The translations under genes were made by a program, and so were the position numbers. Shown here one piece after another: positions 1 to 64,000 of a stretch of DNA of 64,000 nt. This stretch comes from Daphnia pulex. Taxonomy: Eukaryota > Arthropoda > Branchiopoda > Diplostraca > Daphniidae. Where the stretch lies: contig NC_060018.1 in the NCBI RefSeq assembly GCF_021134715.1, positions 12,851,501-12,915,500 of the forward strand. Direction: 5' to 3'. How positions within the stretch are numbered: the first letter of the stretch is position 1; every line of letters begins with the position of its first letter. A model generated the notes under the pieces. The model did not search any database, was not told where the DNA came from, and saw only the letters and a list, made by a program, of their open reading frames with translations.

Positions 1-3000
1 ACGGCCGACGAGGATGAAATCGACATCGTTGATTTGGTTGGTGAAATTTTGGCCGAGTCGACGGCCGCCACTTTGGTCGGGGCTGGATCGTTGGCCGACT
101 TGTTGGCGGTGGCAGAGGGTTTGGGGATTTGAGATCGACCGACAGCTCCGGCTACTCCGGCAACAATTGTCGTCTGTTGTTTGACTGTTGTTGTTGTTGT
201 TGTTGCGGTGGTTTTGTTGGCAGCGACGATTCGGCCGGCAGAAGATTTGACGACAACGGCATTGCCCACTTGCAACTCGACGGCCGGTTTCTCGTCCAGC
301 TTTTCTTCGGCGACTGGGACATTGTCTTGCTCCTTTTGAACGGCGGGCAATACTTGGACAGCTTCCGGCTCCTTCTCCTATTGTTTTAAAATGAATAACC
401 AAAATTTGAAATGAGAAAAATCTAAAAATTGAGAAATGGCGAACGACGTACGTTGATGGGTCGAGGTAGAAGTTTTTCATCGGCGCCACCATTTTCCATC
501 ACAACGGCAACAGGAAGTGGATCCACTCGTGTTTTAGGCTGCTCCGCCTGCTGCTGCTGCGGTTGTTGTTGTTGTTGTTGTTCCGGTTGGTTGTCTTTGT
601 CTTTGTGGGATGCGTCCGCCGTCGAATCGGCCACTTCTGGTGGGAGGAGAAAGACGAAAAAGAATCAACATGACATTCTTAGATGTTTTCGCGTGTTCGA
701 CATTCAATTCAAACCATGCGGATTTGACATGCGTCAACTAGTCACTAGAATCATCTACAAATGAATGGAGGGATCGTGTCAACGTATTCTTAAACGAATC
801 GATTTTTAAAACAAAATGGAATGAAATTGGTAGGATCCCGTGCAAAATAAAAAGAAGTAGACGTGCTTTTCTAATCTAAATAATTGGAAAAAAGACAAAA
901 TTGTGAAAATAAATCTTTCTAATGAATCACACACGAATAGGGGGGTGACACTTACACGCCCTTCCTATTTCGACTTTGCTTTTTTTGTTTTTTAAATATT
1001 TTTTAGTGAATTGTGTTTTATCATGTAAAATGCCATTGGTATGCATGGACCTAAAACGGGCCCATTGACATCCAGGAACCTACATCCCCAGCAGTTACCA
1101 ATAGAAATGGGAGAAAGAAAAATAAAGAAAGGTCAAATGAAAAATAAAAATCGAATCAACTTTTTCGGGGGGAAAAATTAAAATACAATTTAAATAACCA
1201 ATTAAAATCAAAAAAGGGAAATAAAATAAAAATAAATTATAATTTTGTTCCGATTTGATTTCACGTCACTTACCGGAAAGATTGTCAGCCAGGACGTCGA
1301 GAAAGTCATCCGTTTCCATTTCCAGTTTGGCTCGATGCCAGGCAGACTCGACTTCCGTCTTGTCCAGGCGACGGATGCCTCCAGCCGATGCCACCGGCAT
1401 GGGCTCGCCCTCTCTCCTGACTTGACGGGCCAAATCTCTTTGCAACATTGCTTTCGTTTCCTGTGAACAAATGGAGGAAAAACTTTTTCCATTTTTTCAA
1501 TTCCGCCAATAGAACCAACCGGAATTTTTTAGTTTTTTACCTGCTCAAAGAGGCGGATGCGCTCCTGGGTGACGGCACTCAGACCGGAATAGCTCCGTAT
1601 TCCGGCAGCGTCGATGGGGTGGAGTTTATTGACGACAAAACTTCCAGACGAGGTCCGACTGCGGAACGGCTCCGACGACCCAGAGGCCTGGGCCAATCCG
1701 TCCGTCCCCATTTCCGTGATGCCGGCCAGGTCGGCCATGGCCAAAATGGGCGACGGCGGCGGCATGACCGTTTCGCCGCCCAGCGAGGCCGACCGCTTCC
1801 TCTCGACCGTCGGAGGCGTGGCCGGCACTTCGGCCGTGCTCAAACGGAACTCGGAGGCTTCCACCGGCAAGGCCGGCTGTCCTCCGGTGGATCCGAGTTC
1901 GACTAGAGAATGGGCAGAGCCGGTAGGAACTGTTGCGCTGCTACTGTACTGGGTGGCCATGATGAGAGTCGTGGAAATGGTGGCCGTCGTCATCGTCGCA
2001 GAGGCCGTGGTGGTCACCACCACGGGGAAGGCCGGCGCGGCGTCGCCTCGCTCGCTCAAGTCGGGGCTGTCCAGCGACGTCTGCCGCTTCTTGCGGGCGG
2101 CCGTGATGATGGACAAGACAATTTCTTTGGCGTAGGAATCCTTGCGCTCATCGGCGCTGCTCAACAGGTTGCTATTGCTGGCCAGAGTGGTGGGCGAATT
2201 GGGTTGTTGCTGCTGCTGCTGCTGGACAGGGTCCACCGGTTGATCCTGATCGGGAGGGAAGAAGAAGTCGACCTTGTCGATGAGCGTCTCGACGATGCGG
2301 CACTGATGCGACATGTCCGTCACCATAGTGACGGTGCTGTCGTCACCTGGCCGGATCAGCGTCGGACCAAAGACGATGGCCAGGTTGCGGGCTTCCATCT
2401 TGTTGACGTGGCTCTTGCCGGCCACCCGCGACAAGTGGCCCACCAGGTAGCGCAGCGTCGAGTAGTGCGGCTCCGGCAGCTCGTCCACCAGCCGCTTGAT
2501 GGAATTGAATCGCACCTGCTCCGGCTCCGTCTTGCTGGCCTCGATCAAGGCCCCGTAGAGTTCGGACGTGACCAGCGGCTCGGGCAGTTTGCGGAAAAAG
2601 GATTTCATCAACGATGAGATGACGTTGACGTCGTTCCAGCGCGGATCCGACTGGTTCAGCCCGTCAAAGCCGCGGTTGAGCGAGTCCGACAGGGCGTTGA
2701 CGGCCACGCTGTTGCCCGGCACTCGGTAGACGCCGACGCTCTCCAGCCCGCGGGCTTCGACGATCCCGACGCAGAGTTCCACAATCAGCGGAATGCTCTC
2801 CGACAGAGAGGATCGCGGGCAGAATTCCAGCGGAACTCCGATCGTGGCTCCTTCGGGTATCATCTGCCGAAAAAAAAGGAAATTGACGTTAAGGGCTGCT
2901 GGACAGCTGGACAAGATCAAATGGACTTACCGCGTTGGCTTGTGAATTGGGAGAATTGCCCTGGATCTTTTTGAATTGCTGGACAACTTTACGCCGCCAG

Positions 3001-6000
3001 GTGGTGGGTTTGTTGGCGTTGGCCGGCGTGGAATTGGGTCCGTCGGTGCTGTTGCTCCCGCCGCCGCCGCCACCACCGCCTATCGTTCCCGGCAAACTGG
3101 GTTTCCGCGTCTTGGAGACGGGCGAGTGTCCGGTGGGCGAGCGATTGCGGTGCAGAGTGAAGCGGCCCATGCGACGGCCGTGGGCCATTGAATTGTTATC
3201 GGCCTCGTGAGCCTGTCTGACCAGCATCATCTCGCTGCTGCTGTAGCTGGACCCCGGTCCGTCCTCCTTGTCGCTGCTGTTGGCGGCGGCCTGCTCCTGC
3301 TGGAACGAGTCCAGCCAGAGGACCATGTCGCTGCTGTCCTCGCATTGCATCAGGTACTCGCAGAGGCCGTTGAACGTCGACAGCCGGAGGACGTTCTTGC
3401 GTTTGGTGTAGTAGACGGCCACCTCGACGGTGCATCCGCGCAAGTCGATCATCATGTCGTCGGCTCCGGCTCCTGGCGTCGAGCCGCTATTGCTGTTGTA
3501 GCTGCTGTAGCTGTTGTTGCCATTGCTGGCCATGGCCGTGTTGCGATCCCGCGTGAAATGGACCGTGCCAGATCGGATGCGGGTCCACATTTGCCTCCAG
3601 GATCGGTCGGTGGATCGCCGGCAGTCGATGATGGTCTGCTTGACGTAGAGCCATCCTTCGCGTCCTTCGGCTTCCGACGGACTGGGCGGATGAGCTCCGC
3701 TGGAATCTCCTCCTCCTCCCTGCTGCTGCGATTTGGACGTCAGTGAGACCTTGGTGTCGCCAAAGAGCGAACGCAGTTTCTGGATGCTGTGCGGCTGATG
3801 GGCAGAACGTCTAAAAATAAAAATCAAATAAAAGTTGGTTGACGTCCATCCATCAGCCGGACCACAAAAAATAGAAGAAGATAAAAAAGGGGTGGGGAGA
3901 GACGGATTCTACGATCCTGCCTTGTAAAAAAAAGAGATTCTCATTCGCAGGGGAGGAGGTGGGAGGGGCCTGACTGTCTACAAATGAAGGTCGTGCGATT
4001 AACGAGAAATACGAGAAGTCAAGAAAAATATAAGAAATGGACACGCGGGGGTGGTCATCCATTAGTACGGGAGGGATAATTCCTGATTGAGTGAAAGGGG
4101 GAATGAGCGCATGCCGAGTTGATATGGTGGTGGTGGTCTTGGTTGTTGTTGTTGTCACGGATCTCACCGACTGGGGGCCAGCGGTGGAGGATGGGCCGAG
4201 GCGGCGGCCGTTTTGCTGGCCAGCGTCGAAGTTGACGACAGGGGAGTTGGTGTGGCGTTGGTGGTGGTGGTGGTGGCGGCAATGCGCGGATGCGATGGAG
4301 GCGGAGGAGGTGGCCTCGACTTGTCTTCAAAATACTGCCGGAGGCGAGAGATCATGCCAACCGGCGGCTGGACACGATCCATCGCCGACACCATCATCGT
4401 CAGATTCGTCTCCACCTTAACCACGGCCCACGAAGTCGAACTAAATAATAAAATGGACCACCAGCAGAACCAGTCAAGAAGAAGAAGAAGAAGAAATTCT
4501 CCTAACCATTTCCTATAGTGTACCCTCCTACATCTTTTTGTTTTCCTTTTTATTTTTAGGAGAGGGGCAAGGGAGGGGACTGATTTAAAACTCGGAAATC
4601 AATTTGATTTAAACGGGGTGGAAATAAAACCAAAAGTTTCTTTTTTAATAAATAAAAGTGGCCAAAGATTTTTGGTTATTTGTTTAGTTTTTCTTGTTGG
4701 TGAAAGAAAAAGAAGAAGAATGTGATACCCTTTGGCTGTGTGCTCGTTGTTGATGGGCGTCGTGGTGGTGGTGGCCGTGTTGGTGGTGGCCGTCACCACC
4801 GTTTCGGCTTCCGTGGTCGTGGCCGACCCTAGTAGAGACGGCCCGTCTACGGGATTGCCGGCCTGCGCTTTCAGATACGATATGCGTCTCATGCCCCGGT
4901 CAGAGTCGTCATCTGTTTTAATTAGAAGAGAATTTGAATTATTGACTTGTTGATTGGACAAAACAGACTAAAATACCGTAAATCTTTTGGCGTCGATTGA
5001 CACTGGCCGTCGCGGCGGGCGTCGTCGTCATTTTCGTGAGCGACTGTTGACTCTCCTGCTGTTGGTGGACCGTGATGCTCCCGCTACTGCCGAGGCTGCT
5101 CGATCCTGTCGACGAAATCATCCAAATCAATACCAAAGTCTAATCGAGTCGATTCAAATTGAATGTTAAAACATTTTTTTAAGAAAAGGGAAATTTAAAA
5201 AAAAACAGTCACAGCCAAAATATATCGAACATTCCGGGGTTGTTGTTGTTGTTGTTGCAGGAGAGAGAAAAATAATTGGCAGGCAAAATGAAGGAAGAGA
5301 TGCGAATGTGCAAGGCAACAAAGACGAACCTGAGGAGGTCCCTAAAGAAGCCAGGAGCTGGTCGAATCGCTCCAAAACGGACAACTCAAAATCAGAAGCG
5401 ATGGGACTGGGTCGTGGCAGGGACAATGGACTACCAGAGCTTCCGGTCCTATCGACCGTGGCCAAACAGTTAATGTTGTTGTTGTTGTTGGAGGAGGTAG
5501 AGGTAGTAGTAGTGGTAGTGGTGGTAGTAGCAGAGACATTGTCATCGGCGTCGATGTCAGTTTGCAAGCAAGGACCTTTGGCGGGCGGTTGTTGGACGAG
5601 CCACGACTGTTGTTGTTGTTGTTGCTGTTGGCTCAGCTGGTCGTTGCCGGTTAGTTGCAAGTGGGAGGGTCGCTTTTTGACGCGACTGACCGCCACAATG
5701 CTGCTGGACGCACTCGTGTTCGAGTTCTCATCCAGCGACAAGTCAGTTGTCAGTTGTAGCGGACTAGGCGAGGAAGCTGAGGCGGCTGGAATTGATTTAT
5801 TTTTCAAATAAAATCAATTCCAAAATAAAGAAAAAATAAAGAATAAAGAACCAAAAATGATGAACGAAATAAAAGGACAAACCAAATTATTTGTTTAAAA
5901 AAAAAAAAGACATTCAGACAACAACTAAGAAAAATTATAAATAAGAACAGGCAGAAATGAAATTAATTTGTCTTTGGTTTAAATTTGGCGCCTAGCGAAT

Positions 6001-9000
6001 TAGTTTTTCGGCTTTAATTTAAAATTTCAATTAAAAAAGGAGAAAACGAATAAAGCGGGTGGATATAGAGTATTGCGGAGATGGGCGCGGGAATGGCCAG
6101 CAGGACTCACCGAAATCACGGACGGCGGAACGGTACGAGTGCTGCCTCAAGACGAGACTTTTACGTTCCTCCTCCTCGTTCCACGTGACTTGTGCATCTA
6201 ATGATCGACGACACACAGACCACAATTGGTTTTGTTGGCCGATTCAAAAATATTTGCATATTTCAACCCCCCAGCCCACCCCAGTGAACACTAGTAGAAA
6301 ACGGGATAATCAAATAAAAAAGAAAATAAGACACTCACCATAGGTGTTGGGTGGGAATTCCATTTCCATGGCGGGCGGTTGGCAATGCAAATTCGAACTG
6401 CCAATGATGACGGTGCGGTTGCCCGAACCGCCGGCCGGCACCCGTTGAAATTCCGACGTCGATTTACCTTTACCAACAAAAAAGAAAAAAATCAAAAGGT
6501 AAACAAAAAATGAACAAACAAAGTGTGGCCAGCCCCCACATAAAAGGAGAGAAAAGACGGGCCACGTGTGTGTATATATAAATATCTATCTCTCTCTCTT
6601 ATCCAGAGAGAGAGAGAGATCAATGTGTATATGTTATAGTTTATAGGTGTGTGTGTGTACTGTATCGTTCGGCGGCAGCGGCGGAGGCGGCGGCTGCGGC
6701 GGCCACAGCGGCGGCGGCGACGGCGGCCGCTTCCTGTTGTTGTTTGCCGCGCTGAGCGATCCGGGCCAGAAGGCCCTTTTCGGCGCCATTTTCAAACGGT
6801 TTGGTTCGCTTGACGACGACCGGAGCAGCAGCAGCAGAAGCACCGGCCGCTGACGACGACTGGTTGGCTGTTGCTACCGAAGAGGCTGCCAGCGGATGCT
6901 GGCCGGCCTTGGTGGGTGACGGCGTGAAAAATTCTTCCGGCGAAGCCAGCGGGGCGTGCATCAACGTCAACTGCCGGCTGGGTTTGGGCTCCGGCGGAGG
7001 TTCAGCCGCAATGTTCTCCTGGATCCGACTCAACGTCGACACGAATTGTTTGTTGCCGGACGGGCTGCCCGTGCTGTTGCTGCTGGCCGTCACCGTCGTC
7101 GTTGTTGTCGTCGTCGTCGTGGTGTTGGTCGAGCCGTAAAAAGGTTTGGGCACCGTGTTGGGCACCAATCCCAGGCCGACGGCGCCCGGCGACTGAGACG
7201 GACTGGCCGGGGGCGTGGCTCTCTTGGAGGTGAAGGAGACGGACCAGGGCTCCATCGACGTGATGCCCGTGTGGATCACTTCAGTCTTGGTAACAGCCGT
7301 CGATTTGTGATGTTGTTGTTGCTGCTGAAGTTGTTGCGGAGGTTGTTGCTGGGTGGGCGTGGTCGTCACGTCCGAGGAGGAGAGCGAGTCGAGCGACGCC
7401 GTCAGCGAGGCGCTGATGGGCGGCCAGACGGGCCGGGCGAATTTCTGTGGCTGGGCGTAGAATTCTTTGGGGACGGGCGGCGACTGCTGGGCCTCCTGGA
7501 CGTTGACCCAATAGGGCAGGGCCGGCCTCTTGAGGAATTCCTCCTTTTGCTCAAAGCTCTTCTTGATGCGGGTCATGACCTGGGCCTGCTGGTGCGACTG
7601 CTGCTCGTTGCACTCGGAGGCGGCCGAGTACAGACTGCCCTTGCTGGAATTGAGCGGAGAGTCGCGCAGGTTCTGCTGCTGTTGCTGGAGGCTGGACACG
7701 CTGCCGTGAATGGCCGCCACCATTTCCATCGGATGCACCGGGTAATGGAACTGGTGGTGCTGCTGCTGTGGCTGTTGTTGCTGGTGGTGGTGGTGATGCT
7801 GATGAGGCAGACTGGACGGATCGGCGTAACGGGCGTGGCCGCCGACCGATCCGGCCGCCGCTGGAGGACTGGTGAAAGCGGCCGGAGCGTTGATGCTGTG
7901 AATGAATTCCGTTTTGCAAGTTGGCGTTCCGGCGTAGGAACTTCTTTTCGAGTGGACGGCCGAGACGGCCGAAACGGACGACGACGAGAATCCCGTCGTC
8001 GCTCCGGGGTAGTAGTCGCCTCCTCCTCCGCCACCGACCAAACTGCCGCGACTGCCGGCGGCTCCTCCGTTGGGATTGAAATCGGCCGATTTGCGGACGC
8101 TTTTCGACACGAGAGCGGCGGCAGCGGCCAGACGGGCCTGGGCCGCAACGGCCGCATCGTCGCTAGCCGCCGCCACCGTGGGGCGGCTGATGGCTGCCGT
8201 CGTCGTGGTGGTAGTGGTCGTCGTTCCGGCCGTCACCAGTGGCGACAGGACCCGACCGAGCGGTTGCTGCTGCGTCGCTTTCTGAACGTGGGCGCCGGCC
8301 TGTTGTTGTGGCGTCACCGGCTTTTTGGTTTCCACCTTTATTGCCCGTTGGTTGTTGTTGGAGAGAAAAAGAAAAAAAATCGATGAATGGATTAAACAAA
8401 TGGGATGGTGGGGGGTTGAATTGTTTGTTTGTTGGTAGGCACCTGGAAGGGTTGGTAAGGTTTTGGCCGCGGCAGGTGCGACATGATGTTGTTGGGCTTC
8501 AGGGGGTCCATCATCATCGTCATTTTGCCCGTCTGGTCTTCGGCACTGCCCGCCGCTGGAATCACTGGCCTGGCATTCGTGTACGGATTGTGGGCCGTAT
8601 CGGCGAAACACTGGGAAATTTTAAAAATGGACAATGAAATGAAAATGGATCAAACTGGGAATTGTGGAGATGGAACAAACCTGCTGGAGGACGTCGTGCT
8701 CTTTGGGCATCACGACCAGCTGGAGATTGGGTCCACTTTTCTGTATCATTTGCACCACCTGGGCGTAGGATTTGCACATGACCGACTCGCCATTGACACT
8801 CACCACCTGGTCACCTGCCGGGGGGGTGAAACAAATGAAAACGTTAACCGATTAAACTGGGCAACAAATAATGACGTCGATTTGTTTCTTTCCTACCAGT
8901 GGAAAGTCCAGCCTTGACGGCGGGTCCGTTCTCTCTCACGTGCTTGACGAAGATGGTGTCCATGGGTATCATGGGGTCGAGCAGGCCGGCCGACATTCCT

Positions 9001-9055
9001 CGCTGCCATTCCTCGGGGCAATCCTGGACGGGAAAAAGGAGAAGATCAGAGATGC

Positions 9056-9087
<32 letters not shown>

Positions 9088-12000
9088 GAGTGACAGATGG
9101 ATATCACATGATACAACATTCCAGGCCGACACACACACACACTCGACGCAATGCCAGTAGTGAAAGGAAAAGAAAAACAAATTTCGATTGAAAAGAGACG
9201 GACGGACGGACGGGCGTCCCCATTTCCTCGAGTGCGTGTGATGATGACGGAACAGTTGGGCTAGCGCGTGTGTTCCAATAAAGGAGAAAACCGGGCAGGA
9301 GGGAAAAGAAGAAAATGAGAGAGAAAGCAGCTGGGCCAGACGCTTTGCATTTATAGAAAAACGGGCGCCTTAATCCAATCTCCAAAACGCCATTTCAAAA
9401 TGAATAAATAATCAAAAAAACGGGCGATGGGTGGGTAGAGGAGAAAATGTTTTGAAAAGGAGATCTGAGCTCAGAATTTGTTTTAAAACATTTTCTTCTT
9501 CTTTTGAAATCAAAATCAAAATGGGCCACTTGGAGTCCAAGGGTCTTGTCATCAAAAGGCGCCCGTCTATTAATGCTGTGCAACAATGGACGGCCGGCTG
9601 GAATAAAAAAAAAAGAGAGCCGAATCGAAATCATAATAATAAAAAAGGAGGGGGGAAAAGTGGATAGGAGCCGCGGGCGCTCGTTACGACAAACGCCCAG
9701 AGTCCACGACTTGACATCAAGGTGGGAGAAAAAAAAGAAAAAAATGTCTTTTGAATTTCATCATCACGAAACGGTCGTAAAAAAGCGGTCGCCCACAACA
9801 ACAACGAGCCGGCCAAGCCAAGCCAGGCCGGGCAGGGCCAGCAATCGTCATAAAAATGAATGATGGAGCAGCTCCTTATCTTCTTCTTCTTCCATTTCCT
9901 TGTAGGGCCGAGTTGGAATCAAAAGAAAAAGAGTCAAAGAAGAAGAAGAAAATCTGGGAATGCATCCAACAATTTCGTGCCGGAAGACAACACATCCCGT
10001 CCTTGCAAATGCAACCCACTCCCACACACATACAATCCCGAACAAGTCTCTCCAATGGCGTGTCGTGTAGACGATCGACTGCGGTCGTCCGAGTGGCTCT
10101 TTGTTTGGATTGCGGGAGAGGAGAAGAAGAAGAGACTTGCAACAACAACAACAACAACATGATCGATGGACGCCGGTTGAATCCAATTCGGGTCAAGGAC
10201 CCAAAGGAGAAAGTCTTGTCGCCATTTACCCACACACACACAGAGAAAACCAAAAGGCACAAACCATAATCTGTCGACACTATCGTGTGTGTACTAAACT
10301 CTCTCTCTCTCTGGGCTCCCAATATTCCGCCTGCGGTCAGATGGAATTTCGTCGTTTTTCTTCTCTTTGGTCTTTCGACTTTCACAACAACAACAACAAC
10401 TTTGGTGGTTTGTTTTTTCTTGCCTTGTTCCCGGCCTTCACACACACTCGAAAGACCGGACGACCAAGTCAACCGCACACGAAAAAAAGTTGATTTCATT
10501 TTTGGTTTCGCTTTTTTCTTCTTCTTGTGCCTGGAAATGATTGACCTTAAACTCGTTTTTTGATTTCATCGTGTGCGACACTGCGGTCACGTAGACCCCC
10601 CGTGCAATTCCGCCACCCACATTTATAGAACTCCCGCCCGCCCGCTCCTTTCTGATTCATCCCACCCGACTAGTCGGGAAAATGTTACAAGAAAAGAAAA
10701 GAAAAAGACGAAATCGGGTGACATGTGTGGCTGAGAGGCTCTTTTATAACCTCCTCCTTCAGTCCAGTCCTCCAATCCTCCCACTCTGCAACTGAGCATC
10801 TCTCCATGTAGACTCTCTCTCTCTTGCGGCTGGCCCATAGCTCCGAGTGGCCCTTTGACGTGCCGCCAATCCGGACTTGGCCCGTGCGCGTCATCCGATC
10901 AGCCGAGGCTAAATCGGGACTAGCCTCCGCAGCCTTGAAAGGTCTCCGACCGAATGAGAAGAAGAAGAAGAAGAAGAAACCAACAACAACAACAAGAAGA
11001 AGAACCAACTTCTTCTTCTTCTTCTTCGTTTGCTAAACGTCAAAAAAGGGGTGGGCAAACGGGAGGAGGAGGAGGGAGAGCGGGGCTTACACGCCAACTG
11101 GTTTTTTTTTTTTCCTTTTCCTTCACGGTCTGGCCGCCCGTTTTTCTGTTTAACGACGCAAGGGCCCCTGTGCGGTTCACAAGAGTAACATGAGCAGCAG
11201 CAGCATTCCTCCTTCTTCCTTTTTACTCGTTTTCTTCCCTTTCGTCTCTCCGGCGGGAGCCACTCCCGTGTGTCTGTTTAGAGAGAGAGAAACAGACTCT
11301 CCTCTGCTCAACCCACATAGGGAGGAGACGAGAGGGGTGGCAGCTCAGCCCGTGCCGGCCCGTGCAATTCGAGCTGCTTTTCCTCATTCTCCTTTTTGGA
11401 CCGGTGGGGTGGGGAAAGAAAAGAAACTTACGGAAACGGAATCGGGCGGGTAGACGATAAAGTGACGCAAGGTAAATCCGAATCCGGCGCTGGAACGCTG
11501 GATCGTGATGCAGCGCGGACCGCGCACATTGCGCCCATCTCCTTTTTTCAATCAGAAAAAAAAAATGTTGGAATCGTTTAAATTTCTATATGAAAAATAA
11601 TAAAAAGTAAATGGAACCAACCTGAATTGGAAATTGCATCCGTCCGTGGATGTTGGGTCGGCGCCGGCGTGTTGAGCCGGTCACGGACGGGCAAAGTTGA
11701 TGTCTTGCTCGACGACAATTCGTTGGCAACAACCTGATTGCATAACAAAACGACACGACAAACAAAAACAGAAATATTAAACAAGATTTGACAAAAATTG
11801 AAAAAAAACGGTCACAGTCCATCAATATGGACAGGTGCAACACATTATCAGAGAGTCAGATAAGCCCGTCTCCCTAACGGTCCGTGTTTCGAATTTTTTT
11901 AAAAAACCCCAACCTTATATCTCTCTGCGTGTTGTGTTGCCCAACGGTCGGGCAATTGGATAGCCAACAGACAAACCGGATTACACGAGAGAGACCAACC

Positions 12001-13943
12001 GTCTTGTTGTTGTTGTTGGGCCGTTCCAGTTTGGTCCGAACTACCGGACACAACCGGGAGAGAAAGAATTTCAAGACAAAATGTTTCAAATGATGAGCAG
12101 CCTTCCCCCCCCCTTGTAAATATAGACGACCAAAAGATACGACCGGCTTCTTCTTCTTCCCATTTGTTGATGTTGTTCCTGGGAACACCCAAAACCAACA
12201 AATACTCGTGATGCTGGGCCCCCTTTATTCTTTTTTGGCCCGGCACACACACACACACACACGGGGGAAGGGAGTTGATGATCATAAATAATCCACAATG
12301 AAATTCTCCTCAAGGAAAACAGATTTCAAAAAACAAATTCACACACAGTCGGTCGTTCTTTTTTAAAAAGGAACGAAATGTCGTTTTGTTTGTCCCGTCG
12401 TCGGTTATCTGTTGCGCCTGCGTGTTTTCTCCATTTGGTGTGTGTGTGTGTGTGGCTGGACCAAAGGGGGCTAAAGATAGCCTTAACGGCCGGGGCAAGA
12501 GGGGCGAGTCTGGCGACAAAAAGGGCATCTCCTCGAGTGTATAAATAAATTTGACGGGCCGACTTTTCTTCTTCTATTTCTTCTTTCTATTTTCATTTGT
12601 AAAAACTCGTCCCATCGAAATTAGAAAATAAGAATCAAAAATCCTTGACTTGTTTTTCGCCAAAACAACACACACGCCGGAATGTCCGACAAGTTTTTTT
12701 CTTTCTTTGCTGTGCGTTTGCCACTTGCTGGGCGCCGAAACAAGGCTCTTATTAGCTCAGACTTGTATGTGTCTCTTTCTCTACTCTCTCTATGTTGTGT
12801 GTAGACTAGACCGCGCATTCCGGCCGCAGCTGGACTAAACCCCCCCAACACACAAACCAACTACTACTACACCGGGAGAAAAAAGGAAGGGGGGATTCTT
12901 TCTTTCTTTCTCGTCTAAATCGTTAGGGAATCGTTGAAAATAAACCGACCCCAGAGTCTATAAAAGGGCACCACTTCTTATTTCTTTTTATTTTTTTGGT
13001 GGGGCTATTTCCTTCTTCTTCTTCTTTTTCGACTTGGGTTTTCTTAGTTTCGTGTGTAACTTGGAAAATAATAAAATAACCACTGGGTTTGTTATGCCTT
13101 TTTTTTTTTACCTGGGCTTCACTTCATTAGCTTCTTTCTCCCCCTCTCTTTCCCCTTAAGAGATAATTGGTCCTCCCTCTCTGAAACTAATTCGTCAGCT
13201 AAAAGTTGATCACATCAAAAGATTTTCCAGATTTTTTGTTTTTAAAAATTTCTCCGTTTCAATGGCTTCTCTCCTTCCCCCTGGCCGAATATTTGTGTCA
13301 TCCATCCTATTCAGGTGGGCGTACCCGTATAACGTAACGTGGAGTGGAAATTAGACATGCCCGAAATAAATATAACTACTATACACTATTACACTAGAGT
13401 AGATACGAGAGAAAGCCGCCGCCTCGACCTATAAAATTTTCGTTTTCCCTTGGTCGTTGTCGTCGTCGTGTTCGCTCGGCCGTGTAAAATGCGTAAAGAA
13501 TCCGGACAAAACAGACAAGAAATGCTCAACTCTTTCCCGACTTTTCTTGTTCCCAGGAAAAGTGTGACAATATCGAGGTTATAATATACGGAAGTCGGTA
13601 GGGAATAAATAATAAGCCCAGGGGTAGTAGTAGTAGTAGGGTTGGTTCTCTCTTTTGTGGGTGCGAATCGAGCCGGCAACCAACCAACCAACCCCCAACG
13701 TAAAAAAACTTTCTCTATTCTCTAGACTCGACACTCTTTTGTATGTACACGAGTGGCCCGTGACGATCAAACTCGTCGGAGCGTGAACTTTACTACTACT
13801 GGAAGAAAAGTGTATCTCTCTTTTTTTTATAAATAATTCTACTTTAGTATTAAATCAACGGTTTAAAAAAAGAGATAATAAATTACCTGCTGTTGTTGCT
13901 GAACCGTCGGCTTGCTGTGACTGCTGCTGGGCTCGGCCATCAT
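1..13943 (-). CDS. Rho GTPase-activating protein with PDZ, PH and RhoGAP domains (ARHGAP21/23 type), 3' end outside window
   Basis: Eighteen coding exons join in frame: 13887-13943, 11631-11733, 11432-11541, 8897-9023, 8681-8814, 8443-8610, 6661-8335, 6339-6467, 6111-6197, 5330-5785, 4977-5105, 4729-4912, 4168-4440, 2931-3810, 1541-2863, 1274-1460, 452-636 and 1-377, about 2190 residues before the left edge. The start is the double ATG followed by [14 protein letters not shown] domain lies at about residues 60-172, with the family's [14 protein letters not shown] strand. A PH domain begins at [10 protein letters not shown] (about 1259), and a RhoGAP domain spans about 1512-1700 with the arginine-finger context GVYRVPGN and the later [13 protein letters not shown] motif. 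Family members switch off Rho-class GTPases at Golgi, junctions and actin. The PH domain holds a low-complexity Ser/Asn/Gly insert. Poly-Gln, poly-Thr and poly-Ala tracts fill the linkers, mainly the 1.7-kb exon 7. Domain identity is secure; the exon 7/8 junction is the least certain. Confidence 0.9.
1541..2863 (-). other. Exon encoding the RhoGAP catalytic domain
   Basis: This 441-codon exon opens with [16 protein letters not shown] and carries the complete RhoGAP fold in one piece. It has the arginine finger in VGVYRVPGN, the helix with [10 protein letters not shown], and the conserved [15 protein letters not shown] segment. After the domain comes a Gln run (about 2210-2225) and a Ser/Thr-rich tail. 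Key catalytic residues are present, so GAP activity is expected. The domain ends near VDFFFPPD. Confidence 0.93.
8681..11541 (-). other. Three exons encoding the PDZ domain of the RhoGAP gene
   Basis: Exons 11432-11541, 8897-9023 and 8681-8814 together encode one PDZ domain. The carboxylate-binding loop region reads [11 protein letters not shown], and the later strands include [15 protein letters not shown] and [12 protein letters not shown]. Splicing through a 2.4-kb intron (9024-11431) and an 82-base intron keeps the frame. This PDZ sequence, rather than the generic RhoGAP fold, is what assigns the gene to the ARHGAP21/23 class. Confidence 0.9.
9024..13886. other. Long introns 1 to 3 of the RhoGAP gene
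   Basis: Apart from exons 2 and 3 (11431-11733), this stretch is intronic. It holds purine-rich runs, GA and CA microsatellites (10300-10313, 12246-12262) and many short chance ORFs. I found no additional conserved coding segment, transposon ends or RNA gene. Confidence 0.6.
9054..9087. repeat. CAA trinucleotide microsatellite in a RhoGAP-gene intron
   Basis: An almost perfect run of about eleven CAA units lies in the intron between the second and third PDZ exons. Similar short CAA/TTG runs recur at 188-205, 564-580, 7310-7325, 10140-10160 and 59745-59790. Several of those fall inside exons and encode polyglutamine. Confidence 0.9.
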
Positions 13944-15000
13944 GACGACGACGACGACGACGAGAAAAGGAGGCCCAAAACTGGTTGTGCCACCACCGTC
14001 GTCTTGTGTCTCAACTATCAAACGCCGATGTGATCAATCCCGGGCGCATTTTTACCCACTCCAGTCAGACTGCAGTGGCTGCAGCAGCTCAGCATTCGAC
14101 GAAACCTAACCAAAAAACCAAACGGGCTGACGTCAGCATTCTTTCGATGATGTCATCATCTTCCATTAAACTTGGCATCACGAGATTTCTCTCTCTCTCT
14201 CTACACACACACAATTCCAACAGCAGAAAATGGAAGAAGAAGAAGAAAACAGAGTCGATCCTCGGCTCTTATCGACCCATACCCACCCCCACACACACAC
14301 ACACACACAACGGCCCTTGACACACACCGAGCAACGACTTTTTCTTTCTCTTTTTACCTCTGGGTGGCGCCAGCCGATGCTTTTCTTACATGTAGGCCAC
14401 TTTTCGCCAGCTAATTATATATCTAGATTGCACACACGGCCAATTCAATTCAATACGATCAAGACACACACAAACACACTCACAGCTAGAGACCTTCTCT
14501 CTCAAGCCAACACACACACAACACACACAACACTCACACCACTTGTCTCTCTCTCTCTCTCGACACACAACACACTGTACGGCGCCAAACTGCTGCTGGG
14601 TCTCAACTGTGAGCGTCGAGCGTCACGACAACACCAAATCCAACTCGAGACTAAATCAGCAGCGCCGAGCTGCTGCAGCGGACCAATCGGCAAGAAGAAG
14701 AAAAAAAAGGGAAAACTAGACACGCCAACGCCATCTAGCGGCAGCCATTAAAATCGATCACAATGTGTATTTTCTTTTTCTGTCTCGTTGGGGGTTGGTT
14801 GGCATATCATTTGAGGGAGGGCATTTTTTTACAATTACACACACGCACGCAATTGACGATTGATTTCAAGAAAATGCCGCCACATGAAAATGTTGAGATT
14901 GTCAATAAGGACTAAAACAAATGACCTAGTCTGAGAGAGGAAATACTTTTAAGGTGTAAAGCAAAATGCTAAATTGGTGGTCACATCGTCAAAGCTATTA
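13944..15000. other. Region between the RhoGAP start and the loquacious-like stop, rich in CA repeats
   Basis: This kilobase lies upstream of the RhoGAP start codon and downstream of the dsRBD gene's stop, so it should hold the former's promoter and 5' UTR and the latter's 3' UTR. It contains CA/CT microsatellites (14195-14215, 14289-14310, 14510-14560) and a GC-richer block near 14580-14750. I see no clear TATA box. Confidence 0.5.
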
Positions 15001-16549
15001 CTACCGACTACTATTCGTTTCTTCATTGGCCGAGTCGGTGGCGGGATCGGTGCTGCTGCTGGCCGGGACTTGTGCTGATGGCATCTTCTTCGTCATCAGC
15101 TTGAGATAGTGCAGGGCACTGAAGGCGGCTTCTTTTTGAGCTTCTTCGTAGGACGAGCCGCTGCCGCAAACGACGGCGATTGGCGTGAGCGACATGGTCA
15201 AAAGACACTGGTATCGACCCGAATGCGTCTTTTCCTCAATGTCCACGTAGGTGGCGTCAAACTTTTGCTCCGCCGATATCTCGCGCAGCAATTGGAAGTA
15301 ATCTAAACAAGGATCCTTCAAGGCCACTTCCTGAGCAAGCAGCAGTAACAAAAAGTAGCAAAACGGAATTCAGCTGGGGTTGTTTTAAAGAAAAAGAAAC
15401 ACGGTATTATTACATACTTGTAAGGCTGCGATCTTTTCTCCGGCGAGTTTTCTGAGGCTTCGGTGGAACTGCGTTATTTTGATTCCGTGAGAGGATTTGC
15501 TCGATTGGTTTTCCTTTAAGCCGCCACACCTAAGTGAAGCCCTTTGCGCAATCTGTTGGACAAGGCAAAAGCTTCGATTGCAACACACATTTCACCTGCA
15601 ATAATAAAACGTAATGGCATTACTTCATCCTCGTCCTCGAGACCGCCTTGGTTGGGCAGCTCGATGGGCGTATCTTTGAGTTTCATCTGCATTCGATAGG
15701 CCGCTTGTCTCTTTGCCAATTTCTTCGACTTGCCCACTCCAATTTCCTGGTGGTTCTCCACGACACAAGTGATGACAAATTCCCTTTCGTGTGGCAGGCC
15801 ATTTTCGCCTTCCAGCACGTAACTCGGAGGCGCCCATCTGTGAGATATGCACAGTTCTTGTAGGTTGCCTACTGGATTGCCCGGAATACCATCATCTGCA
15901 ATCACAATGGGAAAACATTTTACACAAGGAAAGCTCCATTAATCGTAGTCTTGTTACCATAGGGTGAAGTTACTGTTCTCAACCTAAAATGTTGGGAAAA
16001 TTTACGTCATTTAATGCTTATTCTGTTTTGGATTATGGACTCTGGGAAATAAAAGCTCACGTGCCACCACCAATATTTTCCAGCAATGTAGAGCAATGAC
16101 CACCCCAGATTTTGTCCAAAACCGCTTTAGCTGCAGCATGCTTGGCTTTTTTCTTGGACTGCCCAGATCCCATGGCTAGATTGAATTCAGTTGACGGGTT
16201 GAATGTCAGCAGCATGTGCGGAATTTTTTGGCTCCTACTTACCAACTAGTTCCCCAACAGAAACCCGATATTTGAACGTAGGCTCATGGATGGCCCCCTC
16301 GATTTGGATCAAATCATACTTGGGGTTGATGCCCTTCTTCACGTACAGCTCCTGAAGCAAGGAGACCGGTGTTTTCGCTGCACCCTGAAGAAACAAGATA
16401 AATATTTACACAAGTCGATCAAAAATAACAACAGCACAGTTTGTGATTCGGGGGCATTGGGGATTTAGTTGTACCTCCATGCCTTCAGCGTGTGTACTGC
16501 CCTCGGTTTCGTCCAGTAACGTGTCTTCATCTAGGTTATATATCTTCAT
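15001..16549 (-). CDS. Loquacious/TARBP2-like three-dsRBD protein, Dicer partner
   Basis: Seven exons (about 16475-16549, 16243-16384, 16061-16175, 15958-15983, 15624-15895, 15418-15552, 15001-15330) give about 364 residues. The start is ATG in MKIYNLDEDTLLDE. Three double-stranded RNA-binding domains follow. The first begins KTPVSLLQELYVKKG and ends with the KKKAKHAAAKAVL helix. The second contains PPSYVLEGENG and KKLAKRQAAYRMQ. The third contains DYFQLLREISAEQKF and a degenerate last helix. The layout of two RNA-binding copies plus a third protein-binding copy is that of Loquacious and TRBP, which load small RNAs with Dicer; PACT/R2D2-like relatives are less likely because the third copy is present. 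One exon is only 26 bases. The sixth exon has two possible acceptors (see findings). The next gene upstream is divergent, about 2 kb away. Confidence 0.92.
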
Positions 16550-18599
16550 TCTTTATATATATTTCTTTTTGGGGAAAGACTTCAAAACTAAAAATAACTG
16601 GGTAGCGGGTTGTTGTGTATGGACGTTATTGCTTGTGGCAGACGAACGAACATTAAGACCCTCAACGCCATCTGGAGGCGTGAAACTCGTTCGATTTCCA
16701 ATCGTCTAGGAAGCAACACATTCACGACATTTTTTTCTCAAAAAGAAAAAAGAAAAAACTAATAATATAATTCCTAGTCTAGAGATTGGGTAATCTAGGA
16801 ATGTCCATCTTGTCCTTTTCAAATTCCATACGTGAATTCGTGTTTTATGCACGTTCTATTTCAGGGAGCGACGAAGATTGCGGAACCCATCAGTGTGCTT
16901 TTTAGTCAGGTTTTTGTTAAGTGCAGCTAGCAGACATTTGGGGCAAGTTCCTTTTTTTAATATAGATTTTTTGTGCTGTTGTTGTTCACGAATAGAGTGT
17001 CGTGATGATGGAGACGTGAGTGGCTAGCTACATAGAATCTCTTATTTGCTAGAGACGACGAGACTGGGCCGGCAGCCAAACCGTTTTTCGTTTGTACCGA
17101 GGACTTGCACACACACTCTCTCTCTCTCTATACGCACCACGAAGCACTAATTATAGATCATGAGCAAAAGAGGAGAGCTGTGTGACTAGAAAGAGAAAAA
17201 CACACACAGCCCGGACAAGAGAGAGTGGAGGGGGGATGACAATCGACGGCTCATTGCTCTTGCAAGAGGAGAGAGAAAAAAAGGGGCGACTTGGTGCCTT
17301 CATTCCGGACGTAACCTCGCCGAAAAATTATAGAAAAAAGGCTCGTCGTTACGCCACATTGACATTCCGCTTCTTCATTCCGTTCCTGCTTCGCATGCAG
17401 ACAAGTCCAAATGAAATATTGCCAGCCGCATTTATCTTATAACTTATCCAACAACTAATGACCACCATTTCAGACATATACGAACATTAAAAAGTCCGCA
17501 AAGATAAGTCGAGCTTGGAATTATGAAACGTGTCTTCTACTAATAATGAATAATTAATTTTTGTGTAACTTGCGCAATTTCTTGCTATAGAAACAACTAG
17601 AAACAATTTGATGTTTTTATAAGCGAAGCCGTCTCCATATTCAACCAACCCGGAAAATGATTCTATCTCGGTTTTGGTTGTTGTTGCGATAAACAAGGTA
17701 AATGCGGTAAAATGAAACCGTTCGCCAAGGGCATCACAAATAATAACGACGCGTACGTTTCACAATATAATCGAGATTAGCCAGTTTGAAATATTTTATC
17801 TAGCTCCTTTGAAGAATGGTTGTGAATACTGCTGTGCGCAACTTTCTTTTTGACAGCAGCGCGTCCTTTTGTATGGGCCCCAATGCAATATGATATATCA
17901 GCAGCGCTGGTCTTAGGCTTGCGCTTCAGGTCTAAGTGCTATACAAGATTATATTCCGTCAAATAGAAAATATATGGGGTCACCGGTCGCCGCTACTCGG
18001 AAACTTGAACCCATAGACGGTTTCTATTTTCATATTTCTCTGTTAAGAGAAACCCAGTAAACATGTAGATACAGTATATCTAACGTTAAAAAAAAAACTT
18101 TAAGCCTTTTTAGAAAGGTTTTCTTTTCCTCATGTAACGAGTTACTCACGGCTGTTATTTTTGTGATTTTTCCACCTGTGTAGGAAATCTGCACGCTTTT
18201 TAAAGACGAAATTATTACCTTATAGTAAGCGGCCATTAATTTAAGCAATAAATGGAATTGTATTATATTGCATTTCATTGTATTTTATTTTTAGTTCCGA
18301 GTACGAGATAACGAGAATCACGAATTCACGTTTTGTTAGGCCGTCATGAGTAAAAGCTTCGCGATTTTTCCGCTTGGCGCCGTGCTGTCAGTGGAAATCT
18401 TGGGGTTAAACAGCAAACTCTCATTGTTATTTCCTTTTGTTGACGTAGGGATATTTGACACAAGAATTCCGTTTTTAAAGCCAAGAATCTCAATATTTCG
18501 TGTAAGAATTTTTGTTTTTGAGTGATGTGAAAGTTACAGTGACCGACTTTGGTTTAGTTCACTACATCAGAAATCTCATCTTTCGTAATTGTATTCTAA
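16550..18599. other. Intergenic region between two divergent genes
   Basis: About 2 kb separates the loquacious-like start (-) from the chondroitin polymerising factor start (+), so both promoters must lie here. I see CT and CA microsatellites (17110-17130) and a TTG run at 16978-16988, but no TATA box at a credible distance from either start and no coding segment with recognisable similarity. Confidence 0.5.
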
Positions 18600-21301
18600 A
18601 TGTTGTCATTGAGAATGGTCGATCGCTTACTTGCTTGCAGACCATTTACACCTGTACTTATTGGCATTTGCGTAGGTATTTCTATTAGTTTGATTGTAAC
18701 CAATGCCGGTAACGACAGTGGTTGCATGGAAAAGAGTTCTGCTTTCTTTGGAGATATTTTTGATAAAAGTCACAGCGTCGAGTCCTTGTTCACAGATGAC
18801 AGCAAAATTGCACAAGATGAAAACACTGAAGACTTGAGCGATTATGACCCTAGAATTAACTTGGCTGGGAAGCCTCATTCTGCCAAAAAAGAGCCTCAGA
18901 CCCTAATCAGACCCAGATATTTATCTACAGAATTAGGAATCAAAGAGAAAAATTTTGTTGCAGTTTTGAGCTCAATCAAACAAATCCCAACTTTAGGACT
19001 TGCAATTAACGAAACCTTAGCTCATCATGTGAACCGCTTAGCCTTCTTTGTTGAAGTTGTTGGAAATGATAAACTTGATGTCAAAACCCTTCCTATTGTT
19101 GGATTTAAAGATAGCCAACAAGGTCTTCTTACCCTTCACACTTTAAAATATTTAGCTGACAAATTGGCTGTTGGATACAGTTACTTTTTCTTGATCAAAG
19201 ACACTACTTATGTTGATGGAAGGAAGCTAGATAACTTGACAAAACACATTAGTATTACTGAAAATGTTTATATGGGATTGCCTGGAACACATCCAACGTC
19301 TAATCCGTCTGTGTGCTCTTTGGGTGAGTTATTATTCCATGTATTTTTTAATCTCACAACTGCAAATGTTTAAATTCTCTTTTATGTTTATGTCTATAAT
19401 CAGATAGCGGTATACTTATAAGCAGCTCGGTCCTTTTGGCGATATCTCCGCTGCTGGAGACTTGCACAGAAGATTTTGCATTTAACTCGGACGATGAAAA
19501 AATTGGACTTTGCATTTTCAAAGCCTTGAATCTCACATGTCAATCACAAGTTCAAGTACGGTTCTACTTTAAGTACACCTGTTTTATGATAACGAATCTT
19601 TTTTTTTTAAACAGGGCCAAACCTTTTCTACATTTAATCTCGATGCCCATATTAGTGACGTCCGGCAGCTGGAGAAAATCTGGGAATCTCAACCGGCATT
19701 GTCTAATGCGTTGACATTTTTTCACGCACGAGAGACTTCATACTTTTTCATGCTTAACAAACAAACCTGCGAGGTTAGAACAATCTTCATAGCAAATGTT
19801 CCTCAAGCCAAAGTGTTTTTCCTGATTTTTATTCTCAGGTAGCTCTACGAAATATTAAAAACTCGATTCGGGACCTTGAATCTTCGATTTTGCGCTTGGC
19901 ACCGGATGCTCCTGGTGGACTGGAGGCGGTTACATGGCCTATTGGATATTCTCCTCCTTCGAAACAAGACACTCGTTTTAGCGTTTTACACTGGAAATAT
20001 TTCAACGAGACTCATGTCTTTTTTGACACGGAAAACAGCGTCGTCAAACCGTTGAGTGGTCCAAACTTGGAAGATATTCAAGTATGTTGTCGTTAACCAA
20101 TTTGCTTTTGGTAGATACTAAAATTTGTTGTTATTGCTGTAGGAGGTTATAAGTGCAGCTGTTAAAAGCGTTTTGAAGGAGAGTCCAGAACTTAGCTACT
20201 TGCGAGTTGTGAGCAGTTACAAGCGATTCGATCCTACTCGAGGAATGGACTACCGATTGCATCTTCTTTTTAAAGATCCAGTCAAAGGGAAAATTACCGT
20301 TAGGTATTGTCATTCAAATGCATTAGTAACGTCAAACGGAAGACATTTATCATTGATTTGTTTAGAATGGAAGGTTGTAGGCCTATTACTCACGTGGATA
20401 CGGTGCCAATGCCGTACGTCACCGAATCATCGGTGGTCCATATCGTTCTCGTTTTGAGGGACGACGACGAAATCGCTCCCGCCGAAAGGTTCATCTCTTC
20501 CTTTGCCAAAAACATGATGGCTAAATCTGATAAATCAGAACTGACTTTGGTGCTCCTCAACCGAGACGCTGGCAATTTCAAATCACTTGCGCAGACCCTC
20601 AATGCGCAATACAAAAAACAGGGCTCCAAGATCAGCATCCTCTCGTCCAAGATTTCCAGTTTGAACCGGTCGGGAATGGACTTTATCGCAGTTGACCTGA
20701 TTAGCAGCAAAGTGGAACCTGGGACGCTCATCTTCTTATGCAATCCGTTTACTGAAATTTACCCGGATGTATTGAATCGCGTACGGATCAATACCATCTC
20801 TGGCTGGCAGCTATTTAGCCCCATTCCATTCGCAGAGTACAACCCTGAGGTATCGTTCCCTGGCTTATCGAAAACTGAAGCACTCAACATTTCAACGAAC
20901 CAAGGCTTTTACGACGTTCACGAGACCCAACACATCAGTTTCTACATGGCAGACTACTTAAACGGTAAGAATGTTGGCAGCTCTCATATCTTCCCGTTGC
21001 AGACATAACAATATTTCCCTTTGTAGCGCGGAAAACTTTTGAGATGGAACAACCGCTGGTGAAATCTGATCGTGACCTTCAAGGAGAGTTTAGTTCACCC
21101 CATGAATCGATTTTAGCCATGTTCACTCGGATGCGTCAGCTGCACATTCTACGAGCTGTAGAACCCCATTTGCGAATTCGCTATCACGAACGAAAATGCG
21201 AGACTAGACGATGCCGAGAGAGTTTCCTGTTGTCCCAAGGAACAAGATCTCAGCTTGCACAATTTGCCCTCGACCGAGAATCTCCTGCGCTGACGGAATA
21301 A
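18600..21301 (+). CDS. Chondroitin polymerising factor-like glycosyltransferase (type II Golgi membrane protein)
   Basis: Seven exons (18600-19323, 19404-19555, 19615-19773, 19839-20081, 20143-20303, 20366-20964, 21027-21301) encode about 770 residues. A short cytoplasmic tail and a single membrane anchor (PVLIGICVGISISLIVTNAG) are typical of Golgi glycosyltransferases. The RPRYLSTELGIKEKNFVAVL block opens the N-terminal galactosyltransferase-like domain of the CHSY/CHPF family. The second, chondroitin N-acetylgalactosaminyltransferase-like domain covers SSVVHIVLVL to SGWQLFSPIPFAEYNP. The usual acidic metal-binding triplets are absent: the first domain reads FFLIKDTTYV and the second GTLIFLCNPF. 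That matches the co-polymerase CHPF rather than catalytically complete CHSY1/3. It probably pairs with a chondroitin synthase to extend the chain. Confidence 0.88.
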
Positions 21302-21462
21302 CTATCGCTGTGTGCGGAACAATTTCCTTTAACTAGAAGCTGCTGCTTTAGTCCTATCAGCATCATTCGCTATTTGTGATAAAAACGAGTGCCAAGGCAT
21401 GAAAAACGGCTACCAATATAACATTTCGATAATTAATAGTGTTATTATATTTGTTATAAAGC

Positions 21463-23455
21463 CTATGTCGTCTGAATCGTTTCCGAGTCCTGCTTTTCGT
21501 TTAATTGTGTCGGCTCTTGTTCTGCTCGCAGTTTTTCCTCTTCCATTTGCTTCTTCTTCTTGACTAAATCTGATAGGTATTTCACTCGCATCATACACTC
21601 CTCCTATTGAGATTGAATTGAAAAGACATTGTAAAGCAACGCTTACGTTTTTTGAATTGTTATACTAAAAAAAAACAAGAATGTAGTAGTTATTTAGTTA
21701 CCTTTGTTTTATCGGGCACTGCCTTTGCAATACGTTCCCACCTTTCGGAGCATCCTTTGGTGTAGCAAGCCAGGGCTGTTTCAAGAGATTTTTGTTGCTT
21801 TTGTGTCCAGCCACAACTACCAGGAGTTTGTTCTTCCACTCCTTCAATCCCATAGTTTGCCTGTGTAGGTTCTGCCAACAAAATGTTATTTTTCCCTCCT
21901 CTGGTCTTTTCCTTTTTCTTCTCCACTCTTTCTTCCTCCTTGGCAATTCCGTCACCTTCTTGACCTTCAAGTGGCCTGAATAGAAGAATAAAAAAGTCTG
22001 TGACAGACTATAAATAAATACGTTTGTACGAAAATACCTGAAGGCGTTATCTTTCAATTTTCTGGCAAAATGCGTTACTTCGGTGACTGAACGATTCAGT
22101 GCTTCTGCAATCTTTTCCCATCGTTCAGTCGTTCCTACTGGATATTTCTTCATCAACTTGGCCAATTCTGTCAAGTCCTCATCAGTCCAAGGGCCAGTGT
22201 TCAATGGAACAACAGGTTTTTCTTCACCCTGAAGAAATCAATTAGAAATTTACATTATGCTAACCAAAGTGGTTTTATTTTGGTAGTTGTACCTGAGATG
22301 AAGCATCGACAGCGACTTCCAAAACACGTTCTTCGGCTGCTCCAGAATAACTTGGCAGGGGGGCGGCTCGCTTTCTTCTGTAAGATTTCTTCATTTCCTT
22401 TTCTCTTTCCATTTCCTCTTTCATGAGCTCTTCTTCTTCAGCGTCCAATCTTTCTTGTTCTTTCTTAGCTTCAGCTTCTTTTCTTTTTTCCTCTTTGTAC
22501 TTGACTAACCAACGGATAGCAGCGGGCAGTGATATGATCATGTTAAATATCTGGAACGGGAGGGTATTTTTGTAACTGGGCTTTGGGATGACGTATAGTT
22601 TGTCCAATTTTTCCTCTATTTCGACCTCATTCGTCTTCAGTTTCTTTTTCTTGATCTCCTTTTGTAATTTCTTCATTTGATTCTCTTTGAATTCGTTCAG
22701 AGTCAGCTTTTTTTCAATGTATGCACCCCAAGCAACTCCATACTGTCCAATGGAGAACAGAACAAACAACCAGATGGATAACTCCATCATCCCCATTTTC
22801 CGAACGCGACGGTAGTAGTAAAGTGGGTTTCTCCAATTTGGCAGGCCTTCGACAAGCACCTGATCGTAACGGGTTCGCTTGACACCATCTCGCAATATTT
22901 CGTAGACTCCTACTAGCTGACGAAATTTCACCTCTGCATCTGTTTTTATAAAATAAAGAGTATTACTTAAAATGAGTGATTTAAAAACTAAAATGAGAAA
23001 TTAAGGTGTTACCAGGGGCATCATTTTTATCGGGATGCAGCTGGAGAGATAGTCTTCTGTAGGCTTTCCTGATGTCAGATTGGCTGCAGTTCTAAATTGT
23101 AATGTTTAAAGGAATTAAAAATTAGAGTGTGCTCAGATTTAGGGAATACAATATGTGATAAATCCATGACTTGATTCTTACGGAATCTTTGATTACTCTC
23201 ATCTTGTTAATTTTGAGCAAAAATAAAGAACATTTTGTAATTTCAACAACTCTTAGCATGATGGCATATCCACTTTGAATTATTATATCTAGAGCACTCG
23301 GTTGGAGTCTGACCTACCTGTGGCACACCAAGAAGATCATAAAAATTTTGGTTTATTTCTTCAACAAGGTCAAAAATTTCTAATTCACTTTGATCCCAAG
23401 CAAAACAAACTGAAAAAACCGAAAATAGGATGATCAAACTTATGGAACTCTTCAT
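21463..23455 (-). CDS. DNAJC1 / ERdj1-like ER membrane J-protein with two SANT domains
   Basis: Six exons (23318-23455, 23013-23091, 22293-22939, 22038-22228, 21702-21975, 21463-21603) give about 489 residues. A signal peptide (SLIILFSVFSVCFA) precedes a J domain starting NFYDLLGVPQ and bearing the HPD triad in LQLHPDKND, which stimulates BiP ATPase in the ER lumen. A membrane segment (LSIWLFVLFSIGQYGVAW) follows, then a Lys/Glu-rich cytosolic part, and two SANT/Myb-like repeats (GPWTDEDLTELAKL and GWTQKQQKSLETAL). Lumenal J domain, membrane span, charged region and paired SANT repeats are the DNAJC1 (MTJ1/ERdj1) architecture, a protein that in vertebrates contacts the ribosome exit site. It is divergent with the OST48 gene, 466 bases away, another ER translocation-site component, so a shared promoter is plausible. 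Confidence 0.93.
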
Positions 23456-23921
23456 GGTGGTTTTTTATCGGCAATATAAGCCCACTGAAAGAGTAAACAG
23501 CTGTCAAAACAAGTAAAAAAACAGATAGTCGGTCTTATTATGTGAATGTGTAGTCTGTAAGCTTGACAGCATGGCGCTTTTTACTGCGAGTTTGCCACTT
23601 GCTCAATTAATGAAAAACATTTTTTCATTTTTAAATTAGCTTTGCCGGTCTTATCTGCATTTCACTCAGATATTTTGAAAAGAATTAGGCGCAATTTAAT
23701 AAAGCTTTATTAGGCATTTCCTTCGATAATTCTGAGTTTTGTATTTAAAAATTTGGAAAAAAAGGTAGAAACACAAGATGTGGCAACGCGGTTTAATATT
23801 CTGCCGTGTTTGCCGTGGCTGTCAACGATCTTCTTTCTGATTGGTTGTTGAGTTTTGCCTATAGTTCTGCTTCGTGGCTATCCTAAGCTATCGTGGTGGT
23901 ATACAAAGATTAGAAAAGAAA
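23456..23921. promoter_or_regulatory. Short divergent promoter region between DNAJC1 and OST48 genes
   Basis: Only 466 bases separate the two start codons. No TATA box stands at a consistent distance. The spacer holds AT-rich stretches near 23600-23770 and a GC-richer block around 23780-23880. A shared, TATA-less promoter is inferred from arrangement alone. Confidence 0.45.
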
Positions 23922-25698
23922 ATGGCATTGATATATTCATTTATTGTACTGTTATTGGCCTCTTATATTAATGCTGACAAAGAAACGTTAGTACTGTTGG
24001 ACAATTTGGCTATCCGAGAAACCCATTCGGTATTTTTCAAATCGTTGACAGGTTAGTTTTCTATCTTCCCAAAAATACCGGCACTGCCGGCGTGAAACAG
24101 TATTTTGACAGACACTTGTTTTCTCTTTGATTTATTACAGATCGTGGATATTCACTCGTTTTCAAACCTGTCGATGATTCCAACTTAGTGTTGGCAAAAT
24201 ATGGACAGTACCTTTATAAAAACCTTATTATTTTCTCCCCATCTGTTGAGGAGTTTGGTGGATCTCTAAGCGTAGAAGCCATTACCAAATTTGTAGATGA
24301 TGGAGGTAATTTAAATTAGAATTATCAAGTCTTTTCAAAATCTAATAAATTTACTTCACCTAGGTAATATTTTGATTGCTGGAAGTATCAATTCTGGGGA
24401 TGTCTTGAGGGAAATCACAGCAGAGTGTGGATTTGAAGTCGATGAAGAAGGTGCAGCTGTCATTGATCATCTGAACTATGATGTGCTTGATCAGGGAAAA
24501 GTAATGATTAAAGGAATTTTTGTTTTACAAACATGTTATAAACTAAATTTGTTTTTTAGCATACACTTATTGTTGCTGACAATGCAAACCTTATTGATGC
24601 TCCAATGATTGTGGGAGCCAAGAAAACTTCTCCATTCCTGTTCAGAGGAACTGGTCTCATTGCTGACAAGGAAAATCCTCTGGTCCTTGAAGTACTGACA
24701 GCTTCCAGTACCGCTTATTCCTACAAACCTGATTCCCACATTGAAGAAGTAATTTCTTTATTCTTTATTGTACATTAAACATCTCTTAAGCAATTTTCTT
24801 TCTTTACAGTATCCCCATGCTGTTGGCAAAAACACAGTTTTGATTGCAGCCTTGCAAGCAAGAAATAATGCCCGTGTCGTAGTTTCTGGTTCGTTGGATT
24901 TCTTCTCTGATGAATTCTTCTCATCGCCCGTCCAAAAAGCCTTAGTAAGTTGTCAAGTACTATAACATGATTTATGATTTTGTAACTTTTAAGCTCTTAA
25001 TTTGATCAACAGGGTGGTCAGAAATATCCCAAATCTGGCAATCAAGAGCTGAGCGATTCGTTAACCAAGTGGGTGTTCAAGGAGGAAGGTGTACTCCGGG
25101 TTGGGAAAGTGTCCCATCACAAAGCTGGTGAGAAAGATGCTCCTCAGTATTACACCATTATGGAAAACATGGTAAACATATCATCAGTTCTTTCTCGTCA
25201 TTTTACAGTGAACTAAAAATTTGACTGTTGCGCGAGAATAGGTTTACGAAATTGAAATCGAGAAACTCGCCAAGGATAAATGGGTTCCGTTCGACGCAAA
25301 GGATATTCAGTTGGAATTCGTTCGAATTGATCCTTTCGTCCGCACTGTATTGCAGAGTGGTACTGATGGAGTTTTCCGCACAGAATTCAAAATTCCTGAT
25401 GTTTACGGAGTTTATCAGCTCAAAGTTGACTACACGAGAGTCGGCTACACTTTCCTAAACAGTGCCACTCAGGTATTGCCCCTAATGCTCTAATAGTAAT
25501 GTGAAAGGTGACTTCAAATTTTCAATCCTTGACTAGGTGTCGGTTCGACCCCTGGAACACACCCAGTACGAACGATTCATTGTCAGCGCCTTCCCTTACT
25601 ACGCCAGTGCATTCAGCATGATGGGAGGTGTTTTCCTATTCAGCATCCTGTTCCTTCACTACCGCACGAATGAGGAAACGAAAAAGAAGAGTGAATAG
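23922..25698 (+). CDS. Ost48: Oligosaccharyltransferase 48 kDa subunit (OST48/DDOST)
   Basis: Eight exons (23922-24051, 24141-24305, 24364-24500, 24560-24748, 24810-24944, 25013-25172, 25242-25472, 25537-25698) give about 435 residues, the family's normal size. I chose the ATG giving [18 protein letters not shown], a clean signal peptide, rather than the upstream in-frame ATG at 23874. The mature protein begins with the signature [19 protein letters not shown]; the GGNILIAG segment and a late [14 protein letters not shown] motif follow. A C-terminal membrane span ([17 protein letters not shown]) ends in the di-lysine-like tail KKKSE, suited to ER retention. OST48 is a core non-catalytic subunit of the N-glycosylation complex at the translocon. 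Confidence 0.96.
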
Positions 25699-25777
25699 AA
25701 CATATTCAAAGAGTCCTTAAGTATGAGTGGTATGTAAGAAACAAAAAACAATTAAATCTTGGTCTGTCTGTTGTTGA

Positions 25778-25783
25778 AATAAA
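25778..25783 (+). terminator. Polyadenylation signal of the OST48 gene
   Basis: A canonical AATAAA lies about 80 bases after the OST48 stop codon, followed by T/G-rich sequence, as expected for the cleavage signal. Confidence 0.6.
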
Positions 25784-26649
25784 GGTTGTAATTTCGACAA
25801 AACAGTGGTACACGCATTCTTTCAGGAGTTTCTTTTTATGAATTTGTGATGAATACCATGAAAAATGTTAGGAAAGAAAACTGGATTGATATACGAATTT
25901 TTTATGGAGTTATTGCACCACGTCACTAGCTGGTTTGAGCTGCCGGACCAAGATGATTCTTTTTTTTTTCTCTCACAATTTTAAAAGGTAAAATAAATGA
26001 TCTACGGCAGAAGAAATAAGATGACGTAAAAACAACCAGAACAAGAGTCAACTTGTAAAAAGTTAATGAAAGAAGTTTGGGAAGGAAAAGAATTCGTTCA
26101 CAAGCAGCAATTATTTAAAAATGTAAATACAAGAAGAAAACACTAAACCGCCCGCATAATATGAAAAGTCTTGGCCGTACAGAATAGCTATCAGAGGGAA
26201 GGGCACGATTTATTACGACTCGACGATTAAACGTTGTTTTTAAGCTTTGAAAATCAGATGGAAAAGAGTGAGGAAAGAAGAGTTTATCTTACGCTTCCCC
26301 AAAAGCAACGGCTAACACCTAGAAAATGATCAATCACATTACGTCGACAAAGTACTCGTTCATCTGGCATGGATTTGTCATGGCCATTCGAAAAGACTGT
26401 CTCGATCCAGACATGTCATCCGGAACTTGATTCAAAGGCCGGTCGGCCCCGCCTTGCCCACCGTTCGACCGAACGTTCACTGCTATCTGAGAATCCCCGT
26501 CGCTGCTTCCTAGGCGCAAATCGTAAAAAAAAGAGCAAAAAAAGAGAGAACAAAAAAATAAAATAAAATAAAACGAAGCTGCTCTTTATTATTCCTTTAA
26601 ATACAAAACTCTTGATTGCATTCAAATACACACATGCCATTTGTAGGTA
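25784..26649. other. Convergent intergenic region and 3' UTR of dishevelled
   Basis: This segment separates the OST48 stop (+) from the dishevelled stop (-). It is AT-rich with A runs (26524-26575). Reverse-strand AATAAA candidates (TTTATT at 26208-26213 and 26585-26590) could end the dishevelled transcript. No coding similarity is visible. Confidence 0.45.
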
Positions 26650-29555
26650 TCATCGTCTTTGCTGTCTTAAAGAGACTGTATTACCCGTACTAGAACCGCT
26701 GCTGCTGGATGACCCATGGATTCCTGGTCCGACGGGATTTACTGCGCCTAGCAGAGAAGGTGGTTGACTTCTGTCTCCACCCATCAGTCCACTGCGTACG
26801 TCGGATCCACTGCTCCCTGTTTGTTATTACAACGTCAACATATTTGAAGTTCGACTTTCACAATACAGTTTGTAAGGATTCAATTAATCGAATTTGGAGG
26901 GTTACCTGAACCACTGTGAACGCTGCCTTCTCTTCCATACGTAAATGTAGTACTTTGTACAGGCGCCGATCCGAGGGGATCACTGCTGTAGCTGTAAGGC
27001 ATGGGCGCATAACCGGTTGGATAATAAGGTATGTGAGGGGTAGCCCCACCGGCTCCTGTAGCACCAGGCCCACTACCCCAAGGAGTCGGCAACGGCAACG
27101 GTGCGAGCGTGTCTCTATCGGCTTCCGATGTCGTGTCATCAGTCAGGCGAAGAGCCGAAACACCTACAAGATAAAACCCTTTCATCAAACAAAATATTCT
27201 ATAACCCGATAAGTCTCAAATGTCAACTCACCCAAACACAGGTCTCCGAACACGTAGTAACATTGTTCAGAGAATGTGTACTTGTTTACTGTATGTCTGA
27301 TGTAACCGTTTCGCAGAAGCTGGGAAGCCAACTTGCGGGCATCACGCCGCTCTTCTAGTCCTTGCACGCGATTGTGAAGCCAGTCGACCACTTCTGATCC
27401 AATAAACGCACTTGGAATTACAATTTTTAACCAAAGGCGATCTCTAACTTCAAGTCCGGAATCTGGGCGCGCCATCGCTCGCACAATTGCGAGCATGTCT
27501 GAGCGCACTGAAAGCGGTTGGGCTTCTTCAACTGGACCTGTGACAAGTAGTACTTAGTCAAAAGTTCTTTCGGTACATTTTCTACGTGACAACTTACGTT
27601 CGGTTTCTGGCATACTCGACATCATTGTTGTGGTGGTTGACGACATCGTCGCCACAGATGGCGGACGATTCGGGTACTGCGTTCCACCTAATATGACGTT
27701 AGATTTGTTGTTGGATGCCAATTTATGATTTAAAATACGACAATCACCTCTTGCTGCTTCCGTGTGAGCAACCCACGCACCGGGATCAATAGGGCGAACA
27801 GGTTCCGTACGGGGTATAGTGAAATATCCTTTTGGATTAGGATCCCAACACTTGGCGACTACAAGTTTGATTGGGCTGACACATGCAAATAAAAAACACA
27901 ATGTACTAAATGTTAAGTTGGAAAACAAAAAAAACAGTTATGCTTACCCAGGTTTCTGGACAACTTCTCGTAAAACGCGAACGGCATCGTCATTTGACAT
28001 ATTTTCAAAGTTAATATCATTGACTTGAAGGATCATGTCACCAGGCTCGATTCGACCATCCAAAGCGACAGCCCCACTAAATAATAGCAATGATTTTCAT
28101 TTGAAATTACCACAAGAAATATGTCAGGTTCATCTGTGTTTATACCCTTTCATTATGGATCCTACGTAAATTCCACCATCACCACCTTGATGACTCTGGC
28201 CGACGATGGAAATTCCTAAAAAGTTGACTGTGTCCATGTTGAGGGTGACAGTGATTATGTTGAGTGACATAGTGGAATCCGTGATACTGGAGAATGATGA
28301 AGCTCGAGATGAAAGAGGAGGGAGGCGGGGACGGCGACGATTACGTCTCCGATTGCGACCTTGGCGAGACACACTAGTGTGATCTGCAAATTTCAAAATA
28401 TGCAAAATTTTCAATAAATCCAGAGTTATTATAACTTTGCTTAATACCCGTGGTCGTTGTGATACGTGAAGATGCATCTTCTTCAGAGTCAACGAAGCTG
28501 GTCGACTCTAAATCCGAGCTGATCATAGAAGAGGATTCATATTCGTGTCCAGCTCTGTGTCTCATAGCGTTGTGGCCATTTCGAGGAGCTTGAACTAAAG
28601 AGACAATCGGATGTTAATCGAATATATAGTAAGATAAGACATTCTACATGAAAATTTAGTGAAGCAACAATCTACAAAAAAAGCCATGCTAACAAACTCA
28701 CCATCAAAGCGATCATATTTTTCATAAGTTTCACGATGCACACGGCCAGAGCGGGGCAATATGTGCCTCTCTTCATGGCAAAACATAAAGAACAAAAGAA
28801 TTGCAGAAGATAACGAAAAATGAGATGCAACAGGACAAAGGTAAACACATAAACATAAAAATACAGCATAAGGAAATAAAGTTTACCACTGTGTCTTGAA
28901 CTAATGACCGATTCTGTCTCAGTAGCTGTTGTGTATTCCTCAGCCATACTTCTGTTATGGCCAGGGCTAAAATCAAATGACGAGTTAATTACCAAACTTT
29001 ACAAGCAGTGAAAATTTGTAAAGAAAAAACTCACTGGAAAGACGGTGGTCTCCCATCAGTAGTGGCAGTACTCTCAGCACATTGAGATACAGAGTCTGAA
29101 ATGCTACTTTCAGCTGATACTAGCTACAAAGTGAAAGAAACATTAAGACATCTTAAAATATTCATCAATATAATTTAACTTGTTACGTTTACCCATGATA
29201 TGACTCTTCCATTGAAACATGGAAGGTGAGCATCGTCATCAACAATTTCTTCCTTGACAACACTAGAAACATAAACAATAAAGAGAAAACAATGCTTACA
29301 CTTGCATAAAAAAATAACTACATGGACAATTATCATGTAACACGTTATTGCCACTTGACAACAACAAAAAAAAAACGAGAAAAACTGGTTTTACCCGAAA
29401 TCGTCGTCCATTGATTTGAAGAAAAATTTGTAATTTGGACGATTGAGAACATTCTTGAAATCGGCTAGGGTAACTTGATCGGGAGATATTGTAAGTTTAA
29501 CAAGATAGGGAGTTTCTTCTTCGTCAATGTGGTAAATAATCTTTGTTTCCGCCAT
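26650..29555 (-). CDS. dsh: Dishevelled, Wnt signalling scaffold (DIX, PDZ, DEP)
   Basis: Thirteen coding exons (29395-29555, 29193-29262, 29035-29123, 28887-28966, 28702-28770, 28448-28594, 28146-28383, 27948-28076, 27748-27875, 27598-27687, 27232-27537, 26906-27163, 26650-26816) join without frame breaks into about 643 residues. The DIX domain occupies the first 80 residues ([13 protein letters not shown]-like start, ending NGRVISW) and drives head-to-tail polymerisation. The PDZ domain (about 248-330) carries the nearly invariant [20 protein letters not shown]. The DEP domain (about 420-495) contains [10 protein letters not shown] and has the basic membrane-binding face. A Ser-rich, basic stretch precedes the PDZ. 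The protein links Frizzled to both the beta-catenin and planar-polarity branches. Nothing is missing. Downstream of the DEP the tail is Pro/Gly/Tyr-rich and short. Confidence 0.97.
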
Positions 29556-30182
29556 TAGGAAACTGCGTCAAGAGTCAACGACAACAAACCAATCGTTTTG
29601 ACAAGATTACAAAAACGGGTAGGGCGTCAAAAGTTACTATCTGCGCAACATGAAGAGGACTGAATAGTGAATACAGACTTTTCCCCTTTCCCTCAGGCTG
29701 TTCAATATGGCGAGGCTTAAAGTCTTGTGAGCCTCCAATTGGGCGTCCCGGTTTTCCCAAAAAATATTAACGTCAGCCGACAGATGGTTTTTCCGACCCG
29801 CTATCCACAGCGTAGCCATCTACTGCTCACACTGCACACTACTTGCTTCAAATTCAAATCTGGCAAAAAGGGGGGATCTTCAAAAAGGGCTGTTGTTCGT
29901 GATTTTTGTTTCATTTAAAAAAATAAAATAGCATATAACGTTGAATAACTCGCTAACGGCCGTGATATATTAATAATACAATAATCATTAATCATGGTGA
30001 ATTGGTGATCTTACTATCGTATCCATAGTAATATAATATAATATATATTAATATTTATTCATAAAATAATAATTAATATGTATTCTAGCTTTGGTTATCA
30101 TGTAAGCTGTAAAGATTCCTTAAATTTTCGATTGCTTTTAGGTTGTGGTATCATGGCAAAAGGGCAGCAAGCTAGTAGCCAG
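29556..30182. other. Dishevelled upstream region, AT-rich toward the transposon
   Basis: Upstream of the dishevelled start the sequence is of mixed composition to about 29920, then becomes very AT-rich (29925-30090) with TAATA runs. No TATA/initiator pair at a convincing spacing, and no coding similarity. Short reverse-strand ORFs at 29575-29819 are not supported by composition. Confidence 0.4.
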
Positions 30183-31325
30183 TAGTGATGTTTCGTTAGT
30201 GCTTTTTCTAAACGTTAGCGTTATCCGTTAAGTTAACGATGTCTCATTTTTTCACGTTCGTTAACGCCGTTAATTAACGCCGTTAAAAATGTCTCCGTTA
30301 ACGAAAATTCGACGTTATTTTTACCGTTATTTAATAAAAAAATTGCACTATCAAATCACTGAAATCAGTCACGGTCTTGATTACTTATATTTAAATTGCT
30401 GCTGGCGTTGAACAATGTCACAATGAAGCAATGATCAACTAAAAAAAACAGAAACTGCGGATTAAATAAACGCACAGACAAAAGAAAAAAAAACAAGTTC
30501 CAACTAAAAAAGTAAAGGCCTCAATAAATCCTTATTGCAAGTGAGGAAGACTTTTGCGGCCAAAACTTCTTCCGCCGTCCTATTTTTGTGTCCTAGACAG
30601 TGCCATCCGGCAATGGAAAATTCGCGTTCAGATGATGCCGAAGAAACTGGTATAACCAGTAAATTATAGGCCATTTTGGATAATTAGGGGAAACGACCAG
30701 ACAAATCCTTCCAGTAAGAGATCACATCTTGAACTGGTGGATCCTTAGAAGGATCAAATTCATGACTTGCAAAGTGGAAGTTGTCTAAAAGTTCAGTTTC
30801 AATGCAGTCGAGGGAAGTGGCTAGAAGGTAGGAGCAGTCGAAATCAGGATCTCTTTAATCTGTCATGAAATTAAATCTTCTTTCGAGATCTTCTAACATC
30901 GCAGATGCCACGCTTATTCACCGTCAACAGGAGCATCAGAGTCTGAATCTGACATTAAAGATTTACACTCTGATTCTAGTTGTTTCCCTACTCTACTTAT
31001 ACAGTTTCGTTTGCCACGTTTTGAAAGCAAAAAAAAACCTCAGAGAAGCTAAGAAGACTACTGCTCACTGTCATTGGCTATTTAAATTCGTTTTCATAGT
31101 CAACCTACTACAGTAAAATGTTGGAAGCGCGCAAAAAATACAAATTTCATTTTGAAAAATCCAAAAATTTCATATTTGGCAGCGCTGTTAAAAACAAAAA
31201 TAACGTCTGAAAATAACGTCTGAAAAATGCCAAACGTTAGCGTTATCCGTTAAGTTAACGAACCCCAAAAAAGGTCCGTTAACGGACTTTTCACGTTATC
31301 CGTTATCGTTAACGAAACATCACTA
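30183..31325. mobile_element. hAT-superfamily DNA transposon, non-autonomous relic, with 8-bp target duplication
   Basis: The ends are inverted repeats starting TAGTGATGTTTCGTTA on the left and finishing as its complement on the right. Immediately outside both ends is the same 8-base word GTAGCCAG (30175-30182 and 31326-31333), which is the hAT target-site duplication length. The 1143-bp body carries the decayed end of a hAT transposase on the reverse strand. A 30-base sequence, identical and in the same orientation, lies near each end (30210-30239 and 31232-31261), with further CGTTATCCGTTA-like words near the termini, as expected for subterminal transposase-binding repeats. Confidence 0.92.
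30520..30860 (-). pseudogene. hAT transposase C-terminal dimerisation domain, decayed
   Basis: Reading the reverse strand gives SSASSEREFSIAG followed by a segment with NRTAEEVLAAKVFLTCN, the hallmark of the hAT C-terminal dimerisation domain. An upstream piece in the same frame (FDPSKDPPVQDVISYW) leads into it, but an in-frame stop interrupts between SGRFP and LSKMAYN. The DDE catalytic part is absent from the element, so it cannot encode an active enzyme by itself. Confidence 0.88.
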
Positions 31326-34115
31326 GTAGCCAGTTCTCACTGAAGTTCGTCTGCCACCACTCACCAGCATTGGCAGCATTTTTTTGCAAACGTGCAAAGT
31401 TTCAATCATGAGATGGTTTGATTGTAGTGAGCATTTGTCTAATGAGTTCACGCAAAAGTTTGCTTTTTTTTTTCTTCTCGATTGCCTCACGAAAGCAGTC
31501 AAATCAAGGAAATGTTTATATTCAATGGGCCCAGATCACATCAAGGCATGGATGGATGGTTTCACCCATATTGGACTTTTCAATCTTTGTTTGCTCAAAC
31601 AAAAAAAGGGCTTCTAAAAGATTTTGTTCTGTGTGTTTTTATTATGTTAATAACCCCCAGCACTTAGTTCGAATGCAGCAAGTCTAAGCTTTTCAAGTTC
31701 AGTGTGACCGTTGCAGTTACCTCTGCTAACAAAGAATCCAATGATATGTACATAGAACAATTACTTAATAGAGTGAACTCAAGCAATCAGTGACACAACA
31801 CCCACCTACGTGAACTGCCAGACACAATATTTGCATAGAATAAGAACAAACTCTAATCTCCTGTCGACTTCAGTCTACATGGGGATTGGCATGGATTACA
31901 GTACCACATCTTCTATCACCTATCTCTTATAATGTGAACAGCAAGATTATTTTGTAAGTATTACTTAAGCAAAGCTTGTGATTGTGTGCTTAATAATAAG
32001 GAAAAAGTAGTAGTGAGATAACTAAAGATAACTATTTCAGGATAATTTAACGAAATTCCTTATTTCTCTTTTCAGACTCTTGAATGTTTGGGTCACGAAT
32101 GACATGGAAGGTAATGCTGGTTCATTACAAATGGCATCTTTGCCAAAAATATTGACATCCGGGAATAAATTGGCTTTGGTGATGAAACTCTTGCCATAAG
32201 GAAAGTAATACATGACACTACTTGAGCCCCCAACACATGAACTGTGCTGCAGTTTTAACCAAGATGGAATTTGAAAAGCCCTTTTATCACGAGCTCTACT
32301 ATCTGAGGCAGTTGACTAACGGTACAGTGACAAACGAATGCATAAGGTCAAAATTTGTGGGAATTCGAAGAACTGGAGTAGGTGAAGGGAGTCCTGAAGA
32401 AATCAAATGCCGCGTCATTTTCATCGTTCACGCCGATCCGCGTCCAGGGCTTTTCATTTGGTGACAGTTGGGATTATTGTTTCGTCGACGAAGACGTTCA
32501 CAACGGACCAGCACAAAATCTCGCTGAGAGAGTTGGTTCACTCGCCTACTGACCAACCTTTGTTGATCTTTATCGAAAAATATCGATTGATTTTTTGAAA
32601 AGTCATGAATGCTCGAAATGCTCGTTCCAGTTTTTCAAACAAGTCTGCTCACGTTTAATCTTAGAGCAGATCTACAGTGGTGTGCGAACGGCCTTGGGAC
32701 TATAAAGCAATCAACTCATGATTGAATTATGGAAAGGTAAGCTGAATGTTAGTTTTGTACAGGGAAATGTTCACAGTTTATTTTTATTAATAGTGTTTGC
32801 AGACATAACTAATGAAGAACCAAATTAACTGAAACGCGGTCAATGCCGTAAGCGACGCCAGCTTCGATTCGCCCTCGTACGACGTCTGGCGTATTTCTTA
32901 TAAGCCTTCAACAAAGCCATGGTGTTATTTCGTCTATGCCAACTATCCTGACCGATCGATGTCACTCAACTCATCCTATTTCCCTTATCGAAATGCCATT
33001 TGGTGTCCGCACTTGCATGCAACCCTTCAGTCACTTATTGGCGACTTTTGACATCCATCTTGGACCATAACGGTGGTTTCTTGATCGTGTCGCTAAAAGC
33101 GAAGATGAAAACGCATAGGAAATGAAAGAAGTATGACTAAAACTTTTGTTGAATGTTTGATTAATTAGTTTTAATTGCGTTTTTTTAAAGGCCTATTTCT
33201 AGATTTGTTTATGCTTCGTACATTTACATAATTGTTTTGAAAAAAAAATTACCGTTTTCGAAGATGAGTTATTATGTGGATAACATTTTTGAAAAACCGA
33301 AGGGCTTTTTCCTCGAGTGGGGAACATTTGGGACCGTGCTTAGGGCCGGATGCGAGCAACTGGAAATTTTTCACGGAAGCGGCGGCTCATTTATCATTCG
33401 CGTCGTTGGCTTCTTCAGATACCTTCAGTTCTCAAGGAGAATTCATCAGCCATTTTCGTCCATTGAAGTATAAACTTTTTCGTCTGGTGTACTAATCTTG
33501 CAATTACTAAAAATTCTGGTTCACTTTTAGGTGACTTCGTCTCTGTAATCGTGTTGACAACTTGCCTCAAGGCTTCTTTGGCTGGGCTTTAAAATCGTGA
33601 AATGTGTCTTGCTATTTGATACCGAGTAGAACATCAAACTTTCGTATTTGCAAGTTTCGACGGTCAAGAGAATGTTTGAGAAACTCAATTTAGTTGTCAT
33701 TTCGATTATTCGGCCAAGAGTTGCTACTGGAAATCAAGGAAGAATATTTGTCCACCAAGCCAATTTATACGCATTGCTTAAGAGCACGTCAACTTGTGAT
33801 TCTCCTAAAGAACTTGCTAAAATTGTAAGAGAATGTCCTACAAATAATTCCACTTTACTGGCCGCCGATGTAGGGCGTTGCTCAAGTTGCTCTCATCTGC
33901 TGTACTACAGAAGAAGAAGAGATCCTGGTCTTCCATTTAATTGCTCCAAACGCCGAAACAATCGAATTACTATTTCAAGATCACCAAAATTTCGAACAAG
34001 TGTCCGAGCTCTTCATCCAACAGACAAGAAAAGCGTAACTTAGACTACTGTGGCCTTTTCACATGTTGAATAGCCCAGTGAAGAATGGACACGAAAGTCA
34101 CGAGGTCGCAAAACT
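31326..34115 (+). pseudogene. Decayed coding-like sequence of unknown origin
   Basis: Several short stretches read like protein but are broken by stops and shifts. Examples on the + strand are 32221-32461, about 32855-33050 (containing FDSPSYDVWRISYKPSTKPW), 33274-33495 (SNWKFFTEAAAHLSFASLAS) and 33648-34043. Codon-like periodicity and balanced residue use suggest one or more former genes, but I do not recognise the family and cannot join the pieces. There are no transposon ends. It abuts the outer edge of the palindrome on one side and the hAT element on the other. Confidence 0.4.
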
Positions 34116-34389
34116 TTGTTGATTTTATTCAACCGTTTAATGAGAAGCTTTGATTTGTATTTTTTTATATTAATAATTTATCTTTTTTTTAGATTTTCTT
34201 CTCCGACCGCAGGTGCAAGGATTATGTGTTTGAAACTTAGAAAAGTTTGCAGTAGAATATTTTTAAAAAAGCCGACAGTCCTTCAAACGGTTCGAAATGG
34301 AATTCATTCACCGAAGAAACGAGTCAAATGACTCAAATGTGGTATTTTTAAAGTGACTAAAATTTAAGCCATTATCATTTATGATTTGA

Positions 34390-34783
34390 TATGTGTTTTG
34401 ATATTAGTTTTTGTAGACCCATTCCCAGCAACGTCAACCTGCAGAAAGAAAAAGGCCAGTTTCTACGACCTTGACGCTCGAAGGTCACGGAGATCATTAC
34501 GTAAAACGTATCATGCAGTGGTGTAGAGGTTGGGTGAGAATGACACGTGTTGCTTCATTATCTAAAAGGTACAATAGCCGCAAGTGTAAGCCATTTGGTA
34601 TTCATTTTGATATTGGTTATTGTAGACCCATCCCCGGCAAAGTCACCTGCAGAAAGAAAGGCCAGTTTGCATTTCAATCGAAGGTCATGGATATCATTAC
34701 GGCAAAGGTGTCAGGCATTGGTGTAGAGGTTGGGTAAGAACGGGACGTTTTGCTTCATTATCAAAAAGGTAAAATAGCCATTA
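34390..34783 (+). repeat. Two diverged tandem units of about 205 bases upstream of a TATA promoter (left arm)
   Basis: Unit 1 (from about 34390) and unit 2 (from about 34598) share TGTAGACCCATyCCC, CACCTGCAGAAAGAAA-like, GGTGTAGAGGTTGGGT and TTGCTTCATTATCwAAAAGGTA blocks in the same order. The mirror copy lies at 46252-46645 in the right arm. Placement directly upstream of the promoter suggests duplicated regulatory sequence. Confidence 0.75.
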
Positions 34784-34812
34784 GGCTTAAGAGGAGGGGT
34801 GAGAAAAAATTG

Positions 34813-34847
34813 TATAAAAGGCGAAAGAAAAGTTGGCAGGGATCAGT
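34813..34847 (+). promoter_or_regulatory. TATA box and initiator of the YYT-repeat gene (left arm)
   Basis: TATAAAAG at 34813-34820 is followed 30 bases later by TCAGT (34843-34847), the arthropod initiator. The spacing is canonical. Downstream lies the conserved leader that recurs before each gene copy. The same pair occurs on the reverse strand at about 46188-46222. Confidence 0.75.
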
Positions 34848-35790
34848 CGAGTGAGCATCTCCGACACGGCAACAACTCCATATTTCGTCGTAATATCAGT
34901 TCGCAATCACGGGTAAATGTTCATTTTTATTTCGAGTCGTAAATCTATTCTATCTTGTCATTAGTTGTTGATACGACTAGTTACCTTCGAAAAATAATTT
35001 CCGATTGTTTATTCCATAGCTAATTATGGTATTGTGTTGCTGTTGGGTGCTGTATCGTTGATGTCGACCACGAGAGAAAATCTTTCAAAAGGAAAGAGAA
35101 AAGGCAACATAAGTCAATCGAGTGAGCATCTCCGACCCGGCAACAACTGCATTCTTCGTCGTAATACCAGGTCGCAATCACGGGTAAATAATCTGTATTT
35201 CTACGTGGAATTTTGTATCACTTTCCATTTTTTCTATTTGATAATATGTCCGTTATTGTTGAATATTTAATATTGTCTAGTTAACTATGCCGTCGTGCTG
35301 CTATTGGTTGTTGTATCGTTGATGGCTGGGTCGAACACTGGTGTACCGATGTCTCCTGGATAAGGCGGATACCAAACCGCAGCGCCGCCGCCTTACTACA
35401 CAACAACATACGCAACGACCAGTTACTACACCGAGGTTGCACAGTTGGGTTTACAGTTAAACCACCAAGGATTCAGATTATTACACCACAACTTGTGCTG
35501 CTCCCCGAGCTACACTACCAAAGCGCAGAGTACTACACCGAAGCTCCTAAGTACTACACCACCGAGGCACCTACTGAGACTACGCAACTACGTATGCTGC
35601 CCCAACCTACGACACCGAGGCTCCAGCTTATTACACCACTAAAGCTGTCGAATACTACACTGGAGCGCCCAAGTACGATAGAAGTCGGTCAAGTGAGCTT
35701 CTCCGACACGCAACACGGCAGCCCCGAAGTTTCGAATAATCTTCGTTTCAAACAGTGGAACGACAAAGAGTGAGGGTGAGCTCTTTATTA
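34843..35790 (+). pseudogene. Broken copies of a YYT-repeat structural protein gene, left arm, outer group
   Basis: Two head-to-tail gene beginnings are visible. Each has a leader (34848-34910, 35110-35185) ending CGCAATCACGGGTAAAT, then an intron, then a second exon encoding a hydrophobic signal-peptide-like start (from about 35020 IVLLLGAVSLM; from about 35283 YAVVLLLVVVSLMAGSNTGV). The second continues into Pro/Tyr/Thr-rich repeats of the type YYTTTYATTSYYTE. In-frame stops (in MSPG-stop-GGY) and frame shifts break the repeats until 35690, where a copy of the leader sequence is fused in. Proteins with such Tyr-Thr-Glu-Ala-Pro repeats look like secreted cuticle or egg-case structural proteins; function is inferred from composition only. 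Confidence 0.6.
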
Positions 35791-35880
35791 TTGTAATTTT
35801 TTTGAACATGTACTAATGACTTGTTTTCCTTCCTTGTCTGTTTTTCGGATGAATTTACTGCAATCCCGTCTAATTGAATA

Positions 35881-36915
35881 GGAAAGATAACGGCGGCGTA
35901 GCATTCGTACGTGTACACCGCGTCGTTAAACTTGACATTGTCGGACGGAAAGCCGAACTTGACGATGGCCGTGCCATAAGCCTACGACAAGTGCCTTATT
36001 GCCACAGGTAAACATTTTATGCCAAACGAAATTCATCTTTTAAAGTCTCAATGATTGCTCCTTTATGGAATGTTAAACAACTTTGATAATCTTCCTGCTT
36101 GATAGTATCTGAGAGTCTACTTAAACTGCTAGCAATTTATTTCTGTGGTTACGAATCACTAAAAATGGCCTTTATTTTCTTGTTAGGTGGTAAACAAAAA
36201 TCTTTTCCAATCCCTGAGCGGTGCCCTCAAAGATGTCCACGAGCACGTAATGCTGTTCCGCAACATCGATGGCGGTAACATAGGCCGAGTCCTCCCTAAA
36301 TACTTGAGCCATTGGACTTCCGAGAAGGTGAAAGCTCAAGGTGTCAATGTGTTGCCCAAAGCTAATGTTGAGGGTGCAATTTTGGAAGACTACAAGGTCG
36401 CATTGACCTTTAACGATGGTCAAAAGGTAAACAGTTATTTCAGTACATGTTTTAGCGATGTCAGTTAAAATCTAGAATTCATTTCATCAGATTTAAACTG
36501 AACATGTCATCGCTGTTGTCGGTTGGGACGCAAACTTCACGGATTTGGCTGTCGTTTCTGGTTTGGAAATAGATTCCAATTTTGGTGGTTATCGAGTCAA
36601 TACCGAGCTTGAAGCACGATCGAACGTCTGGTTGGTAAGAATTCTTGAACATTTTATTTCATATAAATTGTAATACTTGTGACTAAAACTTAACCAACAT
36701 TGACTGCTCTGATGTTGTTGTTAGATAGTATATGAAGTTCCTGTTAAATTATATTCTAATTATTGGGTATGGACTTTATTTTTTATTAGGCTGGATATGT
36801 TGCGTTCGTTTGTGATATCAAATTGGGTCGTTGGCGTACGGAACATCATCACTTTGCTGTTGTATCAGGGCGATTGCTGGAGAGAACAATACTGGCAACG
36901 AAACATGGATGAACA
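35881..36915 (+). pseudogene. Apoptosis-inducing-factor-like oxidoreductase fragment with introns (left arm)
   Basis: Four pieces separated by intron-like gaps match the middle of mitochondrial AIF (AIFM1). 35881-36008 ends with a shifted YDKCLIATG-type signature. 36187-36426 reads RNIDGGNIGRVLPKYLSHWT and on to LTFNDGQK. 36490-36633 reads GLEIDSNFGGYRVNTELEAR. 36790-36910 reads CDIKLGRWRTEHHHFAVVSG, where the family has its second FAD-contacting motif. The N-terminal FAD domain start and the C-terminal domain are missing, and there are stops and shifts. Retained exon/intron order shows a DNA-level duplication, not a retrocopy. Confidence 0.8.
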
Positions 36916-36924
36916 ACTGCAGTG

Positions 36925-37885
36925 CACTGTCATCAAGTTCATTCTTCGTCGTATTATCAGTACGCAATCGGGTAAATATTCTGTTTCATGGAGTTTGCAT
37001 CAATTATTTGTTTTTATCTGTTAATGTACCATATTGAATATTAATGTTCAAATCAATTACCGCCTATTTGATTGTAGTGTCGTGCTGTTGCCGTTTGTCG
37101 TATCGTTGAAGGTTGGGTCGATCACTGGTGTACTCATGGCTCCTGGGTATGGCGGATACCAAAGCACCACGCCGCCACCTTGCTACACAACGAAAACATT
37201 CGCACCAACCGGTTACTACACTGAGGGCCACAATTACTACACCACCAAGGCTCCAGAGTATTACACCGCAGCTAATGCTGCCCCGAGCTAAATCACCAAA
37301 GATCCTGAGTACTACACCGAGGCTCCCAAATACTACACCACCAAGTCACCGGAGTACTACACGTATGTTGCCCCAGCTTATACACCGAGGCTCCAAGTAT
37401 CACTCAGTTCCTAGCTACTACACCGAGGCTCCAACTTATTACACCTCCAAAGCGGCTGAATACTACACCGAGCCGCCCAAGTACTACACCACCAAGGCTC
37501 CAGAGTATTACACTACAACTTATGCTTCCCCGAGCCACTATACCGAAGCCCCGAAGTATTACTCTGCCTCAAGCTACACAACTACAACTCGGCTTACTAC
37601 ACAGCGGCTGCTGCTCCTTCGTACTACGTTGAACCGGAATACTACACCGAGGCTCCAGTTTACTACACCACAACCTACGCTACAACTAGCTACTACACCG
37701 AGGCACCTAAGTACTACGCTACCAAGGCACCTGAGTATTATACCAATACTTACGCTGCTCCGACCAGCTACACCGAAGCTCCGAACTATTACTCTATTCC
37801 GAGTTACTACGCCACTAAGGCACCTGAATATTACACCACACCCTACGCTTATTCAACTTACTACAGGGACGTTTCTAAATACTAG
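36925..37885 (+). pseudogene. YYT-repeat structural protein gene copy, left arm, inner group
   Basis: The AIF-like fragment runs straight into a third copy of the YYT leader (TTCTTCGTCGTATTATCAG to CGGGTAAAT, 36938-36975). An intron follows, and then the second exon from about 37078: SVVLLPFVVSLKVGSITGVL and GYGGYQSTTPPPCYTTK. Repeats follow of the form YYTEAPKYYTTKAPEYYTT. An in-frame stop at about 37289 and at least two compensating shifts occur. The end is intact, with YSTYYRDVSKY and a stop at about 37885. Signal-peptide-like start plus Tyr-rich repeats suggest a secreted, possibly tyrosine-crosslinked matrix protein in its intact relatives. Confidence 0.7.
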
Positions 37886-38384
37886 AGTCGAATTTTCAAT
37901 TTTTAGTAATCATGTTCAGATTTGTCGGTCATATCTTAATAGTTACTAGTCTTTAATGAGAAAATATTTTTTTTTATCTGGTTAATCATTTTGTACGACT
38001 CTTCTTGCCACCTAAAAGCCTTTGACATTGCGACGTTTTCTTATTTTTATTTGACCTTTCCTATTTCGCATGTTGGAGGTGAATATTTCTCTAGTCGTTC
38101 TGCATTCCGACATATTCTAGTGTTTGGACAAAAGAGTTGCAGATAGTGTTTGGTTTCTCATAGAAGTTTTATTTGCAGGGTCTGGAGTTGATCAGTCACT
38201 TGCATATAACTTATGTAGAACTTCAAAGTTGTAAAAAATATACAAGTCGTGAACTAAACATTTTTTTATTATAAGTTATGAGACACAACAAACTAAAACA
38301 TTAAAAGGAATTGCTTTATTATCCCACCTCCACCCACAATTCCACCACATTTTACAATTACAAACATACATACACTTACGTTAA

Positions 38385-38689
38385 CCCGTTAGCTGCCACG
38401 CCATACAACCCGTAGGTTGTACTCTACTACTCTACGCGCCACATCTGAAGGATCCATGGCCAAGGTGGGACTTGCCATTGCTGACAAGTCCGGGCTGACA
38501 CGGTGACAGGAGAATCCATCACCGTATCGACAAGGGGGAAGTCCCTATGGTGCATTGCCTAACAGGCTTGCCTTGCGGCAAATTTTGGGCTTGGCGACTC
38601 TCCGACTACGCGGCATGAAAACCACGAGGCCGAACAGCGCGGCCCGTGCGAAGGAGCTAGGGGAGAACAAAGGCGTGGCAGACAACGGG
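38385..38689. mobile_element. piggyBac-like MITE flanked by TTAA (left arm)
   Basis: The 305-base element begins CCCGTTAGCTGCCACGCC and ends GGCGTGGCAGACAACGGG, imperfect inverted repeats of about 18 bases. Both sides carry TTAA (38381-38384 and 38690-38693), the piggyBac target. It has no coding capacity and is GC-richer than its surroundings. Confidence 0.82.
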
Positions 38690-38956
38690 TTAACTAACAC
38701 AAACGAACACATATTACCAACAACAAATGATGATCCGCGCTGACACTTTGGAGATACCGGCGACGTTATGGTGTCCATCTTCTCGAAATTTCCTCTGCAT
38801 TACCTGAATAAAGAGAAAACAATTCTTATTTACTGACATGCCAATAAAAGTTACATAATACAGAAAGAACAATAATCAGGTTTTCTAGCTCAAAGATTTA
38901 AATATGCAATGCTTTAAAGTTTAAATCAAGCTTGCAATGTTGAGAACTGTAAACAG

Positions 38957-39344
38957 AACAAAGCTCACTTGCTAGTCTTTAAAAAAAATTCCGGAAGTAT
39001 ACCGGAAGTAACCACAGCGCCTCAACCATTGAGCTGTCGTCAAATTAAACCACATATTCGTGATCCCCATAAAATTTGGGGTCGATTAGGTGTGATTTAA
39101 ACGAAATCCAAAATTTGGCCAAAATCGAGAATTTTCCTGAACTATAGTTCAGGAAAATTCTTGAAACCGGAAGTACGCGTACGTAAAAAACAGAACATGA
39201 ACTTTACCACAAATTTTACGAGGATCACGAATATGTGGTTCTTTTGTGCGTCAGATCAATATTTACTAAACTACTGACAGAAATGAGAAAACCGGAAGTA
39301 GAAAAAAATACACATTTTTAAAAATCTACCAAGTGAGCTTTGTT
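38957..39344. mobile_element. Foldback MITE-like element (left arm)
   Basis: Ends are the perfect inverted pair AACAAAGCTCACTTG (38957-38971) and CAAGTGAGCTTTGTT (39330-39344). Nested pairs lie inside: ACCACATATTCGTGATCC near 39050 pairs with its complement near 39223, and around 39129-39160 there is a perfect 32-base palindrome centred on CTATAG. CCGGAAGT words recur four times. It would fold into a multi-stem hairpin. A target duplication is not evident. Confidence 0.65.
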
Positions 39345-40497
39345 ATGGGAATAGTTATCGTTAGTTATCACTAAATATTTCATTAAAATAACTGCCAATA
39401 AATGTTCAAAAAGATGTGCAAAATAACTCAAACTGACTGTTGACAGCTGCAAATTTTCAAAAAGCCATCTAGCGTTAGAAAAAAGAAACGTCCAAGTAAA
39501 ACTTTGTTTGTGCGCAAGAAGGGCCTGATTTTTGAATTATTACACAGACACAGAGTTTAACGCAACTAGATTATTAGTAGATAATCTACGAAAGTAAGTC
39601 AATTGTCGGGTACCTGGGCATAATCCCGTGGTGAGTAACTGCAGGTGTGTAACAGCTAACAGCAAAGGGTAGCGACCACTGAAGTGTTCCAACTCGTCGG
39701 TGAAGTAAGACAAGTTGTAGCAGCAAAAGTAGTGAAGCTAGATGAGTGTACGTCGGGAAGATAAGGATGGAGCAGAACGTTGCTGGATGTCCCACTTCCT
39801 TCATGGACAAAGGTCAGCATTGGCTTAAGGATCTATTACGTGCTATGTAAAAAAATGTATTGCATTAATGAATTGAAAATATAACAGTTAATAAAGCATT
39901 TCAATCCTTACCTTTACTAACAAGCACACTGAAGTTTTAATGATAAAAAACCGCAAAAATGGAAATCACAGCAACCAACAGCCTTACTCCTCAGGTTGAG
40001 GTAAATTTCCTGATGCTAAAGAAAGTGTCATGAAGTATTGCAGTAGCGTGGTGATAGGTTATATTGAGGCTTACCTTTATCATATGAGTATGGTGCTGAA
40101 TTTAGTATGGCATTTGACGTGGTGTGGTTGGTGTTGTAGCAGTAATGGGGAATTACGTTGTCTCCACACATTTGTATTCCACGATATGTGAGCTTCACAA
40201 ATGAGTTTTAGGCTTTTGACAACATGATGGGTCTATTGGAGGGAAAGTGACTGAGCGCTACTAAGTCAACTTTTTGGAATGACTGACAGTATGCATCTAA
40301 AATTTGAAGAAATAAGTTGGTACAGTATAAAAATAAGGAAATTAGTTCAAGATAAACCTACATATGATACGAAGTTCAATTTGGTATATGAAATCACAGG
40401 AATATAAGTATTAATTAGCATCCAATTGTTTCGCCTATTTTGCCTCGTTTCACGATGCAAAAACAACAAGGGTGACACTAGCGACATCTGGTAATGA

Positions 40498-40538
40498 AAG
40501 ATCTCAACTCCGATAATTTGTGCAACCAACTTCAAAAC
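40498..40538. other. Asymmetric spacer at the palindrome centre
   Basis: These 41 bases (beginning AAGATCTCAACTCCG) are the only non-symmetric part between the arms. The bordering bases pair: TGGTAATGA on the left with TCATTACCA on the right. A short asymmetric spacer is what lets a long inverted repeat survive in a genome or clone better than a perfect palindrome. Confidence 0.85.
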
Positions 40539-41690
40539 TCATTACCAGATGTCGCTAGCGTCGCCTTTGTTGTTTTTGCATCGTGAAACGAGGCAAAATA
40601 GGCGAAACAATTGGATGCTAATTAATTCTTATATTCCTGTGATTTCATATACCAAATTGAACTTCGTATCATATGTAGGTTTATCTTCACCTAATTTCCT
40701 TATTTTTATACTGTACCAACTTCTTTCTTCAAATTTTAGATGCATACTGTCAGTCATTCCAAAAAGTTGACTTAGCGCTCAGTCACTTTCCATCTAATAG
40801 ACCCATCATGTTGTCAAAAGCCTAAAACTAATGTGTGAAACTCACATATCGTGGAATACAAATGTGTGGAGACAAGGTATTTCCCCATTACTGCTACCAC
40901 ACCAACCACACCAAACCAACCGCCTTACTAAATTCAGCACCATTCACCCATATAATAAAGGTAAGCATCAATATAACCTATCGTCACGCTACTGCAATAC
41001 TTCATGACACTTTCTTTAACTTCAGGAAATTTACCTCAACCTAAGGAGTAAGGCTGTTGGTTGCTGTGATTTCCATTTTTGCGGTTTTTTATCATTAAAA
41101 CTTCAGTGTGCTTGTTAGTAAAGGTAAAGATTGAAATGCTTTATTAACTGTTATATTTTCAATTCATTAATGCAATACATTTTTTTACATAGCACGTAAT
41201 AGATCCTTAAGCCAATGCTGACCTTTGTCCATGAAGGAAGTGGGACATCCAGCAACGTTCTGCTCCATCCTTATCTTCCCGACGTACACTCATCTAGCTT
41301 CACTACTTTTGCTGCTACAACTTGTCTTACTTCACCGACGAGTTGGAACACTTCAGTGGTCGCTACCCTTTGCTGTTAGCTGTTACACACCTGCAGTTAC
41401 TCACCACGGGATTATGCCCAGGTACCCGACAATTGACTTACTTTCGTAGATTATCTACTAATAATCTAGTTGCGTTAAACTCTGTGTCTGTGTAATAATT
41501 CAAAAATCAGGCCCTTCTTGCGCACAAACAAAGTTTTACTTGGACGTTTCTTTTTTCTAACGCTAGATGGCTTTTTGAAAATTTGCAGCTGTCAACAGTC
41601 AGTTTGAGTTATTTTGCACATCTTTTTGAACATTTATTGGCAGTTATTTTAATGAAATATTTAGTGATAACTAACGATAACTATTCCCAT

Positions 41691-42080
41691 AACAAAGCTC
41701 ACTTGGTAGATTTTTAAAAATGTGTATTTTTTTCTACTTCCGGTTTTCTCATTTCTGTCAGTAGTTTAGTAAATATTGATCTGACGCACAAAAGAACCAC
41801 ATATTCGTGATCCTCGTAAAATTTGTGGTAAAGTTCATGTTCTGTTTTTTACGTATTCGTACTTCCGGTTTCGAAAATTTTCCTGAACTATAGTTCAGGA
41901 AAATTCTCGATTTTGGCCAAATTTTGGATTTCGTTTAAATCACACCTAATCGACCCCAAATTTTATGGGGATCACGAATATGTGGTTTAATTTGACGACA
42001 GCTCAATGGTTGAGGCGCTGTGGTTACTTCCGGTATACTTCCGGAATTTTTTTTTAAAGACTAGCAAGTGAGCTTTGTTC
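41691..42080. mobile_element. Foldback MITE-like element (right arm copy)
   Basis: This is the mirror of the left-arm element, with the same terminal pair and central palindrome. It differs by a few substitutions, e.g. ACGTATTCGTAC here against the complement of ACGCGTACG there, so it is an independent genomic copy rather than the same reads. Confidence 0.65.
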
Positions 42081-42346
42081 TGTTTACAGTTCTCAACATT
42101 GCAAGCTTGATTTAAACTTTAAAACATTGCATATTTAAATCTTTGAGCTAGAAAACCTGATTATTGTTCTTTCTGTATTATGTAACTTTTATTGGCATGT
42201 CAGTAAATAAGAATTGTTTTCTCTTTATTCAGGTAATGCAGAAGAGACATCGAGAAGATGGACACCATAACGTCGCCGGTATCTCCAAAGTGTCAGCGCT
42301 GATCATCATTTGTTGTTGGTAATATGTGTTCGTTTGTGTTAGTTAA

Positions 42347-42651
42347 CCCGTTGTCTGCCACGCCTTTGTTCTCCCCTAGCTCCTTCGCACGGGCCGCGCT
42401 GTTCGGCCTCGTGGTTTTCATGCCGCGGGGTCGGAGAGTCGCCAAGCCCAAAATTTGCCGCAAGGCAAGCCTGTTAGGCAATGCACCATAGGGACTTCCC
42501 CCTTGTCGATACGGTGATGGATTCTCCTGTCACCGTGTCAGCCCGGACTTGTCAGCAATGGCAAGTCCCACCTTGGCCATGGATCCTTCAGACGTGGCGC
42601 GTAGAGTAGTAGAGTACAGCCTACGGGTTGTATGGCGTGGCAGCCAACGGG
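42347..42651. mobile_element. piggyBac-like MITE flanked by TTAA (right arm copy)
   Basis: Mirror copy of the 305-base TTAA element, with TTAA at 42343-42346 and 42652-42655. A few bases differ from the left copy, for example CCGCGGGGTCGG here against the complement of CCGACTACGCGG there, and GTTGGCTG in place of GTTAGCTG. Confidence 0.82.
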
Positions 42652-43149
42652 TTAACATAAGTGTATGTATGTTTGTGATTGTAAAATGTGGTGGAATTGT
42701 GGGTGGAGGTGGGACAATAAAGCAATTCCTTTTAATGTTTTTGTTTGCTGTGTCTCATAAATTATAATAAAAAATGTTTAGTTCACGACTTGTATATTTT
42801 TTACAACTTTGAAATTCTACATAAGTTATATGCAAGTGACTGATCAACTCCAGACCCTGCAAATAAACTTCTATGAGAAACCAAACACTATCTACAACTC
42901 TTTTGTCCAAACACTAGAATATGTCGGAATGCAGAGCGACTAGAGAAATATTCACCTCCAACATGCGAAATAGGAAAGGTCAAATAAAAATAAGAAAACG
43001 TCGCAATGTCAAAGGCTTTTAGGTGGCAAGAAGAGTCGTACAAAATGATTAACCAGATAAAAAAAAATATTTTCTCATTAAAGACTAGTAACTATTAAGA
43101 TATGACCGACAAATCTGAACATGATTACTAAAAATTGAAAATTCGACTC

Positions 43150-44110
43150 TAGTATTTAGAAACGTCCCTGTAGTAAGTTGAATAAGCGTAGGGTGTGGTG
43201 TAATATTCAGGTGCCTTAGTGGCGTAGTAACTCGGAATAGAGTAATAGTTCGGAGCTTCGGTGTAGCTGGTCGGAGCAGCGTAAGTATTGGTATAATACT
43301 CAGGTGCCTTGGTAGCGTAGTACTTAGGTGCCTCGGTGTAGTAGCTAGTTGTAGCGTAGGTTGTGGTGTAGTAAACTGGAGCCTCGGTGTAGTATTCCGG
43401 TTCAACGTAGTACGAAGGAGCAGCAGCCGCTGTGTAGTAAGCCGAGTTGTAGTTGTGTAGCTTGAGGCAGAGTAATACTTCGGGGCTTCGGTATAGTGGC
43501 TCGGGGAAGCATAAGTTGTAGTGTAATACTCTGGAGCCTTGGTGGTGTAGTACTTGGGCGGCTCGGTGTAGTATTCAGCCGCTTTGGAGGTGTAATAAGT
43601 TGGAGCCTCGGTGTAGTAGCTAGGAACTGAGTGATACTTGGAGCCTCGGTGTATAAGCTGGGGCAACATACGTGTAGTACTCCGGTGACTTGGTGGTGTA
43701 GTATTTGGGAGCCTCGGTGTAGTACTCAGGATCTTTGGTGATTTAGCTCGGGGCAGCATTAGCTGCGGTGTAATACTCTGGAGCCTTGGTGGTGTAGTAA
43801 TTGTGGCCCTCAGTGTAGTAACCGGTTGGTGCGAATGTTTTCGTTGTGTAGCAAGGTGGCGGCGTGGTGCTTTGGTATCCGCCATACCCAGGAGCCATGA
43901 GTACACCAGTGATCGACCCAACCTTCAACGATACGACAAACGGCAACAGCACGACACTACAATCAAATAGGCGGTAATTGATTTGAACATTAATATTCAA
44001 TATGGTACATTAACAGATAAAAACAAATAATTGATGCAAACTCCATGAAACAGAATATTTACCCGATTGCGTACTGATAATACGACGAAGAATGAACTTG
44101 ATGACAGTGC
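43150..44110 (-). pseudogene. YYT-repeat structural protein gene copy, right arm, inner group
   Basis: Reverse-strand mirror of the left inner copy, with the same in-frame stop and shifts. The 278-residue frame over its shifted repeats (43085-43921) is identical in translation to the left copy, so both copies share their inactivating changes and the breaks predate the palindrome or were copied between arms. Confidence 0.7.
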
Positions 44111-44119
44111 ACTGCAGTT

Positions 44120-45154
44120 GTTCATCCATGTTTCGTTGCCAGTATTGTTCTCTCCAGCAATCGCCCTGATACAACAGCAAAGTGATGATGTTCCGTACGC
44201 CAACGACCCAATTTGATATCACAAACGAACGCAACATATCCAGCCTAATAAAAAATAAAGTCCATACCCAATAATTAGAATATAATTTAACAGGAACTTC
44301 ATATACTATCTAACAACAACATCAGAGCAGTCAATGTTGGTTAAGTTTTAGTCACAAGTATTACAATTTATATGAAATAAAATGTTCAAGAATTCTTACC
44401 AACCAGACGTTCGATCGTGCTTCAAGCTCGGTATTGACTCGATAACCACCAAAATTGGAATCTATTTCCAAACCAGAAACGACAGCCAAATCCGTGAAGT
44501 TTGCGTCCCAACCGACAACAGCGATGACATGTTCAGTTTAAATCTGATGAAATGAATTCTAGATTTTAACTGACATCGCTAAAACATGTACTGAAATAAC
44601 TGTTTACCTTTTGACCATCGTTAAAGGTCAATGCGACCTTGTAGTCTTCCAAAATTGCACCCTCAACATTAGCTTTGGGCAACACATTGACACCTTGAGC
44701 TTTCACCTTCTCGGAAGTCCAATGGCTCAAGTATTTAGGGAGGACTCGGCCTATGTTACCGCCATCGATGTTGCGGAACAGCATTACGTGCTCGTGGACA
44801 TCTTTGAGGGCACCGCTCAGGGATTGGAAAAGATTTTTGTTTACCACCTAACAAGAAAATAAAGGCCATTTTTAGTGATTCGTAACCACAGAAATAAATT
44901 GCTAGCAGTTTAAGTAGACTCTCAGATACTATCAAGCAGGAAGATTATCAAAGTTGTTTAACATTCCATAAAGGAGCAATCATTGAGACTTTAAAAGATG
45001 AATTTCGTTTGGCATAAAATGTTTACCTGTGGCAATAAGGCACTTGTCGTAGGCTTATGGCACGGCCATCGTCAAGTTCGGCTTTCCGTCCGACAATGTC
45101 AAGTTTAACGACGCGGTGTACACGTACGAATGCTACGCCGCCGTTATCTTTCCT
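44120..45154 (-). pseudogene. Apoptosis-inducing-factor-like oxidoreductase fragment (right arm)
   Basis: Mirror of the left AIF-like fragment. The largest block, 44566-44847, translates identically to 36187-36468. The same exon pieces and the same fusion to the YYT leader are present. Confidence 0.8.
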
Positions 45155-45244
45155 ATTCAATTAGACGGGATTGCAGTAAATTCATCCGAAAAACAGACAA
45201 GGAAGGAAAACAAGTCATTAGTACATGTTCAAAAAAATTACAAT

Positions 45245-46192
45245 AATAAAGAGCTCACCCTCACTCTTTGTCGTTCCACTGTTTGAAACGAAGATTATTC
45301 GAAACTTCGGGGCTGCCGTGTTGCGTGTCGGAGAAGCTCACTTGACCGACTTCTATCGTACTTGGGCGCTCCAGTGTAGTATTCGACAGCTTTAGTGGTG
45401 TAATAAGCTGGAGCCTCGGTGTCGTAGGTTGGGGCAGCATACGTAGTTGCGTAGTCTCAGTAGGTGCCTCGGTGGTGTAGTACTTAGGAGCTTCGGTGTA
45501 GTACTCTGCGCTTTGGTAGTGTAGCTCGGGGAGCAGCACAAGTTGTGGTGTAATAATCTGAATCCTTGGTGGTTTAACTGTAAACCCAACTGTGCAACCT
45601 CGGTGTAGTAACTGGTCGTTGCGTATGTTGTTGTGTAGTAAGGCGGCGGCGCTGCGGTTTGGTATCCGCCTTATCCAGGAGACATCGGTACACCAGTGTT
45701 CGACCCAGCCATCAACGATACAACAACCAATAGCAGCACGACGGCATAGTTAACTAGACAATATTAAATATTCAACAATAACGGACATATTATCAAATAG
45801 AAAAAATGGAAAGTGATACAAAATTCCACGTAGAAATACAGATTATTTACCCGTGATTGCGACCTGGTATTACGACGAAGAATGCAGTTGTTGCCGGGTC
45901 GGAGATGCTCACTCGATTGACTTATGTTGCCTTTTCTCTTTCCTTTTGAAAGATTTTCTCTCGTGGTCGACATCAACGATACAGCACCCAACAGCAACAC
46001 AATACCATAATTAGCTATGGAATAAACAATCGGAAATTATTTTTCGAAGGTAACTAGTCGTATCAACAACTAATGACAAGATAGAATAGATTTACGACTC
46101 GAAATAAAAATGAACATTTACCCGTGATTGCGAACTGATATTACGACGAAATATGGAGTTGTTGCCGTGTCGGAGATGCTCACTCGACTGAT
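45245..46192 (-). pseudogene. Broken YYT-repeat gene copies, right arm, outer group
   Basis: Mirror of the left outer group: two leader and second-exon beginnings and a shifted repeat tract. Frames 45261-45539, 45392-45589 and 45764-46000 equal their left partners residue for residue. The TATA/initiator pair sits just outside at 46188-46222, so the two arms' promoters point toward the centre. Confidence 0.6.
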
Positions 46193-46222
46193 CCCTGCCA
46201 ACTTTTCTTTCGCCTTTTATAC
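46188..46222 (-). promoter_or_regulatory. TATA box and initiator, right arm
   Basis: Reverse complement of the left-arm promoter: CTTTTATA at about 46215-46222 and ACTGA at about 46188-46192, same spacing. It would start transcription toward the palindrome centre. Confidence 0.7.
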
Positions 46223-47415
46223 AATTTTTTCTCACCCCTCCTCTTAAGCCTAATGGCTATTTTACCTTTTTGATAATGAAGCAAAACGTCCCGTTCTTAC
46301 CCAACCTCTACACCAATGCCTGACACCTTTGCCGTAATGATATCCATGACCTTCGATTGAAATGCAAACTGGCCTTTCTTTCTGCAGGTGACTTTGCCGG
46401 GGATGGGTCTACAATAACCAATATCAAAATGAATACCAAATGGCTTACACTTGCGGCTATTGTACCTTTTAGATAATGAAGCAACACGTGTCATTCTCAC
46501 CCAACCTCTACACCACTGCATGATACGTTTTACGTAATGATCTCCGTGACCTTCGAGCGTCAAGGTCGTAGAAACTGGCCTTTTTCTTTCTGCAGGTTGA
46601 CGTTGCTGGGAATGGGTCTACAAAAACTAATATCAAAACACATATCAAATCATAAATGATAATGGCTTAAATTTTAGTCACTTTAAAAATACCACATTTG
46701 AGTCATTTGACTCGTTTCTTCGGTGAATGAATTCCATTTCGAACCGTTTGAAGGACTGTCGGCTTTTTTAAAAATATTCTACTGCAAACTTTTCTAAGTT
46801 TCAAACACAAAATCCTTGCACCTGCGGTCGGAGAAGAAAATCTAAAAAAAAGATAAATTATTAATATAAAAAAATACAAATCAAAGCTTCTCATTAAACG
46901 GTTGAATAAAATCAACAAAATAAGAAATTAAGACGCAATTGCTTAAGCTCGATAGACTGTCAGAGTTCGTCCGCTACGTTCACAACGCATAACTAAAAGA
47001 TTTACTTCAATGATCCTAAGAAAACACCCAGGAGAAGCGGGGGGGGGGGGATCGTATTTCCACAACTGATTTAGAAGTATCTAAAACGCAAATCAAATGA
47101 TTGATTGACAATACCTGAACTCTAGGACTATGGATTTTGTAACCGCAAATCGACAATGAGATCCTACTAGCAGCTATTTAATAACTTAAATGAATAACAT
47201 TTACAGGAGCTACCTGCTACCCTTACCCTGCCTTTTACATTGACAGGTCTATCATCTTGAATATTTGATTACCGCCAGAACCTATCGCGTGTCGTTTGAT
47301 GCTGCATCAACAAAAGTGAAAAAAAAATTCACCCTGTTACATGACCAACGCGTTTCTGCCACAATAAAGTATGCGCAAGTAAAACAATGTTTTGACACTC
47401 GCTTTGTTTTCGTTG

Positions 47416-47679
47416 CTAAGCAGTAAAATGTGTTGAAATTTTGGTTTTGCTCTTCACACCGAATGTAGACGGAAATGACTCGGCTCGGATATATAAAGGA
47501 TCGTTGGCTGCAAACAAATTCACATTATTTTCTGCAAAAGCTTCATGTCGTATAGTCGCATGTCTAGCATTACCTTTTTTAATATATTTTTTTTTCATTT
47601 GGTTTAGCGTTTCGTTCAGTGACTCCTTGTCACCAAAACCCCTCAATAGGAAACACCTCCGCGTCATCTGGTAATGCAA
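47416..47679 (-). CDS. Possible small unrecognised ORF
   Basis: An 87-residue frame containing RRCFLLRGFGDKESLNETL and a Lys-rich middle. Residue use is protein-like, but there is no family match I can name, no intron evidence and no clear promoter on that strand. It may be chance or part of a decayed gene. Confidence 0.2.
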   Translation of the reverse strand: MHYQMTRRCFLLRGFGDKESLNETLNQMKKKYIKKGNARHATIRHEAFAENNVNLFAANDPLYIRAESFPSTFGVKSKTKISTHFTA

Positions 47680-49744
47680 ACAATTGAATTAATAGCTTTA
47701 GCAATTTTACTAACGTGTAATTACGTACCCTCGTTTAAGCCTCGATGGAATGGCAACCCTAAAGGTTTCAGGATTGTCCGGGCCGCTCAAAGGAGGCGAT
47801 GATCTAGATTTAAATTCTTATTTTAACAGACCGTCCGGTTGAAACTGCAGCCAGTCAAGCAGTGGAAGACGCTGCACGACTGACTCGACCAGGGAGATTA
47901 CCCGGCCATGGTTAAGAGAAACCGAAAAAAGAGCGAAGAGAGCTGAGGAGCAGTTATTATGAGAGCAGTGTATCATGGTAGGCTTCCAGCTTAGACTCAT
48001 GACCCTCCAACAGATTTCATCGAATCATGCGCCTTGCAAGTCCGCGTAGCAACCTCTCCTCAGTTTCACCAATGGATCAAGTCTATGGAACGGCAGCAAA
48101 CGATTAAACTGAAAAAAAGAATAGAGATCTTAATTGAAAGTCAATAACTGAACAAAACATCAAGCATTACCTTAACGCAGGTACAGGTAGCAAGAGACGA
48201 CATCGACAAAATGCAGGCGATAAAACAAGACCGACAGCCATCAGGCAACATTGACTATTTAAGCCAACTTTTCAACACAGCATACGCATGGACACCAACA
48301 TAGGCAAATGACACATTTTTAGTGTGTTGTTGAACTGCAAGTCTGCACGAGCTCCATTTCAGAGCATCTCTCAACTGGAAAGGGACTGCAAAACCACTGC
48401 TGTACACCAAACAGCAACACCATAAACAGCTTAAGCATCACAATGACCATGAACTCCTACTCCTACAAAGCAAAAGAACATCAATGAACCAAAAACATTT
48501 TGAAATGTGAAAAAGGGTACCGATAATAAAATTTACTTAGTTTAAAATTGGTAATTAATTTAAAATGAGTAATAAATTTAAATTGAAAAAGAAACCAGGG
48601 AGGAATTCTGTTCATCTACTTCCAATATGTTATAAAAACTTGGTAAAATTGAGTGGGAATTTTTGTTCTAGATTGATTGGAAGAAAATCGAAAAAAAAAA
48701 CTCAGTGGAAGCTGACCAACAATGTGGCTATCTTTGAATGGAAAAAATTATTTGGAAGGAAGAAATATTACCCCTAATTTTCTACATCACATCAGAGGTT
48801 AACTTGTCAATTGAATACAAAATTAAAAAAAAAAAAAACACAAGACTTCCCAAGTTACAACCAATAACATCAATAAAATTACCTGCAGTGACACTTGGGA
48901 TAACACCAGCTAGATAAACTGCATGCAGCAGCTGCAGCTCAACTTGACTCGATCACATCTTTCACCAGATGGCTGCAACAAAACCATGTTGATGATATAA
49001 CAGCCATGAAGCTCAGACTTTGTCATGTTCTCAATTTCTGCAACAGTTGAGCAATGGGATCTCCTCCTCCGACCTGAACATCAACTAATAAAACCTATTG
49101 CATTATTGCAGGGAAATTGATCAATAGCATTACTTTACTAGCTCTGAAGTGTTTCTGCACGAGATGAACCGTACAGCCGTATAGGTACAGCGAACAATGG
49201 CCGACATTTGACAGCAGTTTCCACCCTCGTCGTCACATTATTTGGCCAAGTAAAATAATATGCCAGATTGCCTGTAAATTCAGAGAGAAACGTCTAAGAT
49301 TAATTAAATTTAAGAAATCCAAACTATTATTACAATTTCATGGCTGAAAATGTAGATCGCAATTCCGTAATTAATTTGGAATACACTTTCAGTCAGCGTC
49401 TCTGAAACAAATGGCAAATATTTCGTCCTCACGAAGACACTCGCGTCACCTGGTGGTTGGAGGACAATCCAATTTAGCCACCTACCGATAGGCAAAAGAT
49501 TCCCTCACGATTACGACGTTTGACTGTACGCAACGGATGGAATGATGGATTGCTTTCCGAACTATGTTTCCGTTATTCCGAAGCTTAACATCACGACTCA
49601 CGAGAAATGAATAACCAGATACACATCACATACAAATAAATCTGATGAGGCGATCCGACACACTACGGATCAAATCACAAACAACGTTGCACAGAAATAA
49701 ACTGGAATTTACTTGTGAATTCACCGTAATTTTCATGGGAACTC

Positions 49745-49965
49745 CACCGACAATAGAACCCCAATATTTAAAAAAATAATAATAAAAAAAAAAAATTTTG
49801 TATGCGACAGTAGAACTGTAGAACTCCAAAGACATAAGAACTCATTTTTTAAATATTATTAAAAATACCCGACAATAGAACTCCAATAAATTCTTTAACT
49901 ATTTTCATGATTAACAATAGAACTCATAGAATTTTAAATGTTCGACAATAGAACTCCACTTTTGG
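49745..49965. repeat. Irregularly spaced repeat of CGACAATAGAACTCCA
   Basis: Near-identical 13-16-base words recur in the same orientation at about 49748, 49804, 49869, 49914 and 49943, separated by unrelated AT-rich sequence of 25-60 bases. Examples are CGACAATAGAACCCCA, CGACAGTAGAACTGTAG, CGACAATAGAACTCCA and AACAATAGAACTCA. It is not a simple tandem array. Confidence 0.7.
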
Positions 49966-50401
49966 AGGATAGCGTAACATCAAAAAATGTATTAAGTCAC
50001 CATAAATGAAGCGTTTGTCTAGAAGTAAGCAATTGTAATGAAATAAGCAATCAAGTTAACGCAAACGTGATAAAAGAAAATAGTCTTAATTTCCACATTA
50101 TCGTTCGTGCCGTATCGTACGTGCCGATCGGCAGTTTGAATCAGTTAAGCTGGAATTTCCAGCTAACTATTTTTAAAATATTTATTCACAGTTCATCACA
50201 TTTTTACATTTGACTGATTTCCACGTTTTTTACGGAAATAATTGCGTGCAACGGAACGCAAATAAGTACAAGATTGTATGCTTTCGAGGGATCGGTAGAG
50301 TGTACTGGCCTTAATAAGGTAATTTACCTTATAGCCTACCGCTAATAAGACTTATGTTAACAAAATGAGTTTAAGGGTTCTAAATATAATCTTTACCTGC
50401 T

Positions 50402-51123
50402 TCAGTCGCTTATCTCTTCTTCGTCACTGAAATAGGAGCTTGGTTTGAATTTCTTCTTTCGGACGTTTGTTGCGGATAACGACGTTGATTGCTCTTGCAT
50501 CGATCGTTTTTGCTGTTCGTAGCGAATGGCAGCACCGAGAGAATCGTCTTGATCTCCTAATTCGCTCCCTTCTTTTTCGTGTTTTCTTGACCCTCTCTTT
50601 GGCGGTTCGCGACTTCCCAATGCGTTACTAGGGCACTGATAACTCAGATGTCCTTCCTGGCCACATTCGAAACACCGCGATTTGTCCTCGTAGGTTTTTT
50701 TCTGAGTTGCAAACTCTTCCGTCCGACCGTTGTCTTTGGCAATTGAGGATTTCAAAATCCGACCAAACATCTGAGGAAAATTAATAAAATTAAAATGTGT
50801 TCCATTATGCCATCGATTAGAAAACCCATACTACATACCTCCTTTTCATTGGTCTGCTGGATGCAGTTGGATGCCTCTTCTTGAGTTTTGTAAACAATGA
50901 AAGCCACGCCTTTGCTTTTTCTTGTCAATCGGTGCTTTACGATGGTTACTCTTTAATTCAAAGTGGATGATTAGGAATCTAGTACAGTCTCAATGATAAT
51001 ATTGAAATTTTACTTAATCACGGTGCCATATTGCCCGAAAATCTGGTGGATGTCATTGTTGGTTAGAGAGAATGGGAAATTTGAGACGTACACTGTGCAA
51101 TCTCGAGTCTGGCTCGCCTCCAT
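50402..51123 (-). CDS. Zcrb1: ZCRB1: CCHC zinc knuckle and RRM protein of the U11/U12 snRNP
   Basis: Three exons (51014-51123, 50839-50950, 50402-50770) encode about 196 residues. An RRM covers about residues 8-80, with RNP2-like [10 protein letters not shown] and RNP1-like [10 protein letters not shown] single zinc knuckle [14 protein letters not shown] lies at about 107-120, and a charged tail ends [19 protein letters not shown] knuckle and acidic tail in this order are the ZCRB1 (U11/U12-31K) pattern, a component of the minor spliceosome. The start is the ATG of [12 protein letters not shown]; an AG acceptor immediately upstream (TAGGTACATGG) suggests a 5' UTR intron. Confidence 0.94.
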
Positions 51124-52686
51124 GTACCTATTCACAAAAACGAAAAAAGGAAAACAAAAATGAATAACCAACCCTTTGCATCACAAATCAATGGACTAGA
51201 AATGCAGCAGAGCAACATTTTATTTTTATGCTCTCCAGTAGCATCCTGTCCCAAAAAAAAATTTCCAGTCGAATAGTGAATAATAGAACAATGAGAAATC
51301 CATCCTTTCAAAGATTTGTGATTGATTGAATCAACGCACATTGACCCGGATATCCGGGCGTCGAAACGAATATTGAAATACTGTCTCATTATTATTTTTT
51401 AATACGCAGAAGCTCCAAGTGTAGTAGTATGTTAATGTGTTTGATCCTAAATGCTCTGAATAATTCAACAGCGAATGCAGTTGTTTTGAGGTCTGGGGAG
51501 GTTTTCGTTGTAACGATACCTCATCCATCACCAAGGGCATATTCATTATAAAAAAAAAGAGGGTTGAATCCCAACCTTTGTCCAACCCAATGAGATTTAC
51601 TACGAGTAACTCACACACACGAACTATATTTGGCCGGCTGCACAGGTTTGAGCTTTTTACCACTTTCACGTTACGTACCAGCGCGGCAAAGGTAACAAAC
51701 GTGGGGTAATAATGAGGCGAATGGAAAGTGGAATGTCATCAATGACAGATGGGGCGAACAGTTGGAAGGCACAAAAGTTGACAAACAGAAAGGTAGAGGG
51801 AAAAGTCAGATAAAAGTGACCTGAAAGAGAAAGAGAAATGAATGATGGCAAAAATGATTGCTGATCAGAAGAGCGTAACGACCGTTGTTGCTTTCAAAGT
51901 TTTCAATCGGAACGTTTTCCACATAAAAAAAAGTCGCGTGATTTTTTTAGAAAAATAGGGAAAAGATGGAGATGGACGTAGAAGAAAAAGGAAACAGGCA
52001 TCAACATGACTTTTATGACGGTTACTCATGCCTATAGAGCACACTATATGGCACAACGAAAGGGAATAAGGATCGACGGGGGGTGCATGATGCCTTCGAG
52101 TTGGTCCACTTTCAGTACACACACAGTCGACTTGGACTGCGACGTCGTATGCAGTTTGGAAAGACCCAAGAACTAGCCAGAGCGTGAACACGTCAAGTTG
52201 CACGATGCGTCGGATCTACCGTCTTCGCCAACAGCGGCAAGGTTATGACGCGCATACGCATAGCGTGATGAAGTAAACGAACTAAAAAAGAGAGGGTGGT
52301 GGGGGGTATGTATGATACGATGTTGTGCAGAGAGCGGGTCACGTAACGACCGCTACCCGTTCTCCATCGCACTGGAAGCTAGCTAGGTATATACTGTGGA
52401 TGGAAGCGTATCCAACAATGGCCATACAAGAGGTGGAAAAAAAAAAGAAATAGAGTCGGGCTGTCGAGTTCGAGAGAGCAGTCAGTTGGGTGTCAGAATT
52501 ACACCGGAACAGTTGGCTACCATATGCTCGTTAGCTTCCGCCCCATAGCATAACATTACGGTTAATATTAACCGCAAATGGATTACTACTCCGATTAATT
52601 ATCGTGAGCTGATTTCAAGAACTGTATCTCCATTGATTGTGTGATCGACAAGACTCCCAATTTAACGCTCTCAATTAAGGATCGAA
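51124..52686. other. Divergent upstream region of ZCRB1 and the cysteine-rich protein gene
   Basis: No conserved coding sequence is visible in these 1.56 kb. The part near 52380-52500 has TATATACTG at about 52389 and a TCAGT initiator word at about 52481 before the + strand gene, but the two are not at promoter spacing. A short reverse-strand 5' UTR exon of ZCRB1 probably lies in the first few hundred bases. Confidence 0.4.
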
Positions 52687-55225
52687 ATGGCTACTCACTA
52701 CATTGTGTCTTCTCTACTATTGATAATCTTGGGTGAGTCTGATCATTTCCAACTATCACCTTTTTAAGGACATTAAAGTTTGAAATAAGCAGGAATATGA
52801 CATTGTACAAAATATTGCAAGATGAATTCAGAAAAGTTGACTTGAATCAATCGCAATATTAAAGCAAGTTAGCCAAAGCCAGCGAGAATCGATTTCGTTC
52901 AAAGTAGCGTGACTGATTTTAAAATAAATGGAAAGGCAAAAGGCATATGTCGAAAGGAAAGAAGGTGGCGTGTTGAAAGAGAACCGAGTCGAAAATGCAC
53001 GCATCGGGTTCAAGCGGAGTAAAAGATGGCTAGATAACAAGGTCAGATTCGCCAAGTTAACGGGAAAGGGCGGCACCACTACTTCACTCGACCAAAACGA
53101 CCCAAAGTAGAGAAGAGAGAGTTGAGCGGAAACGGTAGCGTTCAAACTGTTCAAGGACTGAGATTGCTTTTTTGATGAAATCACGGCATGTTCCATGACG
53201 GCCAATTTCTGCAGAAATAAACTGGTGCAAAGGGTAAAATCAATGAATTAAAGTGCCTCAATTTTGTTCGTTCCAACCGTCTCGTAGGCGATACGGTTTT
53301 CTGTTAAATCAAAACGTTCGGTTGCCAAGTAATTTGTTACCATAAAAAGTAAAGCAAGCAAGTCTTTTACGATTCTTCTGTGATTACATGGCCTCGTTTA
53401 TGACGATTGGCCTTCCACTGTGATTTCCCCCCTGTGATTCAACAATTCCAAAGTGACGGGGCATATTTCGTTTGCATTCAAACGCACAGCACACACACTG
53501 GGCCTATAGTTTTTGTCAAAAGGGGGGGTTGCCTCATCATTGCCCGTCTAGTGAAAGTATTGGGCGCTTCCGTTTCCCTCGCCTCGCTGACAGCCAACTC
53601 AATCAGATTTTGTTTGCAAAATAAATTCCGACCATGAGAAGAAAAGACTATTACGCGGGATGCAGTTGGTCGGTTGGTGTTGGAAGAGAATAACTCGGCA
53701 TATAGTATATACGTTTGCTCACAGCCAAAGTCAACGAATGGGAGAATAGCGTGAGCTCATGACAACTTCCGGTGACTCCTCGTTACGCCTCCCCTTCCCT
53801 CCCGTGCTAGGATTGACAGAGAGTTGGTGGGTTGAGAAGAAAGAAATGGGAAAAAATAAGATGAAATGGCGTTTTTTATGGTGAAGTCGGTTGACTTTAG
53901 CAGATGCACGCACAAGTTGTATTTTCCCAATGTTTCGATCAAATTACTCCTTTGTCACGCGCACAACTCGTTCTACTCTACCCTGTCCCCCCCCCCCCCC
54001 CGAATCTATTGCTGTTTTTGATTTGTTTTTGTTGTTTTCTATCCTATGCTACTAATGCTAGTACATAACTCGCTGGCCACTGTCGCGTTCCAGTCCATCG
54101 TGAGTCACGGCTGTCAGCGAGACCAACTGCATAGATGTGTCAAAACAGCCGAGCCACTGCTACGCAATCCCGACTACGTCGTTCCGGCCACTCTATCCGA
54201 CGTCTCTACTCACTGCAGGTCGTTACATTCAGCGGACACGAGTTGTTTTTCTATTGTGACATTTCTTTGATGAAAGTTAACTACGGGAATTTTTTTGTTT
54301 TTTAACTTTAAAGAATCGGGACTGAATTTATCGATTGCATCAGAGACTACGCCATGATCTGCCTGACGAGCGATAGGCGACAACAACAATTGCAAATCGC
54401 TTTAGACGAAGCCGTCAAGAACGACGAGATGTGCTCGAATGCAAATTATCAAGCAGGTAAGATGATTTAAATTCAAAATTTACGTTTTCTAGGAAAACAA
54501 ATAAATTGTTGTTCCCACGATTCAAACAGATTATCTGAAGCATGCACCGTGCATCAAGTCCATGGCAACAGATGAGGGAAAGTGTCGGAAGCAGCTCAGC
54601 TACCTGATCGATCAAGTGTCGGCTCTTTCGATTTCCAACATACAAATTTGCTGGCAAGTTTCTTGACAAAAAAAACACCCAACATAAAACTTTTGTTACG
54701 AAACATTTTCTGTATGATACAGCGCTCACCATGCATTCCAAGAGTGCATGTTGGCAGCAGCTGATAGAAACTGTCGAGCGTCATTAGACGGCAAAGCAGT
54801 CCAATTCACCAAAGACATGTTCTCGAAATCACTGGCCTTCCTTCTCAAGCAATGCGAGGACTATGTGTCAGTAACTTGGTCATTTGATGACACCTTGACA
54901 GTTGCTATAATTAAAGTTGGAAATTTGTTCTCACCGTTTCAGACCAAACTCTGCACAGTGTCCAATAGCAGGATTGACTGCTCAGGATGTGTGGGAAACT
55001 TCAGTACCTCTTCAAGACAGCACTAGACCCACTTTCAACGATTTCACTACACGAAGAAGCAACAATTTTGTCTGGCAACAGACTACCTTCAAGCCTTGGT
55101 ATCCTGGAATCAGAAGCAATTCAATTGACTCACCCAAACAACAGGGGCTCTTTTCAAAAACTAGCAAATCAACTGGAAATGTCTTTCTCTTCCTATCTAT
55201 TCTTTTCATTCCTCTATTATTCTAG
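52687..55225 (+). CDS. Cysteine-rich secreted or GPI-anchored protein, arthropod hemolymph-glycoprotein-like
   Basis: Exons 52687-52732, 54062-54218, 54314-54456, 54530-54653, 54723-54864 and a last exon from 54943. A signal peptide (HYIVSSLLLIILG) is followed by about 185 residues with cysteines in regularly spaced groups: HGCQRDQLHRC, IDCIRDYAMIC, APCIKS, QECMLAAADRNC, KQCEDY. The even spacing on helices resembles the 27-kDa hemolymph glycoprotein or T20D4.11-like families; I cannot decide between them. The last exon is uncertain. One frame ends at 55026. The frame with a Thr/Ser-rich stretch and a hydrophobic tail (VFLFLSILFIPLLF, stop at 55225) looks like a GPI signal but does not join in frame to the splice I found. 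The intron after 54653 appears to use a GC donor. Confidence 0.62.
52733..54061. other. Long first intron of the cysteine-rich protein gene
   Basis: The 1.33-kb intron holds a 14-base C run (53987-54000), a G run at 53522-53528 and chance ORFs on both strands. The 125-residue reverse frame at 52828-53205 has no motif. No transposon ends seen. Confidence 0.55.
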
Positions 55226-55269
55226 TAGGTACTACTGTGCTTTTTAACTTTTTGGCTGTCATGTTTTCG

Positions 55270-55275
55270 AATAAA
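55270..55275 (+). terminator. Polyadenylation signal of the cysteine-rich protein gene
   Basis: AATAAA lies 45 bases after the later stop codon (55225), which fits a transcript ending that includes the hydrophobic-tail frame. Confidence 0.5.
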
Positions 55276-56062
55276 TATTACAATCATTTACCTTCGCTGT
55301 TTCAAGCAAAGTAGAAAATGTCATCATCATTTACTTTGCCTGGTTTTTCCCCATTTCAAACACTAAATTACTTTTCTTCATTCCAGGTCTTATATATATA
55401 ATACACGACTCAATGTATACATTGAATTTTTGTGCTTGATTCAAATATACGATTCGGGTAATGAAATGAAATCAAGACTAACTTTAAAAGATGCTACAAT
55501 TGACTATGATATGACTTACCCTTTGTTGTTTCTACTTCTTATTTGGTGGACGAATGAAATATTTATTTGAGAATCACTGAATGTAAATAATACTACCAAG
55601 CTGCTGCTGTTTTCTAGTTTAAATTTAAACTCGAATTCAGCCTAATCAATAGAATATGAGACTTGAGACCACAATGTGATGTGACAACTGAAAATCGTCT
55701 GCTATATCATATTGTTATCTTCAATCTTCATCACTAGATGGCTACAATTATAGATAGTTTAAATTGGCGCAAAATACAAAGTTTAAACAAATAAAATAAC
55801 GAACCACAGAAAAAACTAGAGGTAAAAAAAAAGACTTGAGGTGGAATTATTTTAGCTTTGTCACAATTAAAAAAATTTTAAAATCTTCAAGACGGGTAAT
55901 TTATGCTAGAGTAAGAAAAGTTTGTTTTTCCGTGTAGACTGTGCACTGCAACGTGAGCTTAAAATTAGCCCAAAACTATAAATCTCAAGACTACATACAT
56001 TATTTTTATTTTTTGCTTTCATAGAGAAACTATATGAACAATGGCACTAGATATTTATGATT
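55276..56062. other. Convergent AT-rich intergenic region
   Basis: AT-rich sequence between the stop of the cysteine-rich gene and the stop of TMEM177. Contains A and T runs and no coding similarity; probably the two 3' UTRs and a short spacer. Confidence 0.5.
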
Positions 56063-57226
56063 TCATGAATCTTTTACTGGCGCCGGTTCCTCTGGCTTTT
56101 TAAAAGATTCAAACCGGCGTGCAGCCCGGTCTCGAAGAGTCACAAAAGGGACGTGTTTCGTTCTAAATGTCTCGCGATCATTGCCTAAAGAAGTGTACAA
56201 CTTGGGACCTTCATCGCCAAGAAGCGACCTCATTGCCAAGTTTCGTTGCAAAATTTTGCTGTAAAACTCAAGTGCGCCTTTAGCGTATTCTTCCGATATT
56301 CCGGCGGCTGCTTCGTCAGCATCTTCTTCCCAACGGTACGTTGTAAAGTCTTTAATGAACATCCACGTAGTAAACATGATACCACCCAAGAGGGTGTAAA
56401 GAGTTGCACGAAGCTGAAAAGGGCGGGCAAACATATTTGCTCTTCGATTGAATTTGTAGGCCACATAATAATAGGCGTAGCAAGAAGCCATGTTTACGAA
56501 CGTTTGAAGAGCCACATGTTGGGTATTTGCTTTGCACATTTCTCGAGCGATCGCATACTTTTGAGCTGAATCAGACAAAAGTAATGAAGATTCCAATGCA
56601 ATTCCTTCAGGAGTGGTCCAGTGGACAGTTTTTTGTCCCACCTAAACCAATGCAAAGTCAATTAAATAGGCTGCCAGACAATAATCTGTACTCAGTTGTA
56701 ACAAAAAACAACAAGTACCGTTGTTCCAATGATGGTGACTAAAAAACTCTAGGGAAGAAAACTTACAACAATATTTTGCTTGTCAGCAGGAGTGATGGAT
56801 GATTTATAGTTGTAATTAGCAGGTATTCCAATAATTGCTCCAGTTCTAAATTTGGCAGTTCCAATATGAATAATATCAAATCCAAAAACCGTGAAGGATG
56901 ATTCTGCAGGTATTCTGCTTGAGATATCTTGTTCCAATTTCAAATCACTTTTAACTTGATTCACTTTTTCAATCATTTCGGCTGGGACAGGAACTGGAAA
57001 GCCATCTCTAGCACGAGTTAATGAAAAGAATTCTACATCAAATTTGTAGTTTACGTCAAGGGGGAAATATTTACCTGAAGAGCTGGAGGAATTCTTTAGT
57101 CTTGTCTAAGAACAAGGTATTGGGTAGGTATGGAACGAGTGTTGCAGAAGTTGTAGCTAAGATAGCTAGTACACCAGTTGTCATGTGGCCTTTATCCGAA
57201 GTAAAAAAGGCAGCTAATTTGGACAT
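56063..57226 (-). CDS. Tmem177: TMEM177, mitochondrial inner-membrane COX2 assembly factor
   Basis: Three exons (57075-57226, 56767-57007, 56063-56641) encode about 323 residues. An N-terminal hydrophobic stretch (GVLAILATTSATLVPYL) and two further membrane segments (VALQTFVNMASCYAYYYVAY; TLYTLLGGIMFTTWMF) flank the family's FTVFGFDIIHIGTAKFRTGA and GIPANYNY blocks. Order and length match TMEM177, which stabilises newly made cytochrome oxidase subunit 2 in vertebrates. Start chosen at MSKLAAFFTSDKG. It diverges from EEF1AKMT4 with 407 bases between starts. Confidence 0.88.
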
Positions 57227-57633
57227 TTTGTTTCTGAAATAGAAATATAAATAAAACGGTTTATTTGAATGATACCCAGATGTCTCTAGTAGTTAGAACT
57301 GAAAGCATTGACGCCAGTCACGTTTTGCTGGTACCCCTGGTAGTTGGTAGAGCACATTTTGTTAAAAGTAGCAGGTAAGAAAATTTGAACAAAACACTCT
57401 AAATGATTCTTGGCTGATTCTAAGGACTCGTTTTACTCACCTGAATTGATTTTAAACAGAAAGTTGATTAGATAATAGTCGAAATAGTTCCAACCGAAGT
57501 TTGTCGGTTCCAAAAAGTATTCTGCTAATAATGATTGTTGTCAAAGCTCAAAGCAGGTGCTGGCATCTAGCGTTCAATTTAACAGACTGAGGATTTGAAA
57601 CTTACTTATAAGAGTAGAGCTAGATTGCAGGTC
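57227..57633. promoter_or_regulatory. Divergent promoter region of TMEM177 and EEF1AKMT4
   Basis: This 407-base gap must hold the promoters of both genes. It is of mixed composition, with no TATA box at usable spacing on either strand. A CTTACTTATAAGAG word at 57600 lies too close to the EEF1AKMT4 ATG to act as its TATA box. Confidence 0.4.
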
Positions 57634-58561
57634 ATGTCTTGTTTGCCTGACAAGAATACAGACTACTCGTCGGTGGATTACTGGAACGAACGATATGGTT
57701 CAGAAGAATCTTTCGAGTGGTGCAAAAGCTACTCGGTATTCAAGGACCTCATCCGCAAAGAAGTGCAACCATCCGACAGGATCCTAATGTTGGGTAACGA
57801 AAGTTTATAGCATCTCAATGAACTGTCAATGAAGAACTCTGCTTTCTTTTCTTGATCGACAACGATGTGATGACTCATTGGCTCGTTTGTGTAGGGTGCG
57901 GCAACAGCAGACTAAGCGAAGACATGTATCGGGACGGTTTCCATAACATTACCAACGTCGATTACTCGACTGTGGTAGTCGAAAATATGAAGAATCGATC
58001 CGAGGAGGCTCGATCAATGCAATGGCTCGTTATGGATATCAAAGATTTGAAATTCGAAAGCGGCAGCTTTGATATTGTGATCGAGAAGGCCACGCTAGAC
58101 GCTCTCCTGGTTGGAGAACGGGATCCCTGGAGCTTGTCGCCCGACAGCCGAACTCTGATGGATGATATTCTTATTCAGGTAATAATAAATAGGCCATTTG
58201 CAGGCTGCTGAATCGATTTGAATTTCTATGTCATAATATTGTGCAGGTGAGCCAGGTACTGAGCAGCCGAGGCCGGTTCATTTCCATCACGTTCGCCCAA
58301 CCTCACTTTCGCAAGCGGATCTACGCCCGGGAGCTATACGGCTGGAGCATCCGCACCGAGACGTTCGGAGACGGATTCCATTTCTTCTTTTACGTCATGA
58401 CCAAAGGTGAGCGGTTGTCTGCTCACGATGCGCAACTCGACAAGTCGGCATGGACAAATAATCACAACAACCTGGAAAGTCAGCCAGCCGTGACGAGATT
58501 GCAGCAGCAGCGTGAAGACAACAATGATGACGATAGCTACCTCAACTCTATTGAAATGTGA
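57634..58561 (+). CDS. Eef1akmt4: EEF1A lysine methyltransferase 4 (EEF1AKMT4)
   Basis: Three exons (57634-57793, 57895-58178, 58247-58561) encode about 252 residues. It is a class I SAM-dependent methyltransferase: motif I is ILMLGCGNSRLSED, split by the first intron, then NVDYSTVVVENM, and the catalytic-core motif SFDIVIEKATLDALLVGERDPW. Downstream RGRFISITFAQPHFRKR and the C-terminal YLNSIEM are specific to EEF1AKMT4, whose human form trimethylates Lys36 of elongation factor 1A. An in-frame ATG upstream at 57595 exists, but MSCLPDKNTDYSSVDYW at 57634 gives the family's N-terminus. All SAM-binding residues appear intact. Confidence 0.95.
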
Positions 58562-59708
58562 CAGGCCGACGTAATACGTACTTGGCTTAGTTTTCTTTCC
58601 AAATAATTTGTTTCTTCACTCTCTCTCCAAAAATCTGCAATGGGGACCCAAAAGTGCTCATTCCGAATTAATAGAACGTGAAAGTTATTTGAATTTTTGT
58701 TTTCTTTTTCGTAATAATTCAAGTATTTACACACGAAAGAAGAATATAAACCTGGATTGATATAAATTGTGGAGCTAGATGGGGGGAGGGGGGCTATTAA
58801 AATTAAGGTGTGTGTGTGTAGAGAGAGAAAGTGCTTGGATGATGGGAGAAGAAAAAAAGGTGACTGGTTGTATATAACACACAAAGTTATTGCGTTGGGT
58901 GGAGGGGGGAGAATAAAGAATACGCACACGCACGCACAGACATACACATAAATATATACACGGGTATATACTGTATGTAGATATACATAAAACATTGATC
59001 ATCATCATCATCCGAATGTATATATGTGTGATAGCACTGTTGTTGAAGTATTTCGCGAAACCGAAATACACACAAATCATAAAATAAACAAAAACAGCAG
59101 CCACCTTTTCTTATGAAATTGTACGAATGAAAAAAGGTCAGGACTGGCTGAGACATGAGACAGACGTGATGGATGCCAAAAAAGAGCAACTGATTTCTCT
59201 TGTACAGAAACAGAAACATTGCCACTTTTTCGTTCTCTTTTCATCGTCTCTTTTGTTGTACCGTCAATATCTCGGAGCCATTCATTCGTGAGTGCTTGTG
59301 TGTGAACAGAGGCGGAATGAAAATCTGCCAGGGAAAACCGTCGAAACAATTCCGAAACAAACGACATTCCAAAGTACACAAAACACCAACGTTAAAGCAA
59401 TGTACACACACACACAACGACATCAATCGAGTTAATATTATTACACATGTGCTAAAAAGTTCTATAATACACGAGAGCGGACCAAAAATATTTATAGAAT
59501 AGCTGTTAAATACAAATCAATTCCCAGCCACTAGAATAATTGTTATAGGGTGAAAAGAAGATGAGAGAGAGAGTGATGATTGTTAAAGCTTTTTTTTTGC
59601 CGTGCGCTGGAACAAGAAGAAAAAAGAAATGCGAAAATTCGTCGTTTCCTCTCGATGACCTCGTCACGTTATTTATCTCCGTCACGAATAAAAAACATTT
59701 TTTCTCCT
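58562..59708. other. Convergent 3' region with GT/CA microsatellites
   Basis: Between the EEF1AKMT4 stop and the stop of the uncharacterised membrane-protein gene. Contains GT (58808-58818), CACACGCACGCAC (58922-58936) and ACAC (59404-59414) runs and a TATATACAC-rich stretch at 58950-58985. No conserved coding sequence. Confidence 0.5.
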
Positions 59709-62080
59709 TCAAATGTAATCGCTGACGAAAACCGTTTTGGATTGCTGTTGTTGTTGTTGCTGCTTGTGTTGTTGTTGTTGTTGTTGCAGCCGCTGAGGGA
59801 AGTAGAGTTCGCCGTTGTCCAGGTAGTGGGACGTGGGCGATTGAGTTAGAGCGGCTTTGAGGGCAGCAATCGACACGACGCTGCCCGTCTTGAGAGATTG
59901 GATCCCGTTACCTTGACTCGGCCACGACATCTCCCTCTCCTGGAACCGCTTCAGCACGGCTGCCCGGCTTCGGTGACTCGACTTTTTACGCAAATTCACC
60001 ATCGGTTGTTGGTGCTGCTGTTGTTGTTGCCGGAATGGCGAGCGTCGCACTGGACTCGATTCATTTTTCGTCGTCTGATTGCTGGACAATTCAATGGCCG
60101 AACAAATGAGCGACTGATTCTCTTTGAAGGGAGACGTCAGCGACGACTCTGGTGACGATTGGAGCGGATCCGACCCGTCCATGTAGAGGGAAAAGAGCGA
60201 ATCGCTGCGAACGCAACAGCCGTCAAACTTGCCGTCGCTATAGTCCAGGCCGCTGCTGAGGTCGTCCTCTTGACTTTCACCGAGGACGTCGATGTCGTTC
60301 ATCGACAATGATGTCAGCAATTTGGAGCGTCGTAAACTGGACGACGACTCCCCAAATGCCGTCTGCTGTTGTTCCTTGGGTCCAATCTACGCAGCAGCAA
60401 ATGAAAACATGTTTGGTTATTATTATAACCCAGCAAACTCTCTCGATGGCGACCATAATATAAAAATAGAAAAGAAAAGAAGCTATAGAGAGAAATATTG
60501 ACCTGGATAGTGACGCAAGTGACGATTCCGTGGCGGCTTTCGCTGGTAGCCGCCAGCACTTCTCGGGTGTCGTCGGCGACGGCCATCGTGTCGTGTTTGC
60601 CGGCGCATTTGACGTCGAGTCCGTTGCACAAGATGCGATAAGTGGCAGAGCGGGCGACTCTCGAGCGCGGTCTCAAATCCTCCAATCCGAAAACAACTTC
60701 GGTTGATGCTGATGCAGATGCGGAGGCAACAACGTCGTTCGGCGGGGTAATGAGCGTCTGGCGCGATGTTCTGATGTTGTGAAACTCGAAATCATCTCCA
60801 GCGCTTTCCGTGGCTGACCCTTCGTCTTCTTCTTCTTCTTCGTCGTCGTCGTCAATTTCTCTTTGCCGCAGCAAATTCGGCGCAAATTCGTCCAGGAGGC
60901 TTCCGGCGGGGCCCTCGACGCTTTCGAGCGTGTGACTCGAGCTGAGTGTCTCGGACAGGGAAGCGTAAATCGGTTCGTGACTCTTGAATTTCGAGTGGAG
61001 CGAAGTCGATGATGCGGTGACGTGATGGGCTGCGTGATGAACGGGTGCGAGCAGCACGTCAGCCACTTGCTCCTCGGCGTCGGCGAACGAAGGTGGGGCA
61101 CCGATCGAAGACAACGGGTCGTTGTAAAACGGTTCAATCGACTGCAACTGCGACTGCGACTGGTGGTGGTGGTGCCGGGATGAGGTTGGTAATGTATCGA
61201 CATTGGCGCATTGGCTTTGGAAAGAGTCGATAGTCGACGTCATGGATAGGATCCTGGCTCGGCTCATAAACGTCATCAACGGCGGCTTAGTGGCTTCGGG
61301 GTAAACGGCTTCGGCAATGTGAGACTGAGACCCCATGATAGCCGATCCACGTTGTTGTTGTTGCTGCTGCTGAGCTGGGCGGTGGTCGTAGGCCGAAACG
61401 CCCATTCTTGATGGACGCCGATTGCCTGTCATGACGTCCCCGCAGCCAAAAAGAAAAAGAAATAAATAAAAAGAAATAAATAACGCTGTACATTTCGACG
61501 GGAATTATTAGCCACGTAAAGGAAATAAGGAGAGCAATTTAGTGCGCCGACAAGTGTCGATGACGTACCTCGTTTACCATCGCCTGACGAAGGGTTCATC
61601 AGGTGAACGAAGAGAGAACCGTTAGTCAAAGGGAATTTGGCTTCGGTGGGTTCCTGCGAATAAATCTGGCTCATCCGGTAACGGGTGTCATCGTCTGCAA
61701 ATTTAAAAAAAAAATGGATGTCAATCATTTTAAAATCTCTCTTTATACAAGAAAAACTGAAAATTTTAAATTTTTTAAATTGTACCGATTTTCATGGGAG
61801 CGATGAGATTGGGTTCCAGAGTGGCCGATTCGGAAGTCACGGGCGAGCGGTGGTGGTGGTGGTGGTGGTGGTGGTTGAGATGACGATGTCGGTCAGCGCC
61901 AATGCGGCGTGACCCCGGTCTGAGCGAGTCCACCATCCAAGCGTAGAGGACTGGGTCGATAAAAACCAGGACGGCCATGAACAAGAGGCCAGAGAAAAGA
62001 GACAAACCCAAGACGAGGGCGGAAAAAGGCCAAGCGGACGGCAGAATGTCGGCGAAAAACGTGCCCAGCGTCGTCAAAAC
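59709..62080 (-). CDS. Uncharacterised membrane protein with a long cytoplasmic low-complexity tail, 5' end not found
   Basis: Four exons join in frame: 61786-62080, 61569-61694, 60503-61425 and 59709-60386 (about 673 residues; the start is missing). The first visible exon encodes two closely spaced hydrophobic segments (FADILPSAWPFSALVLGLSL; LLFMAVLVFIDPVLYAWMVD), then an octahistidine run. The remainder is hydrophilic: a poly-Gln tract at 61345-61370, a strongly acidic stretch (about 60820-60855), and a conserved-looking folded piece containing ATYRILCNGLDVKCAGKHD. It ends with poly-Gln and SKTVFVSDYI. I do not recognise the family. The consistent splice phases and acidic/basic blocks support a real gene. 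Confidence 0.7.
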
Positions 62081-64000
62081 CTTTAGAAAAATAAAAAAGA
62101 CAAACAAAACATGTTCATTAGATCGGCATCAGACAATCGATACTGTTGGACCACGACGATTATATTACCCACAAACACGACACTAAAGAGAAAGTAAATA
62201 GACAACAACGAGATTTCAATTGTTTAATGATTTCGACGGCATTGGGGAACTCAAATCTCTGTTCGCCGATCGTGTCTCTATCCGTTCCATTTCATCAGAT
62301 ACTTATTTATATGTAGATAATGCATGTTCACTACAATTCGTTGGTATGGGAGAGATAATAAAGAACTTGGAATAGCCCCCAAAGAAAAGAAAAGAATAAA
62401 ATCGATCGATGGAGCGTTGCGTGATCGCCGTTTCATGGCCGTCTGCTGTTCAAAGCTCGTCTCTCTAAGCTGTATGATTACGATACATGCGAGGTGTCGA
62501 CTTGGCACATGTGTGTGTAGGCAAGTTGCTTATATACTTTCGGCTCTGTGTGGGAAGAAAAAGCCGAGAGTCCAGAGCTCCGGATCAGAATTTATACTGC
62601 CAGGCGAAAGTGGAAAATACTACAAGCACAGGGGGATCCGCCCTACTGCCGCTGAGCTCCTTGTCGGTCGACTCCCCCGACTGCCCGGCCCTCCCAAAGT
62701 CCCGAAAGGAAGAAAAACGAGAGTTGCATTATATGTATAGAGACGCCAGTGTACACTTTTTCTTCCTGCACGTCGCGTCGGAGAGAGAAAGAAAATGTTT
62801 CAATCAACTTGGCGGGAGTTTCAATTTTTTATTTTTTTTATTTTGGACGGTCCCGAAAAAGGAAACTATACTAGCTGGGCTAATGTGGTCACGACACCAT
62901 ATACATCGAAATGTTCTTTGACAGCGCCCAGACAGCCGATCATTTCACTTTTTTTGTCTGGTCGAGATGAATCGTTCTCTGATGCTGGGAATTTCGTCAA
63001 TTCCGTCGTGAAAAGGTGTAAATCAAATTGTTTTGGCGTGTAATTGTAAAAAAGAATAAATGAAGAGGTCCCCATAAAAAGTCTGGCGTCTCCACCAACC
63101 AACAAGAGATGATGCTATAGAAACATTTGATAAGAAGGGAAGAAGAAGAAGAAGCCGCAGAAATGCAAATGTGTACTCGGGTTACCGCACTTCTTCCGTT
63201 ACCCGAGCCTTTGTTACCCGCAGGGCATAATAGATAGTGTGTCGTCCCCTTGCACAGACAGACACAACTTGATCATTCTCTTCCATATCTTTTTTTATTG
63301 TGGCCTCCCCTTTCCAGTTGCCATCCACCCAATAGCTTTTTTTTAAAAAAAGAAAAACATGATTTTTCAAAGTTGAATAAAAGTTGGGGATGACAAGCCG
63401 AAAATGATATATGAAAAACAGCACGAGAAAAAGGTGAATATTTTTTCCTTTTTTTCTTTTGAGAAATAATAATAACAAAGGGCCGACAGCACAACAAACT
63501 TCTTTCTGGGCTGGGCAAATACATATCTATACACCCGCACCATAAACAAAAGAATCCGTCCGGCGTAGAGTAGTAGATATTTACCGGACAAGGTAAAACG
63601 AACGTGCAAACATTCACCACACCTCTCTCTCTCTCTCTGCTCCTCCTGCGCTGCAGATGTTTTTCTTTTGACTATAAAACAAAGTTCGTGTTAAAGAGTA
63701 GAACTCGCGTGGCCTCTGATGTCGCCCCGTTAGCGGCTGCAGCAATGACGCGATTTACGACATGGAAAAAGAAGAAAAAAGGAGTTGCTGCTGCTGCCCG
63801 AGTGCAGAATGTTTGGATGGATAAAAAAGGCGGAAGAGCTTCAGCAGCAGCCCGGCCAGGCCAACGGGTCAACAGACACACAAGACAAGCCGGTCGTTTT
63901 TCTGGCCGTTACCGTTACGTGATGACGACGGAGGTTACAGACCATTTCGATTGGCTGCTGCTCCGCGGGCAATTCCGAAAAAAGAAAAAGAGACTTGTGT
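62081..64000. other. Upstream or intronic region with no recognisable gene
   Basis: Probably the intron or promoter region above the membrane-protein gene. It contains a CT run at 63623-63638, an A/T-rich segment near 63300-63460 and several ORFs under 150 residues on both strands, none with a motif. The missing first exon was not found here. Confidence 0.4.

Follow-up and report, generated by a model that had tools for sequence, protein, structure and literature searches.

The window, which is the 64-kb stretch of D. pulex DNA analysed here, contains one long inverted repeat at 34115-46919 (98.8% identity in a self-BLAST of the window, E = 0; the 12,818 aligned columns count both arms). Positions are given in window coordinates, and copies elsewhere in the genome are labelled by contig and Mb (for example, C7 0.27). 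A previous sequence-only reading had described two arms of about 6.38 kb facing each other across 41 bases, and this is borne out by the self-BLAST, by a gapped alignment and by the inner ends of the arms at 40497 and 40539, which leave a 41-bp spacer (Table 1). It had also taken point differences as proof of two distinct copies, and the 55 substitutions found between the arms agree. Aligned globally across the spacer, the two halves of the palindrome match at 6332 positions and differ by 64 substitutions and by 7 gap runs that total 13 columns; the spacer accounts for 9 of these substitutions and for 2 gap runs. The further claim, that paired coordinates keep one constant sum with almost no indels, holds in that the 7 gap runs are all small, but not as regards the sum, which shifts from 81034 at the outer edges to 81036 at the inner edges because of these small indels. 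Since the sum is not strictly constant, an ungapped comparison of the arms at 81035 yields 3766 mismatches in 6402 positions.

The left arm stops at 34115 against a flank unseen next to other copies, while on the right side homology to other copies runs on beyond 46919 to ~49,650. Position 34115 was rejected as a genuine end of the repeat unit, as other copies extend outward past that point. The 41-bp spacer matches that of C7 0.27 piecewise and in the same orientation in a by-eye comparison, and it looks like a deletion remnant of the ~200-bp spacer that several sister palindromes have.

Table 1. Features of the palindrome and its surroundings in window coordinates
Feature	Position	Strand	Basis
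Left outer breakpoint, arm joined to a different flank	34100..34115	.	Comparison with other copies
Left palindrome arm, 6.38 kb, outer side truncated	34115..40497	+	Self-BLAST, gapped alignment; other copies extend further out
Broken YYT-repeat gene copy 1, left arm	35285..35770	+	Open frames; without Pfam match
Broken YYT-repeat gene copy 2, left arm, repeats in more than one frame	37025..37949	+	Open frames; without Pfam match
Left axis-proximal zone, incompletely homogenised, patchy	38098..40497	+	Alignment with the right arm: 54 substitutions, 2475 bases aligned
Axis spacer, 41 bp	40498..40538	.	Matches the C7 0.27-Mb spacer
Right palindrome arm, 6.38 kb, inverted copy of the left	40539..46919	-	Self-BLAST, gapped alignment
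Right axis-proximal zone, mirror of the left one	40539..42937	-	Arm alignment
Broken YYT-repeat gene copy 2, right arm, open-frame pieces same as left	43085..44009	-	Open frames
Broken YYT-repeat gene copy 1, right arm	45264..45749	-	Open frames
Repeat continuing outward past the right arm, missing on the left	46920..49650	-	Homology to other copies
Dispersed motif array, CGACAATAGAACTCCA type	49748..49958	+	Motif also in central spacers of several sister palindromes

Scaffolding errors are known to create artificial palindromes, according to the available text of PMC7953838, and a fold-back read, a missed adapter or joined haplotypes could have a similar effect. Here, however, arm divergence is 5% within 0.6 kb of the axis, the outer flanks are unlike each other, the spacer resembles spacers at other loci and the axis is common to many loci, and for these reasons we regard an assembly or library artefact as extremely improbable. 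The SMRTbell adapter was rejected as the origin of the 41-bp spacer given the resemblance to spacers at other loci. The window palindrome is confirmed as real.

Gene content of the arms

The genes in the arms belong to a family of tyrosine/threonine-repeat genes (YYT genes), frame-broken pieces of which occur in the window palindrome and in the other copies read. That both arms carry the same damaged genes, as had been noticed from the sequence alone, is confirmed by matching frame-broken YYT pieces on the left and right. At C7 2.08 Mb, a palindrome with the same axis contains two open frames, 548 and 557 aa long. The inverted-pair arrangement, which the sequence-only reading did not mention, is often found in the YYT gene family: among 104 typed places, 24 pairs are inverted and a single one is direct.

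Pfam searches used open frames between stops and, for ten ORFs of the arms, returned nothing beyond a sub-threshold Xin repeat, with no transposase domain. Rfam gave nothing at gathering scores across 30000-51000, and ARAGORN, run with the bacterial code, found zero tRNA in the whole window. A Helitron origin was also considered, and a Helitron_like_N domain adjoins the axis at C2 12.22 Mb, beside a truncated arm (six ORFs scanned, two of them from this place).

A dispersed family with one common axis

The search covered a genome of 133.19 Mb in 12 nuclear contigs, together with a 15,333-bp mitochondrion. We scored 40 places of 250 candidates, clustered from 100 rows, for the 0.2 kb beside the axis; among the matches listed, both arms are present at 22 of the 40 and one arm at 18. 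With seven more that were read, there are at least 29 two-armed copies with a common axis, and these lie on at least 6 of the 12 nuclear contigs. The spacer is homologous across several of these loci, and matches longer than 1 kb at other loci are mostly 82-95% identical. At C2 5.05, C7 0.27 and two C5 copies, the 369 bp at the axis are of type “A” in one arm and of type “B” in its partner; A arms are 91.5-100% alike across loci, whereas A and B types are 84.7-87.5% alike. The two C5 copies are near-duplicates and hence not independent.

Large palindromes maintained by gene conversion are best known from sex chromosomes, and sex determination in Daphnia is environmental. The hint in the sequence-only reading at a sex chromosome or a fresh local amplification finds no support, since the window palindrome is one member of a dispersed family with a common axis.

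Could the palindrome itself be the body of a mobile element, such as a giant fold-back or long-TIR transposon? Dispersal over several contigs with differing flanks would fit, as would motif arrays both at the axis and outside it, but we consider this highly unlikely. Outer ends vary by locus, and ten that were aligned have no common terminus, where a TIR or fold-back transposon is expected to have fixed outer ends; the ten arm ORFs searched include no transposase domain. In addition, four nearest-relative pairs in a tree of the distal stretch share a contig and lie 0.07-0.39 Mb apart, which suggests local copying. Counter to local copying, S6_0.17 and S2_13.19 are mutual nearest across contigs, and the locus nearest to the window palindrome in the same tree, C2 5.05, is 7.8 Mb away. 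A transposon with fixed ends finds no support in these locus-specific outer ends. Non-systematic inspection of the flanks of three palindromes revealed no evident target-site duplication.

Nearly identical distal arms and a divergent zone beside the axis

Nearly all differences between the arms of the window palindrome sit within 2.5 kb of the axis, with 54 mismatches in 2475 bases there and 1 in 3903 beyond. The corresponding mismatches within and beyond 2.5 kb are 87/1533 and 13/5966 at C2 5.05, 58/2412 and 4/3751 at C2 4.66, and 113/2375 and 2/6812 at C7 0.27 (13/6846 beyond with looser joining). Left and right arms are mutual nearest in the distal tree in all six palindromes (6/6), and arm-to-arm identity in the distal arms exceeds identity to homologous arms elsewhere, with divergence between most loci; the loci of one close pair, C2 4.66 and 5.05, are <1% apart. 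The identity can stop sharply at the outer edge: C2 13.03 has 0/4340 mismatches inside and 19/921 outside, and 11 of the 13 distal mismatches at C2 5.05 fall in the final 466 bp. With distal arms nearly identical and other loci mostly 82-95% alike, arm-to-arm gene conversion, which the sequence-only reading had invoked, stands as the best inference. Assembly polishing could exaggerate the identity of near-identical arms.

The zone beside the axis, which the sequence-only reading did not mention, is an exception to this identity. Among 15 palindromes examined, 14 were testable, and in 11 of the 14 the 0.6 kb at the axis is more divergent than the sequence beyond, where the positive score of C7 2.08 comes from 110 bases beyond 0.6 kb. 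The gradient is absent in the other three, being reversed in C2 13.03 and C2 0.904, while C11 3.506 is divergent throughout. One side of C2 1.47 has no proximal zone, and the gradient of the window palindrome is patchy (5.03, 0.17, 1.85 and 0.03% going outward).

An axis-proximal tree was built from 36 segments (369 bp beside the axis), with 13 palindromes contributing both arms. In nine of the 13, left and right are not mutual nearest and group with other loci; they are mutual nearest in two (C7 10.62 and C11 0.635), and two are borderline (the window palindrome and C2 0.904). The arms of the window palindrome are separated near the axis by a distance of 0.043, equal to that to the nearest other copy. 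For 26 of its 54 proximal differences both alleles are present in at least two other copies, and 24 are private to one arm. Conversion between loci is another possible source of allele mixing.

These patterns can also be read as repeated recent inverted duplication, in which single-arm copies with a terminal fold-back module became palindromes independently at each locus, distal likeness being a sign of youth and near-axis divergence the older divergence of the module's inverted repeats. Short inverted repeats are known palindrome seeds; one lies at the axis, where several copies also have the dispersed motif array, and the 18 single-armed places among the 40 scored, within the matches listed, could be taken as precursors. 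However, the four single-arm copies read (S2_1.39, S6_0.17, S4_0.08 and S2_13.19) end in the spacer or ~30-90 bp into the second arm, and thus look like truncated palindromes, not like ancestors whose module is intact. The switch from divergent to identical sequence also falls at distances from the axis that differ among palindromes, from ~0.5 to 2.4 kb, and identity ends at the outer edges of C2 13.03 and 5.05 as well. We therefore consider repeated duplication unlikely.

Proposed history and its significance

Our preferred reading, to which we assign a probability of roughly 75%, is that the family has one axis that predates its spread, and that arm-to-arm conversion homogenises the arms while the zone near the axis mostly escapes. 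The axis common to many loci, the distal identity within palindromes, the divergence between most loci and the exception beside the axis are observed, whereas conversion as the mechanism, the single origin and the route of copy movement are inferred. The ancestral unit would have been an inverted (tail-to-tail) pair of YYT-repeat genes plus flanks. The palindrome with its present axis would have formed first and the family spread later, with copies landing at numerous loci, their outer ends ragged. Gene conversion would then homogenise the arms within each copy, and the ~0.6-2.5 kb beside the axis would retain older divergence because it is mostly spared. In the window palindrome both genes are broken, and conversion would be holding the two broken copies alike, a hint that it maintains damaged sequence no less faithfully than working genes.

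A more specific and rather doubtful proposal is that the palindrome, an inverted gene pair with a fixed axis, is itself the unit of dispersal, having reached six or more chromosomes in palindromic form but with ragged outer ends, and that conversion renews its arms but does not act on the 0.6-2.5 kb nearest the axis. Re-insertion of extrachromosomal or hairpin DNA fragments is one example of a route. If this were true, the axis would serve as a fossil record, giving the palindrome an age that does not depend on the arms.

The at least 29 two-armed copies share one axis and are therefore usable as replicates, which allow the reach of conversion from the palindrome centre to be measured. With divergence high within ~0.6-2.5 kb of the axis in 11 of 14 testable palindromes, the limit at the centre becomes measurable. 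The host is probably an animal that reproduces clonally through much of its life cycle, and the family can show whether conversion runs in clonal lineages. Mutation-accumulation lines of D. pulex exist, and the conversion rate would therefore be directly measurable.

Comparison with known systems

Among the matches listed, no title or abstract opening concerned palindromes in the Daphnia nuclear genome, and the word “palindrome” occurs once in the available text of the D. magna genome paper (PMC10570034). The accessible part of PMC7953838 describes palindromes in the clonally reproducing animals Adineta vaga and Folsomia candida, with gene conversion suggested as a benefit. The resemblance lies in palindromes in animals with clonal reproduction; the definition used there, unlike ours, rests on collinear annotated genes, and D. 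pulex was excluded from that screen because it lacked an annotation. Inverted paralogous gene pairs in Caenorhabditis, as presented in the available text of PMC1803023, have arm identity far above that between orthologous loci, and conversion was proposed. To the extent of that text, the two systems share inverted gene pairs with arm-to-arm identity above that between loci, but the Caenorhabditis case concerns one locus across several species, whereas ours concerns many loci with one axis in one genome, with broken genes in the copies read and an unhomogenised zone beside the axis.

The human Y palindromes P1-P8 have inverted arms >99.9% alike through arm-to-arm gene conversion; in P6, arm and spacer measure ~104 kb and ~46 kb, respectively (PMC3723533, in its available part on P6). 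Intact arm genes are common in conversion palindromes without defining them, and those of the window palindrome are broken. The family described here resembles the human palindromes in its near-identical inverted arms and in the conversion that we propose. It differs in that its arms measure 6-9 kb, its spacers are very short and one axis is common to many loci; the human palindromes lie on a sex chromosome. The window palindrome itself has the kilobase-scale, near-identical inverted arms around a spacer by which conversion palindromes are recognised.

Structure of the window palindrome

Comparison of the window with itself yields a single long inverted repeat, 34115-46919, with an E value of 0, which excludes chance; the sequence-only reading, an inverted repeat with a 41-base centre, thus holds (table). 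End-to-end alignment of the two halves gives 64 substitutions and seven gap runs (13 columns), with nine of the substitutions and two of the gap runs falling in the spacer between the inner arm ends. Arm-to-arm differences are concentrated near the axis, the centre of the palindrome: 54 of 55 substitutions lie less than 2.5 kb from it, in 2475 of 6378 aligned bases (binomial P ~2e-21). Going outward, the mismatches are patchy (29/576, 1/600, 24/1298 and 1/3904). For 26 of the 54 proximal differences, each allele is found in two or more other copies (counting arms singly); another 24 are confined to a single arm, and four belong to neither class.

Coordinates of the palindrome and neighbouring features in the window
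Feature	Start	End	Remark
1.1-kb repeat	30183	31326	a few kb left of the palindrome
Partially matching segment	31393	34030	adjoins the left breakpoint
Left arm	34115	40497	
200-bp unit, left arm	34396	34779	about two tandem copies
Spacer			41 bp, between 40497 and 40539
Right arm	40539	46919	
200-bp unit, right arm (mirror)	46255	46638	about two tandem copies
CGACAATAGAACTCCA array	49748	49958	outside the right arm
Open frame with CCHC zinc knuckle	50405	50830	right of the motif array

A family sharing one axis

The genome searched comprises 133,188,837 bases in 13 contigs, with the window at C2:12851501-12915500; C13 (15,333 bp) carries COX1. D. pulex carries 12 chromosome pairs, and its sex is determined by the environment. 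The window left arm matches many genomic places, several of them as inverted pairs, and matches longer than 1 kb are mostly 82-95% identical, with a few at 71-79% (27 of 960 candidates scored). We fetched five more palindromes on C2 and C7, whose main arm-to-arm alignments are 98.4-99.97% identical, and eight loci with at least one arm. Copies are named here by contig and position in Mb. The inner arm end maps to window 40489-40497 in most copies, and further out in C2 5.05, C2 13.03 and C2 1.47 (the right arm of each) and in C4 0.26. We also read two-armed axes at C8 11.03, C2 0.405, C11 3.506, C7 2.08 and five more places, and at C2 12.22 with a left stub.

In an axis census with 456 bp around the window axis as query (40 of 250 candidates scored; 100 rows, our own clustering), both arms are present within the tested 0.2 kb at at least 22 places, on C2, C5, C7, C8, C10 and C11, and one arm at at least 18, three of which have a short stub of the second. 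At one of these 18, C2 1.47, the second arm reappears about 1.4 kb further out, so some further one-arm places may be of this kind. At C5:287000-362000, two small family palindromes, 98.96% alike and separated by about 58 kb, are inverted relative to each other, an arrangement that suggests a larger palindrome with the small ones nested inside. At C2 12.22, DUF6570 and Helitron_like_N open frames (L031:1265-3732) adjoin a truncated arm of the sister palindrome and may represent a Helitron insertion close to the axis.

No common outer terminus was seen among the loci compared, and outer ends vary by locus. The window left arm ends at 34115; the flank beyond the right arm, homologous to the flank of most other copies, extends to ~49,650. 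Both outer ends of C2 13.03 fall within the 200-bp tandem unit. The 1.1-kb repeat has copies of 96-100% identity on C1, C2, C6, C9 and C11, and is therefore probably a recently active element. The segment adjoining the left breakpoint, with many partial matches (~65-83% alike) on several contigs, is probably a gene family member.

Spacers of ~150-250 bp, homologous and in either orientation, occur in C2 4.66, C2 5.05, C2 13.03, C7 0.27, C7 0.17 and C5 0.29. The window spacer matches parts of that of C7 0.27, and is most readily interpreted as what a deletion left of a longer one. The axis is short and bare, with no array, in C2 0.405, C2 0.904, C10 2.33, C7 10.62, C11 0.635, C11 3.30 and C8 11.03. 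With at most one mismatch allowed, the motif CGACAATAGAACTCCA has 842 occurrences in the genome, compared with four for the reversed control, and forms small arrays at scattered places; thus, the long spacer form is part of a dispersed repeat.

Broken genes in inverted pairs

Tyrosine/threonine-repeat (YYT) proteins are typical of Daphnia. Each window arm carries two broken copies of a gene for such a protein, whose segments (for example YYTEAPKYYTTKAPEYYTT) are scattered across several frames, bearing out the earlier observation of the same damaged genes in both arms; in the sister copies that we read, the repeats are likewise broken up among several frames. Across ten arm ORFs, no Pfam match attained the family threshold. 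With one 96-aa YYT segment as query, a protein search gave at least 179 matches (150 scored of 2132 candidates, and 150 matches listed), from which we typed 104, one per gene place, leaving out 46 repeat matches inside typed places. Pairing places on opposite strands, less than 20 kb apart and with bit scores within 2.5, gives at least 24 inverted pairs (22 of them convergent, and 11 corresponding to palindromes with an axis read beforehand), against one same-strand pair under the same rule, which is biased to homogenised pairs, but alike for both orientations. At C7 2.08, open frames of 548 and 557 aa flank, at distances of ~2-4 kb, an axis homologous to that of the window. This excess and these frames indicate that the YYT family is often arranged in inverted pairs, and that the window copy is one with both sides broken. 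The midpoints of two more convergent pairs, C2:272266 and C2:2176189, probably share the family axis, since the spacer motif lies within ~160 bp of each.

An old axis and younger-looking arms

Two sequence types, A and B, occur in the 369 bp adjoining the axis and lie on opposite arms in C2 5.05, C7 0.27, C5 0.29 and C5 0.36; A and B are 84.7-87.5% alike, and A arms from different loci 91.5-100%. A tree of 36 such segments includes 13 palindromes with both arms present, in nine of which the left and right arms do not pair as nearest neighbours (C5 0.29 and C5 0.36 are near-duplicates); they do so in C7 10.62 and C11 0.635, with the window and C2 0.904 borderline. In a distal tree (34428-35722, 18 segments), each of the six palindromes present has its two arms as nearest neighbours. 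Together, the two trees indicate that the axis is older than the spread of the family; the distal arms appear to date from after the loci separated. Both findings are explained if conversion runs along the arms but fails at the axis.

Mismatch was measured by distance in 15 palindromes, and in 11 of the 14 with bases both sides of 0.6 kb divergence is greater inside than beyond (one of the 11, C7 2.08, has just 110 bases beyond). Outward counts are 65/565 then 0/600 in C11 3.30, 50/564 then 4/600 in C10 2.33, and 59/500, 44/593 then 2/1104 in C8 11.03. The gradient is reversed in C2 13.03 and C2 0.904, C11 3.506 is divergent throughout, and C2 1.47 lacks one proximal side. Two palindromes also lose identity at their outer edge: C2 13.03 (0/4340, then 19/921) and C2 5.05 (11 of 13 mismatches in 466 bp). 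Such breaks fit conversion tracts, and would not be expected from a single young duplication.

We therefore favour, at roughly three chances in four, a palindrome that formed once and dispersed, its arms homogenised by arm-to-arm conversion except near the axis. Two rivals, repeated duplication and transposition, are each considered unlikely. An inverted YYT gene pair would have formed once, most likely at a short inverted repeat, and its copies would have spread between chromosomes and, for four close pairs (C2 4.66/5.05, C7 0.17/0.27, C2 1.39/1.47 and C5 0.29/0.36), locally, with conversion homogenising the arms within each palindrome. Close to the axis, the loop may be too short for the arms to pair, or size differences may halt conversion; three A arms (C2 5.05, C7 0.27 and C7 0.17) carry ~320 extra bp. 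Palindromes are fragile, and the loss of the second arm just beyond the axis in four copies read fits this.

Comparison with known systems

Among the titles listed in literature searches naming Daphnia, none concerns palindromes in its nuclear genome, and a study surveying palindromes across parthenogenetic animals omitted D. pulex because it lacked an annotation (PMC7953838). Neither a many-locus family with one axis nor a replicated axis-proximal exception was found described among the titles listed from this general Daphnia literature. The human Y chromosome provides known cases of palindromes maintained by conversion (PMC3723533), and inverted gene pairs behave likewise in Caenorhabditis (PMC1803023).
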